64,000 nucleotides of DNA from Rhodopseudomonas palustris HaA2 (GTDB lineage Bacteria; Pseudomonadota; Alphaproteobacteria; Rhizobiales; Xanthobacteraceae), in contig NC_007778.1 in assembly GCF_000013365.1 (NCBI RefSeq), positions 2,852,001 to 2,916,000 of the forward strand, in the 5' to 3' direction. The notes below the pieces were generated by a model, which saw nothing but the letters and a program-made list of their open reading frames with translations, was not told the origin of the DNA and did no database searches. Below, one piece after another: positions 1 through 64,000 of the stretch. The first letter of the stretch is position 1, and the number at the start of each line of letters is the position of its first letter. The position numbers and the translations under genes were made by a program.

Positions 1-34
1 GGAGCGCCATCAGTCGCCTTGAGGATTTTGCACG

Positions 35-1540
35 GTGACGAAGCGGGCGCGCAGGCGCGAAACCAGCGTCGCAGTGATCGACATAGGCTCGAATTCCGTG
101 CGTCTCGTGGTCTACGAGTCGCTCGCGCGCAGCCTGGTCACGGTTTTCAACGAAAAGGCGCTGTGCGGGCTCGGGCGTGAAGTGCAGAGCACGGGGCTGT
201 TGGCGACCGATGCCGTCGACAAGGCGCTGACCGCGCTACGTCGGTTCCGCGCGTTGATTCGGGTGATGCGCGTCGGCCGAGTCTACGCCATTGCCACGGC
301 AGCGTGCCGCGACGCCAGCAACGGTCCCGATTTCATCGCAGCCGCAGAGCGGATCTGCGGTGTCACGATCGAAATCCTGTCGGGGCCGCGCGAGGCCAAG
401 CTGTCGGCACTCGGCGTCATCGCCGGGGTTCACAAGCCGAACGGCATCGTCGGCGATCTCGGCGGCGGATCGCTGGAACTGATCGATGTTCGCGGCAACC
501 TGGTTCGCAAGGGCGTAACCTTGCCGCTCGGGAGTCTGGCGCTTCAGGATGCCTCGCAGAAATCCCTGAAGCGGGCCGAACGGATCGCGAAAGACGCTCT
601 CGCGGGTGCCCTCCCGCTGAAGGCGGCGAGCGGGCGGACGTTCTACGCAGTCGGGGGGACCTGGCGCGCTTTGGCGCGGATTCACATCGCGCAGAGCGGC
701 TACGCGCTCAAGGTGATGCATGGTTACGCGATCCCGGCCGCGGAAGCGCTGAGGTTCGCCAAGCGGCTGCGTGTGCTGGCCTCGACCAATCAACTGGCCG
801 ATCTCGACCTCGTCGCTGATGCGCGGCGGCCGCTGTTGGCTTACGCGGCGCTGGTGCTCGAATACGTCATCGAAGCCGCGAAGCCGAAGACCATCGTGTT
901 CTCGACCTACGGTGTTCGTGAGGGACTGCTTTACGAGCAATTGCCTGCCGCGGAGCGCGCCAAGGACGGCCTGATCTGCTCCGCGCAGAACCTCAACCTG
1001 TTGTTGTCGCGCTCGGCGCGCCACGCCGAAGAACTCATCGAATGGACCGACCGGCTGTTCCGGGTCGCAAAGGTGCGCGAGACCGAAATCGATCGACGTC
1101 TCCGCCGTGCCGCCTGCCTGATGTCCGATGTCGGCTGGCGTGTGCATCCCGACCATCGCGGCGAGCAGACGCTGGCGTTGATCACCAACGGCAATTTCGG
1201 CGACGTGACCCATCAGGAGCGCGCCTTCATGGCGCTCTCGGTGTTCTATCGCTACGCGGGATTCAGCGAGCAGAACGAGCCGCCAGCTGCTGTGCGCGAG
1301 CTGGTGACGCAGGCGATGGACGAGCGCGCGCGCCTGCTCGGCGCCGCTTTCCGGGTCGCGCATCTGATCAGTGCGGCGCGGCCGGGCGTGTTGCCGGCGA
1401 CGCATTTCCGGACCAGCGAACGCAAACTGATGCTGGTGTTCGAGCACAGGCTGGTCGACCTGGTCGCCGATCGAGTCGGCAGCCGCTTCAAGCAGCTCGG
1501 CCGTATGGTCGGGCGCTCGGGGACGATCGTCAGGCGATAG
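35..1540 (+). CDS. ppx: Exopolyphosphatase / guanosine pentaphosphate phosphatase (Ppx/GppA family)
   Basis: Cytosolic enzyme that releases phosphate from polyphosphate chains (or the 5' phosphate of pppGpp). The 501-residue product starts with the actin-like phosphate-binding signature DIGSNSVRLVVY near residues 16-27, and the second glycine-rich loop GDLGGGSLEL lies near residue 140. The C-terminal half carries the helical, HD-like region typical of long Ppx proteins. Start is a GTG at 35, chosen because GAGGA sits about 10 bases upstream and the conserved N-terminus follows immediately. The length fits the alphaproteobacterial family. The gene ends 3 bases before the convergent rnd gene. 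ppk usually precedes ppx in this group; it would lie left of the window and cannot be seen. Ppx versus GppA activity cannot be decided from sequence. Confidence 0.93.
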   Translation: MTKRARRRETSVAVIDIGSNSVRLVVYESLARSLVTVFNEKALCGLGREVQSTGLLATDAVDKALTALRRFRALIRVMRVGRVYAIATAACRDASNGPDFIAAAERICGVTIEILSGPREAKLSALGVIAGVHKPNGIVGDLGGGSLELIDVRGNLVRKGVTLPLGSLALQDASQKSLKRAERIAKDALAGALPLKAASGRTFYAVGGTWRALARIHIAQSGYALKVMHGYAIPAAEALRFAKRLRVLASTNQLADLDLVADARRPLLAYAALVLEYVIEAAKPKTIVFSTYGVREGLLYEQLPAAERAKDGLICSAQNLNLLLSRSARHAEELIEWTDRLFRVAKVRETEIDRRLRRAACLMSDVGWRVHPDHRGEQTLALITNGNFGDVTHQERAFMALSVFYRYAGFSEQNEPPAAVRELVTQAMDERARLLGAAFRVAHLISAARPGVLPATHFRTSERKLMLVFEHRLVDLVADRVGSRFKQLGRMVGRSGTIVRR

Positions 1541-1543
1541 CGC

Positions 1544-2692
1544 TCAGCCGCGGTCGACGTGGATCACGCGGCCCTTCTCGATCGCGAGCGCGAGCTGGCC
1601 GTGCTTGAGCGCCAGCGCCGCTTCGCCGAACAATTCGCGTCGCCACCCCCGCAGCGCCCCGACTTCGGCCTTGTCGTCGCAGGCGATCTGCTCGAGATCG
1701 TCGACGGTGGCGATCACTTTGGCGGCGACGGCGTGGCGCTCGGACGTCATGCGCAGCAATACTTTGAGCAGTTCGACGATGGCGCCGCCGTTGGAATTAT
1801 TCCGCGGCTTGTCGATCTTGGGCAGCGTCTGCGGATCTCGCGCCAGACCGCGCTGGACCGCGGCCACGATCTCGGAACCCCATTTCGAGCGGTCGAACCC
1901 CTTCGGCAGCGAGCGCAGATTGGCGAGCCGCTCGAGTGAGGTCGGCGCGTGGGTTGCGATGTCGCCGAGCGCGTCGTCCTTCAACACGCGCGAGCGCGGC
2001 ACGTCGCGGGTTTGCGCTTCCTGCTCGCGCCAGGCCGCCACCTCCATCAGCACCGCGAGCTCTTTCGGCTTGCGCACGCGGGTCTTCAGCCGCTCCCAGG
2101 CACTTTCGGGATGGAAGTCGTAAGTTTTCGGCGAGGTCAGAACTTCCATCTCCTCGCTGACCCAATCGCTGCGGCCCCGCTGTTTCAGGTCCGCATCCAG
2201 TGCGGCGAAGACGTCGCGCAGATGGGTGACGTCGGAGACGGCATAGTGCAGCTGCTCGTCGGTCAGCGGGCGGCGCGACCAGTCGGTGAAGCGGTGAGTC
2301 TTGTCCGGACGGTGGCCGGTGATGCGCTCGACGAGCTGGTCGTAGGCGATGCTGTCGCCATAGCCGAGCACCATGGCCGCGACCTGGGTGTCGAAGATCG
2401 GGTGTGGGACGATGCCGGCGCGGTGCCAGACGATTTCGATGTCCTGGCGGGCGGCGTGGAAGACCTTGAGGACGTTCTCGTTGGCCATCAGGTCGAAGAA
2501 CGGCTTCAGGTCGATCCCGGGTGCCAGCGTATCGACGACAACCGCCTCATCCCGGCTTGCCATCTGCACGACGCAGAGCAGAGGGTAGTAGGTGGTCTCG
2601 CGCAGAAACTCGGTATCGACCGTGATGACGGGGTGGCTGGCGAGGCGGGTGCAGGCGCTGGCGAGCTGCTCAGTGGTCGAAATCAGGTCCAT
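1544..2692 (-). CDS. rnd: Ribonuclease D
   Basis: 3'-5' exoribonuclease that trims tRNA and other stable RNA precursors. The DEDD exonuclease fold is clear: [13 protein letters not shown] (about residues 26-38, first D and E) and a later HYAVSDV block of the DEDDy type (third D with tyrosine). An HRDC helical domain follows from about residue 205 to 285 (motif [18 protein letters not shown]). The 382-residue length is normal for this family. The ATG at 2692 is chosen; the base triplet just upstream is TTG, which would give a longer product by one residue. Convergent with ppx with only 3 bases between stop codons. It is commonly found near aspS in Rhodopseudomonas and Bradyrhizobium, consistent with the neighbours here. 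Confidence 0.93.
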
Positions 2693-2801
2693 CAAACTCT
2701 GTCACGTTCCGGAAATGGTGGCATAGGCAACAAGCGGCAAAGCGCCGTCTGCCCAGAAAGCCGTCGACTCCGGACCACTAGACACGCTCGCCGTGCGGCG
2801 A

Positions 2802-4280
2802 TCAAGTTCCGCAGAAGGTTTCGAGAACCCTTTCATGGAGCTGCGGCGGCTCCGCATAGCGGGCGAATTTCGCTTGTTCCCGGAAGGGGTTGCTGAGCAC
2901 CGCCAGGATTTCCTCAAACGGAGCGAAGTCGTCGTGGTCGACCGCGGCTCGAATGACCGCCTCGACGCGGTGATTGCGCGGGATATAGATCGGATTGACC
3001 TCCCGCATTTCGGTTTGTCGAGCGGTATTATTTTGCTCTTCGAGTGAAATCCGGCTTCGCCAACGTGGCGCCCACTCGTCGAAGGCGGTTGGATCGTCGA
3101 ACAGCGCCCGTACCGCACCGAGGTCGACCGGGTCGATCGCGGCGTCGCTCAGCCTGCGGAAGGCGAGGGTGAAGTCGGCGCGGCCCTTCGCCATCGCGGC
3201 CAGAAAATCCTGCGCGAGCTGCGTATCCTCCGGTTGCGTCGTCGCCAAGCCGAGCTTGGCCGCCAGTCCTGCCAGATAGGCGGCATTGAAGCGGTCGGCG
3301 AAGCCGCCCAGCGCGCGCTGGGCGATCTCCACGCCCTTGTCGTCATCGTCGGACAGCAGGGGAACCAGGCACTCCGCGAGCCGGGTCAGGTTCCAAAGTG
3401 CGATCGGCGGCTGATTGCCGAAGGCGTAGCGGCCCATATGGTCGATCGACGAAAACACCGTCTTGGGGTCGAACGTGTCCATGTAGGCGCAGGGGCCGTA
3501 GTCGATGGTTTCGCCGGCGATCGAGGTATTGTCGGTGTTCATCACGCCGTGGATGAAGCCGATCATCATCCACCGTGCGATCAGGTCGGCCTGCCTGGCG
3601 ATCACGCCCTCCAGCAACGCCAGGTAGGGCGAATCCGCCTCTGCCGCTTCCGGATAATGCCGGGCAATGACGTGGTCGGCCAGCGCCCGGACGGCGTCGC
3701 GGTCGCCGCGGGAGGCGAAGAACTGGAAGGTGCCGACCCGAATGTGGCTCGACGCAATCCGGGTCAGTACGGCGCCCGGCTGGATCGGATCGCGCAGAAC
3801 CCGCTCCCCCGTCAGCACCGCGGCCAGCGAGCGGGTGGTCGGGACGCCGAGTGCAGCCATCGCCTCGCTGACGATGTATTCGCGGAGCACCGGCCCGAGT
3901 GCGGCGCGGCCATCGCCCATCCGCGAGAATGGCGTCCGGCCGGAGCCTTTGAGCTGGATGTCGCGGCGGACGCCGTCGCGGTCGATCACTTCACCGAGCA
4001 GGATGGCGCGGCCATCGCCGAGTTGGGGCACGAAATTTCCGAACTGGTGCCCGGCATAGGCCATCGCGATCGAGGCCGCGCCTTCCGGGACGCGGGTCCC
4101 GGCGAGGATCTCGGCGCCTTCGGGACTGTCGAGCCTGTCCGGATCGAGACCGAGCCGCTGCGCCAGAGGGCGGTTGAGCTTGATCAGCCGCGGGGCGGCG
4201 ACCGGCGTTGGAGCCACCCGCGCGAAGAAGTTTTCCGGCAGTGCGGCATAGCTGTTGTCGAACGGGAAATGGACTGTCAT
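2802..4280 (-). CDS. selO: SelO-type protein adenylyltransferase (YdiU)
   Basis: Pseudokinase-fold enzyme that transfers AMP to Ser/Thr/Tyr of target proteins, linked in the family to redox stress. The 492-residue product has the diagnostic blocks [16 protein letters not shown] (about residues 70-85), [19 protein letters not shown] (around 110-128) and [13 protein letters not shown] (around 250), plus the C-terminal FCGT, where a cysteine sits at the position equivalent to selenocysteine in animal homologues. The start at 4280 gives [12 protein letters not shown], the usual SelO N-terminus; a longer frame reaching 4316 has no family similarity. Transcribed away from aspS, leaving a 250-base divergent promoter region with no recognisable operator. 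Identification is by several family-specific motifs, so confidence is high. Confidence 0.95.
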
Positions 4281-4530
4281 CCGGCACCAGATAGGAACGG
4301 TTTGCCACTCTGACAATCAGCCCGAAAGCGGCCCGGATCAACAGCTTCTGCAAGCTTCCTGCACGCGTTTGCCAGCAGCGGTGGCGGCCGGGCCGCCTCG
4401 ACCCGAAACCGCAGCCGGGAGGTGGCCGCATTTGGTTGCCGCGATGGGTCCGCTCGGGTAAACCCTGACGCTCTCCGCAAGGCTGCGGACGCTTCGATTC
4501 TGCTTTGAGACGGCTTTCCCCGGGATTTCC

Positions 4531-6303
4531 ATGCACCGTTACCGAACCCATACTTGCGGCGCGCTCCGCGACAGCGACATCGACCAGACCGTCCGCGTGT
4601 CCGGCTGGTGCCATCGCATCCGCGACCATGGCGGCCTTCTGTTCATCGATCTGCGCGACCATTACGGGCTCACGCAATGCGTTGCCGATCCGGATTCGCC
4701 GGCGTTCAAGGATGCCGAGAAACTGCGCGCGGAATGGGTGGTGCGGATCGATGGCCGCGTCCGCCGTCGCCCCGAAGGCACCGACAATGACGATCTGCCG
4801 ACCGGCAAGGTCGAGATCTTCATCACCGAGATCGAAGTGCTCGGCCCGGCCGGCGAATTGCCGCTGCCGGTGTTCGGCGAGCAGGACTATCCCGAAGATG
4901 TGCGCCTGCGGTACCGGTTTCTCGACCTGCGACGCGAGAAGCTGCATCAGAACATCATGACCCGCGGCGCGATCGTCGACGCGATGCGCAAGCGGATGAA
5001 GGAGCAGGGCTTCTTCGAATTCCAGACGCCGATCCTGACGGCGTCGTCGCCCGAAGGCGCGCGCGACTTCCTGGTGCCGAGCCGGATTCATCCGGGCAAG
5101 TTCTACGCGCTGCCGCAGGCGCCGCAGCAGTACAAGCAGCTCCTGATGATGTCCGGCTTCGATCGCTACTTCCAGATCGCGCCGTGTTTCCGCGATGAAG
5201 ATCCGCGCGCTGACCGGCTGCCGGGCGAATTCTATCAGCTCGATGTCGAGATGAGCTTCGTCACCCAGGACGACGTTTTCGCCGCCATGGAGCCCGTGAT
5301 TACCGGCGTGTTCGAGGATTTTGCCAAAGGCAAACCTGTGACAAAGTCGTGGCCGCGGATTCCTTATTTCGAAAGCCTACGGAAGTACGGCACCGACAAG
5401 CCGGACCTACGCAATCCGCTCGAGATGCAGGACGTCTCCGAGCATTTCCGCGGCTCCGGCTTCAAGGTGTTCGCGCGGATGCTCGAAGAGGAGCGCAACC
5501 AGGTCTGGGCGATCCCCGGTCCGGGCGGCGGCAGCCGCGCGTTCTGCGATCGCATGAACTCGTGGGCGCAGGGCGAGGGCCAACCCGGGCTCGGCTACAT
5601 CATGTGGCGCGAAGGCAATGAGGGCGCGGGACCCTTGGCCAACAACATCGGTCCCGAGCGCACCGAGGCGATCCGCGTGGCGCTCGGCCTGAAGGCTGGC
5701 GACGCCGCGTTCTTCGTCGCCGGTGATCCGGCGAAGTTCGTGAAGTTCGCTGGCCTCGCGCGCACCAAGGTCGGCGAGGAGCTCAACCTGATCGACAAGG
5801 ATCAGTTCGCGCTCGCCTGGGTGGTCGACTTCCCGATGTACGAGTACAACGAGGACGACAAGAAGGTCGACTTCTCGCACAACCCGTTCTCGATGCCGCA
5901 GGGTGGCATGGATGCGCTGACGTCGCAGGATCCGCTGACCATCAAGGCGTTCCAATACGACATCACCTGCAACGGCTACGAGATTGCGTCGGGCGGCATC
6001 CGCAACCATCGCCCCGAGGCGATGGTGAAGGCCTTCGAGATCGCCGGCTACGGCGAGCAGGAAGTGATCGACCGCTTCGGCGGCATGTATCGCGCCTTCC
6101 AATACGGCGCGCCGCCGCATGGCGGCATGGCGGCCGGCGTCGACCGCATCGTGATGCTGCTGTGCGGCACCAACAACCTGCGCGAGATCTCGCTCTTCCC
6201 GATGAACCAGCGCGCGGAGGACCTGCTGATGGGCGCGCCGTCTCAGGTGGCGCCGAAGCAGTTGCGTGAGTTGCACATCCGTCTCAATCTGCCGGAAAGC
6301 TGA
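4531..6303 (+). CDS. aspS: Aspartyl-tRNA synthetase
   Basis: Class II aminoacyl-tRNA synthetase that charges tRNA-Asp (in many alphaproteobacteria also tRNA-Asn, a non-discriminating enzyme). The 590-residue product has an N-terminal OB-fold anticodon-binding domain ([14 protein letters not shown] onward), class II motif 2 ([10 protein letters not shown], about residue 217), the bacterial GAD insertion domain (about 290-420), and motif 3 [18 protein letters not shown] near residues 528-545. The length is typical of bacterial-type AspRS. ATG start at 4531, the usual N-terminus of the family. It stands alone between the divergent selO and maeB, which starts about 50 bases downstream. Confidence 0.97.
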
Positions 6304-6353
6304 ACACGGCCGAGTCGACGATCCACATGCCGACGAAGCTGCCGGGAGAATTC

Positions 6354-8663
6354 ATGGCGTCCAATTCCGAAGACCTGCAAGCTGCGGCGCTGGCCTATCA
6401 CCGGCTGCCGCGGCCCGGCAAACTCGAAGTGCATGCGTCGAAGCCGCTGGCCAACCAGCGCGACCTCGCGCTCGCCTACACACCGGGCGTCGCCGCCGCC
6501 TGCAACGCGATCGCGGCCGATCCGGCCCAGGCCGCGTCGCTCACGGTGCGCGGCAATCTGGTCGCCGTGGTCACCAACGGCACCGCGGTGCTCGGTCTCG
6601 GCAATATCGGTCCGCTCGCCTCCAAGCCGGTGATGGAGGGCAAGGCGGTCCTGTTCAAGAAGTTCGCCGACATCAACGTGTTCGACATCGAGATCGCGGC
6701 CGACACGGTCGAGCGCGTGGTCGAGACGGTGGCGGCGCTGGAGCCGACCTTCGGCGGCATTAATCTCGAGGACATCAAGGGACCGGAGTGCTTCGAGATC
6801 GAGGCGCAGCTCAAGGAGCGCATGAAGATCCCGGTGTTTCACGACGATCAGCACGGCACTGCGATCATCGTCGGCGCGGCGGTCAAGAATGCGCTGCTGC
6901 TGAAGGGCAAGGAGCTCAGCGAGGTCAAGATCGTCACCGCCGGCGCCGGCGCCGCGGCGCTGGCCTGTCTCAATCTTCTCGTGTCGCTCGGCGCGCAGCG
7001 CAAGAACATCTGGGTCTGCGATCTCGAAGGCCTGGTGTACGAAGGCCGCACCGTGCTGATGGATCGCTGGAAGGCGGTCTACGCGCAGAAGACCGACAAG
7101 CGGAAGCTCGCCGACGTGATCGGCGGCGCCGACGTGTTTCTCGGCCTGTCTGGCCCGAAAGTGCTGACACCCGAGATGGTCATGCAGATGGCCGACAAGC
7201 CGCTGGTGATGGCGCTCGCCAATCCGACGCCGGAGATCATGCCGGACGAAGTCCGCCGCGTGCGGCCCGACGCGTTGATCTGCACCGGACGCTCCGACTT
7301 CCCGAACCAGGTCAACAACGTCCTGTGCTTTCCCTACATCTTCCGTGGCGCGCTCGATGTCGGCGCCACCGCGATCAACGAGGAGATGAAGATCGCCGCG
7401 GTCGATGCGATCGCCCAGCTCGCGCGCGATCCGCCGGCCGATCCGGTGGCGGGCAGCCTCGACACCGACGAAGTGCTGGGCTTCGGCGAAGGTTCGCTGA
7501 TCCCCAGTCCATTCGATCCGCGGCTGATCCTGCGCATCGCGCCCGCGGTGGCGATGGCGGCGATGGATTCCGGCGTCGCGACCCGGCCGATCACCTCGTT
7601 CGACGATTACTACGCCCAGCTCGAGCGCTTCGCGTTCCGCTCCGGCCTGGTGATGAAGCCGCTGTTCGCCAAGGCCAAGGCGCAGCCGGTGCGGGTGATC
7701 TATGCCGAAGGCGAGGACGAGCGCGTGCTGCACGCCGTGCAGGTGATCCTCGAGGAAAAGCTGGCGCGGCCCATTCTGGTCGGGCGGCCCTCGGTGGTCG
7801 AGGCGCGGATCAAGCGGTCCGGCCTGTCGATCAAGCCCGGCGTGGATTTCGACCTGGTCAATCCGCAGGACGATCCGCGTTACCGCTCCTACGTGCAGTC
7901 CTATATCGACATTGCCGGTCGCGCCGGCGTGACGCCGGCGGCGGCCCGCACGGTGGTGCGCACCAATTCGACCGTGATCGCCGCGCTGGCGGTGGCGCGC
8001 GGCGAGGCGGACGCGATGATCTGCGGCCTCGACGGCCGTTACATGAATCATCTGCGTCATGTCCGCGACGTGATTGGTTCCTTGCCGGGCGTCTCGGACT
8101 ACGCGGCGCTGGCGCTGCTGATCACCAGCAAGGGCGCGATCTTCATCGCCGATACCCAGGTGCGGCCCAATCCGACCGCCGAGGAACTGGCCGAGGTGGC
8201 CGCGCTCGCCGCGGTCCACGTCCAGCGCTTCAATATCAAGCCGCGGATCGCGTTCCTGTCGCATTCGGATTTCGGCAGCTATCCGACCGAATCGTCGATG
8301 AAGATGCGGCGCGCCACGGCGATCCTCGCCGAGCGCCATCCGGAGATCGAGGCCGACGGCGAGATGCAGGGCGACACCGCGCTGTCGCAGACCGCGCGCG
8401 AACTGATCCTGCCGCATTCCCGGCTCGAGGGCGGCGCCAACGTGCTGATCATGCCGAATCTCGATACCGCCAACGTCGCCTACCAGATGATCAAGGTGCT
8501 GGGCGACGCCTTGCCGGTGGGCCCGATCCTGATCGGACCGGCGCGGCCGGCGCACATCCTGACGCCCTCGGTGACGGCGCGCGGCATCCTCAATATGACA
8601 GCGGTGGCCGTCGTCGAGGCGCAGGAGCGGGCAGGGCGGAGTCAGCGCACGCTGTTCGGCTAA
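6354..8663 (+). CDS. maeB: NADP-dependent malic enzyme with C-terminal phosphotransacetylase-like domain
   Basis: Oxidatively decarboxylates malate to pyruvate with NADP+, feeding NADPH and acetyl-CoA synthesis. The N-terminal malic domain shows [14 protein letters not shown] and the FHDDQHGTA block; the NAD-binding domain shows [12 protein letters not shown]; and from about residue 440 there is a complete phosphotransacetylase-like domain ([28 protein letters not shown]). This two-domain architecture of about 770 residues is typical of proteobacterial MaeB; the PTA part is usually regulatory rather than catalytic. Start at 6354 is preferred because GGGAGA lies 5-6 bases upstream; an ATG at 6327 has no comparable site. 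Follows aspS by 50 bases on the same strand and could share a transcript. Confidence 0.95.
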
Positions 8664-8829
8664 GTGGATCGGCCGGCGGGCCGGCGCGAACGGACCCCTC
8701 GATCCTGAATCGGCTTCGCCGTGGTGCGTAACATTTCGCGCGATCATTTGATCGTTTGAAAACCGTCAGTCGACCCCTCATAGTTGCGGCGCGTTTGCGC
8801 CGCTTTCGCCGTTGCCAGTGGGGTCGACA

Positions 8830-9279
8830 ATGCATGCCTTCATCGCTCTCGGGCGCTTCCTGTTCTCGGTGCTGTTCATCTTCTCCGGAGCCAACAAGCT
8901 GCTCGACATCGCTGCGACCACCGCGATGACGCAGAAGATCGCCATCCCCGAAATGCTGGCGACCTACACTTCACAGCTCGAAAATCTCGCCGGAGGCATG
9001 CCGTTCGCACAGATGCTGGCGATCGCGGCCGGCGTCACCGAATTGGTCTGCGGTCTGATGATCGCGCTGAATTTCGGCGCGCGGTTCTTCTCGCTGGTCC
9101 TGAGCCTGTTCGTTGCAGTGACGATCTATTACTACCACGACTTCTGGAACCAGACCGGCGCCGATGCGCAGAACAACATGATCCACGCGCTGAAGAACCT
9201 GTCGCTGATCGGCGGCCTGTTGATCATCGCCGGGATCGGCCGGGGGCCGCGCGCCGAGACGGCCCATCACGACGTTTAG
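8830..9279 (+). CDS. DoxX family membrane protein
   Basis: Small integral membrane protein of the DoxX/DoxD family, about 149 residues with four predicted membrane segments: residues about 5-20 (FIALGRFLFSVLFIFSGANKL), 60-80, 83-102 (FFSLVLSLFVAVTIYYYHDF) and 118-135. The N-terminal arrangement with FSGANKLLD is the family hallmark. Members have been linked to thiosulfate:quinone oxidoreductase and to general redox homeostasis, but no function can be assigned here. Start at the ATG at 8830, since it opens directly into the first membrane helix. The stop overlaps the 3' end of the convergent dihydrofolate-reductase-like gene by four bases. Confidence 0.85.
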   Translation: MHAFIALGRFLFSVLFIFSGANKLLDIAATTAMTQKIAIPEMLATYTSQLENLAGGMPFAQMLAIAAGVTELVCGLMIALNFGARFFSLVLSLFVAVTIYYYHDFWNQTGADAQNNMIHALKNLSLIGGLLIIAGIGRGPRAETAHHDV

Positions 9280-9845
9280 ACGACGGCTCGCCGCCATGCT
9301 GTGACGCCGACGTCATGATCGGCGTCGAGCACGATCCGATCGACTGGCATAAGCCCATGGGCGGCGAGAAGCTGTTGCGGCGTCCGGGCAGGGACGCCGG
9401 GAAAGCACGGCTCGCCGCCGGGCAGCCGAACCCGCGGCGCTTCCGACAGCCAGAATGTGTGGTAGCGATCGAAGAACATCGCAAACACGTCCGGGCCGCC
9501 GATCACGGCGACCATGCCGGAGGAGACGCCGGCGTGCGCGCAGGCCTGTTCGAACGACGCGCCGGCGGGATTCCAGTGGACGGCGTTGGGATTGGATTGG
9601 TCCGGCGCCAGGCCTGCAACCTGTCGCGTCACCAGCAGCCGCTTGCGCCGCGGCGAGTTCGGCTGGTCCTCGAACGAGTTGCGGCCATGCACGATCAGCG
9701 CGGCGCGATCGAGCGCCTCCGAAAAGAAGCGCTGGTCGCCGGCGAATTTCAGCGTATCCGGCATCACGCCGGACGCGTCCGCGAGATGGCCATCGGCGGA
9801 GACGATCACGAATCCTTCGATCCGCATCGCCGGCGCGCCCGTCAT
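9276..9845 (-). CDS. Dihydrofolate-reductase-like protein (RibD/DHFR fold)
   Basis: 189-residue protein with the dihydrofolate reductase/RibD C-terminal fold: an N-terminal strand IEGFVIVSADGHLAD, an AALIVHGRNSFEDQ block equivalent to the NADPH-binding GRxT region, and VAVIGGPDVFAMFFD matching the IGGxxxxxxxL segment. It differs from canonical FolA (no clear W-x-x-PxD motif), so it is probably a paralogue acting on another pteridine or nucleotide substrate rather than the housekeeping enzyme. Start at 9845 is well supported: GGAGG lies five bases upstream. The stop codon overlaps the end of the convergent doxX-like gene. No operon partners on this strand. Confidence 0.75.
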   Translation of the reverse strand: MTGAPAMRIEGFVIVSADGHLADASGVMPDTLKFAGDQRFFSEALDRAALIVHGRNSFEDQPNSPRRKRLLVTRQVAGLAPDQSNPNAVHWNPAGASFEQACAHAGVSSGMVAVIGGPDVFAMFFDRYHTFWLSEAPRVRLPGGEPCFPGVPARTPQQLLAAHGLMPVDRIVLDADHDVGVTAWRRAVV

Positions 9846-9882
9846 CGGGCCTCCGGAATATAACGGCGCAAGCGGTATCCGA

Positions 9883-10818
9883 TCACTCGGAGATGGTCTG
9901 CACGACGGAGCTCACCGGCCGGGTGCTGACGGTCGGCAGGGCGTTGCTCTTGGCCAGTTCCTCTTCGTATTTCGCCATCGTCACCACCGGCGCCTTGGCT
10001 TTCATCTGCACGACCTTGTAGCCGCCTTGCTTCAGCCGCCGCAGCAATTCGGGCAGCGCCTCGGCGGTGCTCTTCTGGAAGTCGTGCATCAGGATGATGC
10101 CCTTGCCGAGCTTGTCGACCTTCGTCATCACGGTGTCGACGACCTGCTGCGGCTTGCGTGCCTTGAAGTCGAACGAGTCCAGATCGCAGGAGAACATCGA
10201 GACGTTGCGGGTGCCGAGATAGGTGACCATTTCCGGCGGGTGTTGCAGCGCCGGGAAGCGGAAGAACGGCGACGGCGAACTGCCGAGCGCCCATTTCACG
10301 GCTGCGAAGCCCTTCTCGATCTCGTCCTTGCGCTGATCCTCGGTCAGCTTCTTGTTCGAGAGGTTGGCGTGCGACCAGGTGTGCGCGCCGATGGTGTGCC
10401 CGGCCGCGGCGACCTGCTTGAGGATCTCCGGGTAATAGGTGGCGTGCTTGCCGATCGGGAAGAAGATCGCCTTGGTGCAGTGATCGGCCAGCGCCTTCAA
10501 CACCGCCGGGGTGTTGCTGGGCCAAGGACCGTCGTCGAAGGTGAGCACGACTTCCTTGTCGCGCAGGAAGTCGAGCTGCTTGAAGTGCTCGAATCCGAAT
10601 CCCGGGCCGCCCGTGGTGTCGATCTCGACCACGCGACCGACGCCGATCGCGTCGGGATTGGCGCAGGCCTGTTTGGCGGGGGCAGGCGCCGGCGCGGCCT
10701 GCGGCGGTGCCGGCTGCGGCGTTGCACCCGTGGTCTTCGGCGCGGCCTGCGACCAGGCTCCTCCGATCGCAGCCAATGAAATCGCGCTCGCTACCAGGAG
10801 ACCCGTTGCTATCCGCAT
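9883..10818 (-). CDS. Secreted polysaccharide deacetylase (NodB domain)
   Basis: Metal-dependent carbohydrate esterase family 4 enzyme expected to remove acetyl groups from cell-wall or extracellular polysaccharide in the periplasm. Residues 1-24 form a signal peptide (cleavage after GGAWSQA), followed by a Pro/Ala-rich linker to about residue 50. The NodB domain shows motif 1 TFDDGPW (about 93-99, catalytic Asp and metal Asp), motif 2 HTWSHANLS with both metal-binding histidines (about 144-152), motif 3 FFRFPAL, and a C-terminal LMHDF motif. All catalytic motifs are present, so an active enzyme is expected. Same strand as the downstream L,D-transpeptidase gene across 222 bases, so the two envelope genes are neighbours but probably have separate promoters. 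Confidence 0.88.
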   Translation of the reverse strand: MRIATGLLVASAISLAAIGGAWSQAAPKTTGATPQPAPPQAAPAPAPAKQACANPDAIGVGRVVEIDTTGGPGFGFEHFKQLDFLRDKEVVLTFDDGPWPSNTPAVLKALADHCTKAIFFPIGKHATYYPEILKQVAAAGHTIGAHTWSHANLSNKKLTEDQRKDEIEKGFAAVKWALGSSPSPFFRFPALQHPPEMVTYLGTRNVSMFSCDLDSFDFKARKPQQVVDTVMTKVDKLGKGIILMHDFQKSTAEALPELLRRLKQGGYKVVQMKAKAPVVTMAKYEEELAKSNALPTVSTRPVSSVVQTISE

Positions 10819-11040
10819 GTCAGTGCCCTTCCGCCGTCATCTGCCGCCAGCGCACATGGCCGACACGGCAGAATCTCCGCATTTTGCCGTCAAGCTAGAG
10901 GCAGAAAACCGCTCCGGGCAATGGTTATTCGGCCCCCGCGTCGAGTTGCCCGCAGATTCGAACGCCTGGAGGCGCACGGCGGTCACAGCCTTGGCCGACC
11001 GATCGGGCGGACGCGCGGCCGCAGAAGGCGAAGGACGAAG

Positions 11041-12717
11041 CTACCGCAGGCTGATGATGAAATCGGTCCCCCGGCCGGTTTCGCCGCTCGCAGTGATGCC
11101 CTGATCGGAGACGATGAACGATGTTCCGGTGGTGATCGCGTCGGCGATCCGCGCCATGGCTTCGGCGGGAATTGTCAGGCGATCGAGCGCTGCGGCGGGG
11201 CCTTCTGTTTCCACCGATGCTTTCACAGGTGTCGGCAAGGTCTTCTTGGATCGGCGGGAATTGCCCGCATCATTGACCCGTTGCGGTGCCGGCAGCGACA
11301 CCACCGTCCAGCGAACGCCGTCATCCTTCGCCAGCTCGGCGGTAAACACATGCGTCCCCAGCGGCCGCTCGCCTGCCGCGATCACCACCGGAACGTCGAA
11401 CAACGGTGTCATGTTCTGACGGACGTAGAGCTTCTGGTCCTTGGCGCTGACGAACATCGCAATCTGGCCGCCGCCGCGCTTGGCTGCCGGCAATTCTGCC
11501 GCCGGCGGCGCAGCCGGATCGCCCGGGCGCGACTGATCCTTGCCCGGGGCGCTGCTCTGGCTGGCGGCATCCGGCTTGCCGTCGAGCTTGTCCGCGGACT
11601 CAACGGATGGCGCCTTCTCATTGGAAGAAGGCGCTTTTTCGGTCGCTTGGGGAGGGGATCCGGGAGCGATGACGACGGTGGCGGTGGTCGCGGGATCGAG
11701 GTCGTCCGGCCGGGCTTCGGTCGCTTCGGCGATGTCCTTGGCAACGGCGGCGGTGGGCTCGGCGGCCTCGTCCTTGGCGATCGAGTCGACTGTCGCTTCG
11801 GCGTGGGCGTCGGCCGGGCTCGTCGCGGGGGCTGGCTCTGCCGAGGCGTTTTCTCGCGCCGGCGAGTCGGACAGCACGAGCGCGGCGCCAGGGTCCGCCG
11901 CGCTGGCGTCGGCGGTCTGGACCGGCGGGCGGGGGGCGTCGCCCAGGATGCCGGCACGCAGTTCCGGATGCAGTCCGGCGGCGGGGGCGGCGGCCGGTTC
12001 GGCCGTCGCGGCCTTGTCGGATTTCGGCGCCGTGCCCGGCTTCTGCGGATCGGAGGCCATCGGCGCGTCCGCCGGCGCGGGCCGTTTGGCTGTCAGCAAT
12101 GGGTGGGTGAAGTGGGTCGGCGTGATGTCGCCGGGCGTGACGATCACGCGGGCCCCCATCCGGGTCCAGCCCCACATCTTCGTCGCAAACGATGTCGGCA
12201 TCCGGATGCAGCCATGCGAAGCCGGGTAGCCCGGCACCACGCCGGCATGGAGCGCGATGCCCGACCATGTCAGGCGCTGCATGTAGGGCATCGGCGCGCC
12301 GCTGTAGATGTTGGAGCGGTGCCATTTGTTTTTCTGGATGACGCTGAACACGCCCATCGGCGTGGCGTGGCCGCGCATCCCGGTGGAGATCGGCGCCTCG
12401 GCGAAGAAGCCGTTGGCGTCGTAGACGCGCATCTTTTGCTGCTCGATCGACACCGCGATCACCAGCGGCCCCTGCGGCTTGGCGGTCGGCTTCTCGATCA
12501 GCTTCTGCTGCCGCGTATCGAGATGCGGCTGCTTCCGTTGATACCGCTTGGGCGCCGGCTGCGCCGGGATGTAGACCGCGTCGTCGTTCTCGGGCCACCA
12601 CCAGTTCGCGGCATGAGCCTCGGAGGACAGTGCGAAGACGCCCGCCGCCGTCAGAATCCCGGCGCGCCATGCGGCTTTGAAAATCGGTCCGGTTCGCGGA
12701 GCGCTTGCGCGCGGCAT
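11041..12717 (-). CDS. L,D-transpeptidase (YkuD domain) with long low-complexity linker
   Basis: Periplasmic enzyme that would make 3-3 peptidoglycan crosslinks or attach proteins to peptidoglycan. The 558-residue product has an N-terminal signal (GILTAAGVFALSSEAHAA), then a YkuD domain from about residue 85 to 200 with the catalytic SHGCIRMP motif. Residues about 225-420 are an Ala/Pro/Glu-rich linker with almost no order-promoting residues. A C-terminal domain of about 130 residues (IAMFVSAKDQKLYVRQN onward) looks like a second, degenerate YkuD-related domain lacking the His/Cys motif. Start at 12717 chosen because it immediately precedes the signal peptide; the open frame extends further upstream without similarity. 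Divergent from creA. Confidence 0.85.
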   Translation of the reverse strand: MPRASAPRTGPIFKAAWRAGILTAAGVFALSSEAHAANWWWPENDDAVYIPAQPAPKRYQRKQPHLDTRQQKLIEKPTAKPQGPLVIAVSIEQQKMRVYDANGFFAEAPISTGMRGHATPMGVFSVIQKNKWHRSNIYSGAPMPYMQRLTWSGIALHAGVVPGYPASHGCIRMPTSFATKMWGWTRMGARVIVTPGDITPTHFTHPLLTAKRPAPADAPMASDPQKPGTAPKSDKAATAEPAAAPAAGLHPELRAGILGDAPRPPVQTADASAADPGAALVLSDSPARENASAEPAPATSPADAHAEATVDSIAKDEAAEPTAAVAKDIAEATEARPDDLDPATTATVVIAPGSPPQATEKAPSSNEKAPSVESADKLDGKPDAASQSSAPGKDQSRPGDPAAPPAAELPAAKRGGGQIAMFVSAKDQKLYVRQNMTPLFDVPVVIAAGERPLGTHVFTAELAKDDGVRWTVVSLPAPQRVNDAGNSRRSKKTLPTPVKASVETEGPAAALDRLTIPAEAMARIADAITTGTSFIVSDQGITASGETGRGTDFIISLR

Positions 12718-12949
12718 CGTCGGTTGTTCCAGGCGCACGCGGTGGTCCTCGAATCTTTTGATTGATCTCAGATGAGTGTCGCAACCGCGAAACTCGTTCA
12801 CCCGCATTGGAGCGGAATCTCCGCACAATCGATTCAAAGCCTAACAAAAAAGCTTCACAGGAGGTTAAACGAGAGTCGTAGGGCGCCAGCATCTTTCACA
12901 ACTGTGTCTCGCCCCCCACATGGCTGGCAGCCTGCTTACGGAGATTCCG

Positions 12950-13498
12950 ATGAGACTTCGCCACTCCACGTCGTTCCTGACCCGTCTGACCTGCGCGGCC
13001 CTGGCCGCGCTGGCCGTGACCATTTCGGCCACCGCGCCGGTCAGCGCCGCGCAAGATCCCGATCTGATCTTCCGCCGCTCGACGGTGTTCAAGCTGCTCA
13101 GCCCCAACGACAAGCTGGCGACCTACGGCATCGACGACCCGGAGATCCAGGGCGTCGCCTGTCACTTCACCGTGCCGGAGCGCGGCGGTTTCAAGGGCTG
13201 GCTCGGCCTCGCCGACGAAGTTTCCGACATCTCGCTGGCGTGTAGGCAAATCGGCCCGATCCGATTCAAGGAGAAGCTCGACCAGGGCGACGACATGTTC
13301 AGCCGGCGGCGCTCAATGTTCTTCAAGAAGATGCAGATCGTTCGCGGCTGCGACACCAAGCGCAACGTGCTGGTGTACATGGTCTACTCGGACCGGCTGA
13401 TCGAGGGCTCGCCGAAGAACTCGACCTCGTCGGTGCCGATCATGCCGTGGGGCGCCGCGGATCCCGACGTTCAGAAGTGCGGCGACTTCTTCAAGTAA
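12950..13498 (+). CDS. creA: CreA family secreted protein
   Basis: 182-residue protein of the CreA family, a conserved proteobacterial periplasmic protein of unknown biochemical function. Residues 1-32 form a signal peptide (cleavage near APVSAAQD). The mature part carries the family blocks FRRSTVFKLLSPNDKLATYG, EIQGVACHFT and SDISLACRQIGPI, with paired cysteines expected to form disulfides. Start at 12950 is supported by ACGGAGA six bases upstream; an in-frame ATG at 12920 lacks a site. Divergent from the L,D-transpeptidase gene, with a 232-base spacer between the two starts. Confidence 0.9.
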   Translation: MRLRHSTSFLTRLTCAALAALAVTISATAPVSAAQDPDLIFRRSTVFKLLSPNDKLATYGIDDPEIQGVACHFTVPERGGFKGWLGLADEVSDISLACRQIGPIRFKEKLDQGDDMFSRRRSMFFKKMQIVRGCDTKRNVLVYMVYSDRLIEGSPKNSTSSVPIMPWGAADPDVQKCGDFFK

Positions 13499-13595
13499 TC
13501 GGTTGGTTCTTCAAGTCATCGCAGTCATTCACGGGCGGAGCGGCAGATGCTGTCGGTCCGCCCGGTCGGATGGGTGCAGAGGGCCCGCGGGTGGG

Positions 13596-13835
13596 CTATC
13601 GGGTCTGCGTCGGTCGCGGGCGGTTCGTCGCCGGACGCGGGTCGCGATAGCCGACCAGCCGCACCAGTCCCTGCGGGATCGACTGCGTCGCCGGGTGACC
13701 GAACAGGTTCTGCAAGGCCATTTCGCCGGCCGATGATCCGGCGCTCCGGATCCCGGGGACGGCCGCGGCGAGACGACCGGCCGCGGGCTGCTCGTCGGCC
13801 GAAATCACATTCGGTATGCGCGCATTGTTTTTCAT
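13596..13835 (-). CDS. Small hypothetical protein
   Basis: A 79-residue frame without recognised domain, judged real mainly because its ATG at 13835 is preceded by an excellent ribosome binding site, GGAGGAG, six bases upstream. The product is polar, rich in Ala, Pro and Arg, with no membrane segment or signal peptide. It faces creA tail to tail across about 97 bases. No function can be proposed. It could instead be a chance frame in GC-rich DNA; conservation in sister genomes would decide. Confidence 0.5.
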   Translation of the reverse strand: MKNNARIPNVISADEQPAAGRLAAAVPGIRSAGSSAGEMALQNLFGHPATQSIPQGLVRLVGYRDPRPATNRPRPTQTR

Positions 13836-14256
13836 TTGCGCTCCTCCACTAACTCTATGAAACGCGCAGCGCCCGGAATTGTTGCGTTCCGCCGACGGGC
13901 GTCGATGCGTTGATGTTCGGGGTCAGTCGCCTCGACCCGCGCATGCGCGTGAGGGTCGTCGGCCGGGCAGTCGTCGTGTGGTCGGCACAATGAGTGCTTC
14001 GACACGCTGTCAGCGCTTCTGTAACGTCCGGCGCTGTTCGTACCAAGTGCCCGATGAAAACAAGTTTAATACAATCTGCACGTCGGACAAGCCGCCGCCG
14101 GCGCCAACCGTTGCGGCATCGAGACGCTCGCCTAGCGCGCTACGCACTAATCGCTGCGTATGACAATTTGATGTCGGCGGCCGGCTTTGCGGCTGAACAG
14201 GCCGGGACGGCACACCGCGGCGGGAACTCGCGGCCGAGCCAACATCCGCCCGCTAT

Positions 14257-14303
14257 GTTTCGTCGCATCGCCCGCGACGAAACAATTCGGCCGGCGACGA
14301 AAC
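14257..14303. promoter_or_regulatory. Inverted repeat GTTTCGTCGC-N7-GCGACGAAAC plus a third copy
   Basis: A perfect 10-bp inverted repeat (arms 14257-14266 and 14274-14283) is followed by a third, direct copy of GCGACGAAAC at 14294-14303. It lies about 100-150 bases upstream of the small secreted protein gene at 14404 within a 568-base stretch (13836-14403) that otherwise shows no coding signal. Three copies of one 10-mer in 47 bases look like a regulator binding site or a hairpin in a leader. No known regulator motif is recognised. Confidence 0.4.
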
Positions 14304-14403
14304 CATTTTATGTGCCAACGCAGACGTCCGGAAACCGCGTTTGGTTATCAAGCTGCCAACAGATGGCGCCGATTGCCGCCGACGTCCGGTCCGGAGAATT
14401 TCC

Positions 14404-14589
14404 ATGCGAACCCTGAGCCTGATCCTTGTTTTTGCCTTCGTGGTGGCCGGACCGTCGGTCGCGGGCTCTTCGGAAGGTGGCGTGCCGGGCGTCGGGGCGT
14501 TCGCCTATATCGGTTGCTGCGACGGTTCGACCGCTGCCGGCTCACCGGGGGCGCCAGCGGCGGCGCCCATGCGCGTTGCGGCCAAGTGA
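14404..14589 (+). CDS. Small secreted protein
   Basis: 61-residue product. Residues 1-21 are a clear signal peptide (MRTLSLILVFAFVVAGPSVAG), leaving a mature peptide of about 40 residues rich in Gly, Ala and Pro with a CC pair (YIGCCDGS). Start at 14404 is set by GGAGAA located six bases upstream and by the signal peptide. No family recognised. It precedes another secreted-protein gene by 13 bases, so the two are probably co-transcribed. Confidence 0.6.
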   Translation: MRTLSLILVFAFVVAGPSVAGSSEGGVPGVGAFAYIGCCDGSTAAGSPGAPAAAPMRVAAK

Positions 14590-14602
14590 GATCGCCGGCG
14601 TG

Positions 14603-14995
14603 ATGGATATTCGTACCGGCCGGTTGCCGCTGGTCTGCGGCATCGCCGCCGTCGTGCTCGGCGCCTCACTGCTGGCAGGCACCGGCGCGAAAGCGCAGGC
14701 CCGCTCGCTGTTGAATGCGCAGGATCCCCGGGTCGATTTCATTCGGCAATGCACCGCTCATATGGCCGGACGCTGGACGCATCCCGCCGCGGTCTGCGGC
14801 TGTCTGCACGATCACGCGGCCGCGGCGGTGCCGGACAGCGATCTGCGCGAGGCGTTGCTGCGCGGCATGCGCGAAAGCGGCGTGCCGACGATCCAGAGCG
14901 AATGGGTGCCGCCGGCCAAGCAGTCGCAGATCAGCGCGACCTTCACGCTGATCGCGAAGCCGGCGCTGCAATGCATGTTCGATCCGGCCGATTAG
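14603..14995 (+). CDS. Secreted hypothetical protein
   Basis: 130-residue protein with an N-terminal signal peptide (about residues 1-33, LVCGIAAVVLGASLLAGTGAKAQA). The mature part contains CTAH, CGCLHDH and a C-terminal CMFD, giving four cysteines that could form two disulfides or bind metal. Start at the ATG at 14603; the in-frame open reading frame extends further left, but those residues are Arg/Pro-rich antisense-like sequence. Follows the 61-residue secreted protein closely, suggesting a two-gene unit. No domain family is recognised. Confidence 0.7.
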   Translation: MDIRTGRLPLVCGIAAVVLGASLLAGTGAKAQARSLLNAQDPRVDFIRQCTAHMAGRWTHPAAVCGCLHDHAAAAVPDSDLREALLRGMRESGVPTIQSEWVPPAKQSQISATFTLIAKPALQCMFDPAD

Positions 14996-15037
14996 CCGGC
15001 GATCGCTGCGGCCGAATCCTGCGAGCCCGCAAAAGCT

Positions 15038-15301
15038 CTAGCGCCGCTGAAACCGCTGCACGCATTTGCGCGTCCGGGTCACGCCCGACGTCGTCAGCGT
15101 GGCGCCCGTGACCTCCTTGATCTGCCCGTTCGGGCACGATCCGTCATCGACCTGAATCTTCTGGCCGAGCCGCAAATCGATGATGTCTCGCTCATGCGAC
15201 ACCTGCTGCTGCGCGGCTGCGGGGCTCGCCGGCATCAGGAGCGCGGCGGCGCCCAGCATCATGGCGAAACAGAACGGGCGGACTTCGCAAACGTCGGACA
15301 T
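15038..15301 (-). CDS. Small secreted protein (DUF6719-like)
   Basis: 87-residue protein with a signal peptide (cleavage near PASPAAAQQQ) and a short mature domain containing DLRLGQKIQVDDGSCPNGQI and a C-terminal RKCVQRF, the pattern seen in a family of small periplasmic proteins in Bradyrhizobium relatives with two conserved cysteines. ATG at 15301 has GAGGAGA upstream. It is convergent with the preceding secreted-protein gene and divergent from the M20 deacylase. Function unknown. Confidence 0.7.
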   Translation of the reverse strand: MSDVCEVRPFCFAMMLGAAALLMPASPAAAQQQVSHERDIIDLRLGQKIQVDDGSCPNGQIKEVTGATLTTSGVTRTRKCVQRFQRR

Positions 15302-15431
15302 CGGCTCTCCTCATGCGTCGAGCGCAACGATGGCTTGATTCGAACGCCCGGCCAAACTGTCTGCAAATTCCGGCGATCTGTGGTTTGATCGCGGCCGCCG
15401 GAGCAATCAACAACAATGGAGCAGCCGCCGC

Positions 15432-16712
15432 ATGAGCGTGTCCGACCTTCACCGCAGAATTCTCGATGCTGTCGATGCCGGCTTCGACGCACAACTGGCC
15501 ACCACGCGCGATTTCGTCGCGATCCCGAGCACGCGGGGTGCCGAGGGTCCCTGCCAGGACATGATCGCCGATCTGTTGCGGCAACGCGGCTACGAGGTCG
15601 ACGACTGGCATATCGAGGTCGACGACCTCAAGGACCTGCGCGGCTTCGGTCCGATCGAGCATGATTTCTCCAAAGCGCGCACCGTGGTCGGCACCCATCG
15701 CCCTGCGAACAATCAGGGCCGCTCGCTGATCCTGCAGGGGCATTGCGACGTCGTGCCGGCCGGGCCGCTGGAGATGTGGGCGACGCCGCCGTTCTCGCCG
15801 GTGGTCAAGGACGGCCGGATGTACGGCCGCGGCGCCTGCGACATGAAGTCGGGCACGATCGGCGCGCTGTATGCGCTCGACGCAATCAAGGCCGCGGGGC
15901 TGACGCCGACCGGGCGGATTCACTTCCAGTCGGTGATCGAGGAGGAGAGCACCGGCGTCGGCGCGTTGTCGACGCTGCAGCGGGGCTACCGCGCCGATTG
16001 CTGCTTCATTCCCGAGCCGACCGATGGAAAGATGGTGCGTTCGCAGGTCGGCGTGATCTGGTTTCGCCTGAAGGTGCGTGGTTTTCCCGTGCACGTGTTC
16101 GAAGCCGGCTCCGGCTCCAACGCCATCACCGCGGCCTATCATCTGATCCACGCGCTCGAGAAGCTCGAGGAGGATTGGAACAAGCGCGCCGTGAGCGATC
16201 CTCACTTCAAAAGCGTCGTGCATCCGATCAACTTCAACCCCGGCATCATCAAGGGCGGCGACTGGGCGTCCAGCGTGCCGGCCTGGTGCGACGTCGACTG
16301 CCGCATCGCGGTTCTTCCGGGCTGGTCGGTCGCCGATCATCAGGCCGAGATCCTCGCCTGCGTCGCGGCGGCGGCGCGCGATCATCGCTTCCTGTCGAAC
16401 AATCCGCCGCAGGTGGAGTGGTCGGGCTTTCTGTCGGAGGGCTACGAGCTCACCAACTCCGCAGAGCCGGAGGCCGCGTTCGGCAAGGCTTACGACGCGG
16501 TCTATGGCGGCGCGACGCCGGATCTGGTGTTCACGGCGCTGACCGATACGCGGTTCTACGGGCTGAACTACGACATTCCGAGCCTGTGCTTCGGCGCCAG
16601 CGGCGCGGCGATGCACGGCTTCAACGAATATGTCGATCTGGAATCGCTACGCCAATCGACCAAGGCGACCGCCTTGTTCATCGCCGAATGGTGCGGGGTC
16701 GAGCCGGCCTAG
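15432..16712 (+). CDS. M20 family deacylase (ArgE/DapE-like)
   Basis: 426-residue zinc-dependent amidohydrolase of the M20 family, the group that includes acetylornithine deacetylase and succinyl-diaminopimelate desuccinylase. Metal-site motifs are visible: GHCDVVPAGP (about 102-111), GRGACDMKSG (about 134-143) and the catalytic EEE pair in VIEEESTGVG (about 177-186); a dimerisation domain follows from about 210 to 320. All expected metal ligands are present. The substrate is unknown; the length and the sequence FVAIPSTRGAEGPCQD suggest the ArgE/DapE-related deacylases that often sit outside biosynthetic operons. No arginine or lysine genes are adjacent, so a catabolic or amide-salvage role is possible. 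Confidence 0.88.
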   Translation: MSVSDLHRRILDAVDAGFDAQLATTRDFVAIPSTRGAEGPCQDMIADLLRQRGYEVDDWHIEVDDLKDLRGFGPIEHDFSKARTVVGTHRPANNQGRSLILQGHCDVVPAGPLEMWATPPFSPVVKDGRMYGRGACDMKSGTIGALYALDAIKAAGLTPTGRIHFQSVIEEESTGVGALSTLQRGYRADCCFIPEPTDGKMVRSQVGVIWFRLKVRGFPVHVFEAGSGSNAITAAYHLIHALEKLEEDWNKRAVSDPHFKSVVHPINFNPGIIKGGDWASSVPAWCDVDCRIAVLPGWSVADHQAEILACVAAAARDHRFLSNNPPQVEWSGFLSEGYELTNSAEPEAAFGKAYDAVYGGATPDLVFTALTDTRFYGLNYDIPSLCFGASGAAMHGFNEYVDLESLRQSTKATALFIAEWCGVEPA

Positions 16713-16832
16713 CGCCATGACCTGACAGGTTATTGCCTGCGGCGGGACGCCATGCATCCTGCCGCGGCAAGCTCAATGTGGACCAAAACAGAGCCCGCGC
16801 CGCCTTGGGGCGAGACTGCGGGCCGGGGAGGG

Positions 16833-17234
16833 ATGATGACGCCGCTCGACCTGATCAATTCGCGCCCGCTGCCGTTTGCGGCCTCGATGGGCATCGTCTT
16901 TGCCGAGGCCACACCGGACCGCGTGGTCGCAACCATGCTGGTGCGGCCGGATCTGTGCACGCTCGGCGATGCGATTCACGGCGGGGCGGTGATGGCGCTG
17001 GCGGATACGGTCGGCGCGGCGGCGACCTTCGTCAATCTGCCGGCTGACGCCAAGGGCACCACCACGTTGGAGAGCAAGACCAATTTCATCGCTGCGGCGA
17101 AGGCCGGAACCACCGTGCGCGCCACGGCGACGCCGGTGCACCGGGGCCGGCGGACTCAAGTCTGGCAGACCCGAATCGAGACCGAAGACGGGCGTCTCGT
17201 CGCCATGGTCACCCAAACGCAAATGGTCTTATAA
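16833..17234 (+). CDS. PaaI-type hotdog-fold thioesterase
   Basis: About 133 residues with the hotdog fold of the PaaI/YdiI acyl-CoA thioesterase group. The signature GDAIHGGAVMALADTVGA carries the HGG active-site loop and the following Asp. ATGs at 16833 and 16836 both follow GGGGAGGG; the second gives better spacing, so the start is uncertain by one residue. An earlier ATG at 16752 would add 27 residues without similarity. The substrate acyl-CoA cannot be predicted; no phenylacetate genes are nearby. Confidence 0.88.
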   Translation: MMTPLDLINSRPLPFAASMGIVFAEATPDRVVATMLVRPDLCTLGDAIHGGAVMALADTVGAAATFVNLPADAKGTTTLESKTNFIAAAKAGTTVRATATPVHRGRRTQVWQTRIETEDGRLVAMVTQTQMVL

Positions 17235-17411
17235 TACCTCTATAAGGGGATTTCCGGTTCCGTAGAAACCCGGGAGTGCGGTGCAACAACACCGCTTGGC
17301 TGCGTCACTTTGCGCTCGCTCAAGGTTTGTTAAGCGACTTGGATTTATACTGTTTTTTAAAGTTCGATGGCGTTGCAGCCAGTCGTATCCCTAGCTGCCC
17401 GCCATTTGATC

Positions 17412-17442
17412 TTGAAAATAATTGTGCGTCGCACAATATACT
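17412..17442 (+). promoter_or_regulatory. Sigma-70-like promoter with a 17-bp palindrome in the spacer
   Basis: TTGAAA at 17412-17417 and TATACT at 17437-17442 form a plausible promoter with a 19-base spacer. The spacer contains a perfect 17-bp palindrome at 17421-17437, ATTGTGCG-T-CGCACAAT. A repressor bound there would block RNA polymerase. It sits about 60 bases upstream of the GNAT gene at 17501, whose translation start has AAAGGAGAT. The regulator is not identifiable. Confidence 0.5.
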
Positions 17443-17500
17443 TTGGGTCTAGGGAATCGAACGCCTCCTTGAGGGTCGTCCCCAAAGGAGATGTGAATCT

Positions 17501-18121
17501 ATGTACGACGCACTCATCGCCTATCTCACTGGGTCCAAAGGGACGATCAGGTCGCTGATCAACCAGGAACTGCCGCTGCTGCGGGACCACCTGCTGCGGC
17601 TGGACGCCGAGAGCCGGCGTGATCGCTTCAACGGCTATGCCGACGAGGGATTCATCGACCGCTACGCCATGAAGTGCGGCGGCGACGGAACCATCATCAT
17701 CGCCTTTTTCGCCGAGGATGGAACCGTCCACGCGGCGGCCGAACTGCATCAGCCGGACCTGTCCACCGATTCGCTGCCCGAGATCGCGTTCAGCGTCGAG
17801 GGGCATCTCCGGCGCAAGGGGATCGGCAGCATCCTGTTCAAGCAATTGATGGAGGTGGCGCGGTCGCTCGGCTACGAGAATCTGCGTATCACTACCGGAT
17901 CGCAGAATCAGGCGATGCGCGCGCTGGCCAACAAGTTCGGCGCCCACCTGACCTTCCGGCAGGGCGAGTCGACCGGCACGATCGATCTCAAGCAGGAAGC
18001 CTCCGGTGCCAACCAACCGACGATCGAAATTCCGGCCGGCGCCGCCAGCGCGCTGATCGATTTCAATCAGGCGTGCTGGAATCTGTTTCTCAGAATGTCG
18101 GGCATCAACCGCGCCGCCTGA
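17501..18121 (+). CDS. GNAT family N-acetyltransferase
   Basis: 206-residue protein with a GNAT domain spanning about residues 25-150. The acetyl-CoA-binding motif A is clear, RRKGIGSILFKQLM (about 106-119), following strand IAFSVEGHL. A C-terminal extension of about 50 residues (ASGANQPTIEIPAGAAS onward) is not part of the core fold. ATG at 17501 has a strong AAAGGAGAT site about nine bases upstream. The gene has its own promoter with an embedded palindrome, suggesting dedicated regulation. The substrate amine is unknown. Confidence 0.85.
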   Translation: MYDALIAYLTGSKGTIRSLINQELPLLRDHLLRLDAESRRDRFNGYADEGFIDRYAMKCGGDGTIIIAFFAEDGTVHAAAELHQPDLSTDSLPEIAFSVEGHLRRKGIGSILFKQLMEVARSLGYENLRITTGSQNQAMRALANKFGAHLTFRQGESTGTIDLKQEASGANQPTIEIPAGAASALIDFNQACWNLFLRMSGINRAA

Positions 18122-18267
18122 GGCCGATTGATCATCGCGAACGCGGGATCGGTGAGCGACCCCGACATGCAAGCGCCGCGTGCTGATGCCCGCGGCGTTC
18201 TTCGTTGTGCGTCGTTGCTGAAAAGCAGAGCTCGCTGAAAGCAGAGGCTTCGGGCGTCGTCCGCCGT

Positions 18268-18564
18268 TCAGACGCGTTTGTCGTTGCCGATCACCCGGCG
18301 CGATACGCGCCGCTCGACGACGACCGAACGCTGGCTGCCTTGTTCGCCGGTGATCACCCGCGTCGTCCGTGCGGCGGCACGGCCGGCCTTGCGTACTTCG
18401 CTCTGCACCTGCTCGACCGGCAGACCCATCAGCGATGCGGCGATTTCGGCCTGCGATTCCAGATCGTCGGTGATACCCATGGCGGCAAAAATCGCTTCCT
18501 CCAGCGTCGGAGGATCCCGCCGCACGCGGCGCACGCCGTACTTCGTATTCCAGTCTTCGCTCAT
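18268..18564 (-). CDS. Conserved hypothetical protein (98 aa)
   Basis: Basic 98-residue protein without membrane segments. It starts MSEDWNTKYGVRRVRRDPPT, followed by a helical segment LEEAIFAAMGITDDLESQAEIAASLMGLP and a very basic C-terminus (RVITGEQGSQRSVVVERRVSRRV). The pattern is one I associate with a small conserved protein family in Bradyrhizobium relatives, function unknown. Start at 18564 is preferred; the frame is open further upstream but that part reads as non-coding. Confidence 0.65.
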   Translation of the reverse strand: MSEDWNTKYGVRRVRRDPPTLEEAIFAAMGITDDLESQAEIAASLMGLPVEQVQSEVRKAGRAAARTTRVITGEQGSQRSVVVERRVSRRVIGNDKRV

Positions 18565-18751
18565 CGACCGCCCCGAGGTTTGTTGGGGAATACCTAGTAG
18601 AGCCGATGCTGCAATGCAATATTGAATCGGCGGCGCGCGGCAGACCTTGGTCGATACCAACCGCAGGGCGATTGCGGCAGATCAATTCAATCAGCCGTTC
18701 ATGGCAGCCCTGCGTCGTCGTCCACGCCAGGGATGCGTCACGCCGTCGCCG

Positions 18752-18925
18752 CTACGTCCGAAAGATCGTGAAGCCGAGGATCAGCAGGACGATGAAGATC
18801 ACCGCGAAGATGTAGAACAGAATCCGGGCCAGGTCGGCGGACGCCGCCGAAATGCCGGTGAAGCCGAAGATGCCCGCGATCACCGAGATCACCAGAAAGA
18901 TCAGGGCCCATTTCAAGATCGTCAT
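18752..18925 (-). CDS. DUF1328 (YtjA-type) small membrane protein
   Basis: 57-residue protein. It begins [20 protein letters not shown], continues [20 protein letters not shown] and ends in a second hydrophobic helix [15 protein letters not shown]. This two-helix pattern with the central GFTGI(S/A)xxxAxxARILF block is the hallmark of the DUF1328/YtjA family, tiny inner-membrane proteins often induced by stress. ATG at 18925 has GAGGGACG upstream. It stands alone; 18565-18751 and 18926-19159 hold no other gene I can support. Function is unknown in the family. Confidence 0.88.
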
Positions 18926-19159
18926 TGCTGTCGTCCCTCGTCAAGCGTCCGGCTTGAACGAAGAGCGGCCGCCTTGGTTCCCGGTGGCCGGGTTGATGCT
19001 ATGGTCGGAGGACCGAACTGTTGGGGACGACGCGTTCTTTTGGTAATCCGGGATCGGGATTTGCCGGCGGCCGCAGCAAAGGCCATTTTCGCGGCGAGGA
19101 AGCGGCATTTGGGACGGCAGGGCTGTGGGCGCCGGACGGAGCCAGGGCGCAAAGGGATC

Positions 19160-20023
19160 ATGAAGCCGATGACGGGATGTGCAGGGAACGTGCGCAGGAT
19201 CACTCTGGGGATCGCCGGCGGAATTGTTGCGACGCTGCTGGCGTCGGTCGCAGCAGCCCCGGCGCGGGCGCAGTCCGCCGACCTGGCGCTGTGCGACCGG
19301 ATCGCCGCTGACCCGGCCGACCCGGACAAGCCTGCGGGCGTCAAGGGCGTTGCCGAGATCGCGCCGGGCGACGTCGAGACCGCGATCAGATATTGCCGGA
19401 CCGCTGCAGGCGGCGCGCGCCGCGCAATGTACGCACTCGGCCGGGCCTATGCGGCGAACCGGCAGCCGGCGGAGGCGCTTGCGGCGTTTCGCAAGGCGGC
19501 CGACAAGGGCAGCACCTCGGCGATGGTCGAACTCGGGGTCGCCTATGCGACCGGCGCCGGCGTCGCCAAGGACGATGCCAAGGCACGGCAATTGTTCGAG
19601 CGCGCGGCCGAAGCCGGCAATCCACGCGGCGTCAGCAATCTCGCAGCGCTCGGCGGCGGCACGCCATCCGATCCCGGCAAGACCAGGGCCTTGCTGGCCA
19701 AGGGGGCGGAAACCAACGCCGAGGCGCAATACCAGCTCGGCATGATGCTGGCGGAAGGTCTAGGTGGCCCGAAGGACGATGTCGCCGCGCGGGCGCTGTT
19801 CGAGAAAGCGGCAGCCCAGGGCCATCCGGCTGCGCTCGAGCGGATGGGGGCGTTTGCGCAGAGCGGGCGCGGCGGACCGAAGGATTCCGCTGCCGCCAAG
19901 GGATTCTACGAAAAGGCCGCCGCGCTCGGCAACGCCGACGCCGCCGCGGCGTTGAAGCGGGCGGATTGTCCGTTCGCGATCAAGGACAAGCAGGGAAAGC
20001 TTGTCACCAACCTGTGCTTCTAG
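19160..20023 (+). CDS. Secreted Sel1-repeat (TPR-like) protein
   Basis: 287-residue protein with a signal peptide (residues 1-38, LGIAGGIVATLLASVAAAPARAQ). The mature region contains about five Sel1-like helical repeats, recognisable as AMVELGVAYATGAGVAKDD, EAQYQLGMMLAEGLGGPKDD and AALERMGAFAQSGRGGPKDS, between residues about 90 and 265, then a short Cys-containing tail (ADCPFAIKDKQGK, NLCF). Such proteins usually act as periplasmic scaffolds. Start at 19160 is set by AAAGGG and the signal peptide. The 360-base gap to kup carries a 7-bp hairpin (AATTCTG 20135-20141 with CAGAATT 20149-20155) and nothing else recognisable. Confidence 0.82.
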   Translation: MKPMTGCAGNVRRITLGIAGGIVATLLASVAAAPARAQSADLALCDRIAADPADPDKPAGVKGVAEIAPGDVETAIRYCRTAAGGARRAMYALGRAYAANRQPAEALAAFRKAADKGSTSAMVELGVAYATGAGVAKDDAKARQLFERAAEAGNPRGVSNLAALGGGTPSDPGKTRALLAKGAETNAEAQYQLGMMLAEGLGGPKDDVAARALFEKAAAQGHPAALERMGAFAQSGRGGPKDSAAAKGFYEKAAALGNADAAAALKRADCPFAIKDKQGKLVTNLCF

Positions 20024-20383
20024 CGCATGATCCCGACACGTGGATGCCGGCTGTGGGAGACGATCGTGCTCAACCCGAATCCTGAGCAGGAAGACGATTC
20101 GACCGACCGTCGTCCTGCACCGGGTATCCGGCGCAATTCTGTTCGGCGCAGAATTCTTGTATCGAATCGATGATTGGATCAGGGCTGGGAGCGGTCGGCG
20201 AAGTCAGCTGTCTGATCCGGGTCAACAACGGGGCGTTGCCGATATGAACAGAAGCACGGGACCGGACCAGGATGCCGGCCGAATGACCGGGGCGATGCGG
20301 CATGGCTCTCGGCCCGGCGTCGCCGCGGCGCGCCCGATGCCTGTCGTCCCCGCAGACCGGTCGATGCGGGCCGGGGGGCGCGC

Positions 20384-22246
20384 ATGAGCCAGCACAAGAA
20401 CAGCGTCGGGCTGCTGGTCAGCGCGGTCGGCGTCGTCTTCGGCGACATCGGCACCAGCCCGCTCTACGCCATGAAGGAGACTTTCGCCGGTCATCACCCG
20501 ATCATGGTGTCGCCGGAGAACATCTTCGGCGTGTTGTCGCTGGTGTTCTGGACGGTGATGCTGCTGGTCACGGTGAAATACGTGATCCTGATCATGCGTG
20601 CCGACAACCACGGCGAAGGCGGCAGCCTCGCGCTGCTGGCGCTGGTGACCGAGCTGACGCGCGGGCGGCGCGTGCACTATCCGTTGATGCTGCTCGGCGT
20701 GATCGCCGCGGCGCTGTTTTACGGCGACAGTATGATCACGCCGGCGATCTCGGTGCTCAGCGCGGTCGAGGGGCTCGAAGTCGTGACGCCCGACCTGAAG
20801 GCGTATGTCGTGCCGATCACCGCGCTGGTGCTGACCGGCCTGTTCGCGATCCAGTCGCGCGGAACCGCGCTGGTCGGTCGCCTGTTCGGGCCGGTGATGT
20901 GCCTGTGGTTCGTCACGCTGGCGCTGCTCGGCATCGCCAACATCGTCCGTGCGCCGGAAGTGCTGGAGGCGATCAGTCCGACCTTCGCGATCGAATTCGT
21001 CATCCGTCATCCGCTGATGAGTTTCTACGCGCTCGGCACCGTCGTGCTGGCCGTCACCGGCGGTGAAGCGCTGTACACCGACATGGGCCATTTCGGCCGG
21101 TTTCCGATCCGGCTGGGGTGGTTCAGCCTGGTGCTGCCGGCGCTGCTGCTGAACTATTTCGGCCAGGGCGCGCTGCTGATCGCCGACCCCGCCGCGATCC
21201 AGAATCCGTTCTTCCGGATGGGGCCGGAATGGATGGTGATGCCGATGGTCGCGCTGGCGACGCTGGCCACCGTGATCGCGTCGCAGGCGGTGATCTCCGG
21301 CGCGTTCTCGGTGGCGCGGCAGGCGATCCAGCTCGGCCTGCTGCCGCGGATGACGATCGTGCACACCTCGGGCGAGGAGGCTGGCCAGATCTACGTGCCG
21401 TTCACCAACTGGACCTTGTACTTCGCCGTGATGGCGCTGGTGATCGGCTTCCAGTCGTCGAGCAATCTGGCGGCCGCCTACGGCATCGCCGTCACCGGCA
21501 CGATGATGATCGACACCATCCTGGTGTCGTTCGTGATGGCGCTGCTGTGGCGCTGGAACATGGCGCTGGTGATCGTGGTGGCGGGCACGCTGCTGCTGGT
21601 CGATTTCGCGTATTTCGCCGCCAACATCATCAAGGTGGCGCAGGGCGGCTGGTTCCCGCTGTTCATCGGCTTCATCTCGTTCACGGTGCTGACGACGTGG
21701 CGGCGCGGGCGCGCGCTGGTGCGCAAGCAGCTCAAGAAGCAGGCGGTGCCGCTCGACGTGGTGCTGCGCGCGCTCGGGCCCAACGTGTCGCGGGCACGCG
21801 GCACCGCGGTGTTCCTGACCGCCGCGACCGACGGCGTGCCGCCGGCGCTGCTGCACAATCTCAAGCACAACCAGACCGTCCACCAGCGCGTCGTGCTGGC
21901 GACCGTGACCACCGCGGAGACGCCCTATGTGCCCGACAGCGAGCGCGTGCACATGACCGATATCGGCGACGGCTTCCATCGCCTGATCATCCGCTACGGT
22001 TTCATGCAGACCCCCGACATTCCGGCGGCGCTGACGCTGTGCAAGCAGTTCGGCCACGAGTTCAACATGATGTCGACCTCGTTCTTTCTCAGCCGCGAGA
22101 CCTTCGTGCCGAGCCTCAATCCCGGCATGGCGCTGTGGCGCGAGCGGCTGTTCACCTTCATGACGCTGAACGCGACGCGGGCCACGACCTTCTTCAAGAT
22201 CCCGACCGACCGCGTCGTCGAACTCGGAACCCAGCTCGAGATCTGA
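20384..22246 (+). CDS. kup: Low-affinity potassium transporter Kup
   Basis: Inner-membrane K+/H+ symporter of the KUP/HAK/KT family. The 620-residue product opens with the family signature [19 protein letters not shown] (about residues 16-34), contains about 12 membrane segments to residue about 440 (for example [39 protein letters not shown]), and ends in the soluble C-terminal domain usual for the family. Length is typical. The ATG at 20384 is the only start compatible with the conserved N-terminus. Stands alone; the upstream 360 bases show no clear riboswitch. Confidence 0.96.
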
Positions 22247-22301
22247 TCGGGGCGGCGCGCGCCACAAAGACGGGCCGGCCCGCGTGGCAGGCGCGCTGCG
22301 C

Positions 22302-22955
22302 TCAGGCCAGTCCGAGCGCGAAGGCCAGCGTGCCGATCGCGGCATGCGAGACGATCAGCGGCCAGATGTTGCGCATCCACAGGTACGCGGCCGCCCACAC
22401 AATGCCGAGCAGGAAGGTGTTGAGCAGCAGCGCCGGGTCGCCGTAGCAGAGATGGATCAGCGAGAACATTGCCGCCGAATACATCACATAGGCCCAGCCG
22501 CCGCGCGACAGCTTGTCGGTGATCAGTTTCGGGATCGAGCGGCACACCACTTCCTGGCATGGACTCGACACCAGCACGTAGAACGGCGCGAAGCTCAGCC
22601 AGGCCGGCGGCTTGGCCTCGAAGGTGAAGAACTGCGTCTGAAGCAGCATCACCGCGGCGATCGCGAGCGTGACGGCCGCGCAGCCGAGCCAATGGCTCCA
22701 TTGATGCGGCCTGCCGAAGCCGAGTTCCGTGAACGACACGCCGGCCCACAGGCACAGGCCGATGCACAGGCCGGAGACCAGCAGCAACGCGTGGATCCGG
22801 TAGGAGAACGGAAGCAGGTCGAGCTGGATGGCGATGCCGGGCGCCGTGAGCAGCAAAGCGAGACCGGCGAGCGGCGCCAGCCGCCAGCGCTGCGCGCGGG
22901 CGGTCATCTCGATCGGTGTCGGGCACGCCTGTCTGGTATGTCGCAAATCTGTCAT
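22302..22955 (-). CDS. CPBP-type intramembrane glutamic endopeptidase-like protein
   Basis: About 217-residue membrane protein with six to seven hydrophobic segments and the CPBP (Abi/CAAX protease-like) core in its C-terminal half. Motif 1, normally EExxxR, reads CQEVVCR here, so the first glutamate is replaced by glutamine. Motif 2 reads FSLIHLCYG (FxxxH) and a later LLNTFLLG supplies the conserved Asn region. With one catalytic-site residue altered, activity is uncertain. The start is uncertain: an ATG at 22907 would give a shorter product that still contains every helix. Convergent with kup. Members act in prenyl-protein processing, bacteriocin immunity or stress; no context here points to one. 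Confidence 0.75.
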   Translation of the reverse strand: MTDLRHTRQACPTPIEMTARAQRWRLAPLAGLALLLTAPGIAIQLDLLPFSYRIHALLLVSGLCIGLCLWAGVSFTELGFGRPHQWSHWLGCAAVTLAIAAVMLLQTQFFTFEAKPPAWLSFAPFYVLVSSPCQEVVCRSIPKLITDKLSRGGWAYVMYSAAMFSLIHLCYGDPALLLNTFLLGIVWAAAYLWMRNIWPLIVSHAAIGTLAFALGLA

Positions 22956-23028
22956 CCGGCGATCACACGGCATCTGCCGCGCTCATGCCAGTCACAACTG
23001 CGCCAGTGCTGAATGTTCCCCTAAATCG

Positions 23029-23277
23029 TCACCGCCGGCTGCCGCCGCCGGTCCCGACCCCGACCCCGATCCCGCCGCCGAGCTTGACGCAGGTCGCGCT
23101 GCCTTCGACCTGGACGAAGCCGGGGCCGAACGCGGCGCAGGGATTGCTCCTGGCCGGCGTCGGCGTCTGCGTGGGGGCCGGGAGCGGTTTCGCCGGCCGC
23201 CGATCCTGGGACAAGCCCTGAGCCGCCGCGGCGAGTGGCGAAGCGGCGACGACAAGGGCGATCAGCAATGGTCTCAT
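23029..23277 (-). CDS. Small secreted protein with porin-like N-terminal motif
   Basis: 82-residue protein with a signal peptide (MRPLLIALVVAASPLAAAAQ), a Pro-rich segment (KPLPAPTQTPTPA), then CAAFGPGFVQVEGSATCVKLGG, which closely resembles the first strand of alphaproteobacterial porins (C-x2-(Y/F)-GPGF-x2-(I/V)-x-G-x2-TC-(L/V)-K-(I/L)-GG). It ends in a Gly-rich tail, GGIGVGVGTGGGSRR. It is much too short to be a porin, so it is either a truncated porin gene or a small protein that uses the same disulfide-closed motif. Start at 23277 set by the signal peptide. No operon partner. Confidence 0.6.
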   Translation of the reverse strand: MRPLLIALVVAASPLAAAAQGLSQDRRPAKPLPAPTQTPTPARSNPCAAFGPGFVQVEGSATCVKLGGGIGVGVGTGGGSRR

Positions 23278-23519
23278 GGTGCTTGAGTATCGCAGAAGCC
23301 GGCCGCTCGCCACTGGCGCATCGCAGCCGTGGACAGCGCCATGTCCGCCGCAAACAAGCCGCATTCACGCCGCTGATCCTTCGCCTGCGGTGGGACACCG
23401 CAGGGCAACCTGCTTGACGTTGCCGCCGCGCTCGGATTTGACGAAGCGCGGGTGTCTGAACAATTGCCGCACGCGCAGGGGCCGCGCCGGTCGCGCGTAT
23501 ATCGACGGGGATGGGTTCG

Positions 23520-23915
23520 ATGAGAACGATGGTTGTGATGGTTGCGCTGCTGGCTTCGGGGGCGGCGCTGGCGCAGACCACGAGCGCGCCGAGCAATCCG
23601 CCGATGATCGGGGATCGGCCGCTGGTGCAAGTCAAACCGCGCGGCGGTGCGGCGGCGAAGAGCGACGCCGCTCAACCGGCCAAGCCGTCGATCGCGGCGC
23701 AACTGCAGGGCTGTCTCGAAATCGAGGACGGCAGCAAGGAACGGCTCGACTGCTACGATGCGATCTATCCGCCGAAGCCGAAGACGCCGAAGCCCGGCGC
23801 CAAGCAGCCGCGAGCCAAGGCGGTTTCCGACTGCCGCGTCCTCAAGGAGCAGGACGAGCGGCTGGCCTGCTTCAACGGCTTTGCGCAGGCTCTGCCGAAG
23901 CCGCCGAAGAGCTGA
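23520..23915 (+). CDS. Small secreted protein with two Cys-rich LxCYD-like motifs
   Basis: About 131-residue protein with a signal peptide (MRTMVVMVALLASGAALAQ), a Pro/Ala-rich linker, then two copies of a short motif, ERLDCYDAIYP and ERLACFNGFA, each preceded by another cysteine (GCLEIEDGS; DCRVLKEQD). This Cys-x10-15-RLxC(Y/F)(D/N) pattern occurs in many small periplasmic proteins of proteobacteria. No function known. An ATG three codons upstream (23511) is also possible. Flanked by the convergent or divergent neighbours with no operon. Confidence 0.7.
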   Translation: MRTMVVMVALLASGAALAQTTSAPSNPPMIGDRPLVQVKPRGGAAAKSDAAQPAKPSIAAQLQGCLEIEDGSKERLDCYDAIYPPKPKTPKPGAKQPRAKAVSDCRVLKEQDERLACFNGFAQALPKPPKS

Positions 23916-23972
23916 GGCGGATATCCTGACCATCGGGAACAACTGCCGGGGCGCGGTCTTGTCCAGCACCCG

Positions 23973-24470
23973 ATGAAACCCTTCGCACCCGATACGCCGC
24001 TCGGCCGGCTGATGACCGCACCGATGCGGCCGGGGCGGCTCGACTGGATCGGACTGCGTCCGGCAAGACGTGCAGCGGTGCTGGTCGCCGAGCAGGCGAC
24101 GCTGATCGCCGGCCGCGGCATCGACGGCGATCGCTATCGCACCAGCACCAATGGCGCGCGGCAGGTGACGCTGGTCGCCGCCGAAGATCTCGTCGCCATC
24201 GCCGCCTTCCTCGGCCGCGACGATGTTGCGCCCGAATTGCTGCGTCGAAATTTCGTGATCCGGGGCGTCAATCTCGTGGCGCTGAAAGGCCAGCGGTTTC
24301 GAATCGGCGCGGCGCTGCTCGAAGGGGCGGGGGACTGCGCGCCGTGCAGCCGGATGGAAGAGACGCTGGGGCCGGGCGGTTACAACGCCGTGCGCGGTCG
24401 CGGCGGACTCACCGCCCGCGTGATCGAAGGTGGCGTCGTTCGCATCGGCGATGCGCTCGAACGGGTGTAA
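23973..24470 (+). CDS. MOSC domain protein
   Basis: 165-residue stand-alone MOSC domain, the sulfur-carrier fold shared with molybdenum cofactor sulfurases and YiiM/mARC proteins. Visible features: a strand with GIDGDRYRTS near residues 50-60, RRNFVIRGVNL at about 90-100, and the conserved GAGDCAPCSRMEE block (about 118-130) with the functional cysteine, followed by RGGLTARVIEGG. Proteins of this size typically handle N-hydroxylated bases or sulfur transfer to metal cofactors. Followed after 55 bases by a flavin reductase gene on the same strand, a reasonable redox partner, though that link is inference. Confidence 0.85.
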   Translation: MKPFAPDTPLGRLMTAPMRPGRLDWIGLRPARRAAVLVAEQATLIAGRGIDGDRYRTSTNGARQVTLVAAEDLVAIAAFLGRDDVAPELLRRNFVIRGVNLVALKGQRFRIGAALLEGAGDCAPCSRMEETLGPGGYNAVRGRGGLTARVIEGGVVRIGDALERV

Positions 24471-24525
24471 GTGTGCAGTGCGTCGCGCCGCGGCGACGAT
24501 CGTTTCACAGCAAGGGACTCCGGCG

Positions 24526-25116
24526 ATGGCCCACCGTCTGCTCGTCTTGTACGGCTCGTATCGCTCCGACCGGTTGGGCATCCGTCTCGCCAACTACATC
24601 GTCGCGGGCCTGCGGGCGCGTGGTGACGACGTCGAACTGATCGACGCCAAGGCGATCGGGCTGCCGATGCTCGACCGGATGTACAAGGAATATCCCAAAG
24701 GCGAGGCGCCCGAAGCGATGGAACAACTCGCGGCCAAGATCCGCGATGCCGACGGCTTCGTGTTCGTCACCGGCGAATACAATTGGGGCGTTCAGCCCGG
24801 GCTGAAGAACCTCACCGATCATTTCCTCGAGGAATGGTTCTGGCGGCCGACGGCGATCGCCAGCTACTCGGCCGGACGGTTTTCCGGCGTGCGTGCGGCG
24901 ACCGCTTGGCACGGCACGCTCAGCGAAATGGGCATGGTGGTGATCTCGTCGACGCTCGCGGTCGGCCCGATCGCGCAGACGCTCGACGCCGATGCCGAGC
25001 CGATCGACGACGGTGGCAAATCGCTGGCGCGCGCCTTCCCGCGTTTCGCCGACGATCTCGCCTGGTGGGCGGAGGCGGCGAAGACCCAGCGCCAGAAGAT
25101 GAAGCCGCCATATTGA
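24526..25116 (+). CDS. NADPH-dependent FMN reductase family protein
   Basis: 196-residue flavodoxin-like protein. It opens MAHRLLVLYGSYRSDRLGIRLANYIV, where the GSYRSDRLG loop is the FMN phosphate-binding site, and contains DGFVFVTGEYNWGVQPGLKNLTDH with the second FMN loop (PEYNxxxP equivalent). Length and motifs fit the NADPH-dependent FMN reductase/azoreductase-related family. Start at 24526, which follows AAGGGACT; the frame is open upstream but non-homologous. Probably transcribed with the MOSC gene. Confidence 0.86.
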   Translation: MAHRLLVLYGSYRSDRLGIRLANYIVAGLRARGDDVELIDAKAIGLPMLDRMYKEYPKGEAPEAMEQLAAKIRDADGFVFVTGEYNWGVQPGLKNLTDHFLEEWFWRPTAIASYSAGRFSGVRAATAWHGTLSEMGMVVISSTLAVGPIAQTLDADAEPIDDGGKSLARAFPRFADDLAWWAEAAKTQRQKMKPPY

Positions 25117-25147
25117 TCGCAGCCGCGGCGCGGCCTACATCGGTCAA

Positions 25148-25534
25148 ATGCACAATGTCACCGAGGCCGAAATCGCGCAGCTCGTGCGCACCTTCTATGC
25201 GCGCGCCCGCGAGGACGACCTGATCGGTCCGATCTTCGACCGCGCGGTCGCCGACTGGGACCATCACATCGCGCAGATCAGCGATTTCTGGTCGTCGATG
25301 CTGCTGAAGACCGGGCGCTACGGTGGCCGGCCGATGCGGCCGCATCTGGTGCTGGGCCTGGAGCCCGCGCATTTCGACCGCTGGCTGGCGCTGTTCGAGG
25401 CCACGGCGAACGAATTGCTCGCACCGGAGGTCGCGGCGCAGTTCATCATCCGCGCCCGCCGCATCGCCGACAGTTTCGAGATGGGCATCGCGACCACGCA
25501 GGGCAAGGTCACGGTGCCGCGGCACGGCGCGTAG
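25148..25534 (+). CDS. Group III truncated haemoglobin
   Basis: 128-residue 2-on-2 globin. Group III features are visible: F-Y-x6-D-D-L-x-G-P-I-F-D (FYARAREDDLIGPIFDRAV), W-x3-H (DWDHHIAQISDFWSSM), and the proximal histidine in RPHLVLGLEPAHFDRWLALF. Expected to bind oxygen or nitric oxide in the cytosol. Starts 31 bases after the flavin reductase gene on the same strand, so the two may form a unit in which the reductase or its flavin helps keep the haem reduced; that link is inference. Confidence 0.9.
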   Translation: MHNVTEAEIAQLVRTFYARAREDDLIGPIFDRAVADWDHHIAQISDFWSSMLLKTGRYGGRPMRPHLVLGLEPAHFDRWLALFEATANELLAPEVAAQFIIRARRIADSFEMGIATTQGKVTVPRHGA

Positions 25535-25552
25535 TGCGAGATTTGCCCGATC

Positions 25553-25690
25553 GTCATTCCGGGGCGCGCGCAGCGCGAACCCGGAATCCATACTCCCCGG
25601 ACTAGGCGTTGTTACCTCGGCCGTGCCACAGCGCGTGCACAGGGGATATGGATTCCGGGTTCGCTCACTGCGTGAGCGCCCCGGAATGAC
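25553..25690. repeat. Inverted-repeat intergenic element (MITE/RPE-like)
   Basis: Two arms of about 40 bases face each other: 25553-25592 (begins GTCATTCCGGGGCG, ends GGAATCCATA) and 25647-25690 (begins TATGGATTCCGGG, ends CGCCCCGGAATGAC). Each arm contains its own smaller hairpin around GCG/CGC runs. The central 54 bases are not repeated. This is the form of the palindromic intergenic elements common in Bradyrhizobium-group genomes. Confidence 0.75.
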
Positions 25691-25709
25691 AGTGGAATGA
25701 GGCCTCTGA

Positions 25710-26585
25710 TTACTTCGCCGCGGCTAGCTTGTCCTGCGTCCTGGTCTCGAAGTCGGAAGCGTCGTGGCGTTCGTGCAGTTGGCTCGCCGGATCGCCGGAG
25801 ACGCGATTGACGATGCGGCCGCGTTTCACCGCGGGGCGCGCGCCGATCGCCTTGGTCCAGCGCTGCACGTTGCTGTAGCTCGCGACGTCGAGGAACGTGG
25901 CGCTGTCGTTGTACAGCACGCCGTTTACGAGCCCGCCGTACCACGGCCACACCGCGATGTCGGCGATCGAATAGTCCGCGCCCGCGAGATATTCGCTGTC
26001 CGCCAGACGGCGATCGAGCACATCCATCTGCCGCTTCACCTCCATCGCGAAACGGTTGATCGGGTATTCCCATTTCTCCGGCGCGTAGGCGTAGAAATGG
26101 CCGAAACCACCGCCCAGATACGGCGCACTGCCCATCTGCCAGAACAGCCAGTTCAGGCATTCGGCGCGGCCGGCGGGGGTGGTCGGCAGGAAGGCGCCGA
26201 ATTTCTCGGCGAGATACAGCAGGATCGAACCCGACTCGAACACGCGGATCGGCGGCGAGGCGGAGCGGTCGAGCAGCGCCGGGATCTTGGAATTCGGATT
26301 GACCGCGACGAAGCCGGAACCGAACTGATCGCCGTCGCCGATCTTGATCAGCCAGGCATCGTATTCGGCGCCGCTGTGGCCGAGCGCCAGCAATTCCTCG
26401 AGCAGGATCGTGACCTTCTGACCGTTCGGCGTCGCCAGCGAATAGAGCTGCAGCGGATGCTTGCCGACCGGCAGCTCCTTGTCGTGCGTCGCGCCCGCGA
26501 CCGGCCGGTTGATCGACGCGAATTTGCCGCCGTTCTCCTTGTCCCAGGTCCAGACTTTGGGGGGCGTGTAGGGGGCGTCGGTCAT
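25710..26585 (-). CDS. yghU: Glutathione S-transferase-like disulfide-bond oxidoreductase (YghU type)
   Basis: 291-residue cytosolic protein of the nu-class GST family, which acts as a glutathione-dependent disulfide reductase. The N-terminal extension YTPPKVWTWDKENGGKFASINRP, preceding the thioredoxin-like domain, is characteristic of YghU. The GSH site shows LYSLATPNGQKVTILLEEL and NPNSKIPALLD; the helical C-terminal domain includes GGGFGHFYAYAPEKWEYPINR. Start at 26585 is supported by CGGAG about six bases upstream. Last gene before the inverted-repeat element. Confidence 0.92.
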   Translation of the reverse strand: MTDAPYTPPKVWTWDKENGGKFASINRPVAGATHDKELPVGKHPLQLYSLATPNGQKVTILLEELLALGHSGAEYDAWLIKIGDGDQFGSGFVAVNPNSKIPALLDRSASPPIRVFESGSILLYLAEKFGAFLPTTPAGRAECLNWLFWQMGSAPYLGGGFGHFYAYAPEKWEYPINRFAMEVKRQMDVLDRRLADSEYLAGADYSIADIAVWPWYGGLVNGVLYNDSATFLDVASYSNVQRWTKAIGARPAVKRGRIVNRVSGDPASQLHERHDASDFETRTQDKLAAAK

Positions 26586-26677
26586 GCGGGGCTCCGGCTG
26601 TTTCGGATTGTCGTTGCGGCGGAAAGCTGAGATTGGCGCAGGCGCGGCGATTGGCAAGGGGTACGCAGCGGGAATGT

Positions 26678-27829
26678 CTAGACCGCCGCGCGGCGTGCGG
26701 GCTCGTCATCCGCGTCGGCCCAGGCATAGCCGCCCCCGCCGCGCTTGGCGGCATACAGCGCGCGGTCGACGCGCTGCAGCAGTTGCGACGTCGCGCCGTC
26801 GGCAACGCCGCCGTCGCTGACCAGAATGCCGGCGCTGGCGCCGATGCAAACCGGCAGGTCCGACAGCCGATAGGGCATCGAGAGGTCGACAATCGCCCTG
26901 CGCGCCAGCGCCAGCGCCTCGGCGCGGCCGTCCTCGCCGGCGGCGACCGGGGCCAGCAGCATGAATTCGTCGCCGCCGAAGCGCGCGGCGATTCCGTCGG
27001 CGCCGGCGCAGGCGGTCAGCCGCTCCGCGACCTGGCGCAGCAGATCGTCGCCGGCGTGATGACCGTGACGGTCGTTGATCGGCTTGAAGCCGTCGAGATC
27101 GATCGCGATGATGGCGAAATGGCCGCCGCCGATGCTGGCGAGCGATTGCAGAAACGCGGCGCGGTTCGGCAGACCGGTGAGGAAATCGTGGGTCGCCTGC
27201 AGCGCCAGCCGATGCCGGGCTTCGAGGCGCTCGACGAAGGCGGCGCTGAGATGCTTGGAGGCTTCGCGCAAGGTGAGCCAGAAGAACACCAGCATGACGG
27301 CGCCGACATTGTAGGTGAGCTCGGGACGCATCAGCCCGGCGACGACGGTCGGCAGCAGCAGGGTCGCCGCAGCGGTCAGAATGACCCAGGGCCGGATCGC
27401 CGCGCGCGACACCATGCCGACGCAGAACGACATCGATAGGCCGAACGCCAGCCAGGCGCCGGGCGCGTCGCCGAGATGCAACGTCCGATAGGACAGCGCG
27501 CCGAGCGCGAGGCTGAAGGCGCAGGCGCCGGCGCCGTAGATCCGCTCCCAGCGCACCACGTCGGCATCGGACAATTGCCCAGCGCGGGATTTGTAGCGCA
27601 GCAGCGAGGCGATCCGCGCCGAGGCGGCGATCAGGATCAGCACCGCGATCACCGCGTAGCCGGGATCGCCGTCGATCAGCGCGAGCGCGACCGCGCCGAT
27701 CACCGAGGTGACGCTGATCGCCATCACCTGCGGCAGCGATGTGTACAGCAGATCGACCAGCTCGCGGCGAATCCGCGGATCGGGATGCAGGAACCTGGAC
27801 AACACCGTGATGGGCATGGACGGCACCAT
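26678..27829 (-). CDS. Membrane-anchored GGDEF diguanylate cyclase
   Basis: 383-residue protein with five or six membrane segments in the first 195 residues and a GGDEF domain in about residues 215-370. The active-site signature is ARFGGDEFML, so catalytic residues are intact and c-di-GMP synthesis from GTP is expected. No RxxD inhibitory site is seen at the usual five residues upstream (sequence CAGADGIAARF), so product inhibition may be absent. The start may be ATG 27829 or 27817. On the same strand as the next GGDEF gene but separated by about 170 bases. Confidence 0.87.
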   Translation of the reverse strand: MVPSMPITVLSRFLHPDPRIRRELVDLLYTSLPQVMAISVTSVIGAVALALIDGDPGYAVIAVLILIAASARIASLLRYKSRAGQLSDADVVRWERIYGAGACAFSLALGALSYRTLHLGDAPGAWLAFGLSMSFCVGMVSRAAIRPWVILTAAATLLLPTVVAGLMRPELTYNVGAVMLVFFWLTLREASKHLSAAFVERLEARHRLALQATHDFLTGLPNRAAFLQSLASIGGGHFAIIAIDLDGFKPINDRHGHHAGDDLLRQVAERLTACAGADGIAARFGGDEFMLLAPVAAGEDGRAEALALARRAIVDLSMPYRLSDLPVCIGASAGILVSDGGVADGATSQLLQRVDRALYAAKRGGGGYAWADADDEPARRAAV

Positions 27830-28001
27830 GTCGGCGAGTTCCTAACATCCCGTAGGTAAGAGAGTGCGCAGTGTGATGCCGGTGAGGTCGTCGTTAAGAA
27901 TAGCTAAAGGCAGCGGCAGCGTGCGTGCTGCGCGGCGGGCAAGTCGCGCCCGGAATCACCGGCGCGCTCGACGGCTGCGGCCGATCGCTTCCTGAATGCG
28001 G

Positions 28002-29054
28002 TTAGGAGAGGCGCGCCGCCGTGAGCGACGGATCGAGGCATGGCGCCGCGACACTCGGCACCGCGTCGGGCGAGACGTGACAGACCACCCGGTTGCGTCC
28101 GCCGTGCTTGGCCTCGTAGAGGGCGCGATCGGCGGCCCGCATCAGATCGGAAATGCCGTCGATGGTCGCGGCCGACGTCGCCGCGCCGATGCTGACGGTG
28201 GCGCGGACCGAACCCGAGGCCATCAGCAATGAACTGGCGGCGACCTCGCCGCGCAGTCGTTCCGCCACCGCCAGCGCCTGCGGCAGATCGGTCTCTGGCA
28301 GCAGCAGCGCGAATTCCTCGCCGCCGATCCGGGCGAGCACGTCGCAGTCGCGCTTGCAGTCGCGCGCCAATTTCGCCAGATGCACGATCATGTCGTCGCC
28401 GACCTGATGGCCGAAATCGTCGTTGATCGATTTGAAATGGTCGATGTCGATCATCAGGCACGACAACGGCCGACCATAGCGGCGGGCGCGCGCCCATTCG
28501 CGATCGGCCAGCGTCAGAAAGTGCCGGCGGTTGAAGATCCCCGTCATGCCGTCGGTCGTCGCCAGCCGCTCGAGCTCTTCGGCGTTGCGCACGATGTCGG
28601 TGACGTCGCTGTAGATCAGCATGCGGCCGCCGTCCGGCAGCACGGCGAGATGGCAGCGCAGCGCCTTGCCGTCGATCATCGCCAGATCCATCGGCTTCGG
28701 ATCGCCGGACTGCACCCAGGCCAGCCGGCGCGCGACGTAGTCGTCGAGATCGACCGCGACCGCCTGGGCCGCGGCCGCCAGCATGTCGGCGTAGAACGGC
28801 CGCGTCTGCCGGATCTCCTCGCAACTGTTGGCCCGGAACATCACGTGCAGGATCGGATTGCTGTAGACCGCGCGCAGCTCTTTGTTGAGGATCAGCAGGC
28901 CGCTGTCGACATTGTCGAGCGCGGCGTAGAGCGTCTCGAGCGCCTGGCTGGCCTCGCGCAGCTCGTGCCGCAGGCGCGCGGCTTCGGCCGGATCGATCGA
29001 CGATCCCGCCGGCGTTTCGTCTCCCGAGGACGGCTTTGTTGTTGTTGTCGGCAT
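28002..29054 (-). CDS. PAS-GGDEF diguanylate cyclase
   Basis: 350-residue soluble protein. A short coiled-coil (about residues 20-45) leads into a PAS-type sensor domain (about 42-165, ALDNVDSGLLILNKELRAVYSNP) and a GGDEF domain from about 175 to 330. The catalytic signature is ARIGGEEFAL, an active variant, and an RxxD inhibitory site (RDCD) lies exactly five residues before it, so feedback inhibition by c-di-GMP is expected. Start at 29054 (MPTTTTKPSSG) chosen over upstream candidates that lack similarity. Neighbour of a second GGDEF protein that lacks the inhibitory site. Confidence 0.87.
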   Translation of the reverse strand: MPTTTTKPSSGDETPAGSSIDPAEAARLRHELREASQALETLYAALDNVDSGLLILNKELRAVYSNPILHVMFRANSCEEIRQTRPFYADMLAAAAQAVAVDLDDYVARRLAWVQSGDPKPMDLAMIDGKALRCHLAVLPDGGRMLIYSDVTDIVRNAEELERLATTDGMTGIFNRRHFLTLADREWARARRYGRPLSCLMIDIDHFKSINDDFGHQVGDDMIVHLAKLARDCKRDCDVLARIGGEEFALLLPETDLPQALAVAERLRGEVAASSLLMASGSVRATVSIGAATSAATIDGISDLMRAADRALYEAKHGGRNRVVCHVSPDAVPSVAAPCLDPSLTAARLS

Positions 29055-29159
29055 GGTCAGTCCCGCCGAAGCAATTGTCCAATGCAGCATTGGTTGCATA
29101 AGCGCAGATAACAACCCCTGAATGGCCGGCGCGATCGCGGCTGGTAGTTAGCTCAGTCT

Positions 29160-29700
29160 TAATCCGGCGAGGGATTCCGGGCTTTTGCGCCGCGGTGCAG
29201 CATGGAACGACGCGATGCGTGTTGTCGGTCGTTCGGTTGGCTGGTATCGAGCGGCCACGCCTTCGCGATCTCGCGGCTCCGCGGAGCCCGAGCTGTGCAC
29301 CCGTCGCTTCGCAGCGAGGGGCGGGGGCGCGCCGGTCGGCGCGAAGGTGGTGAGTGTCGCGATGGCTTTGCGGAACCATCGCGCAACGCCTTCCGGCGCG
29401 CCCACCGCGGCGATTTTGGGCTTCAGGACCGTTCTTCCGGGCGCAGGGAGCGTCGGGATTTCTCCCGCCTCGGGTGCGCCCGTCCAGCCACGAAAGCGGC
29501 GGCCGCTCGTAGTAGCGGCGGACGGTGACCTTCAGCCTCCCGGACGTGCGGGTGCGAACCGCAACGCGCAGGACGCCGCGTCTATTCGATTTCCCCGGCA
29601 CCGTGCCGGCGTCCTCGAATCATCGTTCCGGACCGGTTGCCCGGCCCGCCGATCTGTCCCGCTATCCGACGCCTCGCGAAGCGCCCCTCACGGACAGGAC
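29160..29700. repeat. Repeat-family intergenic sequence with long unproductive frames
   Basis: This 540-base stretch is open in several frames on both strands but none has a ribosome site, a recognisable domain or normal composition (Arg/Ser/Pro-rich). Read on the minus strand it gives peptides such as RRYYERPPLSWLDGR and ARKNGPEAQNRRGGR, which I recognise as spurious hypothetical proteins repeatedly annotated in Rhodopseudomonas and Bradyrhizobium. It is therefore best treated as a member of a dispersed repeat family. An AT-rich inverted motif (ATAATC / GATTAT, about 29709-29728) follows. Confidence 0.45.
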
Positions 29701-29784
29701 GATGCGGACTATAATCATAATAGGATTATTGTCAAGAGACGTGTGTCTCGCGTCGATGCCACTGGATCCGCCGATCCTGTCTCA

Positions 29785-29820
29785 CCGTCATTGCCGGGCT
29801 TGACCCGGCAATCCATCTTC
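29785..29820. repeat. Palindromic intergenic repeat
   Basis: A perfect 9-bp stem ATTGCCGGG (29790-29798) and CCCGGCAAT (29804-29812) with loop CTTGA, in the context GTCATTGCCGGGCTTGACCC, a short repeat that occurs very widely in Bradyrhizobium-group intergenic DNA. Confidence 0.6.
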
Positions 29821-29958
29821 TTCGCGATAATGCTTCTATCAGGCGCGCTTCGCGCGTGATGGATGCGCGGTGCGCTCGCCCGGTGATGCGGGCCGGGTCT
29901 TGACCGCGCCCGCGCCAGCGCCAAAGAAGACCAGGTTGGGAGCGAACCGGAGCAGGCG

Positions 29959-30306
29959 ATGCCGCATCTCGTGATGGACTATTCGGGCGATCATCTCGGC
30001 CGCGACCGCGTCGCCGGCGTGATCGAGCAGCTCGCCATCACCGCTGCGGCGACCGGGGTGATGCAGGCGGCGGACATCAAAGTGCGCGCCCGCGGCTTCG
30101 ACGACTATCTGGTCGCCGGCCGGCGCGACAGCTTCGTGCATCTCGCCGTGTTCATGCTGGCCGGCCGCACGCCGGCGCAGAAGGAAGCGCTCAGCATCGC
30201 GCTGCGCCAGACCCTGGTCGAGCACTGCCCCGACATCGTCAGCCTCAGCGTCGACATCCGCGACATGGACCCGGTGGCGTATAAGAAGCGGTTGAAGGGG
30301 GCGTAG
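29959..30306 (+). CDS. 5-carboxymethyl-2-hydroxymuconate isomerase family protein
   Basis: 115-residue tautomerase-superfamily protein of the CHMI (HpaF) family, which isomerises an intermediate of homoprotocatechuate degradation. It starts MPHLVMDYSG, so Pro2, the catalytic base of the superfamily once Met is removed, is present. Later blocks FVHLAVFMLAGRTPAQKEAL and LSVDIRDMDPVAYKKR match the family. No other homoprotocatechuate pathway genes are nearby, so its physiological substrate is unclear. It is the last gene before the patchwork of defence genes. Confidence 0.85.
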   Translation: MPHLVMDYSGDHLGRDRVAGVIEQLAITAAATGVMQAADIKVRARGFDDYLVAGRRDSFVHLAVFMLAGRTPAQKEALSIALRQTLVEHCPDIVSLSVDIRDMDPVAYKKRLKGA

Positions 30307-30324
30307 GGCGGTTGGTGCGCGCGT

Positions 30325-30405
30325 CTGTAGCCCGGATCAGCGAAGCGCCATCCGGGGCAAGAATCCCGCGTATCGCTGCGCTCACGCTGGGTACGCTTGC
30401 CGCAA
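30325..30405. repeat. Palindromic intergenic repeat (GTAGCCCGGAT type)
   Basis: Begins GTAGCCCGGATCAGCGAAGC and ends near CGCTGCGCTCACGCTGGGTACG. It is the same repeat type seen at 35125-35220 and resembles those at 32910-32995 and 34246-34330. Here it lies between the CHMI gene and the AIPR gene. Confidence 0.65.
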
Positions 30406-30449
30406 TCAACCCATCCGACGCTTCCTGACAGTCTATCGAGGCGTATGGA

Positions 30450-32147
30450 CTACCGACCTGTCCGGATAGCATCCTCAAAGACGACCTTGCTATGCGATGG
30501 GTTCTTGAACAGAACAGCCAAGAATTTTTCCGGGAATTCTTTCTCGATCGAAGCCGTCATTCGCGCGTGAACATCAGTGCACAGCCTGTAAATGGGCGCC
30601 GGATCGTTGATCTCATTTCTGAATTCGCAAATAGGTTTCGACAGCCGGTTCAAGCCGTAGAGCCGGAACACGCCAGCCGAGAGAATACGGTTTCCGTGAA
30701 CAAGGACGCCCCATGCGGCACCATTCTTCTTTGTTATACTTTTCTTTCTTCGTTCGATCCATCCATCGATATGACGGTTCATTGCCGTTGCATTGAAAGC
30801 ACGAGCTCCGCTGGTCGAGGGATTGTAGATCGTTCGATAGGGGGCCTTCTGAAGATCGTTAAAGAACTTCCCGATTCCGCTTTTCACCTGCACTGCGAGA
30901 AGTGGATCCCCGGATGCGCATGCGAGAGCTACGGTGACTTCAATCAGCTCACAGCTACTCGCCGACGGGCTAATCTCTTCGCTGCGCAGGAATTGATAGT
31001 CGACGTCTTCAACCGCCATCTCCTCCTTGATTCGTTTCTGCTCCGGATCCTGGGCCACGAAGTCGCGAGATTCTATCCTATTCTGAAGGTTGTTCGTTCG
31101 TGTGACTTCCTTTCCGAAGCCGGGTGGCGCTGATTCCAGCAGGATCACTCGGATTGGTACGCGCACCAATCCGAGGTTTGTATCGTTCTCGATGCGCCCA
31201 AGCGAGCTGACGGTTTGGGCCCCATTAACGATCGATGCACCTCGAAAACGAAATTGCCCTGCAGATTGAGTCGCAGCCTTGGCGGGAGCAACAACTGCCT
31301 CCTCAGCGATCAGTGTGATTCCATTATTAAAATACCAGAATTTTTCTGGCGAATTGAGTGCTGTCTGACGGATCTCATTGTTTACGTCGGTTCCGCCGAG
31401 AGAATGACGAATGTTGGATACCACCAAACTCTTACCGTGGCGCTTCCACCATGTCTTCAGCTGATACCCGTCAACAATACCGAAATATGCGACATAGGGA
31501 GAATTGACGCGAGACCAATCTAGGATCTGTGCCTCAAGCGTCACGCGGCCGCCTTCGGGATCACTTGCGAGACGAGTATAGACTTCGTTCAAGCCGAGAA
31601 GTTCCCACGAGACCAGTTCGTTGGGGTCCGCGCCATTGAGTTCCGAAAGCAGCCGATCAAAGTGCAAAGTGCTCGGCTTCGCAAGTTGACTTACACCGGT
31701 GGTGACAACTACCAGGTGGACAGAGGTGCCGGGCGTATTGATTTGAGCGAAGATGTCCTGAAGACTGGCGTGTAGTCGACTGTGGAATGCATCGACATTC
31801 TGCTCAATTGCATCGCGAACACCTGTGGCAAATGTTCCTATATCTTTTGCCTCCGGCTCGCCGGTCCCCGCGTTGATCCATTTTGATTGAACAAAGACCA
31901 CGGACTGGTCTGACGGATCATAGTAGGCCGCGTCGATTCCGTTGTCGCCGGTACCGTCCCACACCGACTCCGCGGCTTGTTTTGGCGTGCAACCGGCGAC
32001 TGTAGAAACGGCCAAGGCAGCCAAGCATCTCGTCAAGATCTTCTGATCTCGTTCTGCGTCGCGCGGAGAAATGTCAGAAACATTCAGGTGTGGCTCGAAC
32101 AGTTCACGTAATCGAACCTTGATTTGATTGACCTTGAGGGAAGACAT
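30450..32147 (-). CDS. AIPR family abortive infection protein
   Basis: 565-residue protein of the AIPR (abortive infection phage resistance) family. The N-terminal third carries a restriction-nuclease-like core: GDNGIDAAYYD and VVFVQSKW, a D-x-(V)QxK arrangement of the PD-(D/E)XK type (about residues 65-90). The AIPR domain follows with diagnostic blocks EKFWYFNNGITLIAEE (about 265-280) and ASIVNGAQTVSSLGRI (about 305-320). Expected to act as a phage-triggered nuclease, alone or with partners. Start at 32147 is supported by AGG five bases upstream. Base composition is visibly lower in GC than the neighbours, with AT-rich codons, a sign of horizontal transfer. Stands alone, bounded by palindromic repeats. 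Confidence 0.85.
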   Translation of the reverse strand: MSSLKVNQIKVRLRELFEPHLNVSDISPRDAERDQKILTRCLAALAVSTVAGCTPKQAAESVWDGTGDNGIDAAYYDPSDQSVVFVQSKWINAGTGEPEAKDIGTFATGVRDAIEQNVDAFHSRLHASLQDIFAQINTPGTSVHLVVVTTGVSQLAKPSTLHFDRLLSELNGADPNELVSWELLGLNEVYTRLASDPEGGRVTLEAQILDWSRVNSPYVAYFGIVDGYQLKTWWKRHGKSLVVSNIRHSLGGTDVNNEIRQTALNSPEKFWYFNNGITLIAEEAVVAPAKAATQSAGQFRFRGASIVNGAQTVSSLGRIENDTNLGLVRVPIRVILLESAPPGFGKEVTRTNNLQNRIESRDFVAQDPEQKRIKEEMAVEDVDYQFLRSEEISPSASSCELIEVTVALACASGDPLLAVQVKSGIGKFFNDLQKAPYRTIYNPSTSGARAFNATAMNRHIDGWIERRKKSITKKNGAAWGVLVHGNRILSAGVFRLYGLNRLSKPICEFRNEINDPAPIYRLCTDVHARMTASIEKEFPEKFLAVLFKNPSHSKVVFEDAIRTGR

Positions 32148-32411
32148 TGCACCTAACTCGGTTCCCAAATCCCGAATGGAACGCTAGCGGGGCATACGTC
32201 CAGCTTCAATTATTAGTTGTGATGAGGCGTCGTCGTCAGAGATGGTATTTGGCTGAGGTTGTGGATGGATGCCATTTTCGTTCGTTCGAGAAGAAAAGGC
32301 GGCGGATAGTACCTGGGCTGAATAGCGAAGCGTGCTCACGTGCAGCGCTTCGCGAGGGCAAAGACGTCTGACGTTGGCACGGCGCTGCGTGCCTTGGCCC
32401 GCCCTACGCTT

Positions 32412-32666
32412 CTATCTGATCAGGCGATCGTAGTCGGCATGGGAGCCGATCCAGATCCAGAGAAAGCCGTTTTCGATTTCGACGGCGAGGGCGCGATAGC
32501 GCAAGCCGACGCGAACCGACCAATATGAGCCGACCTTCTTGAACTGCAGCGAGGGATGACGCGGGTCGCTCTTGAGCAGCGCGTATTGCGCGTCGGCGAG
32601 CTTTCTGATCGGCGCGGGGAGATCGTCATACGCCGCCCAGAACCGCGGCGTGGCGACGTGCTTCAC
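32412..32666 (-). CDS. RelE/ParE-type toxin
   Basis: 84-residue protein with the compact RelE/ParE fold: helices PRFWAAYDDLPAPIRKLADAQYALLK, then strands SLQFKKVGSYWSVRVGLRYRALAVEI and GFLWIWIGSHADYDRLI. The basic strand SVRVGLRYRAL is typical of mRNA interferases of this family. The gene overlaps the end of the upstream gene by four bases, the usual antitoxin-toxin coupling. Target (ribosome-bound mRNA or gyrase) cannot be told apart. Confidence 0.8.
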   Translation of the reverse strand: MKHVATPRFWAAYDDLPAPIRKLADAQYALLKSDPRHPSLQFKKVGSYWSVRVGLRYRALAVEIENGFLWIWIGSHADYDRLIR

Positions 32667-32863
32667 AGCTCGCGCGATTGGCCGGCGCGATGGGCGGCCA
32701 GCGCCTCGGCTGCGAGATCATCGAGCCTGCCGGCCTCCGCGTCCCGGGCGATCGCGGCATCGAACTGCTCCGCGTCGAACGCCTCGAACCACGCCCGAAA
32801 CCGCGCCAGCTCGCGCGGCGGCAGACGTTCGACGGCCTTTTCGATGTCCTCGGCAGTGGTCAT
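32663..32863 (-). CDS. Antitoxin of RelE-type module
   Basis: 66-residue acidic, mostly helical protein: MTTAEDIEKAVERLPPRELARFRAWF then AEQFDAAIARDAEAGRLDDLAAEAL. This layout matches small proteobacterial antitoxins encoded directly upstream of RelE/ParE toxins. The gene overlaps the toxin start by four bases (ATGA type). Start at 32863 is chosen; an upstream in-frame ATG would add 14 hydrophobic residues without similarity. The pair is flanked by short palindromic repeats. Confidence 0.75.
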   Translation of the reverse strand: MTTAEDIEKAVERLPPRELARFRAWFEAFDAEQFDAAIARDAEAGRLDDLAAEALAAHRAGQSREL

Positions 32864-32909
32864 GAGCGCAAGCCTAGCAGCAAAGGCGAGGCGGCAAAAG
32901 GGCACTCAC

Positions 32910-32995
32910 ACGTAGGGCGCAAGAGCGAAGCGTATTGCGCCGCTTTGTCGTGCTCGGCGGATGACGGTGCGCTAACCGCCCTACGGGCTAGGCTT
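32910..32995. repeat. Palindromic intergenic repeat (CGTAGGGCGCAA type)
   Basis: Begins CGTAGGGCGCAAGAGCGAAG, ends CGCTAACCGCCCTACGGGCT; ends are complementary (GTAGGGCG / CGCCCTAC). A near copy lies at 34246-34330. Confidence 0.7.
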
Positions 32996-33000
32996 GCTGG

Positions 33001-33480
33001 CTATTTCTTGGAGCAGCCCGCGGTGAATCCCTGCGCGACGGCCTTCAGGCCCTTGACCGACCATGCGTCCTTGATCGCCCCCGACACGCGGATCGCCGTT
33101 CCGTCCGCCAACACGCTGTTCAGGGCCGCGACCTCGCCGGCCGCCAGATCGGCGCGCAGCTCGTAGGCCCCCGTCATCTCGGAATTCTTGCTGAGCGTGG
33201 ACTTGCCCTTCAGCGTCACCGAGGCGTTGGCGCTGGCAAGGGTGACGCTCAGCGGCTCGCCTTTGCCTTTGCCGAGGCTCTTGTATCCGCCCAGCCCGAC
33301 CTGCACCGCGCCCCCCTTCAAGCAGGTCAAGCGCAAGACATCGTCGGCCTCTTCCTCACCGGCGGGCATGCCGAGCAGTTCGGCGGGCTGCTTGGTCAAC
33401 GTCCACCGCACATCCGCCGCCTGGGCGGCCGGGCCAAACGACAGAGCCAGCACGAGCGTGCCGGCGACTACGAGACGCAT
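33001..33480 (-). CDS. Secreted hypothetical protein
   Basis: 159-residue protein with a signal peptide (residues 1-22, LVVAGTLVLALSFGPAAQA). The mature domain is beta-rich, with segments GAVQVGLGGYKSLGKGKGE and LSVTLASANASVTLKGKSTL, and has two cysteines (LTCLKGG and C-terminal TAGCSKK). Start at 33480 is supported by GGGAGATC upstream. No family recognised. It separates the two toxin-antitoxin modules and looks like ordinary chromosome in base composition. Confidence 0.7.
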   Translation of the reverse strand: MRLVVAGTLVLALSFGPAAQAADVRWTLTKQPAELLGMPAGEEEADDVLRLTCLKGGAVQVGLGGYKSLGKGKGEPLSVTLASANASVTLKGKSTLSKNSEMTGAYELRADLAAGEVAALNSVLADGTAIRVSGAIKDAWSVKGLKAVAQGFTAGCSKK

Positions 33481-33744
33481 GGAAGATCTCCCGATAGGCG
33501 CCGGTCGTTCCGCAACCCCGGAGCGGGCGCAAGCCGCGACAGCGTCCGGCCGACCCCCTGCCGCACCGGCGCGAGCAAAGCTCATGGTGAGACGCGCTGG
33601 TGGGGGAGATGGTTCAGTTGGGCGACGTCCCGGATTTGGCGACGCGGCATCCGGACGACGCTTCTGCGGCGAAAGTGGCGTTGCGCGCGGTGCTCGTCCG
33701 GCTAGCCTCGACATATTTCATCACCACGTTCGTTGCGCACTGTC

Positions 33745-33942
33745 ATGCCGAAAGACTCCCGTGATCTGATCAAGGAACTCGAAGCCGACGGCTGGCGGTT
33801 CGTTGGTGCGACCGGCAGTCACCACCACTTCAAGCATCCGGTGAAAGCTGGTAAGGTGACGGTCCCGCATCCGAAGAAAGACCTGCATCCGAAGATCGTT
33901 CGTTCGGTCACGCGGCAGGCAGGCCTGAAGGAGGTCCGGTGA
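33745..33942 (+). CDS. hicA: HicA family toxin (mRNA interferase)
   Basis: 65-residue protein with the dsRNA-binding-like HicA fold: DSRDLIKELEADGWRFVGATGSHHHFKHP, where the catalytic histidine lies in GSHHHF (HicA normally GSHxxF), and KVTVPHPKKDLHPKIVRSVTRQAGL. It would cleave mRNA and tmRNA when freed from HicB. Start at the ATG at 33745. The HicB gene starts within its last codons (four-base overlap). Confidence 0.9.
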   Translation: MPKDSRDLIKELEADGWRFVGATGSHHHFKHPVKAGKVTVPHPKKDLHPKIVRSVTRQAGLKEVR

Positions 33943-34235
33943 GCGCAACATCCGGCTATCTCGCGCTGGTCTACAAGGACCGCGACACCTCCTACGGCGT
34001 CGCCTTTCCCGACGTGCCCGGCTGCATCTCGGCAGGCGACACGTTCGAGCAGGCGATCGACAACGCCGCCGAAGCACTCGGCGGCCACCTCGCGCTGCTA
34101 CGCGCCGATGGCGACCCGATCCCGCAGCCGCGCAGCCTCGAGCAATTGCGCGACGATCCGGAGTTCGTCGCGGAGGCCGCCGACGCCGTGGTGGCGTTCG
34201 TCAGGCCGCAGGCGGAGCGGGCGGCGGCGGAGTAG
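33939..34235 (+). CDS. hicB: HicB family antitoxin
   Basis: 98-residue antitoxin with the partial RNase H-like HicB fold: YLALVYKDRDTSYGVAFPDVPGCIS, the signature of the family (FPDxPGC), then GDTFEQAIDNAAEALGGHL. GTG start at 33939 with GGAGGT just upstream, overlapping hicA by four bases. Lacks an obvious C-terminal ribbon-helix-helix extension, so autoregulation may involve the HicB core only. Confidence 0.9.
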   Translation: MSATSGYLALVYKDRDTSYGVAFPDVPGCISAGDTFEQAIDNAAEALGGHLALLRADGDPIPQPRSLEQLRDDPEFVAEAADAVVAFVRPQAERAAAE

Positions 34236-34245
34236 GCGTGGTGAT

Positions 34246-34330
34246 GTGTGTAGGGCGCAATAGCGAAGCGTATTGCGCCGCCGTGCGGTGAGCGGCGGAT
34301 TACGCTGCGCTAATCCGGCCTACGGGCTGC
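34246..34330. repeat. Palindromic intergenic repeat (GTAGGGCGCAA type)
   Basis: Begins TGTAGGGCGCAATAGCGAAG and ends CGCTAATCCGGCCTACGGGC. Near copy of 32910-32995. Separates HicAB from the orphan gene at 34397. Confidence 0.7.
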
Positions 34331-34396
34331 GGCGTGGAAATCGTAATTCGCCGAGGACGTGCCGGCGAGGAGTTACTAGCATGAAAGGGGCGCAGC

Positions 34397-34948
34397 ATGG
34401 CTAAGTGTACGTTTATTCGCAGCGCATCCACCCGTGCCGGTTGCTCTATTAAGAATGGAGTTGCGGCGCTCGTTATCGCCTGCTGCGCGAGCCTTAATCA
34501 CGTAAGTCCAGCGGAGGCCGGACTGCCAGTTTCGTCTCTATTCTGGCATCTTTGCATCAGCGTATCAGAGCTTCAACCAGGCGCGGTGTCGAAGGACCGT
34601 AACGACCTCGCGGAGCGGGTCGCCTCACTGATTAGGCCGAAACTTAAGTTTGCTCAGGCTGGGCGAGAGACGAGAGCTGAGCCTCACTGTCTAAAGGACG
34701 CTGATCCAGGATTCGATAGGCAGCTTCGCCTAGTTCTATCGGTCAAACGGCAGCAAGTTCGCTTGAACGACGAGAACATTAATATTGCCCTTGCGGGGGG
34801 TGTGTCGAGCAACGGACTATTCCAAGAGCGGGATGATGCGCCCGTAGTGATTATCGATAGAAAGGAAATATCGGATCAGCGAGTTGTCGCGATGCTCGTC
34901 GAGTTTGTCGATAAGTCAGTTATTGAGATCGTACGTAAGCAGAAATAG
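34397..34948 (+). CDS. Orphan hypothetical protein with signal-like N-terminus
   Basis: 183-residue product with a hydrophobic stretch at about residues 20-33 (GVAALVIACCASL) that may be a signal peptide or anchor. The rest, for example LAERVASLIRPKLKFAQAGRE and DAPVVIIDRKEISDQRVVAMLVEF, is globular without a recognised family. The ATG at 34397 has AAAGGGG upstream. Base composition is lower in GC than the surrounding chromosome, suggesting recent acquisition. It lies between repeats and next to a decayed nuclease fragment. Confidence 0.55.
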   Translation: MAKCTFIRSASTRAGCSIKNGVAALVIACCASLNHVSPAEAGLPVSSLFWHLCISVSELQPGAVSKDRNDLAERVASLIRPKLKFAQAGRETRAEPHCLKDADPGFDRQLRLVLSVKRQQVRLNDENINIALAGGVSSNGLFQERDDAPVVIIDRKEISDQRVVAMLVEFVDKSVIEIVRKQK

Positions 34949-35009
34949 TAAACAGCAGGAGCTACGCAATGGCTGGACAAGAGATCCAGGAGCTTTCCCT
35001 GGGCATGCA

Positions 35010-35115
35010 GTGGACAACGACTGTTACGATGTTCTTGATTTCGGTGAAGTCATGAAATCGCTCTATTTCCCACAGCTTATGCTGATCCCAAAACGTCTCG
35101 TCAGTCAGGTGTAGG
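35010..35115 (-). pseudogene. Decayed C-terminal fragment of a paralogue of the adjacent nuclease
   Basis: Read on the minus strand this stretch gives ETFWDQHKLWEIERFHDFTE, which aligns without gaps to GYWGRHTLWEIERFHDHTE in the C-terminal part of the nuclease encoded at 35224-36435; the nucleotide match is also strong (GAAATCGCTCTATTTCCCA versus GAAAGCGCTCTATCTCCCA on the plus strand). The match stops on both sides, there is no start codon and the reading frame does not lead into a full gene. It is a remnant of a duplicated or previously inserted copy. Confidence 0.75.
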
Positions 35116-35124
35116 AGAACTAGT

Positions 35125-35220
35125 CCGTAGCCCGGATAAGCGAAGCACCATCCGGGAGCGGCGTCTCAGCAACGTGATGAGCCCCGGGTATCGCTGCGCT
35201 CACCCGGGCTACGCTCGCTG
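35125..35220. repeat. Palindromic intergenic repeat (GTAGCCCGGAT type)
   Basis: Begins GTAGCCCGGATAAGCGAAGC, ends GCTCACCCGGGCTACGC; the two ends are complementary. Sits exactly between the nuclease remnant and the intact nuclease gene. Confidence 0.7.
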
Positions 35221-35223
35221 GAG

Positions 35224-36435
35224 CTACGGCCGGAATTTAAGATCTTCGACAACTGCGCGGCGGGGGAAATCCAGATAGCCCGATGCCAGATATGTGAACG
35301 TATCACGGCTGGAATATCCGTCGTCACCGTCATCCGTCGAGCCGCTGACGTCGAAATGCACCAGCGCCGTGAAGGAGACTCCTTCGCCGCCCGTGAACGC
35401 GACTTCATCGACCTCGATGTCGTGAATCTCGGTGTGGTCGTGAAAGCGCTCTATCTCCCAAAGGGTATGGCGGCCCCAATAACCCTCCTCGCCAAGGCTC
35501 TCGACGATGAAATCGTCATACAGTTCGCACAGCGTCTCGGCGTCGCACCGCCCTGCAATCGACAGCTCGATTTCGTCAGTGAATTGATCGAATTCACGCA
35601 AAATGTCGATGAGATTGTAGATGCGGCTGCTGTCGTCGTCCGTCCGCGCAAGCTCGAGTAAATGGGTGTATGCGTCATGCGGAAAGGCACGGATCAAACG
35701 GTCCGTGAGCGCGAGAAACGCATCGAAGTGAAGGTCCCGGAGTTTCGCGATCGTAGACTCTTTGGGCAAGCGGCCGACGATTTTGGGAACGACCTGATCT
35801 ATGAGCTTCTGTTGGTCGGCATCGTGGGGCCACACGGTTGCGCCGCTCAACGATTTCACCCGCTCGGAGTAGGGCACCAGATGACCTCGTAGCGCGCCGA
35901 CAACAACCCGGGGCACCGAGGTCTCGATCCGCTCGCGAGCCGCATCGATCGCGATGGCCGCATTCTTTGCCTGTTCCTTGGGAAAGAATTGTCGCAGCAG
36001 ATCGGCAAACGAGTCCGATAACAGCATTGCGCTCAGTTCAAAGCGATCCCAAACTTTGGTCTGGATGCGGTCCTTGGGATTGCTCTGCAGACCGTCCAAC
36101 TTCGCCTTCAGAGCCGCTCCAACAGTTGTCGTGGTCGCCAGTAAAAAGCCTGCGCAATCGTGCTGCCGTATCTTGTCCAAGACACTGCCGACGTCCTGTT
36201 CGCTGACCGATTGATTGGTTTTTGAGTTGTCCTTGCAACTCACCAACCACCTGACTGGCGTCGATCCGATCCGTCCCGACTGGGTTTCGGTGAAAATTAG
36301 GTCTCGGCCTTGATCCGCGCCACGACCCGTCCACGACACTGTCAGGCCCAACCGTTCTCCAATCAAACGGACGAGACCCTCAAGGTTCTCCCCCGGAGGC
36401 TTACTGCTAAGTTCGCCGAAGTCGAGAGTCGCCAT
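35224..36435 (-). CDS. PD-(D/E)XK restriction-endonuclease-like protein
   Basis: 403-residue protein. The N-terminal 120 residues have a Mrr/type IV-like nuclease core: ENLEGLVRLIGERLG (candidate E), GADQGRDLIFTE (D) and RWLVSCKDNSK (CxK in place of QxK), about residues 17, 42 and 66. After it comes a segment QDVGSVLDKIRQHDCAGFLLATTTTVG that resembles the helical/strand continuation of such folds. The C-terminal half (about 180-403) is not recognised and includes an acidic beta-rich end (FDVSGSTDDGDDGYSS). Probably a stand-alone defence nuclease. Start at ATG 36435. A fragment of a paralogue lies immediately downstream. Confidence 0.65.
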   Translation of the reverse strand: MATLDFGELSSKPPGENLEGLVRLIGERLGLTVSWTGRGADQGRDLIFTETQSGRIGSTPVRWLVSCKDNSKTNQSVSEQDVGSVLDKIRQHDCAGFLLATTTTVGAALKAKLDGLQSNPKDRIQTKVWDRFELSAMLLSDSFADLLRQFFPKEQAKNAAIAIDAARERIETSVPRVVVGALRGHLVPYSERVKSLSGATVWPHDADQQKLIDQVVPKIVGRLPKESTIAKLRDLHFDAFLALTDRLIRAFPHDAYTHLLELARTDDDSSRIYNLIDILREFDQFTDEIELSIAGRCDAETLCELYDDFIVESLGEEGYWGRHTLWEIERFHDHTEIHDIEVDEVAFTGGEGVSFTALVHFDVSGSTDDGDDGYSSRDTFTYLASGYLDFPRRAVVEDLKFRP

Positions 36436-36491
36436 CAAAGCCTCGAATCTTGTCCTTTCAATATGGCAATCCGTCGATAGGCACTTTTACA

Positions 36492-36531
36492 AAGCAATTC
36501 GCGGCGATCCATGGATCGCCGCGAATTGCTT
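36492..36531. terminator. Perfect 40-bp palindrome, possible terminator
   Basis: Bases 36492-36511 are exactly complementary to 36512-36531 (it begins AAGCAATTCGCGGCGATCCA). On the plus strand it is followed by GATTTTGG, on the minus strand by TGTAAAAG. A perfect 20-bp stem is unusual even for terminators. It lies just upstream of the nuclease start and about 55 bases left of the CTCACCCCAAA repeat. It may be a terminator displaced from another gene. Confidence 0.5.
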
Positions 36532-36585
36532 GATTTTGGCTCCACTCCTTTCCCGATGGAGAAGGTGAAGCCCACTAAGGCACCA

Positions 36586-36639
36586 CTCACCCCAAATATG
36601 ACGCCCTTATAGGATAAATCTGACGTCTATTTGGGGTGA
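36586..36639. repeat. 12-bp inverted repeat TCACCCCAAATA ... TATTTGGGGTGA
   Basis: Arms at 36587-36598 and 36628-36639 with a 29-base centre that contains two copies of TGACG. The left arm extended by one base (CTCACCCCAAA, 36586-36596) recurs inverted at 62956-62966 near the nrdJ stop codon. Possible regulator site or mobile-element end. Confidence 0.45.
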
Positions 36640-37281
36640 AATGCTGTGAACCACCGCACTTTGTGACCTCGGCCGCCGCGAAGCTACTGAATTCACACGA
36701 CCGGGCAGCCGGCTCGAACTGCGGCTGGAGGCTCTGCGAAGTACAATTTGCCCTCAAACGAACGGTATTCGCGGAGCCGCGTAAGCATACGCCTGGCCTC
36801 CCCGTTGGGGAGCCCGGCGCGCCGTCGATATCTGTTGATGACGAATCAATCCTCCTAAGCGATGGCGCCGCGGAGGATCGCGCTTCGCGTTTTCGCTCAA
36901 CTGGCCCTGGCGAGCGCAGGGCGGAGCTGGTCGATCGAGCAGCCGACGCTCGGGACGTTGCCGACGGAGTTCACCAGGAGCGGAAGCACGTCGGCGAGCA
37001 GGGGCAGCCCGACGATGCCGTACGAGGTGAGCCGGGCCTCTTCCTCGGCGGTCCGCCTCACATCATCCCAAAGGGCATCGGCATCCCCCTGCGGCGACGG
37101 GTATTGTTCGAATTAGCGGCTTTCATTAAGCCGTTGAGTTTTCAAGGTCGGATTCCGCTGACCCTCGCCGGGAACACTGCAATACGAAGCAAAGTGGGCC
37201 CCCTACGTCAAAACGGCCACACAACGCGAAAGCTGGCATTATAGGGAGAGATCTCCGATCACTACGCCAGCCGGTGGGCGT
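36640..37281. other. Non-coding stretch with a possible gene remnant
   Basis: No intact gene is supported here. On the minus strand, 36897-37112 reads as an open frame without a start codon that looks more protein-like than background (DALWDDVRRTAEEEARL, then SYGIVGLPLLADVLPLLVNS), bounded by a stop at each end; it may be a fragment of a lost gene. The rest shows nothing recognisable. Confidence 0.3.
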
Positions 37282-38106
37282 TCAAATCTGCAAAGGCTTC
37301 GCAACGCGCAGCACTGCGCGGATCACGTTCGCAATTACCCGCGCGGACCGTCCTTCAACGAGGATGCCAAGGTCCATAGAATGGCGTGCAAATACGGTCA
37401 TGTTGGCGCTGCCGACATAGGCAAGGGCGGAATCGGCGAGCGCGACCTTGGCGTGGAAAGTTTCGAAGCCATCGCCCAGATCGACAGTATAGTCGAAGGC
37501 TTCCACGCCGATCGTTGAAAGTTCTGCTGCGTGTTCTTGAACGACGCGGGTCGCGTCGCCGGCGCGCCGCACGATGAGGCGTTTCTGCTGGGCACGCGTG
37601 TCTGAAAACAGTTTGACGGCATATCTTAGTCCCTCGGTGTTTAGAAATGGCGTCATGAGAATGAAACTGTCGATGGCGGTGGCAGCGACACGTAAAAATG
37701 CGTCATTCGTGGGGACTAGGGAGCTATGAGCGACGCCTGTTTGGGAAAGCGCGACCCCGATCGCGCTCGGAGGTGGCGGCATCGTGACGACCGCAATCGC
37801 CGTCTCTTTAGAGGAGTCATGGGTTCGCATAGCCGCCGCACCTTCCAAAAATGCCCCCACCTCACTTGGCAAGGCGGCGGGTCCAATGAGCCACCCGGAC
37901 ACCAAAGGCGTTAGCCATCCACGGCGCACGAAATCTGCGGAGATCCGGTCGAGAACGGGTCGCGAAAGCGCCGGCAGGCTTGCCTCGTCGATCGATCCAG
38001 ATCTGCGTAGCGTGATGGCGGCGGCCAGTTTGGCCGCGGCAGCGCAATCATCGCCGAGCTCGGCGACGAGCGAGCGGGAGAGCGATGATCCAAGCGCGGC
38101 ATTCAT
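37282..38106 (-). CDS. drmC: DISARM component DrmC (phospholipase D-like)
   Basis: 274-residue protein with a single phospholipase D-type catalytic motif near the C-terminus: FHAKVALADSALAYVGSANMT (HxK-x4-D ... GSxN, about residues 217-238), which would form an active site as a dimer. The N-terminal helical part includes LGSSLSRSLVAELGDDCAAAAKLAAAI. Size and position at the end of the operon fit DrmC, which in described systems is present but often dispensable for protection. Starts inside the last codon of drmB (four-base ATGA overlap). Confidence 0.87.
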   Translation of the reverse strand: MNAALGSSLSRSLVAELGDDCAAAAKLAAAITLRRSGSIDEASLPALSRPVLDRISADFVRRGWLTPLVSGWLIGPAALPSEVGAFLEGAAAMRTHDSSKETAIAVVTMPPPPSAIGVALSQTGVAHSSLVPTNDAFLRVAATAIDSFILMTPFLNTEGLRYAVKLFSDTRAQQKRLIVRRAGDATRVVQEHAAELSTIGVEAFDYTVDLGDGFETFHAKVALADSALAYVGSANMTVFARHSMDLGILVEGRSARVIANVIRAVLRVAKPLQI

Positions 38107-40334
38107 GGATCGACCGGGGCCGCTGCCGCTCGTCTACGGGCAACGTCGTAGTATCCGATCAACGCGCGGCCTTCGGCGTCCCAGCGCGGCTGACCGCGGC
38201 CTATCAATACTGAGCGCGACAGCAACTCGTTCCGGGTCAGACATGCGCTCTCGGGGATCAGCAGGCAGTCTGGACATGCGCCACCGCGATGGTTGCACAC
38301 GCTCTCGGAGCCGCACCGAAGACTGGCTGGATCGACCATGCGTTCGAGGACCTCGTTGCCGAACCATGGATCTCCGCGGTCGCGCCACATAGACGACAGG
38401 TTGCCGAGATCCATGGTCATGCCCCGCCGATAGACTAGGAACGCTAGGTCGGGCACGAAGATGTGCTCGCCGAACGAGCCGAGATCGAGGCCCGACATCG
38501 AGGACGATGTCCCGAGGAGGTGGTGAGCCATCGTGTGGAGAAGCGTGTAGACGTACGGATAGGCGAGGCGCGGCACGCTGCGCTCGCGCCGATATTCGTC
38601 AAGAAAGCGCGAGAAGCGGACGTCTTCGTTTGCCTGCATCTGCGCGTATTCCTCGATCAGGCGTCCGCCCAGCCGGACGCCTGGAGCGGCGGGGGCAGGG
38701 CGGATGCCGTTCGCCTCCAACCACTCCAGAACGCATTCCTCGTCGAGGCGGATGTAGAAGCCCTCGTTGGACTGTACGAGGCAGAGTATTGGATGGACGC
38801 CGCGATCACCGACCTGCACTCGGTCGAACAGCCGCAGGCGTACCGGCAATTCAGCTGTGCCAGACTTGTCGCGTTGGACCGTCGGCAGCGAACTTGTCCG
38901 CGTGTAGCCGAACGTATATTCGCACACCCTGACGTCTCGGACGAGGCGCAACTCGGCCATCCCCAGCAGGTCTCGGCGTATACGGACTTGATCGAGGAGT
39001 CGCGAGCGCTCGTCAGCCCCAAGGTCGTCGGGAAACAGGAAGTCGTCGAGGATCGTAAGATCTACCGACACATCCTTGCCGTCAGGCATCTGCCGCCCTC
39101 GCAGACGCTCTTCGGTGAGGGTCTTGTGTTCGAGCGCCATGCGCACAGGATCGAAACGGCGGACATATTCCGTGCGCTCGCGGCCGGCACGCTCGATTCC
39201 ATCCACGGCCTGCTGATGGCCCGCGAAAACCGTCCTGTTCCAGTCGGCGTCCATTTCGGCGAGATACGCTCGCTGCTCGTTGATCATGTCGACCGGAGAG
39301 GGGGTCATCGCCTCAAGCGTCGGAAGGAAGCTTCGAAATTGCCGATAGCGGTTCCACTTATCGCCCTGACCGGCCGCCAGCAGGAGACGTTCTTTTTCCG
39401 CATCATCGATCGCGGTGGGCGGATAGCCGTATTCGCTGGAAAGAAGCGCTACGAGCGGACCCGTATTGGTTGAGTTCAGCAGCTGGATGTACCGTTCCTG
39501 ATCGAAGACCAGCAGCCGGTCGCCATGAACGTAATAGGCAGCCGAGGCTCTGTAGGAGACCGGCTCCATGTTTATTTCGGCGGGCAGTGCCTGGTTTTGT
39601 GCGATCAGGGGGCCGAGCTCCTCAAGCGTCGTCAGATCCCGCTGTTGGACAGGCCTCGGAAGTTTGCACTCGACGCATTGAAACACCCAGTTCGCGAGTC
39701 GTCCGGGTGGACGATGCAGGTAGAAGCGATCCTCATTGCAATTTTCACATCGATCGTAGTCCTGCACGACACCGTTCTGCCACCGTCGATGGCTCGGCGT
39801 GATCGGCTCTACGCTTCCCGACCAGTGAGCAAAAACGACGTCGAGCTGCTGCCAATTGTCCGCACAGCTATCCGCACCCGACGGGCATGCGGTCCGGAAG
39901 CGCGATGCTTCGTCGGTCAGACGTTCCACCCGATCTACCGATATATGCAGATTACAACGGGTGCAGACGAACGAAAGGGGGAACGGGACGTAGCCGACAT
40001 GATCTGGAATTTGGAATGCGAATTCTCCAGAGCGCACCCGCACCCGCTCGTCGCTGACGACCCGGCCGTCGACGGCCAGGTTCAAGGGGACCGGATGCCG
40101 AAGTCCGATCCCGCGTGCCGCCCTTAATGCCCACGCCTCGAAGTATTCTTGGATCTGTTCGGAGATCATCTTCTGTGTGTTCGGACTCAGCTCGTCTCCG
40201 GCAGCCCGGTTCCCTGGGCTAGGAAGCGCCATGCAGGCCCCAGAGCCGCCTTCGAACGTGAAGAGGCTATGAGGCGCATAGGCCGTGGCGAGTTGACTGC
40301 GCGATCGCTGCATGGATGGTGGTTTGGCAGTCAT
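38103..40334 (-). CDS. drmB: DISARM component DrmB (DUF1998)
   Basis: 743-residue protein. The C-terminal DUF1998 region has the diagnostic cysteine cluster CGSESVCNHRGGACPDC (about residues 672-688) followed by LLIPESACLTRNELLSR. Two further zinc-ribbon-like pairs lie in the N-terminal third: CTRCNLHIS (about 126) and CENCNEDRFYLHR with CVECKLP (about 198-225). DrmB forms a complex with the helicase DrmA that loads on DNA lacking host methylation. Start codon overlaps the drmA stop (four-base ATGA overlap), so the two are translationally coupled, as expected for complex partners. Confidence 0.9.
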   Translation of the reverse strand: MTAKPPSMQRSRSQLATAYAPHSLFTFEGGSGACMALPSPGNRAAGDELSPNTQKMISEQIQEYFEAWALRAARGIGLRHPVPLNLAVDGRVVSDERVRVRSGEFAFQIPDHVGYVPFPLSFVCTRCNLHISVDRVERLTDEASRFRTACPSGADSCADNWQQLDVVFAHWSGSVEPITPSHRRWQNGVVQDYDRCENCNEDRFYLHRPPGRLANWVFQCVECKLPRPVQQRDLTTLEELGPLIAQNQALPAEINMEPVSYRASAAYYVHGDRLLVFDQERYIQLLNSTNTGPLVALLSSEYGYPPTAIDDAEKERLLLAAGQGDKWNRYRQFRSFLPTLEAMTPSPVDMINEQRAYLAEMDADWNRTVFAGHQQAVDGIERAGRERTEYVRRFDPVRMALEHKTLTEERLRGRQMPDGKDVSVDLTILDDFLFPDDLGADERSRLLDQVRIRRDLLGMAELRLVRDVRVCEYTFGYTRTSSLPTVQRDKSGTAELPVRLRLFDRVQVGDRGVHPILCLVQSNEGFYIRLDEECVLEWLEANGIRPAPAAPGVRLGGRLIEEYAQMQANEDVRFSRFLDEYRRERSVPRLAYPYVYTLLHTMAHHLLGTSSSMSGLDLGSFGEHIFVPDLAFLVYRRGMTMDLGNLSSMWRDRGDPWFGNEVLERMVDPASLRCGSESVCNHRGGACPDCLLIPESACLTRNELLSRSVLIGRGQPRWDAEGRALIGYYDVARRRAAAAPVDP

Positions 40335-43300
40335 GTGGTCGCTCCGTCTGCACCGTCGTCGAGTTCGCTTGTCGCGCCATATCTTCTGCGGCGCGAGACG
40401 CAGCGGTTTCGGATCATTGTGACTGCGCCGAGCAACTGCTCGTCCGTAATGGGCCTGTTTTTCTGAGAAAGGCGGCTGCCCTGGATGCGCCCCTGCACGT
40501 CAACGTCCCGCAGACTAGTCATGGGACGGACGAGGCCCGTGTTCGTCGCCTTCCAGAAGTCGTTGAGACTGCCTGTGTAGCTTTTGCTGTCGAGCACCTG
40601 ACGGATGCGGTCGATCTGGGAGCGGACCAGGTCTCCGTAGTAATCCGGATTGGTAGGAGCTCCGGTGGCGGCGCCGATCCCGACGGCGTTCGCGACGAAG
40701 CGCACGCAATCGTCGAAGTCGGGTCGGTTACGCAGCAGCCTCGCCGCTGCCTCCACGGTCGATGGCATGTTCACGGTCGCTTTTTGATCGTCCGCGGTGG
40801 CGACGAAGCGCTCGTTGTACCGGACACCAGAGAGCCAGGTCTGGACCATGGAAGGAATCGTACGGCCGATGGCACGGTCCGCCCAACGTTCGACGGCTGG
40901 CGGTGAGATCATGCGTTCCAGCAGGCGATGGAAGGCCTCATGGACCTCCACTATGAAACGGTCGCGCCGCGTCTGAGGCGTCGGGATCAGCAGCGAGAAA
41001 CCTACGTGGGTTCGTCCGACGCGAGAGGATGCCTGGATGTACTCAGCCACGTCCGAAGGCATACCGGCGAAGGCCATCGCGTTGAAGAATTCGACGTCAA
41101 CTCCGTGCGAGATTGCCGAAGTGGCGACGATGCCCCGCAGCGTGGTCGCAATATCCTCCGACATTGGGTCGAAAGGTTGCTCCGATCGCCTGATAACGGA
41201 CTGGATGTCTGCGATGTCGACTCCGCCGGAGATCAGCTCCATCGAGAAGTCGGACAAAGTGTATTCTTCGCCCATCGCTGCGTGGATTTCGCGTACCTCC
41301 GTCTCGAGCGCCGAGAGTATCTGATCGCCGCCTTTTTTATTCGTGACGTAGGTCAGCTGGATGCGGTGCAGATCGACAAGCTGGGCAAGCCTGTCGTAGC
41401 GCCCGGCGGCGGCGGCCTCCCGTAATGCGCGCGATCGACGGTCTGCCCACGGCGCGGAAGAGACGCTGGCCATCATCTCGTCCGCGGCGCGTGCCTGCCT
41501 GGTCGGGTCGGATGACGACAGATCGCGCTGCCACCTGGTGATCGTCGCCGCGTGGGCGGCCAGTACCGAGAGCGTTGTGACGGTGTGAAGCCGACCGTTG
41601 GTCATCAGGCTCGCATAGACGCGCCCCCATGGAGCAGCGAGTTCGAGACCTCGCGGGGTCGTTCCGGAGGCGAGCCGCGTTTGAGCGGCATCGCCGGTCG
41701 GTTCGAAGGTCGCCAGCTGCGTATAGAACCCCTCATGCAGCGCTGGACCCGGATGTGGAAACTGGACGACCTGGCGCTGATACACCGCCTTGGTGTGCTT
41801 CGCGACATCGGCGGCGGTCGCCGTCGCTCCGATCACATGCGGAAGCCTCGGTTTTCCCGGTGCTGCGTGAACCTGGGCCACGCGATCTCCTAGAAGCGGA
41901 GCCAGCCGGCTCATCCATTCGAACAGGGCGGTTTCGAAGATGCCGCCGAATGTGCCGAGGCTCTCTTCGAGAAGATGCATCTCGTCCTGGACGATCAGGC
42001 TCGGGAACGGATCGAAGAACACCTCGTCGCCGGAGGCGAAGGATGGAGCTACCCGTCGGAAATCAGCCGGCACGTCCGCGTTCTGCTGAGGCGCCATGTG
42101 CAGACGACCAAGAGGGCCGCCCTGGATATACCGCGCCATGCCGAGCATGCCGGCGATGCGGTCGATCGTCGCGACGTTCTGGCCGAGGAGGGCCAACTTG
42201 TCGATCGTGCCCAAAAGCACCGATGGCGCCGCGCGGTAGATATCGGTGTCGGTCAGCAGGAAGGGAAGCGGCGCACGATGCCCGTCCCGGCCGCTTGTCG
42301 CGAGGTTCCAGTCACATCTTGCTTCGAAACATACGATTCCAAGCCGGTGATCTTGCTCAGGATAGAGGCGCAGTCCGGTTTCCCGAGGCGAATTGCAGAA
42401 GGGGCAACGCGGCAACTTATTCCAGGCTTCGTGCGCAATAACATACTCACGGTCGGCCCTGCTTTGACCGGCGAGGACGGCTTGCTCGTCGCGGCCGCGC
42501 GGACTGTCCACGATCGGTATGCATCTCATCTGCTCCGACGGCTTACCTTGCCGCTCTTCGGTGACATTTGGGGTATTCGCGCTGCCGACCCAGAATCCGA
42601 TCTCGAACGCTGCGCCGCCGATCCGCTCGCTTCTGCGAACCATCTCTGCGTTGGCAAGCAGTCGGGCGAGTCTTTGCGCCTGCTGCACGGTCAGTAGGCG
42701 GAGCGGATAATGCATCATCGCCGTCACGCCGCGTAATTTCCCGCGGATGCGGTCCAGGAATAGGGCGAAGACCAGAATGCCGAAGAACGCTTCCGTCTTG
42801 CCGCCGCCAGTTGCCATATACAGCAAGCTTGCCGCATCCTCGTCGAAGGCAGCATCGAAGTCGCTAGCGAATTCCGGAACACGCGATGCAAATGTCGGAA
42901 CGTGCGCCAGAATAAACGCAAGCTGGAAGAGGCGCCATCTCGGTCGGTTGCCAGGCGTATCCGGGTTGGCCCTAGCCATGGTCCGGTTCAGCAGAATCCA
43001 AGCACGGTAGGGGATCGCGGCGGACGAGTTCGGGGCGATCTGCCAAGCCTGCCTCGATCGGGAGAGTATCTGGGCACCCTTCCGAATCCTGTCGGCTTCG
43101 CGTTTCCACGCCTGAAGGTCGTCGCCGAACCGCGTCCTCTGCGCGGACTCGTCGATGTCGCTACCTTCCTCGCCCGGCTGGCTGATTGCGGTATTTTCCG
43201 CCACCTTTTCGATCCACTGATCCATCTCGCCCGGGAGCGCCTGAAGGACGCTGACATCAGTCGTCGTTAGGCAGAGGGAGCCGTACTGAGTAACGACGGC

Positions 43301-44605
43301 CGGGACCTCGGTCGCCGTCGTCCGGGGAAGCACGTAGCGCGGCATCCAAGTTGTGCGCATCTGCCGTCCGCCAACGGAAATCCCGAGATCTTCGACGCCA
43401 CCGTTCACGCCCATGGCCGGCATGGTCATGAAGCCCGCAAGGTGGTAGCTGCGCTTCACTCGCTCCAGCCGCATCGGTCCAATGACATCAGGGGGAATGG
43501 TCACGTTCAGCGAAACGCCAAACAGACCAAACTCCTGAGTGGGGTCGCCTTCGCGCATGTTTTCGATCGCGATACGCGTCGAATAGGCCCCCGGGACCAG
43601 CGGGTCCTGCAAAGCCTGTGCGAGGATCTCGATGTCGAAATCTGGAACGAGATCTTTCTCGATCCTAGGCCGCCCGCGGGCATCGAGGAGAAAGCGGTCC
43701 CAATTCTCACGCGACCAGAAGGATTCCGACGGAGGATATACCTTGCGCCAGGCGTTCAATTCTCCGTCTGGAGAACCTATCCACGATCTGTAGGCAGCCT
43801 TGATCGCGCCATTCAGTATCAGCTTGTAGGCCGACGTCACGCGTGTCCATGCATCTGGTTCGCAGGGTAGCGGCAGGCGTAGCGGCTCGACCTCGACGGC
43901 CAGCCGGATCCATTTCAGCGGAACCTCGTATCTTTGAGAAAGAGCATTGGGGATTCTCAGTCTGTCTAGTCCGGGAACAGGCAGTAGTCCGATCGGATCA
44001 CCGTTTTCGGCCAGCTGATCTCCGTTTGCTGCCGGCGTTTCGTTGGTCTCCGCGTCAATCCCGATCGGAGGCGATGGCGTATTTGCTGGAACGACCACGC
44101 CAAATGCCGTGTAGACTTCGCGCGATATTTTAGCGCGAAGTCGGGATTTCTCGCCCGGCGTCGCGCCGGCAGGTATTTCGCTGTTGAACCTTTGTCGACG
44201 GGCGTCGCGGATCTGGATTTTGGCCGCTTGGTTGAAGCCTGGCGGGGGAATGAGCCAGCCGTTTCGCGCGAAAAGCTCGTCCGTTGTTGGAAGAGCCCGA
44301 ACATAGACGCTGAACGTGGGTTGTACGATGATTTCGCCACTGCCTCCCGAAAGCAGTCTGAAATCGAGTCCATGAGAAGCAATCCGGATATCGCTAGATT
44401 CGTCGTCTCCGGCCGCATCGAGCCTCGGCAGGATGAAGCCACTCGAAAGCCGTCTGGCTGGCCTTTCGTGGAAGATCGTTCTACCGAAATCGCCTTCGCC
44501 GCTGACGATCTGCCGCGTCCGGTCAAGCACGGCATCGCACACCGCTTCCTTCAGCTCCTGGCGATCGTCCGCCGAAAGTCCGGCAAGCGCTAGGGGGTCA
44601 GCCAT
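40331..44605 (-). CDS. drmA: DISARM component DrmA (helicase)
   Basis: 1,424-residue SF2-type helicase. Walker A MATGGGKTEAFFG lies near residues 598-610; the DrmA-type Walker B VQDEMHLLEESLG is near residue 873, an unusually long spacing that is typical of this family; motifs V and VI are SHGVDVEFFNAMAF and IQASSRVGRTH (about 1,165-1,200). A cysteine quartet (CPFCNS and later CFEARCDW) lies in the insert between the motifs. All catalytic motifs are intact. It would translocate on or unwind invading DNA with DrmB. Start overlaps the upstream gene by eight bases. Confidence 0.92.
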   Translation of the reverse strand: MADPLALAGLSADDRQELKEAVCDAVLDRTRQIVSGEGDFGRTIFHERPARRLSSGFILPRLDAAGDDESSDIRIASHGLDFRLLSGGSGEIIVQPTFSVYVRALPTTDELFARNGWLIPPPGFNQAAKIQIRDARRQRFNSEIPAGATPGEKSRLRAKISREVYTAFGVVVPANTPSPPIGIDAETNETPAANGDQLAENGDPIGLLPVPGLDRLRIPNALSQRYEVPLKWIRLAVEVEPLRLPLPCEPDAWTRVTSAYKLILNGAIKAAYRSWIGSPDGELNAWRKVYPPSESFWSRENWDRFLLDARGRPRIEKDLVPDFDIEILAQALQDPLVPGAYSTRIAIENMREGDPTQEFGLFGVSLNVTIPPDVIGPMRLERVKRSYHLAGFMTMPAMGVNGGVEDLGISVGGRQMRTTWMPRYVLPRTTATEVPAVVTQYGSLCLTTTDVSVLQALPGEMDQWIEKVAENTAISQPGEEGSDIDESAQRTRFGDDLQAWKREADRIRKGAQILSRSRQAWQIAPNSSAAIPYRAWILLNRTMARANPDTPGNRPRWRLFQLAFILAHVPTFASRVPEFASDFDAAFDEDAASLLYMATGGGKTEAFFGILVFALFLDRIRGKLRGVTAMMHYPLRLLTVQQAQRLARLLANAEMVRRSERIGGAAFEIGFWVGSANTPNVTEERQGKPSEQMRCIPIVDSPRGRDEQAVLAGQSRADREYVIAHEAWNKLPRCPFCNSPRETGLRLYPEQDHRLGIVCFEARCDWNLATSGRDGHRAPLPFLLTDTDIYRAAPSVLLGTIDKLALLGQNVATIDRIAGMLGMARYIQGGPLGRLHMAPQQNADVPADFRRVAPSFASGDEVFFDPFPSLIVQDEMHLLEESLGTFGGIFETALFEWMSRLAPLLGDRVAQVHAAPGKPRLPHVIGATATAADVAKHTKAVYQRQVVQFPHPGPALHEGFYTQLATFEPTGDAAQTRLASGTTPRGLELAAPWGRVYASLMTNGRLHTVTTLSVLAAHAATITRWQRDLSSSDPTRQARAADEMMASVSSAPWADRRSRALREAAAAGRYDRLAQLVDLHRIQLTYVTNKKGGDQILSALETEVREIHAAMGEEYTLSDFSMELISGGVDIADIQSVIRRSEQPFDPMSEDIATTLRGIVATSAISHGVDVEFFNAMAFAGMPSDVAEYIQASSRVGRTHVGFSLLIPTPQTRRDRFIVEVHEAFHRLLERMISPPAVERWADRAIGRTIPSMVQTWLSGVRYNERFVATADDQKATVNMPSTVEAAARLLRNRPDFDDCVRFVANAVGIGAATGAPTNPDYYGDLVRSQIDRIRQVLDSKSYTGSLNDFWKATNTGLVRPMTSLRDVDVQGRIQGSRLSQKNRPITDEQLLGAVTMIRNRCVSRRRRYGATSELDDGADGATT

Positions 44606-47279
44606 TGCTCGCTCCGACGGATTTTTTCTCGACGTCGATGACGACGTCGACGGACTCCAGCACCTGCTGCCACAGTCCTTGCTTCGTCTTCCAGGCCTCT
44701 TCGGCCTCCTTGTCCAGCACGAAGCTCACGACGCGCTGATTGAATTGGTGTCCCTCGTGGGCTCGGTACGAACGCGTCGGAAGGACGGCGGCTTTCCAGT
44801 ACACTTCGGCCATCTGGCTATCGACGCCAACCGCCTCCATGAATATCCGGAAGCGATTCCAGTCACGGGCGGCCCCCGGCGCTCGCGTCCCAATGGCCGT
44901 CGCTGGCGCGATGTCGGCTCTCAGCCACCGTTGAATGTTGTACTGCTCATCGCCGACGGTCGCGTCGATCCGTTTCATGATCGCAAGGACGTGCCGCGCC
45001 TTTTCGGCTATCGTTCCCCCCGGTAGTCTGGTGCGGATCCTTTCGATCTCGCCATGATAGACGCAGAGCCCTGCTTGACTGGTGCGGGACGTCGCGAGTG
45101 CGAGCCGGAGCGGCTCGCGGATCGAAGCATCAAGGACGAGGATGCGGTCATCCTTCCTGATCTCCCGCGCGGGTGCCCGTTCGAATGGTCTCAATTCGCC
45201 CGGGGACTGTTTGAGGACTTCGCCGCCCGGGCGATAATCCAGCCGGATCCCGCTCTGCATCATGAGATGAACGACGTCACCGCGATACCTGCCGTCGGAT
45301 TGCGTAAAATCGACTCCTCTTTCCTTGACGAGCGGTGCGGCATGGAATTCTGCCTCCGCTTGATCTAGAGACTCGTCGGCCCCGCCGCGTCGCAGCGCCG
45401 TCGTCAAGGCTTTGGCTCTGACGGCGAACTGGGAGAATTCCGGAATAGTTTCGATCGCGGCCAATTCGGATGAGAGCAGGGAGCTTCCTGCAGCGTCGCC
45501 GAGGAGATAGACCGTACTGGGGACCTTGCGGGCGGTCAGCAAGGCGCGGATGGATTCCGGCGTCGGACCGATGACGATCAGCCTCTCCGGATCCTGACCT
45601 TCGAGATGATCGAGCAGACTGTGATGGTCGACAATGGCGCAGTTGCAATGGACCGCCCGATCGGAAGCCAGGTAGACCTCGCTGATGCGTCGGCCGGGCA
45701 GTGCGATCGAGGTCTTACCAGAATTGATATCGGCGGATGTGAGTAGTTCGGCGAGCTTTGCCGCGACCGGGGTATCCTCTTCCCAATTCGCGACTTTGCG
45801 TTCGATCTGCTGGACGACCGCGTCGATGGCTGGTGCGAACGTGGGCTGACGCAGGCCGACCGCGAGGAGGTCGCTGAGGGCCATCTTGGGACGGAAAAGC
45901 TTCTTGAGGGCATCGTCGAACTCTCCGACTTCGTCGTAGAGGACATCGGTGATGTCGCGAGCTTCGCGCATGCCGAGGGGAAGCGAGGCTGAGCGTCTGA
46001 CAAAAGCCAGGGCACGCTTGATCTGGTCCGCGTCGTCGTCAGCTCCATAATCGCGCAGCTTGCCGCCGATCGCCAGCAATTCCTGTCGAAGAGGAGCCAG
46101 GGCGGCATCCTTGATGTCCGCCTGGACGGAGAGCGGCGCAGTATCCCTCGGCGGCTCGGCCGCCGGCCCGCGCAGCGTCGGTTTCTCCAGAAACAATCCC
46201 AGTTGTTGCGCCCTGATCTTCGGACGCCGCTTCTCGGCATGCATGCGCAGAAGACTGAATGCGCGCCGATGGGTGAAGCTATCGTCCGTCAGGACGAATA
46301 GCGCCGGGCGCCGACCCTGGATCGCACCGAGAGCAGTCAACAAGACGCCCAGCTTCTTTTCCCAGGAGTTACGGATCTCGGATCGACCGGTGCTGGTCAG
46401 ATCGGCGACAACAAGATCGAGTCCCAAGTCCTTGATGCGTGGAGCTCCCAGATAGCGAGCGAGGCCTTCGGGCGCCGTCGCCGGTGGAAGACCGAACAGG
46501 GCGAACGGGGTTGAGTCCGGGTCACCCACAGCTCTCACATGCTCGGTCAGCCCGGCGTGCGGCTCTCCCATTGATGTGTAGTCCCGAACTCGGCGAAGCA
46601 CTTGCTCGGAGTCCGGAAGATAGGCCCCTTCACCCTTGGAGTTCGCAGGAGCGAAAACCGAAGTTGTCTCAAGCAAGGTCGGATTTCGTACGACGATCTC
46701 GCCAGACGCCCGAGCCCTGGGCTTCAGATCGCGAAGGCGCATCTCGATCATGCAGAGCGACATGTGCGCCAGGGTACGTTCCTGCCAGGAAGTGTCCGGA
46801 GCGTTGCAGACGGCCAGGGAGACGTCCGCGATGTCCTGCGGATTAACGAGGATCGACCGGGCCGCCTGCTTGGCTCCCTCGCGCCAGGGCCAATAGGCGA
46901 TGGTCGCGTGGGCGAGGCGGCCGGAAGACCGGGCTTCCCTGAGAAGCGCGCAGGTCGCCACGAACGCGCCGCCGGGGCGGGCCGGCCAAGAAAGCATCGC
47001 GCGGTCCCCGCCGTCCGCTATGGCATCCAACGCTGCATTCAGCAAAGGCCTGCCCGCGTCCATGGTGGCCCAACTGTCGGCGGCCGAGGTGGAGGCATAT
47101 CTGACGGTGGTTGGCTTGCAATGACCTGGTCTGGAGAGCTTCGGGTTTTCGCCTTGAGCGCGGGAGCTTTGCAGTAGCGAGCGGATCCGGTCGGCCTGCG
47201 CCTTGGATCTCTCCTGGCGAGAAAGCGGGTCGTTCTTGTCCCCGCGCTGGAAGCTGTCCGGCCGCTTTCTGCCCATCAT
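44598..47279 (-). CDS. Large DISARM-operon protein, DrmE-like (unconfirmed)
   Basis: 893-residue protein lodged between the methylase and drmA genes with overlaps on both sides, so it is surely part of the system. It is not the SNF2 helicase DrmD: no Walker A/B or SNF2 motif is present. Near residues 97-115 a sequence LSWPARPGGAFVATCALLRE looks like the position of a P-loop that lacks the GKS/T, and LDLVVADLTSTGRSE and ALFVLTDDS resemble core strands of a nucleotide-binding fold, so it may be a degenerate NTPase. Its size and position suggest DrmE, the uncharacterised protein of class 2 DISARM, but I cannot confirm family membership by eye. Confidence 0.5.
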   Translation of the reverse strand: MMGRKRPDSFQRGDKNDPLSRQERSKAQADRIRSLLQSSRAQGENPKLSRPGHCKPTTVRYASTSAADSWATMDAGRPLLNAALDAIADGGDRAMLSWPARPGGAFVATCALLREARSSGRLAHATIAYWPWREGAKQAARSILVNPQDIADVSLAVCNAPDTSWQERTLAHMSLCMIEMRLRDLKPRARASGEIVVRNPTLLETTSVFAPANSKGEGAYLPDSEQVLRRVRDYTSMGEPHAGLTEHVRAVGDPDSTPFALFGLPPATAPEGLARYLGAPRIKDLGLDLVVADLTSTGRSEIRNSWEKKLGVLLTALGAIQGRRPALFVLTDDSFTHRRAFSLLRMHAEKRRPKIRAQQLGLFLEKPTLRGPAAEPPRDTAPLSVQADIKDAALAPLRQELLAIGGKLRDYGADDDADQIKRALAFVRRSASLPLGMREARDITDVLYDEVGEFDDALKKLFRPKMALSDLLAVGLRQPTFAPAIDAVVQQIERKVANWEEDTPVAAKLAELLTSADINSGKTSIALPGRRISEVYLASDRAVHCNCAIVDHHSLLDHLEGQDPERLIVIGPTPESIRALLTARKVPSTVYLLGDAAGSSLLSSELAAIETIPEFSQFAVRAKALTTALRRGGADESLDQAEAEFHAAPLVKERGVDFTQSDGRYRGDVVHLMMQSGIRLDYRPGGEVLKQSPGELRPFERAPAREIRKDDRILVLDASIREPLRLALATSRTSQAGLCVYHGEIERIRTRLPGGTIAEKARHVLAIMKRIDATVGDEQYNIQRWLRADIAPATAIGTRAPGAARDWNRFRIFMEAVGVDSQMAEVYWKAAVLPTRSYRAHEGHQFNQRVVSFVLDKEAEEAWKTKQGLWQQVLESVDVVIDVEKKSVGASNG

Positions 47280-48967
47280 GCCGCTCTTTCCACGGTCTTT
47301 CGCTTACGGGAGGCCTCATAGGCAACCTCGACGGCCGTCTCGAAATCCTTGATCCGCGACATCGCGGTCCGCATGTCGCGCGGATCGGGCAGGGGCAAAT
47401 CCTTCAGGGCCGATATCGAAATGCTCGATGTCCCGCCGATGCACCGAAAGCGTTTGTCAACCGCTTTCGAGTTCAGCAGTTTGCACAGGAGCGACAGGTT
47501 CGAGCGTTCGTGCGGAATCAGAAGTATGGTGTGGTTCTCGGCGACGAAGCCCTTGTGACGCTTGACCACCTGTCGGGGAATCACGGCGGCGACTAGGCGC
47601 CGCGGTTGCCTGCTATTCGTTGTCCGCTGGAGAATGATCGCTGAACGTCGGATGATGCCCGGATTGTCCTTGTCGAAGGAGACGAAGTCGATGCCGGTGC
47701 CGGACTTGCTTCGGGGTTTGCATGGGTCTCCGGGCTTGATGTTTCTCGCCCAGATGAGAGGGAAGTCCGTTCCAAACTTTCGACCGCTCTGAAGGCGCTC
47801 TTTTTCGCGATTCCAGACAAAATACCCAGCTTTTGGCGTAACGCCGTAGTCCGACAAACGCGACCTGCAAGACCGCAGCGCTTCGTCGCTTCCGTCGGCG
47901 CGCTCCGGAAGAACCCAGGGAGCCCCTTGAGCAGATGACGCCGCGGTGATGGTTCCGATCTCCTGGAAGTGCCAATTGCGATCCACCCGACCCAGCTTGG
48001 GCACGAACGCCGGTAGGCAAGCAGACTGAGAGCGCATCCGGAACACCGATACGCATGCGTCTTGCTGGACGTCGTGAAACACGTCCTTGCGCTCCAGAAT
48101 GTCGATGCGGACCACTTCGGCCTTTGAGCGGATGTACTCACGCAACCTCTGAAACAGCGAGCCGGCCAAGAAGCTGGATGGCGTGACCGTGGCGACGAGA
48201 CCGCCAGGCTTCGCCATCCGGAAGGCAAGGTCGATGAAAAGGGCATATCGGTTGATGTGCCCACGCGCAGCGAACGCTAGCCAACTCTCTGGAAGCTGTG
48301 GCCCAAGGCCGAGCAACCGGCCGTACGGGGGGTTAACGAAGACTGCGTCGTAGAATGCGGTCTTGGCGATTTTCAGTGAATCGCCGACCTGAATGGAGCG
48401 TCGTGCAGCAGCACGCGTTTCGTTTAACCGGTCTCTGAGGAGTATTTCACCCAGCAGCGCCAGATGTTCGTCTATCTCGATTCCCGAGAGGCGCTTCTTG
48501 ATATCGTCCGTCTTGCACCCAAGCTCGGTCATGCGGCCGGCCAAGGTGGACACAAATGCGGCGCCGCCCGCTGCAGGGTCGATCACACGGGCAGTTGTCA
48601 GATCCAGCCCAGCGTTTTCGGCTCGCGCAAGCAGATGGCGGACTATCGCGGGAGGCGTAAAGAACGTTGCCATATCACGGCGCAAAGTCGCACTCATAAG
48701 CAGGGTGTAGAAGGTGCTCAGCCAGTAGTGACGCTGGTCGGCATCCACTTTTAGGAGTTCGTTCCGGAGGCCTGCAGTGAATTTCTGCTTTCGCGGCGCA
48801 TGATCGCCTCCGAGCAGAGAAACCGCGAGCGCGAGCCGCGTCCTTGGCTGCAAGCGCTCGACCGGAACTAGATTCGTTTCGATATTGGCGATGGCAGCGC
48901 GCATGGCGACACGGATCCGTTCCGTGTTCGCTTCGTCATGGACGAAACGTTTTACCTCGGCACTCAT
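47276..48967 (-). CDS. DISARM-associated N6-adenine DNA methyltransferase
   Basis: 563-residue class I methyltransferase. SAM-binding motif I reads DPAAGGAAF (about residues 127-135; normally DPACGSGxF, so the Cys and Ser are replaced), and the catalytic motif IV is NPPYGR (about 212), which specifies adenine N6 methylation. The C-terminal half carries a TaqI/Eco57I-type target-recognition region (KPGDPCKPRSKSG, then RHKGFVAENHTILLIPHER). In DISARM the methylase marks host DNA and spares it from attack. It is shorter than the PglX-like DrmMI usually found in class 1. Start at 48967 has GAGGGG upstream; an in-frame start at 49060 is unlikely. First gene of a five-gene overlapping operon. Confidence 0.85.
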   Translation of the reverse strand: MSAEVKRFVHDEANTERIRVAMRAAIANIETNLVPVERLQPRTRLALAVSLLGGDHAPRKQKFTAGLRNELLKVDADQRHYWLSTFYTLLMSATLRRDMATFFTPPAIVRHLLARAENAGLDLTTARVIDPAAGGAAFVSTLAGRMTELGCKTDDIKKRLSGIEIDEHLALLGEILLRDRLNETRAAARRSIQVGDSLKIAKTAFYDAVFVNPPYGRLLGLGPQLPESWLAFAARGHINRYALFIDLAFRMAKPGGLVATVTPSSFLAGSLFQRLREYIRSKAEVVRIDILERKDVFHDVQQDACVSVFRMRSQSACLPAFVPKLGRVDRNWHFQEIGTITAASSAQGAPWVLPERADGSDEALRSCRSRLSDYGVTPKAGYFVWNREKERLQSGRKFGTDFPLIWARNIKPGDPCKPRSKSGTGIDFVSFDKDNPGIIRRSAIILQRTTNSRQPRRLVAAVIPRQVVKRHKGFVAENHTILLIPHERSNLSLLCKLLNSKAVDKRFRCIGGTSSISISALKDLPLPDPRDMRTAMSRIKDFETAVEVAYEASRKRKTVERAA

Positions 48968-49058
48968 GACCCCTCGCCAACGCGTTACCCGCGCTCCTCT
49001 ATTTTGAGGACGCTCACTTGCCGAAAGTGATGCTGGGCAAGCTGCAGCTCCGGATTGC

Positions 49059-49087
49059 ATTGATTCAGTAGATCACGTCGGTGTCAA
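49059..49087 (-). promoter_or_regulatory. Candidate promoter for the DISARM operon
   Basis: On the minus strand TTGACA (49082-49087) is followed, after exactly 17 bases, by ATCAAT (49059-49064), about 95 bases upstream of the methylase ATG. The -35 is perfect and the -10 is weak, which would allow activation by a regulator. Confidence 0.35.
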
Positions 49088-49244
49088 TCAGCAGACCACA
49101 GCGGTGGGGAGTATTACCCTAGATGTCCTGCCGAACCTCTCATAATCCCCAGAAACTGCGAAGCATTGCGGATGCTACGTTTCGGGCCGACTTTGAAATG
49201 AGCATAGGCCATCATCGGGAGTGCCTTTCTGTGCGGTCGACATG

Positions 49245-49561
49245 CGGGCTTTGGAGATGTCAGACCTTCGGTAGGACGTCGCCCCGATCACCGTCGGGTC
49301 GAGCGCCGCCTCAATGCCGGCGGCGTCGAGCGCCTTCTTGACGACCATATGATGCAGGCCGCGCTGGCGGGCGATCGCGAACAACGAAACGAATTCGGCG
49401 TCGAAGCGATCAACCTCGGCCGCCATGACAACGACGGTCGGACAGCGGTTGATTGGGTTGACCACGGCGACGGTATTTAGGTGGCCGTGCTTGATGAGTG
49501 AGGCCACGACCCTAGAGGTAGTGGTGGAACGACGAGGAAATCGCCATCGTTGATCGTTTCA
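49245..49561 (-). pseudogene. Decayed 3' fragment of a second tniQ gene
   Basis: The minus strand reads VVASLIKHGHLNTVAVVNP, INRCPTVVVMAAEVDRFDAE and so on to GIEAALDPTVIGATSYRR. This aligns over about 90 residues with the C-terminus of the intact TniQ just upstream (VVYRLIEHGHL, INRCPQTVVMPADLQAF, GVEAVFDPATLGATIYRR). The fragment has no start region and nothing corresponding to the zinc-finger N-terminal domain. The two copies are clearly diverged, so this is not a recent tandem duplication but the remnant of a related, different Tn7-like element or an old duplication. Confidence 0.8.
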
Positions 49562-49577
49562 AAGTAATGCTGGGTCA

Positions 49578-51431
49578 TCAAGTAGCATTGAACGACTGAT
49601 CAGACACGCTGCGGCGGTAGATCGTCGCCCCGAGCGTGGCCGGATCGAACACCGCCTCGACGCCCGCGTCGTCCATCGCCTTCTTGGTCTTTCTGAAATG
49701 CTCCCCGCGCTCCTTCGCGAGTCCGAACAGTGTCACGTAGGCCCGCTGGAATGCCTGCAGGTCGGCGGGCATGACCACCGTCTGCGGGCACCGGTTAATC
49801 GGGTGGATGCGGCTGGTGCTCGGCAGGTGTCCATGCTCGATGAGCCTGTAGACGACCTGGTCGTTGACGCCGAGGAGCTTGGCGACATCGCGCGGTTTGA
49901 TGCCGCCGTGGTCGTCGCCCTGGACGAGCGGCCGCAGTTCGGCGACGTCGACGAGCAGCGCCAGGTAGCCGCGCGCGCCGGCGCTGCGGCCGGTCCAGGC
50001 GAGCTTCTTGTCGAGGACGAGCCGGACGATCTCGGCGGCCGAGCAGCAGGCGCGCTTGCCGGCGGCGGGAATGTCGAGCTGGTCGGGACCAGGACTGTCG
50101 ACCCTCACGGCGCCGTCAAGCAGCTGCTCCAGAAACCTGTCGAGGTCGGGGACGGCGTACTGATCGACGGCGCCGGCGGCGCGCCCGTCGAGGACCGGTT
50201 TGATGAGGTCGGACTTGACCAGGAGGTCGATCTGGCACCGCGGCGCGTTGATGTGCCTGCTGGCGGCCGGCCGGGACAGGGTGGTATGGCCCGCCAGAAG
50301 GGCTGGCGGGGCCGCCTGCACCGGAAACAGGACGTTGGCGTCTACCGACAGCCGGGAGGCCGGCGTCAGCGCTCCTGAGGCCTCTAGGATCTTCCGGAGA
50401 CGTTTCGGGTGTTGGCCGGTCTCGAGGCTGAGGCTGCGGATGGAATGCAGGGTCCTGGACGGTGTGGGGACCCCGAACACCACGTCGCCCGCGGCGAGCG
50501 GGAAATTGGCACGGATGTAGCTGCCGATCGCCTCCCGGACGGGGTCGTAGGCGGCGTCGGGCGCGGCGAACTCCAGCACCTGGTAGACGCGACCGAACAC
50601 GGCCTGCGGACCTTCGGTCCCGCTGCGGGTGTACGGATAGGTCTGTTGCAGCTCCCTGAGGAAGGCGTCGAGGGACTCGGTCCCGCCGCGCAGGATGTCA
50701 AAGCCGGCGGCGCCTGCGAGCCGCCATTCCTCGTCGGACAGGGTCTTGAGGCTCGGCGTGCGTCCGTGCAGCGAGACCGCGCCGACCAGCTCGCAGCAGT
50801 GGATGGCCACGTAGAGGTCCAACCTGTCGAGGAAGGGGATCGAGGCCCCGGTCTTGTCGAGACGCTCGATCAGGTAGGTCTCGAAGTCGGTTGGTGACCG
50901 CGCCGGCGAGACGGCGGCGAGCTGGCTGATGTTCGGCAGGACCGGCGCAATCAGATCCGCGAAGTCGTGCAGCCGTCCTGGCGTGAGATCGTCGGCCGCG
51001 ACGATCAGCGGCATGTGGTGATGCGGGCAGGTTTTGATGGCGGCGATCTGCCAAATCGCGCGTCCGTAGGCGGCCAGGCGAGGGCGGCGGCCGGTGGTGG
51101 AGGCCAGGTCTTGTGCGAGGCAAGCCGGGCACACTGCGACGTCCTTCCTCCTCAGCCAGCCGCGCTGCAGGCGCTCGCCTCGGTAGGCGTAGTCGTGCTT
51201 GTCCTTGTTGGTTTTGACGAAGGCGTGCTGCATCAGGTCGCCGGCGGCGAGGTCTGCTTTCCCTGCGATGATGGAGATGGCCTGGGCGCTTCCGTCGACG
51301 ATGGACTGGAACGTGGTTTCCCAGTCCAGGCAGAACTCGCGGGCGGGCAGTCCGTTGGCGGCGGCGAACCGGCTGACGTAGCTGGCCGGGGTCTCGCTAT
51401 CGCCCAGGGGGACGGTGATGCGCAGGACCAT
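49578..51431 (-). CDS. tniQ: TniQ/TnsD family target-selection protein
   Basis: 617-residue protein that in Tn7-like elements recognises the target site and recruits TnsC. The N-terminal TniQ domain is visible: PASYVSRFAAANGLPAREF (about residues 15-33), then a zinc finger with CPAC (101-104) and CPHH (135-138) embedded in VAVCPACLAQDLAS and AIKTCPHHHMPL. The C-terminal part holds helix-turn-helix-like segments (IKPRDVAKLLGVNDQVVYRLIEHGHL). The length is that of TnsD-type proteins that bind a fixed attachment site. Start at 51431 overlaps the tnsC stop (ATGA); the frame reads further upstream without similarity. Confidence 0.9.
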   Translation of the reverse strand: MVLRITVPLGDSETPASYVSRFAAANGLPAREFCLDWETTFQSIVDGSAQAISIIAGKADLAAGDLMQHAFVKTNKDKHDYAYRGERLQRGWLRRKDVAVCPACLAQDLASTTGRRPRLAAYGRAIWQIAAIKTCPHHHMPLIVAADDLTPGRLHDFADLIAPVLPNISQLAAVSPARSPTDFETYLIERLDKTGASIPFLDRLDLYVAIHCCELVGAVSLHGRTPSLKTLSDEEWRLAGAAGFDILRGGTESLDAFLRELQQTYPYTRSGTEGPQAVFGRVYQVLEFAAPDAAYDPVREAIGSYIRANFPLAAGDVVFGVPTPSRTLHSIRSLSLETGQHPKRLRKILEASGALTPASRLSVDANVLFPVQAAPPALLAGHTTLSRPAASRHINAPRCQIDLLVKSDLIKPVLDGRAAGAVDQYAVPDLDRFLEQLLDGAVRVDSPGPDQLDIPAAGKRACCSAAEIVRLVLDKKLAWTGRSAGARGYLALLVDVAELRPLVQGDDHGGIKPRDVAKLLGVNDQVVYRLIEHGHLPSTSRIHPINRCPQTVVMPADLQAFQRAYVTLFGLAKERGEHFRKTKKAMDDAGVEAVFDPATLGATIYRRSVSDQSFNAT

Positions 51432-52504
51432 CAGGACGGCCTCTTGTCCCGGCCGAGCTTGCCGCCGGCCTTCGCCGGAGCGGATTCCGGCTTCTGCTCT
51501 TCGGTCTTCGATCGGAGCAGGCTGGTGTCGACGGTCGACCACAGGTTGGCGACGAACGGGTTCTGGGTTGCCGGCTGCAGGGTGCGGGATCCGTAGACGA
51601 CGGCGAAGTCCTCGAGCGTGAGGGTGCCCTCGTTACGCAGGAGCGCGTTCTCGATGGCGTCGCCGACGATCTCGATCGACAGACCGAACTGATAGCTGGC
51701 GGCGTGGAAGAGACGCCCGATGAGGTCGACGTCGGCGTCGAGATCGAGCTTCAACCCGGACGTCTCGACGAGCTTTTTGACGGCGTCGTTGATGACCTCG
51801 CCGTCGTGGGCGACCGAGAGGTCGGCGAAAGCGATATACCTCAACCTCCGCCGGAGCTGGCGGTCGTGCGCGACGAACGGGACGAGATCCGGCATGCCCG
51901 AGAGGATGATGTGGACCGGCCAGTCCGCGGAGGTCATGAGATCCTTGAGGGTGTCCCGGATCTTCTGCATCTCCTCTTCGCCGGCCTGGTGCAGCACGTG
52001 TTGCAGGTCGTCGATGTGCAGGAACAGGATATTCTGCTCACGCATCTGGAGGTGGACGCGCCGCCAGGCGGCGTTCTCCCGCAGTTCTCGCTCCGTGTCG
52101 TAGTCGAACTGGTCGAGGATGCGCATGGCGAGTTGGCGCAGCGTGCAGGGGGAGGGCGCCCCGATACTGATCAGCGGGCACCACCCGGCGCCTCCGAAGT
52201 TCGGAAAGGCCGGGTGGTTTCGGAACGCCTCGCGGAGCGCTGTGGTCTTGCCGGCTCCGCTGGGGGCGACGAGCAGCATGCCGATGCCGTAGCGGCGGTT
52301 GTCGTGGCCGTGGGGCAGGTTGGCGTTGCGTCTGCGGGCCGCATTGTCGACCAGCATGTCGATGGTGCTGCCCAGGAGATCGTCGCGATCGCCGCGGATG
52401 TATTCGGATTTGATCGCTTCGATGATCGCCTCGCGGCGGCGCTGGTCCTTGGACCAGAGGGCGCGCAGATACGCGGCGGGATCGGCGTTGTCGGGCGTGA
52501 TCAT
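51431..52504 (-). CDS. tnsC: TnsC/TniB family AAA+ transposition regulator
   Basis: 357-residue AAA+ ATPase. Walker A GMLLVAPSGAGKTTAL (about residues 72-87) and Walker B NILFLHIDDLQHVL (about 156-169) are intact; sensor-like HIILSGMPDLVPF follows. The protein bridges the TniQ-bound target to the TnsAB transposase and controls target immunity. Start at 52504 (MITPDNADPAAYLRALW), six bases after the tnsB stop. The upstream open frame is Arg-rich antisense sequence and not part of the gene. Closer in sequence style to TniB than to classic TnsC. Confidence 0.9.
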   Translation of the reverse strand: MITPDNADPAAYLRALWSKDQRRREAIIEAIKSEYIRGDRDDLLGSTIDMLVDNAARRRNANLPHGHDNRRYGIGMLLVAPSGAGKTTALREAFRNHPAFPNFGGAGWCPLISIGAPSPCTLRQLAMRILDQFDYDTERELRENAAWRRVHLQMREQNILFLHIDDLQHVLHQAGEEEMQKIRDTLKDLMTSADWPVHIILSGMPDLVPFVAHDRQLRRRLRYIAFADLSVAHDGEVINDAVKKLVETSGLKLDLDADVDLIGRLFHAASYQFGLSIEIVGDAIENALLRNEGTLTLEDFAVVYGSRTLQPATQNPFVANLWSTVDTSLLRSKTEEQKPESAPAKAGGKLGRDKRPS

Positions 52505-52509
52505 GCCGG

Positions 52510-54804
52510 TCACTCCGTGTCGCGTTTGGTCCACGAGCGGACGGGCTTGGGTTTTGTGGGCGTCGGCGGCGTCTCGCGCGCGGCGCGCTTCGGCGGCTTG
52601 TAGGAGGGTTTCGCGGAGGCGGGCTGGGTGGGTCCTCCAGACGTCGGCGTCGAGCCGCGCTGCCGATCCTGCTCGTCGGGCGCGCCCGTGGCGGCCGTTC
52701 CGACCGGGATGGTGCCTGCGAACAGGCCGGTGGGACGCTGCGCCGGCACGGCGTTGTCGTCGGTCCACGCGATGCCGGCCAGGGTCCGCGCCTGGACGGC
52801 GTCGAGCATGTCCTGCGTGAGCGGCGAGTCGATGATGCCTCTGCGTCCTCGGGCCTCGCGGTCGACCTCGAGGGCGGCCGCGATGGCGTCGAGCACGATG
52901 GGTTCGGTCATCTGCGCTTCGATCTTGAACCGCCGCTGCAGGTCGGTGCGGGCGGCCATCCAGGTGTCGGCGTTGACGCCGCGCATCCAGGCCGGACCGG
53001 GCACGGTGGCCCACGAGACGTCGTCGAGCTGGAGCGAGATCCAGCCGAGGTTCTCGCGGTCGTATCGGGTCCTGACGGGCGCGTTCCGGATCTTCTGGAA
53101 CAGCGCGTGCTGCTCGGGCGACCTGTACCAGTTGCCGAGGACGAGGATGCCGCTGGCCTGCATGCGGGCCTCGCGTTCCACGCCGAGGGCGAGGCGGAGT
53201 TCATGGATGTCGGGGCAGCGCGGGACTCCGAACTCGAGGGAGACGTCGAGCCATTTCGAGCGCGGCGTCTGTCCTCCGAGGCCGGCGTGCGGCGTGTTGT
53301 GGTAGCCGTCGACGATGTAGCGGAGGATCACCTTGACCGCTTCGTCCACGGTGATGCACGCGCGCGCCTCGCCCTCGTACTGTTTGCGCATCTGGACCGG
53401 CATGGCGCGCCCGCAGAGGTTCGAGATCAGCTTCTGGTCGAGGGTGCGGTGGGAGCGTTCGATGCGTCCGCGCGCCGAGGGCGCGCTGGTCTGGGGGAAC
53501 AGGAAGGGGATGCGCAGGTCGGTGAGGGCGGCGACGACATCCTCGTTGTAGTTTTCGGATCCGGTGTCGAACACCATCAGCTCCGGCGTTCCGCGATACT
53601 CCCAGGGCGTTGTGGCGCCGAACGAGGAGGCGAGCGCGGTTTTGTCGGTGAAGATCATCCGCAGCGCCTGCAGGGTGCTGGCGGCATCGACCGTCTTGGA
53701 GATCCACAGGCCGACGTAGCAGCGCGTCGTGCAGCAGAGCGCGGCGGTGAGCCACATGCGGAGCGGCTTCATGGCGTTGCGGAGATCCTCGGGGAAGTGG
53801 TCCCAGAGGCCGATCGCGACGGCGATCATGTAGAGGTGGATTTTCCAGCCGTCGACCTCGACGCGCTGCAGCGGGCGCACGAGGTCCTGCACGCCGCCGC
53901 TGCACGGGCGGAAGAGGTTGACGGCTTCGTCGAGGCCCTCGCGTCCTGCGGCGGTCTCGATTGCGGTGAAGGAACCGATGACGTCGCGGAGCTTCTTCTC
54001 GCTCGGAATTTTCAGGTCCGGCAGATGCTTCCTGCGACGCTCGGCGTTCACCTTCCTGAATTCGATCCGCATCATCGTGTTGGTGGAGGCGATGCTGGGC
54101 TTCTCCTTCATCAGGAACGCTCGCGCGCACCTGAACAGGATGGCGGTCTCGTCGACGTTGAACCGCGGGATGAAGTTGCCGCTGTTGCAGCGGCCGTCCA
54201 TCAGGGTCATGGCGGACTCCTTGCTGGTGTCGGGCATCTTCTTGAGCCAGCGGACGAGGGTCGAGGGATGCGGCATCCGCCGGAGGGTGATGATTTCGCT
54301 GCCGGCCTGGGCGCCCTTCTTGGCCTTGGTTTCTTCGGCCTCCCTGCAGAGCGTGCTCTGGATGATTTCGAGCGCGTTGCGGATCGACGCCTCGGACATC
54401 GTGGCGAGGCCCTGCGCCTGCAGTTGGCAGAACCGCTCGATCAGCATCCGCTTCCAGGCGATGGTTTCGCGCTGTTTCTTCGGCAGATCGCGCATCCGGC
54501 GGGCGCCTGCGCGCAGCATTTTGCGCGACTGTTCGAGGGAATAGCCCTTGCGCTCGAACGTGAACGCGCCATCCCGTTCGAGGGCGTCGAGTTCGTCCCA
54601 TGTGATCGGCAACGTCAGCGGCTGGCCGTTGGGCGACGTCCTCGTGGTGTATTCGAGGATGCATCCACGCTCATTGGTCTCGATGCAGTTGAACTGCTCG
54701 CCGAGGAGGCAGAGGCGAGCGGCGTCGTCGAACGCCCAGCGGACCGGCCGCGCCGAACGCTGTGGCGTAGGCAGGACGAGCTTGGGACGGAGCGTCATGG
54801 CCAT
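52510..54804 (-). CDS. tnsB: TnsB/TniA family DDE transposase
   Basis: About 764-residue transposase with an rve-type catalytic core. The DDE triad can be placed: D near 317 (VEVDGWKIHLY), D near 413 (MVFDTGSENYNED) and E near 449 (GRIERSHRTL), with 35 residues between the last two, the canonical DD35E spacing. N-terminal helix-turn-helix DNA-binding regions precede it and a Mu-type C-terminal domain follows; the last 60 residues are Pro/Arg/Lys-rich and probably contact TnsC. Start is taken as the ATG at 54804 (AGG five bases upstream); GTG 54810 and ATG 54798 are alternatives. Follows tnsA with six bases or less between. Confidence 0.92.
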   Translation of the reverse strand: MAMTLRPKLVLPTPQRSARPVRWAFDDAARLCLLGEQFNCIETNERGCILEYTTRTSPNGQPLTLPITWDELDALERDGAFTFERKGYSLEQSRKMLRAGARRMRDLPKKQRETIAWKRMLIERFCQLQAQGLATMSEASIRNALEIIQSTLCREAEETKAKKGAQAGSEIITLRRMPHPSTLVRWLKKMPDTSKESAMTLMDGRCNSGNFIPRFNVDETAILFRCARAFLMKEKPSIASTNTMMRIEFRKVNAERRRKHLPDLKIPSEKKLRDVIGSFTAIETAAGREGLDEAVNLFRPCSGGVQDLVRPLQRVEVDGWKIHLYMIAVAIGLWDHFPEDLRNAMKPLRMWLTAALCCTTRCYVGLWISKTVDAASTLQALRMIFTDKTALASSFGATTPWEYRGTPELMVFDTGSENYNEDVVAALTDLRIPFLFPQTSAPSARGRIERSHRTLDQKLISNLCGRAMPVQMRKQYEGEARACITVDEAVKVILRYIVDGYHNTPHAGLGGQTPRSKWLDVSLEFGVPRCPDIHELRLALGVEREARMQASGILVLGNWYRSPEQHALFQKIRNAPVRTRYDRENLGWISLQLDDVSWATVPGPAWMRGVNADTWMAARTDLQRRFKIEAQMTEPIVLDAIAAALEVDREARGRRGIIDSPLTQDMLDAVQARTLAGIAWTDDNAVPAQRPTGLFAGTIPVGTAATGAPDEQDRQRGSTPTSGGPTQPASAKPSYKPPKRAARETPPTPTKPKPVRSWTKRDTE

Positions 54805-54810
54805 GCGCAC

Positions 54811-55560
54811 CTACCGGTTGATCGAGGAGGAGGGACGTTCGACGACGGCGTCGTGGTCGAGAGCGGTGTGCTCGACGAGGACGAGGCGGCGGTCCGCGAC
54901 GGCGCGGACGATCGCGTCGTAGCTCCAGCTGCCGATCCCGGCGGCCTGCATCAGGTGGCCGATGGTGGTGGGGCCGCGGAGCGCGTCGATGATGGGCTGG
55001 ATGGCCTCGTCGTCTGCCGGATCCGGTCGCTGCCGAGCGCGCCTGATGGCTGCCGCGTTGAAGCGGTCGACGTCGGTGAGATCGTTCTCGGTCAGCAGTT
55101 TGATCTCGTCGGCGAACTCCCGGGGTGTCTGCGCGGCGAGGAGTTCGACCTGGCGGTCGCTGTCGCGGCGGGCGACCTTGGCGGCGGGCTTTGCGAAGAC
55201 GGCGACGCGCCGGCCATCGGCGCAGGTTACGGCCAGGTCGAACGTGTGGTCGTGGACCTCGCCGTCGTCGTCGACGTATTCGATCGAAGGCGGCTGTTCG
55301 CGCACCTCGACGACGTCGGGGTGCGCGCTGTAGGCGAGCATCGCTTGGAATTCGAGGTGGGACTCGGCGTAGGTGATGTGGTCGTCGATGACGATGCCGG
55401 CCCGCGCGCTGCCTTTGCTGCGTAGCGCGATTTTCCGGCTCGCGCGGGTGTCGCGCGGCAGGCGGATCACGGTGGGGGACGGGAGCGGGTCCCTGATGCA
55501 GGGATCGGGCGCGAGGTATTGGTCGAGCGTGTACGGCTGCAAGGGGCTTTCTCCGGACAT
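54811..55560 (-). CDS. tnsA: TnsA family endonuclease
   Basis: 249-residue protein that cuts the 5' ends of the element so that transposition is cut-and-paste. The PD-(D/E)XK-type core is visible: ESHLEFQAMLAY (E near 70), HTFDLAVTC (D near 108) and VAVFAKPAAK (K near 124), with EVREQPPSIEYVDDDGE between, as in TnsA. The C-terminal half is helical (LLTENDLTDVDRFNAAAIRRAR), matching the TnsA DNA/TnsC-contact domain. Presence of TnsA separates this element from the Tn5053/Tn402-like elements, which lack it. First gene of the tnsABC-tniQ operon; ATG at 55560 (MSGESPLQPYTL) has GGAG-rich sequence upstream. Confidence 0.85.
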   Translation of the reverse strand: MSGESPLQPYTLDQYLAPDPCIRDPLPSPTVIRLPRDTRASRKIALRSKGSARAGIVIDDHITYAESHLEFQAMLAYSAHPDVVEVREQPPSIEYVDDDGEVHDHTFDLAVTCADGRRVAVFAKPAAKVARRDSDRQVELLAAQTPREFADEIKLLTENDLTDVDRFNAAAIRRARQRPDPADDEAIQPIIDALRGPTTIGHLMQAAGIGSWSYDAIVRAVADRRLVLVEHTALDHDAVVERPSSSINR

Positions 55561-55614
55561 GGCTCCGCCATCCACCGGAAAGGTGCCGGTGCTGGGGATA
55601 AGTCGAGATTTCGG

Positions 55615-55770
55615 AGGGGCGGCCGAGAGAACCTTGCACCACGGAGCCGAGCAGCTGTACGGTCCGTGTGTTGGTTGGTGCGGGGTTCTCTCGGTTTGTC
55701 CCTCCGGACGACTGGTGATCCGACTTCAACGAAGGGCGGTTCTGTTAGCGCAGGGCCGCTCTTTTCGTTT
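55615..55770 (+). ncRNA. Candidate structured RNA with terminator upstream of tnsA
   Basis: A long hairpin can be drawn: 55623-55633 (CCGAGAGAACC) pairs exactly with 55684-55694; inside it GCACC (55636-55640) pairs with GGTGC (55677-55681) and ACGG (55641-55644) with CCGT (55664-55667). After it come CCTCCGG and a second hairpin in which GGGCGG (55734-55739) can pair with CCGCTC (55755-55760), followed by TTTTCGTTT, the shape of a rho-independent terminator on the plus strand. The strand is inferred from that terminator. No promoter is evident, so this could also be DNA structure at a transposon end. Confidence 0.4.
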
Positions 55771-55852
55771 GAAGCCGTTCGGCTGTCAGTTGGTTGCGAG
55801 TTCTCTCCTTCGGCGAACTTGTGATTTCACCCTGACGATCAGCGTCGGGCGG
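55664..55852. repeat. Two degenerate tandem copies of a ~75-100 bp unit
   Basis: Unit 1 (about 55664-55740) and unit 2 (about 55778-55853) share the order TTGGTTG-(n)-GCGxGTTCTCTC, then T(C/T)CGGxxxACTxGTGAT, then a small hairpin whose sequence differs (CTTC-GAAG in unit 1, GACG-CGTC in unit 2), then GGGCGG. Conserved ends with a changed but still paired hairpin point to a selected structure. Could be TnsB binding sites at an element end or repeated RNA motifs. Confidence 0.5.
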
Positions 55853-55860
55853 TGCAAGAT

Positions 55861-56315
55861 GCCTCGCCGGGCGGGGAGTGCCCGGATTCGAGCGGTACTT
55901 TTGGCGCCCGCGAACTAACGGGAATCGTCGCGAGCGGGCTCGGCACAAGGCGTCGCAGCAACGGCGCTCCTCCGCCGAGCACGCCAAAAAGAGTGTTTTC
56001 GAGGACCTTCTAAGCCCTTCAGTTTCCCCACATTTCGAAAAATGCGGAGAACGAGTCGCTTTTCGCTTGACAGTGCATCCCGCAGATCCACAGCGGCTTT
56101 TGTTAGTCGAGAACGACTAGCAAGAAGTCACGGTGAGGCCGGGGAGTTGCGCCTGTAGCGAAGGGAGGACGGCGGAGTCAGGCGACTGGCTGGCCCGAGA
56201 ACGGGAGCAGGTAGTCGGCATCGATGTCGTTGAACATCTGGCGCTCCCGAGGGTCTGGCGTCGGCGCACGACGCGGAAGGTGGCGGGCTATATAGGATCC
56301 CGCCAGCATACGTCA
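55861..56315. other. Non-coding stretch between the repeat units and the regulator
   Basis: No gene is supported. It contains a TTGACA at about 56067 without a matching -10, and a short inverted repeat TAGTCG-AGAA-CGACTA (about 56105-56120). The AT-rich patch around 56030-56060 differs from its surroundings. A transposon boundary may lie here but none can be shown. Confidence 0.35.
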
Positions 56316-56402
56316 ATAGCAAAATAGCCAGATAGCCAGATAGCTGATTGGATTTGCCCGACTCGGGTGACGGCGGTAGCCTGATGTGAATAGCCAGCTA
56401 TT
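56316..56402 (+). promoter_or_regulatory. ATAGC iteron array, probable operator of the RHH regulator
   Basis: Four direct copies of ATAGC begin at 56316, 56324, 56332 and 56340, exactly 8 bp apart (two are full ATAGCCAG). A further inverted pair, AATAGC-CA-GCTATT, lies at 56389-56402, 14 bases before the ATG of the ribbon-helix-helix gene. Short direct repeats in 7-8 bp register are the typical binding site of ribbon-helix-helix repressors, so this is likely an autoregulatory operator. Confidence 0.6.
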
Positions 56403-56415
56403 CGGGGGACGGGAG

Positions 56416-56622
56416 ATGGCGAAGAAGGTGGGGTCGGCGACCGCCGGCATTGGCAGCCGGGACCGCAAGGACGGCCGCCGCCAGGTCCTGATGTACATGA
56501 AGCCAGAGATCGTGAAGGGCCTGAAGAAGGCCGCCTTGGACGAGGAGCGCAACGCCTACGAGATCGCCGAGGATGCGATCGTGGCGTATCTGAAGCGCCC
56601 ACGTCAGCAAAAGAACAGCTAA
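56416..56622 (+). CDS. Ribbon-helix-helix transcription regulator
   Basis: 68-residue basic protein: a flexible N-terminus (MAKKVGSATAGIGSRDRKDG), then RRQVLMYMKPEIVKGLKKAALDEERNAYEIAEDAIVAYLKR, which has the strand-helix-helix pattern of MetJ/Arc repressors. It should bind DNA as a dimer through the strand RQVLMYM. Start at 56416 chosen because GGGGGACGGGAG directly precedes it; an ATG at 56386 would add ten residues. Its promoter region holds the ATAGC array. It precedes the TerB/ATPase/helicase operon by 160 bases on the same strand and may regulate it; the link is inference. Confidence 0.75.
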   Translation: MAKKVGSATAGIGSRDRKDGRRQVLMYMKPEIVKGLKKAALDEERNAYEIAEDAIVAYLKRPRQQKNS

Positions 56623-56781
56623 GTTTTCGGGGCGCAAAGCACCTATCCCGCTCCGGGACTCGCCTTCTGCGCGGTGGAGCACGCCGGCAGGTAGCTACTC
56701 CCGGTTTGACTGTTGAATCATTCACGGCCAGAACTGCTGGTTGCGGAGGACGCGCGACGGCCGTCTGGGCAGGCGGGGAAC

Positions 56782-59190
56782 ATGGCGAAGAAGGACAGTT
56801 CATCGCTAGGATGCGGTGTTCTGGTGCTAGTCGGCCTGGTGATCTGGGCGATCAGCGCCGCCTACGAATTCGTCACAACGCATGCTTCTGCCGTCGTGGG
56901 TTTTGCAGCGATCGCCGGCGGCGTTCTGGTGATTGCTATGGCGGTCCGGAAATGGCGCGGGGGGCAGACCGACCCTGCCGCTAGAGCTTTGCAGCCCACC
57001 ATGACGGTCGAGATCAGGCCAGAAATCCGGATCGAAGGCTTGCGGCCTGGTTCTTCAAGTCTGCGTCCGGACGCGCGCTGGATCGGCGCAGGGGATACGA
57101 CTGAGGTCCGTGGCGCTAAGATCCGGGCTGGTCTGTTCTACCTCGGTAGTGCTGTGGCGCTGAGGGATGGTCGCTCGACGGACCAATACGTCGTCAATCC
57201 CAAGCTGCCGGTGGCGGCGCCGCCAGACGTGAGCGGTTCCTCGATGCCGTATTGGCCATCCTACGCGGACATCCCGCCGCGGGCACGGCGAGCGTACATC
57301 GACTGGCTGGCTGGCGGACGACGCGACCCTACCTACGGCGTAGGTTACGTTTTCCTGTTCTTCTATGGTCTTGAGCATCGACTGTTCATCGATCGGGACA
57401 GGGCATCGACGCCCGCGGTGGTCCAGGAGGTGGAAGAGCTCCTGTCGGTCTACGGCCATAGCGGATCGCTGCGCCGTTATGCGGCCGAATTTTTGAACTG
57501 CGCCCGCATCGCCGCGGGCATTCCCCTGGCGCTTCCCATACCGAAGCCGGAGCATGAAAATTCCTCGGAGATGAACGCTGCGGTTCGGCTACACCTCGGG
57601 AAAGTGCTGTCCCAGTCGAAGGCGGTCGGCTCAGAGGATGCATTGCTGTGGGTGCTGGCACTGCCTGATGTGTATCTGAGGACGCCGGCTGTCCGATGCT
57701 TCACCGAGTTCGTCCGACTTTGGAAAGTGTGGTTCGCGGCGAGGTACCCGAACGGCATCTCCGCCAAGCCGGCGGCCAACATTGTTATCCACTACAAGGC
57801 GGCGAGCGGCGCGTTCGAAGTACCGATTTCCGGACCTCATGAGCAACTTCCGGACCCGATCCAGTCTCCTCGATCCGGAGCCGAACTCAAAAAGTTGGTC
57901 GAGGAAGTCACCGCCGAACTCGAGCCGTTCAGCCGCTACGTCGGCCGCAAGCCCGACGAGCGCAACTCGATGCGCGCGGCGTTGCTGCTACCGAAGGAGC
58001 TTCAGACCGATCCGCAGGATGGCCTGGTCGCGAAGTTCGGCCACCGGATGGCGGAGATCATGGGCGAGCACAAGCGCGCCAGCACGAAGATGAGCAAGAT
58101 GTTGGCCATTGCCGGACTTGAGCTTCCTGTCGGCAAGATCACGCCTGGGATGGCGGACCAGTTGGGTGGGCTGCTGGACCAGGTCGACATCGCGATCGAG
58201 CCGGATCGTCGTTACGGGAGCGGCGTACCGCAGCTCGACGACCAGGTGATCGTCTTCAAGGCGCCGAAAGGCGGCCCCGTCGATCACCAAAGGCCGGCTT
58301 ATCGCGCTATGAAGGCCCAGATCGAGGTTGCGGTTCTGGCAGCGGCGGTCGACGGCGAGTCATCGCACGACGAACTGCAGCGGATCGTCGACGGCATTCG
58401 GGCTGAGAAAGACCTTGGCGGGATCGAACAGGCTCGGCTGATCGGATACGCCGTCACCGTCTTCAACAGCCCGCCCAAGCAGGCGCGGGTGATGCGGAAG
58501 TTGGCGGAGCACAGTCCCGCCGAGCGCGAGGCGATCGCGAGAGCGGCCCTGACGGTGGTCGGAGGCAACGAACACGTCGGGCCAGAAGAAGTGAAATTCC
58601 TCGAGCGGCTGCACAAGGCGTTGGGGTTGCCGAAGGAGCGGGTCTACAGCGAACTTCATCGGGCTGCGGCCACAGCGTCACCTTCGGACGAGCCGGTGGC
58701 GCTGACCGAAGAGAAACGGGTTGCCGGCATTCCCATTCCGCCCCAGGCGGAAGTGTCTTCGATCCCCGAGCCTCCGGCGCCGATCGCCGCCGAAACGTCT
58801 GGGGGTATCCAGATCGACGCGGAGAAGTTGGCCAGGACGCAGCGAGAAACGCAGGCGGTGGCCAAACTGCTCGCCGACATCTTCACCGACGAAGCCCCAG
58901 AGGCAGAGCCTGTGTCACAGGCCTCTGCGACTGGGCGGTCGGCTTTCGAAGGGCTGGATACCGCCCATGCCGAGCTCGTCGAGATGCTAGAGATCAAGGG
59001 GACGGTGCCGCGCGCCGAGTTCGACCAGCGCGCGAAAGAGATGAAGCTTCTGCCCGAGGGGGCCATCGAGCGCATCAACGAGTGGTCCTTCGACCTGTTC
59101 GATGAAGCGCTGATCGAGGTTGGCCATGACGTTACGATAGCGCCGGACCTGCGCGAGCGGTTGGCCGAATTGAGAGAGAATGCGGAATGA
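56782..59190 (+). CDS. TerB-domain protein (Shango SngA-like)
   Basis: 802-residue protein. The N-terminus has two membrane segments (about residues 8-27, LGCGVLVLVGLVIWAISAAY, and 33-52, VVGFAAIAGGVLVIAMAV). A TerB-N domain follows (about 95-280; WIGAGDTTEVRGAKIRAGLFYLG is its start), then a TerB domain at about 520-640 (AVDGESSHDELQRIVDGI) and a TerB-C region to the end. This TerB-N/TerB/TerB-C layout beside an ATPase and a helicase fits SngA of the Shango anti-phage system. It may sense the invader or tether the complex at the membrane. Start at 56782 preferred (CGGGGA upstream); an ATG at 56713 is possible. Overlaps the next gene by four bases. Confidence 0.8.
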   Translation: MAKKDSSSLGCGVLVLVGLVIWAISAAYEFVTTHASAVVGFAAIAGGVLVIAMAVRKWRGGQTDPAARALQPTMTVEIRPEIRIEGLRPGSSSLRPDARWIGAGDTTEVRGAKIRAGLFYLGSAVALRDGRSTDQYVVNPKLPVAAPPDVSGSSMPYWPSYADIPPRARRAYIDWLAGGRRDPTYGVGYVFLFFYGLEHRLFIDRDRASTPAVVQEVEELLSVYGHSGSLRRYAAEFLNCARIAAGIPLALPIPKPEHENSSEMNAAVRLHLGKVLSQSKAVGSEDALLWVLALPDVYLRTPAVRCFTEFVRLWKVWFAARYPNGISAKPAANIVIHYKAASGAFEVPISGPHEQLPDPIQSPRSGAELKKLVEEVTAELEPFSRYVGRKPDERNSMRAALLLPKELQTDPQDGLVAKFGHRMAEIMGEHKRASTKMSKMLAIAGLELPVGKITPGMADQLGGLLDQVDIAIEPDRRYGSGVPQLDDQVIVFKAPKGGPVDHQRPAYRAMKAQIEVAVLAAAVDGESSHDELQRIVDGIRAEKDLGGIEQARLIGYAVTVFNSPPKQARVMRKLAEHSPAEREAIARAALTVVGGNEHVGPEEVKFLERLHKALGLPKERVYSELHRAAATASPSDEPVALTEEKRVAGIPIPPQAEVSSIPEPPAPIAAETSGGIQIDAEKLARTQRETQAVAKLLADIFTDEAPEAEPVSQASATGRSAFEGLDTAHAELVEMLEIKGTVPRAEFDQRAKEMKLLPEGAIERINEWSFDLFDEALIEVGHDVTIAPDLRERLAELRENAE

Positions 59191-60518
59191 CGAGCACCAC
59201 GAAGAAGATCAAGCCCAAGGAGCGGGACACGATCATTCAGGCGCTATCCGCCGGTGTCGTGCCGAGGCTCGGGTTGCCGTACATCCAGGTCGGGCGCGCC
59301 GCCGAGATCGCCGCGCTGCTGCGGGACGTCGATCGTATCGGCGACGGCGGGGCCTGCGTACGCTTCGTGATTGGCGAGTACGGCGCCGGCAAAACCTTCT
59401 TCGCCAATCTGATCCGGCTGATCGCACTTGAACGGAAGTGCGTCACGATCCATGCGGATCTGGCGCCTGACCGCCGCATCCACGCGACCGGTGGCCAGGC
59501 GCGCGCGCTGTATTCGGAGGCTGTCCGAAACATGGCGACCCGGACGAAGCCCGAGGGAGGCGCGCTGGCCGGCGTCGTGGAGCGCCTTGTCACCGATTCC
59601 GTGAAGGAGGCGGCGGAGCGCAGCATCCCGGTCGAGACCGTGATCGACCAGAAGCTGGCGCCGATCCAGGAGTTCGTCGGCGGCTACGACTTCGCGGTCG
59701 TGCTGAAGGCGTACTGGAAGGGAAGCGAGGAGGGCGATGAGGAGCTGAAAGCGGCGGCGCTGCGCTGGCTCCGCGGAGAGTTTTCCACCAAAACGGAGGC
59801 GCGCCAAGCGCTTGGGGTTCGCACCATCATCGACGACGGCGACATCTACGACAGCCTGAAGTCTCTGGCTTGTCTGACCCGCATCGCTGGCTACGCCGGA
59901 CTGGTGGTGATGTTCGATGAGATGGTCAATCTCTACAAGCTTCAGAGTTCGCAGGCGCGCAACCAAAACTTTGAGGAGATCCTCCGGATCGTGAACGACG
60001 CGCTCCAGGGCAACACGTCGGGCATCGGCTTCGTGATGTGCGGGACCCCGGAATTCCTGATGGATACGCGGCGGGGTCTATACAGCTACGAAGCCCTCCA
60101 GTCCCGTCTGGCCGAGAACCGCTTCGCCACCGGCGGTCTCGTGGACTACAGCGGCCCGGTCCTCCGGCTTCAGAATCTGACGCCGGAGGACATGATGGTC
60201 CTGCTGACCAACATCCGCGCGGTCTTCGCCGGCGGCGATCCGGAGAGATTCCTGGTGCCGGACGAGGCGCTGCACGCCTTCATGGATCACTGCAACAAGC
60301 GCATCGGAGAAGCCTACTTTCGGGCGCCCCGGACGACCGTGAAGGCGTTCGTGCAGATGTTGTCGGTGCTGGAGCAGAACCCGACCGCGAAGTGGCAGGA
60401 TCTCCTGGGGCAGGTCGAGGTCGCCCCGGACGCTCCTGATACCCAGCCGACCACGGAAGGCGAGACGTCCAACTCGGGCGAGGAGGGTGATGAGCTCACC
60501 AAGCTTCGCCTCCCTTGA
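59187..60518 (+). CDS. P-loop ATPase of the BrxD/DUF2791 family (Shango SngB-like)
   Basis: 443-residue ATPase. Walker A is FVIGEYGAGKTFFANL (about residues 63-78) and Walker B is GLVVMFDEMVNLY (about 238-250); GIGFVMCGTPEFLMD supplies a sensor-like strand. The family is shared with BrxD of BREX systems and with Shango. ATG overlaps the end of the TerB gene (ATGA) and its 3' end overlaps the helicase start by 29 bases, so the three proteins are translationally coupled and probably form one complex. Confidence 0.85.
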   Translation: MTSTTKKIKPKERDTIIQALSAGVVPRLGLPYIQVGRAAEIAALLRDVDRIGDGGACVRFVIGEYGAGKTFFANLIRLIALERKCVTIHADLAPDRRIHATGGQARALYSEAVRNMATRTKPEGGALAGVVERLVTDSVKEAAERSIPVETVIDQKLAPIQEFVGGYDFAVVLKAYWKGSEEGDEELKAAALRWLRGEFSTKTEARQALGVRTIIDDGDIYDSLKSLACLTRIAGYAGLVVMFDEMVNLYKLQSSQARNQNFEEILRIVNDALQGNTSGIGFVMCGTPEFLMDTRRGLYSYEALQSRLAENRFATGGLVDYSGPVLRLQNLTPEDMMVLLTNIRAVFAGGDPERFLVPDEALHAFMDHCNKRIGEAYFRAPRTTVKAFVQMLSVLEQNPTAKWQDLLGQVEVAPDAPDTQPTTEGETSNSGEEGDELTKLRLP

Positions 60519-62745
60519 GGGAGCCTACGATCGCCTGCATCCGAAGGTCCGGCGTTGGATCCGGGATCAGGGCTGGAATGAGCTGCGCGAGATCCAGGCG
60601 CGCGCCATTGTGGCCGCGCTCGATGGCGCCGGCGACATCCTGATCGCCGCGTCGACCGCCGCCGGCAAGACCGAGGCGGCATTCCTGCCGATTCTGACCG
60701 CGGTGGCGGACCGAACGCAGTCGGGGTTCTCGGTGCTCTACGTCAGCCCGCTGAAGGCGCTGATCAATGATCAATTCCGCCGGCTCGAGACGCTCTGCGA
60801 GGCCATGGAAATCCCCGTGGTGAAGTGGCACGGCGATGCCTCGCCATCCGCGAAGAGGAAGGCGATCGACAAACCGGAGGGCGTCGCACTGATCACGCCG
60901 GAATCGATCGAGGCTATGTTCACCCGAAGGCCGGCCGACGCAAAGCGGTTGCTCGCCGCGGCGGACTTCATCGTCGTCGACGAGGTGCACTCTTTCCTGC
61001 AGGGTCCGCGCGGCCTTCACGTGGCCAGCCTGCTCAAGCGGATCGACGCGATGGCGCCGACCAGTGCGAGGCGGGTGGGACTGTCGGCAACTATAGGTGA
61101 TCTGCGGCAGGCGGCCGCCTGGTTGAGACCCGTCGATCCGGACCGGGTCGACATCCTGCAGGCCAAGTCGGACGCGCCCGAGCTGCGTCTGCAGGTGAGA
61201 GGCTATTCGGAGCCGCCGGACCTCGACGATCCGGACCACGCCGAAGGGGTTGCGGAGGCGGACGAAGAGCCGGCGTCGGATGCGCTCCCGCAGCGCATCG
61301 CCCTCGACTACATCGCCGACCACCTCTTCGGCACATTGCGCGGCTCCAACAACCTGGTCTTCGGCGGCTCGCGCCGTACGGTAGAGTCGGCGGCCGACCG
61401 GCTGCGCCGCCGCTGCGAGAAGGCGAACGTCCCGAACGAGTTTTTCCCGCACCATGGCAGCCTGTCGAAGGTGCTGCGCGAGGAGCTGGAGATCCGGCTG
61501 AAGGACGGGAAGCTTCCGACCACGGCCGTGTGCACGTCGACGCTCGAGCTTGGGGTGGACATTGGATCGGTGAAGTCGGTGGCCCAGATCGGGGCACCGC
61601 GTGCCTTGGCATCCGTGCGCCAGCGGCTGGGTCGGACGGGCCGCCGCGCCGGCACCCCGGCCATCCTCCGGATCTATGTGCGCGAACCGTACATCAGCCG
61701 GAAATCAGGTCTTCTGGACCGACTCCACATGAACACCGTGCGCTCGGTCGCGATCGTTCGGCTGCTGCTGGCGGGCTTCGTCGAGCCGGCGGCGCCAAGC
61801 CCCGAGATTCCGTCGACGCTCATCCACCAGATCCTTTCCGTGATCGCGGAGCGGGGTGGCATTTCGCCCAAGCCGCTCTTCGATCTCCTGTGCGGACCGG
61901 GGCCATTCGCGTCGATCGGTACATCGGACTTCGCGGGCCTGCTGCGCCACCTCGGTTCGACGGACATTCGCTTTCTCGAACAGGCACCGGACGGCACACT
62001 GATGCTCGGCTCTGAAGGCGAGAAGATCGTCCAGTCGCGAAGCTTCTTCGCGGTCTTCGAGACACCCGAGGAATGGCGCCTCACGGTCGGCGGCCGCACC
62101 TTGGGGACTTTGCCGATCTCGTATCCCGTGAACATCGGCAGCCTCGTCGTATTCGCCGGGCAGCGGTGGATCGTACGCGAGATCGACGAAAAGACCCGAA
62201 CACTCTTGGTAGCTCCGCATCGCGGAGGTGTCGTTCCTCGGTTCGAACGGAATACTTTCGAACCTGCACACGATCGGCTGATTGCCGAGATGAAGGCGGT
62301 CTACGAAGACGACGATGTGCCGCCCTATCTCGACCAGAGCGGAAGGGACCTGCTGTCGGCGGGCCGGGAGACCTTCCGCGACTGGGATCTCGACATTACG
62401 ACCCAGGTGCAGGAGGAAGCCGATCTGCACCTGTTTCTCTGGCGAGGCACGCAGGCGACGGCCGTCTTCGGCGCCGCGTTGTCGATGGCGGGACTCGAAT
62501 GCGAGGTCCACGATCTCGGTCTGATCCTTCCGAAGACGAAAGGAGAGGAGGTGAATCCGATCCTCGAAAAGCTCGCCGCCATGGAGAAGATCGACCCGAT
62601 GGACGTCGCCGAGTTCGTCAAGAATATCGGTGGGGGGAAGTTTCGGGAGTCCGTGCCGGCACCGCTCGCGCGGAAGCAATGGGCCGATCAGAACGCTCCG
62701 TTGATCAGGACGGCGCAGACGATGGCGAGAACGGTGTTGATGTGA
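60490..62745 (+). CDS. Lhr-like DEAD/DEAH helicase (Shango SngC-like; BrxHI-related)
   Basis: 751-residue SF2 helicase. Walker A is IAASTAAGKTEAAFLP (about residues 50-65), Walker B VVDEVHSFLQG (about 157-167), motif III SATIGD, and the C-terminal helicase motifs TLELGVDIGSVK and RQRLGRTGRRAG (about 345-382). An Lhr-specific region follows. Related to Lhr and to BrxHI of BREX. ATG at 60490 has GAGGAGG upstream and lies inside the ATPase gene. With its two upstream neighbours it forms a complete three-gene Shango-type defence operon. Confidence 0.88.
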   Translation: MSSPSFASLEGAYDRLHPKVRRWIRDQGWNELREIQARAIVAALDGAGDILIAASTAAGKTEAAFLPILTAVADRTQSGFSVLYVSPLKALINDQFRRLETLCEAMEIPVVKWHGDASPSAKRKAIDKPEGVALITPESIEAMFTRRPADAKRLLAAADFIVVDEVHSFLQGPRGLHVASLLKRIDAMAPTSARRVGLSATIGDLRQAAAWLRPVDPDRVDILQAKSDAPELRLQVRGYSEPPDLDDPDHAEGVAEADEEPASDALPQRIALDYIADHLFGTLRGSNNLVFGGSRRTVESAADRLRRRCEKANVPNEFFPHHGSLSKVLREELEIRLKDGKLPTTAVCTSTLELGVDIGSVKSVAQIGAPRALASVRQRLGRTGRRAGTPAILRIYVREPYISRKSGLLDRLHMNTVRSVAIVRLLLAGFVEPAAPSPEIPSTLIHQILSVIAERGGISPKPLFDLLCGPGPFASIGTSDFAGLLRHLGSTDIRFLEQAPDGTLMLGSEGEKIVQSRSFFAVFETPEEWRLTVGGRTLGTLPISYPVNIGSLVVFAGQRWIVREIDEKTRTLLVAPHRGGVVPRFERNTFEPAHDRLIAEMKAVYEDDDVPPYLDQSGRDLLSAGRETFRDWDLDITTQVQEEADLHLFLWRGTQATAVFGAALSMAGLECEVHDLGLILPKTKGEEVNPILEKLAAMEKIDPMDVAEFVKNIGGGKFRESVPAPLARKQWADQNAPLIRTAQTMARTVLM

Positions 62746-62863
62746 GCACCGCCGCCTCGATGCGGACGAACCATTCTGCTTGTTTTATTTGCGATCTACG
62801 TTTTGGCGTACGGCTTATTCTTGCGAGCCGGTCTTTTGACTAGCCTTCAAGTCTTCTGAAAGA

Positions 62864-62889
62864 ATTGGCCCGCCGTGCGGCGGGCCAAT
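62864..62889. terminator. Strong bidirectional hairpin terminator
   Basis: A perfect 12-bp stem, ATTGGCCCGCCG (62864-62875) and CGGCGGGCCAAT (62878-62889), closes over TG. It lies between the converging helicase and nrdJ genes and could end transcripts from both; a short T-rich tract (TTCTTTC) follows on the minus strand. Confidence 0.75.
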
Positions 62890-62902
62890 ATTGCTGCGAT
62901 TA

Positions 62903-62932
62903 CTGCGGGCAAATTATCTGCGGGCAGATTGT
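62903..62932. repeat. Two adjacent 15-bp direct repeats
   Basis: CTGCGGGCAAATTAT (62903-62917) is followed directly by CTGCGGGCAGATTGT (62918-62932), 13 of 15 identical. Located between the terminator hairpin and nrdJ. Function unknown; possibly a protein-binding site at an element end. Confidence 0.5.
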
Positions 62933-62985
62933 GGTTCCGGCCTCAAATGCAGTCTTTTGGGGTGAGCGACATTAGCTTAATTCGC

Positions 62986-64000
62986 TCAACTACACCCCGT
63001 CGTGCTCCCGCACGTATCGCACTTCATACACGTCCCGTTCCGCACCAGCGTGAAATTCCCGCATTCGCCGCACGAGTCGCCCTCGTAACCCCGCGCCTTG
63101 GCTTCGGCGCGGCGTTCGGCTTTGGAGGCTGCGGGCTGGGCCTGGGCGGCGCCGGCGCGGCTCCATTGCAGGGCTTCGAGCTTTTCGGTCGGCGACAGGT
63201 CGTGGTCGGCTTCCTGCTTCAGCGCGGTGGCGCCTTCGAGGACGTCGCCGATCCGCGAGGTCGACTTGGCGTGGCTGTCCGGCTGCGAGTAGGCCATCTT
63301 CACCGGAGACGAGCCGGCATCCGGCGTCGCCGGCGTGCTGCGCATCACCACCAGATTGTCGGTGCGCGAGCGGGTCAGGCCCTTCGACAGGTACTTGGTC
63401 GCGGCGTGCTGGCCGGACGGCGTGCCTTCCGGCGCCTTGCCTTCGTCGACGCCCTTGCCGATGGCGTCGAAGCCGGTCTCGCTGGGATCGACATGGGCGA
63501 GGTCGAACCGGCCCATGTAGCTCACGGCGAGTTCGCGGAACACGTAGTCGAGGATCGACGTCGCATACTTGATCGAGTCGTTGCCCTGGACCGGGCCGGC
63601 GGGCTCGAACCGGGTGAAGGTGAAGGCGTCGACATATTCCTCGAGCGGCACGCCGTATTGCAGGCCGAGCGACACCGCGATCGCGAAATTGTTGATGAAG
63701 GAGCGAAGTGCGGCACCTTCCTTGTGCATGTCGATGAAGATCTCGCCGATCCGGCCGTCGTCATATTCGCCGGTGCGCAGATAGACCTTGTGGCCGCCGA
63801 CCACCGCCTTCTGGGTGTAACCCTTGCGGCGATCCGGCATCTTCTCGCGCTCGCGCATCACCACGATGCGCTCGACCAGGCGCTCCACCACCTTCTCGGA
63901 GATCTGGGCGGTGCGCGCCGCCATCGGCTTCTCCAGGAAATTGTCGAGCGCGTCGTCGTCCTCGTCGTCGTCGGCGATCAGCTGCGAGTTCAACGGCTGC
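62986..64000 (-). CDS. nrdJ: B12-dependent ribonucleotide reductase, C-terminal part (partial)
   Basis: C-terminal 337 residues of a class II ribonucleotide reductase, which makes deoxyribonucleotides using adenosylcobalamin; the gene runs off the right edge of the window and full-length members are about 1,200 residues. Visible blocks include [36 protein letters not shown] and [18 protein letters not shown]. The end carries a cysteine-rich zinc-finger-like tail, [21 protein letters not shown], that is usual in this family. It marks the return to core chromosome on the right of the defence block and is the likely landmark for insertion. Confidence 0.93.

Follow-up and report, generated by a model that had tools for sequence, protein, structure and literature searches.

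A probable Tn7-like transposon carrying DISARM-type and Shango genes behind nrdJ in Rhodopseudomonas palustris HaA2

The analysed window, 64,000 nucleotides of the R. palustris HaA2 chromosome (contig NC_007778.1, positions 2,852,001 to 2,916,000), contains a block that is probably (roughly 80%) a Tn7-like transposon of a lineage attaching at the 3' end of nrdJ, carrying a tnsABC-tniQ operon together with Shango and DISARM-type genes (Table 1). Its assignment as a Tn7-like element is predicted from the tnsA, tnsB, tnsC and tniQ operon, a 5-bp duplication and its placement at nrdJ; activity is likewise a prediction.

Delimitation of the inserted element

The block is bordered on both sides by exact copies of AATGC. 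Once its flanks are joined, an unbroken repeat array reappears that is present whole in relatives. The joined flanks scored 77, 77 and 75 against genomes G118, G265 and G003 (best shuffles 26, 30 and 24), versus 30-36 for the right flank alone and 53-57 for the left flank alone against the same three genomes. Identity to G118 changes at the cut: in the right flank it falls from 22/27 to 8/22, whereas in the left it rises from 2/21 to 22/28. G009 lacks the block. Comparison shows 36645-62945 to be a single delimited insertion, which interrupts the right end that belongs to a Tn7-like element of earlier arrival. The two repeat sets beside it complement each other, in register, as parts of one right-end array, and CACCCC-type right ends (a motif chosen by eye, its count tested afterwards) adjoin nrdJ in G003 and G118. 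Left-end repeats of the G118 and G003 form (exact pattern ACCYCATAA) were absent from 28 to 63.1 kb of the window. A right end at 62971 with the duplication TTAGC was considered and dropped, the CACCCC repeats there being the split right end of the older element.

Because the duplication and the restored array enclose them, the DISARM-type and Shango genes both lie within one delimited insertion. The first-pass annotation had reasoned that, if one end lay beyond Shango near nrdJ, both systems would be carried, and this placement is borne out by the borders, the empty site and the duplication that it had proposed to look for. It had named as contrary evidence one border separating tnsA from the 68-aa frame (its RHH gene) and another separating tniQ from the methylase; these are not the borders of the element. 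The ends themselves it had not remarked on.

Table 1. Features of the inserted element and its surroundings (window coordinates)
Feature	Position	Strand	Remarks
Older element's right end, second and third repeats	36588..36644	-	outside the element
Target-site duplication AATGC, left copy	36640..36644	+	
Inserted element, whole	36645..62945	.	26,301 bp; from duplication and flank joining
Left end, TGTGAACCAC...	36645..36760	+	candidate transposase site AATTTGCCCTC at 36745-36755
drmC	37282..38106	-	PLD domain
drmB	38103..40334	-	
drmA	40331..44605	-	helicase
893-aa protein of no family	44598..47279	-	G165 and R. johnstonii pRL10 have it at the same position of their DISARM operons
Adenine-type DNA methylase of DISARM-type operon	47276..49060	-	
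Leftover C-terminus of second TniQ	49214..49525	-	
tniQ, 617 aa	49578..51431	-	candidate target selector; PF06527
tnsC/tniB, ATPase, 357 aa	51431..52504	-	PF05621, PF13401
tnsB, transposase, 766 aa	52510..54810	-	PADLOC TnsB 2.3e-14; PDB 9y7b Tn6677 TnsB 4e-14
tnsA, endonuclease, 254 aa	54811..55575	-	PF08722, 27.8 bits (cut-off 26.5)
68-aa open frame	56416..56622	+	
sngA, TerB-type	56713..59190	+	2.5e-91
sngB, BrxC/D-type ATPase	59187..60518	+	5.9e-176
sngC, helicase	60487..62745	+	9.3e-248
Right end, TGAGGCCGGAACC... (minus-strand reading)	62864..62945	-	two candidate transposase sites and a hairpin
Target-site duplication AATGC, right copy	62946..62950	+	
Older element's right end, first repeat	62946..62971	-	cut off by the insertion; outside the element
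nrdJ, 3' part inside the window	62986..64000	-	likely attachment gene

Transposition genes and element ends

As annotated at first, tnsA, tnsB, tnsC and tniQ are intact and in that order (49578-55575, minus strand), with all frames open. The DDE residues of TnsB (D320, D415, E451; 11 sequences) and the nuclease residues of TnsA (E71, E75, D113, K129; 10 sequences) are invariant among relatives and we take them to be catalytic; C101, C104, C135 and H138 of TniQ, invariant in 13 sequences, are presumably zinc ligands. The TnsB product had no match in a Pfam search, and TnsA matches that of Tn7 weakly (E 0.084). Behind tniQ lies the leftover C-terminus of a second, truncated TniQ, which the first reading of this DNA passed over.

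According to passages of PMC2918618, the TnsD pathway of Tn7 uses attTn7 behind glmS, with insertion shortly past the stop codon, in one orientation and with a 5-bp duplication. The window element resembles it in having tnsA, tnsB, tnsC and a TniQ/TnsD-type protein, and in lying just past a conserved gene's stop codon in one orientation and with a 5-bp duplication, but differs in that the gene is nrdJ rather than glmS, that the ends begin TGA (right) and TGT and match weakly, and that its relatives carry cargo on the nrdJ/tnsA side. Long TniQ proteins such as that of the window are expected to choose the target directly according to a survey of TniQ/TnsD selectors, whose main text contains none of the words 'nrdJ', 'ribonucleotide' or 'ribonucleoside' (PMC10293859).

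The sequence AATYTGCCCGC (up to one mismatch) occurs nine times in the window versus 3.58 expected, with two copies in the right end and one in the left. In the right end, 62905-62915 and 62920-62930 are putative transposase sites, and 62864-62889 can form a hairpin. The two ends agree in 14 of their first 30 bases, a value reached by 5% of shuffles, and in 15 of 40; a gapped local alignment that also took in the inner sites was matched by 3 of 500 shuffles. Two blind searches of the window, one for TGT..ACA ends flanked by a 5-bp duplication and one for inverted 20-mers in pairs, gave no convincing pair; the right end starts with TGA, and the two ends have little in common. An Rfam search of the window gave no match.

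Defence cargo

The two systems flank the operon as the first-pass annotation described, with the DISARM-type genes (37282-49060) on the tniQ side and Shango (56713-62745) on the tnsA side. Shango is represented by its defining genes sngA, sngB and sngC, and DISARM by drmA, drmB and drmC together with a methylase. DISARM class 1 has DrmD with DrmMI and class 2 has DrmE with DrmMII. The window operon falls into neither class under this definition, differing in its 893-aa protein, which matched no PADLOC, Pfam or NCBIfam model, DrmD and DrmE included; the best PADLOC model for the methylase was MTase_II and not DrmM, among the 25 of 36 families listed. The 68-aa frame had no match in a Pfam search. 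The five-gene DISARM-type set of the window is also cargo of the nrdJ element of G165 (duplication TCCAG). Tn7-like transposons with many kinds of anti-phage cargo are listed in PMC8649781, which the window element resembles in combining core tns genes with such cargo; 'nrdJ', 'DISARM' and 'Shango' do not occur in the main text of that source.

nrdJ as likely attachment site

The gene beside the right end, which we take to be nrdJ (class II ribonucleotide reductase), an assumption supported by its 3' end being conserved among relatives, has its stop codon 40 bp from the element, and comparison makes its 3' end the likely attachment site. Of 16 genomes in which a single contig holds both genes, 12 have tniQ on the strand of nrdJ and 11-79 kb from it in the 3' direction; the other four lack this linkage. 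In 11 of 24 other genomes examined, from four families, nrdJ is followed by a right end and tniQ by a left end that have a 5-bp duplication in common; paired ends were not obtained in the remaining 13. In a control, 10 of 110 mismatched pairings had the five bases at all, and two of the 11 end pairs (G203 and G249) are weak and inside the control range. One set of right-end starts in this search was picked by eye, and a second search took all TG starts 5-70 bases past the nrdJ stop codon. G238 had no convincing left end (9/30).

Relatives share an identical tnsA-tnsB-tniQ order and orientation to nrdJ with different defence genes in between. The earlier annotation's view of the tniQ side as the usual cargo side does not hold in this lineage, since the left end is mostly close behind tniQ (187-295 bp in 9 of the 11 relatives with paired ends). 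The DISARM-type operon behind tniQ is an exception among nrdJ elements; open frames also occur there in G230 and G238. In a TniQ tree the nrdJ-attached proteins are not a single clade (3 changes, a figure equalled or undercut in 131 of 500 shuffles), and G001 and G004, relatives located elsewhere than nrdJ, fall inside the same tree, making TniQ target switching testable.

Scanning genome contigs for named TnsB relatives yielded 57 stretches, none of them a relative. The best 80 of 596 nrdJ loci gave no tns match at E 1e-10 in flanks of up to 10 kb, which says little because linked tniQ genes sit 11-79 kb away. No account of nrdJ serving Tn7-like elements as an attachment site turned up in the literature searched; the transposition machinery is of a known kind, and the nrdJ attachment appears unreported in the searchable literature.

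Origin of the element

Both systems stand as cargo of one delimited insertion, and may have arrived by a single transposition or through fusion of two nrdJ elements. A fusion origin, which we consider possible but somewhat doubtful, may be envisaged given the second TniQ C-terminus: one nrdJ element would have brought Shango and the intact tnsABC-tniQ, and a G230-like one DISARM and the left end, with a deletion removing the intervening part and sparing that C-terminus, which matches G230's TniQ at 59% versus 51% for the window's own. Were both elements inserted equally far from nrdJ, their 5-bp duplications could be identical. The weak match between the two ends and the unusual side of DISARM, shared by the open frames of G230 and G238, point the same way; however, the left end does not particularly resemble the end of any relative, remnants of inner ends were not seen beside tniQ or tnsA, and a single insertion requires fewer events. 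After a fusion the unit would still be delimited, yet its left end may not be one that the operon recognises. It is very improbable that the Tn7-like element comprises Shango and the operon only, with DISARM having entered the hotspot separately, as might be suggested by the left-end position in relatives, by DISARM's GC content (about 0.60-0.63, below the operon's 0.65-0.68) and by the same DISARM-type operon on R. johnstonii pRL10, where none of the genes listed nearby is a tns gene, because the duplication and empty site enclose DISARM; moreover, a search near tniQ found no left end and the homologous operon is cargo in G165.

Proposed mechanism and stacking at nrdJ

For the preferred reading, a Tn7-like transposon carrying both systems, we propose that TniQ would bind nrdJ at its conserved 3' coding end, as TnsD does glmS, and would then recruit TnsC. 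TnsA and TnsB, bound to repeats at both ends, would insert the element with its right end towards nrdJ, presumably leaving the gene unharmed. Repeated insertions at one spot could stack and, with deletions, produce a changing defence island.

More broadly, it seems fairly probable that nrdJ is a dedicated site of a wide Hyphomicrobiales lineage of Tn7-like elements whose TniQ reads the nrdJ 3' end, with elements of different ends stacking, one inside another's right end, and bearing interchangeable islands (DISARM, Shango, CBASS-type, BREX and Qat genes); the window would then represent two elements or cargoes merged, with the systems on opposite sides of the transposition genes. In other bacteria, too, related elements bearing different defence genes are found behind nrdJ, so its 3' end appears to be a place where mobile immunity docks and would offer a handle for locating such islands in Hyphomicrobiales. 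What had been a raw defence island becomes a delimited, presumably mobile unit whose ends, target and past can be described, suggesting one route of defence-island growth in which newcomers insert behind the same gene, even within a predecessor's end. Tn7-like elements inserting within or beside one another are mentioned in PMC8649781, and G265 and G118 provide an independent case of an element inside another's right end, with the duplication GTCGC.

Transposition operon and boundaries of the element

The intact tnsA-tnsB-tnsC-tniQ operon proposed in the first-pass annotation is real, with all four genes on one strand, and it is confirmed to be flanked by DISARM-type genes at its tniQ end and by Shango at its tnsA end. 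Candidate catalytic and zinc residues are invariant among relatives' homologues in alignments of TnsA, TnsB and TniQ, and the HaA2 genome contains one match to the window's TnsB.

Transposition genes and the genes bordering the insertion hotspot
Feature	Position	Strand
tnsA	54811-55575	minus
tnsB	52510-54810	minus
tnsC	51431-52504	minus
tniQ	49578-51431	minus
nrdJ (class II ribonucleotide reductase)	ends at 62986	minus
isomerase gene	29959-30306	

The motif CACCCCAAA, chosen by eye before counting, occurs three times in the 64 kb (36588(+), 36630(-) and 62956(-)) against 0.24 expected, a count reached in 0 of 100 shuffles. Such repeats form a single uninterrupted array in the relatives G118, G003 and G265 (behind another insertion in G265), starting with TGT 11-13 bases past the nrdJ stop in G118 and G003. 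The window's array is split, its first repeat lying at nrdJ (62946-62971) and the second and third 26 kb off (36588-36644). Relative to G118, the right flank is alike at 22/27 bases up to the cut and 8/22 beyond it, and the left flank at 2/21 before the cut and 22/28 after. With the duplicated bases entered once, the joined flanks score 77, 77 and 75 against G118, G265 and G003 (best shuffles 26, 30 and 24), whereas single flanks score lower (right 30-36, left 53-57). Because the joined flanks rebuild the array and AATGC stands on both sides (36640-36644 and 62946-62950), we read 36645-62945 (26,301 bp), on sequence comparison, as an insertion whose empty site is the right end of an older Tn7-like element. 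The 5-bp duplication by which such an element was to be recognized is thus found, the empty site is rebuilt from the joined flanks, and the ends enclose DISARM and Shango, bearing out the earlier suggestion that it carries both systems.

The same stacking pattern is seen in G265, where GTCGC occurs before the right end and after the left end, and beyond the left end lies what is left of a right end of the CACCCC type, which G118, a member of the same genus, has intact. The older element's left end was not found at 28-63.1 kb with the pattern tried.

The unit may have arisen by fusion of two nrdJ elements through a deletion. This would be consistent with a leftover TniQ C-terminus at 49214-49525, between the intact tniQ and DISARM, which shares 59% identity with the TniQ of G230 and 51% with the intact one of the window, and with the weak likeness of the window's two ends (14/30 bases). 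With or without fusion, the present unit encloses both systems end to end.

nrdJ as the probable attachment site

TniQ relatives occur in 25/341 family genomes (E <= 1e-20) and 13/397 order genomes (E <= 1e-40), 37 genomes in total with HaA2 counted in both sets. nrdJ is present in 18/18 and 17/18 of the other 36, G167 having no nrdJ match. The two genes lie on different contigs in 20 genomes and on one contig in 16, of which 12 carry tniQ on the same strand as nrdJ, 11-79 kb to its 3' side (HaA2, G165, G187, G200, G203, G221, G230, G238, G249, G267, G449 and G708; tniQ matches are partial or split in some, namely G200, G221 and G267). The exceptions are G004, G052, G195 and G280. Two genus relatives, G004 (L116) and G001 (L117), have a TniQ inside the same tree that is not beside nrdJ, being unlinked on one contig in G004 and on another contig in G001, which suggests a change of target.

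Paired ends sharing a 5-bp duplication, the right one past nrdJ and the left one past tniQ, were recovered in 11/24 genomes besides HaA2, eight in a first search (G230, G265, G203, G249, G085, G165, G184, G118) and three in a second (G689, G672, G449). They are spread over families f1, f11, f35 and f41, and the ends are on different contigs in six (G265, G085, G184, G118, G689, G672). No pair was found in 13 genomes (G187, G267, G003, G013, G602, G496, G443, G575, G708, G654, G200, G221, G238), for some of which the search covered a short stretch only. The right end starts 11-35 bases past the nrdJ stop in relatives and 40 in the window; position, orientation and duplication of the insertion are shown by comparison. 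As a control, five common bases were found in 10/110 mismatched pairings, none with more than 13/30 terminal bases alike. True pairs have 18-27/30 alike in nine cases and 11-12/30 in G203 and G249, so the latter two, falling within the control range, are not separated from chance by terminal bases. Their duplications are TTGCT (G203; L126, L120) and AAGAC (G249; L127, L122), and the elements so delimited would measure ~80 kb, provided that the weak matches between their ends are genuine.

The G118 pair belongs to a CACCCC-type element (L114 104-2100, L131; duplication CACGA) with a different TniQ, only ~24% identical to the window's, and distant TniQ types may therefore share the nrdJ target.

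In Tn7, TnsD is described as binding the 3' coding end of glmS, with insertion ~20 bp past the stop and a 5-bp duplication (PMC2918618). In the window's element, TniQ would recognize the 3' end of nrdJ and recruit TnsC, after which TnsA and TnsB at the element's ends would join. Activity of the element, like TniQ binding, is inferred. No paper in the literature searched joins 'Tn7-like' with 'nrdJ', and 'nrdJ' does not appear in the main text of either PMC10293859 or PMC8649781; the probable attachment site of this Tn7-like transposon is apparently unreported.

Cargo and its layout

Tn7-like elements carrying defence cargo are well known (PMC8649781); the layout in the window is unusual. The tniQ side had been taken for the usual cargo side, a view that fails in this lineage, as the left end lies 187-295 bp past tniQ in 9/11 paired relatives (~1.1 kb in G672, 2.3 kb in G230). 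Judged by these ends, Shango occupies the usual place and DISARM an unusual one behind tniQ.

Related tns operons accompany different cargo in other genomes, including CBASS-type, Qat, BREX-type, DISARM-type and OLD/Iet-like genes. Selected frames between nrdJ and tnsA, compared with PADLOC models, gave a CBASS-type phospholipase in G230, DISARM-type genes in G165 and, in two genomes without paired ends, QatABCD, BrxL, PglZ, PglX and BrxC (G238) and OLD/Iet-like proteins (G003). On a plasmid of Methylobacterium radiotolerans, tnsA-tnsB-ATPase-tniQ come after CBASS genes, and the features listed there include no nrdJ. All five of the window's DISARM-type proteins have homologues (48-63% identity) in the G165 element, which is flanked by TCCAG. 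One of them, an 893-aa protein of no family (44598-47279), has homologues of 47-48% identity in two further DISARM-type operons, that of G165 and that of R. johnstonii pRL10, and may represent a new DISARM subunit.

The hotspot behind nrdJ

nrdJ DNA is present in 16/16 genomes of the genus, HaA2 included. The DNA behind its stop is unlike the window's in 13 compared relatives, and mostly unlike from one relative to another. The interval from nrdJ to the isomerase gene is a hotspot. Stretches 29862-32907 and 33006-34234 of the window, and a repeat at 35124-35219, are also present in G009; as the match stops there and restarts at 62992, G009 lacks the DISARM-tns-Shango block.

Also in the hotspot and outside the element are an AIPR/AbiU-like gene (30450-32168), shared with G009, and a Mrr-type nuclease gene (35227-36438) behind the older right end. 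A ~500-bp interspersed repeat at 29245-29755 has many copies in HaA2 and in its relatives within the genus, at 73-92% identity among the matches listed; its overlapping frames have no Pfam match, and neither an Rfam match nor a long shared frame was seen. A palindromic repeat of ~95 bp occurs at 35120-35220 and about 30327-30400, and copies of the former recur in the nrdJ hotspot of relatives.
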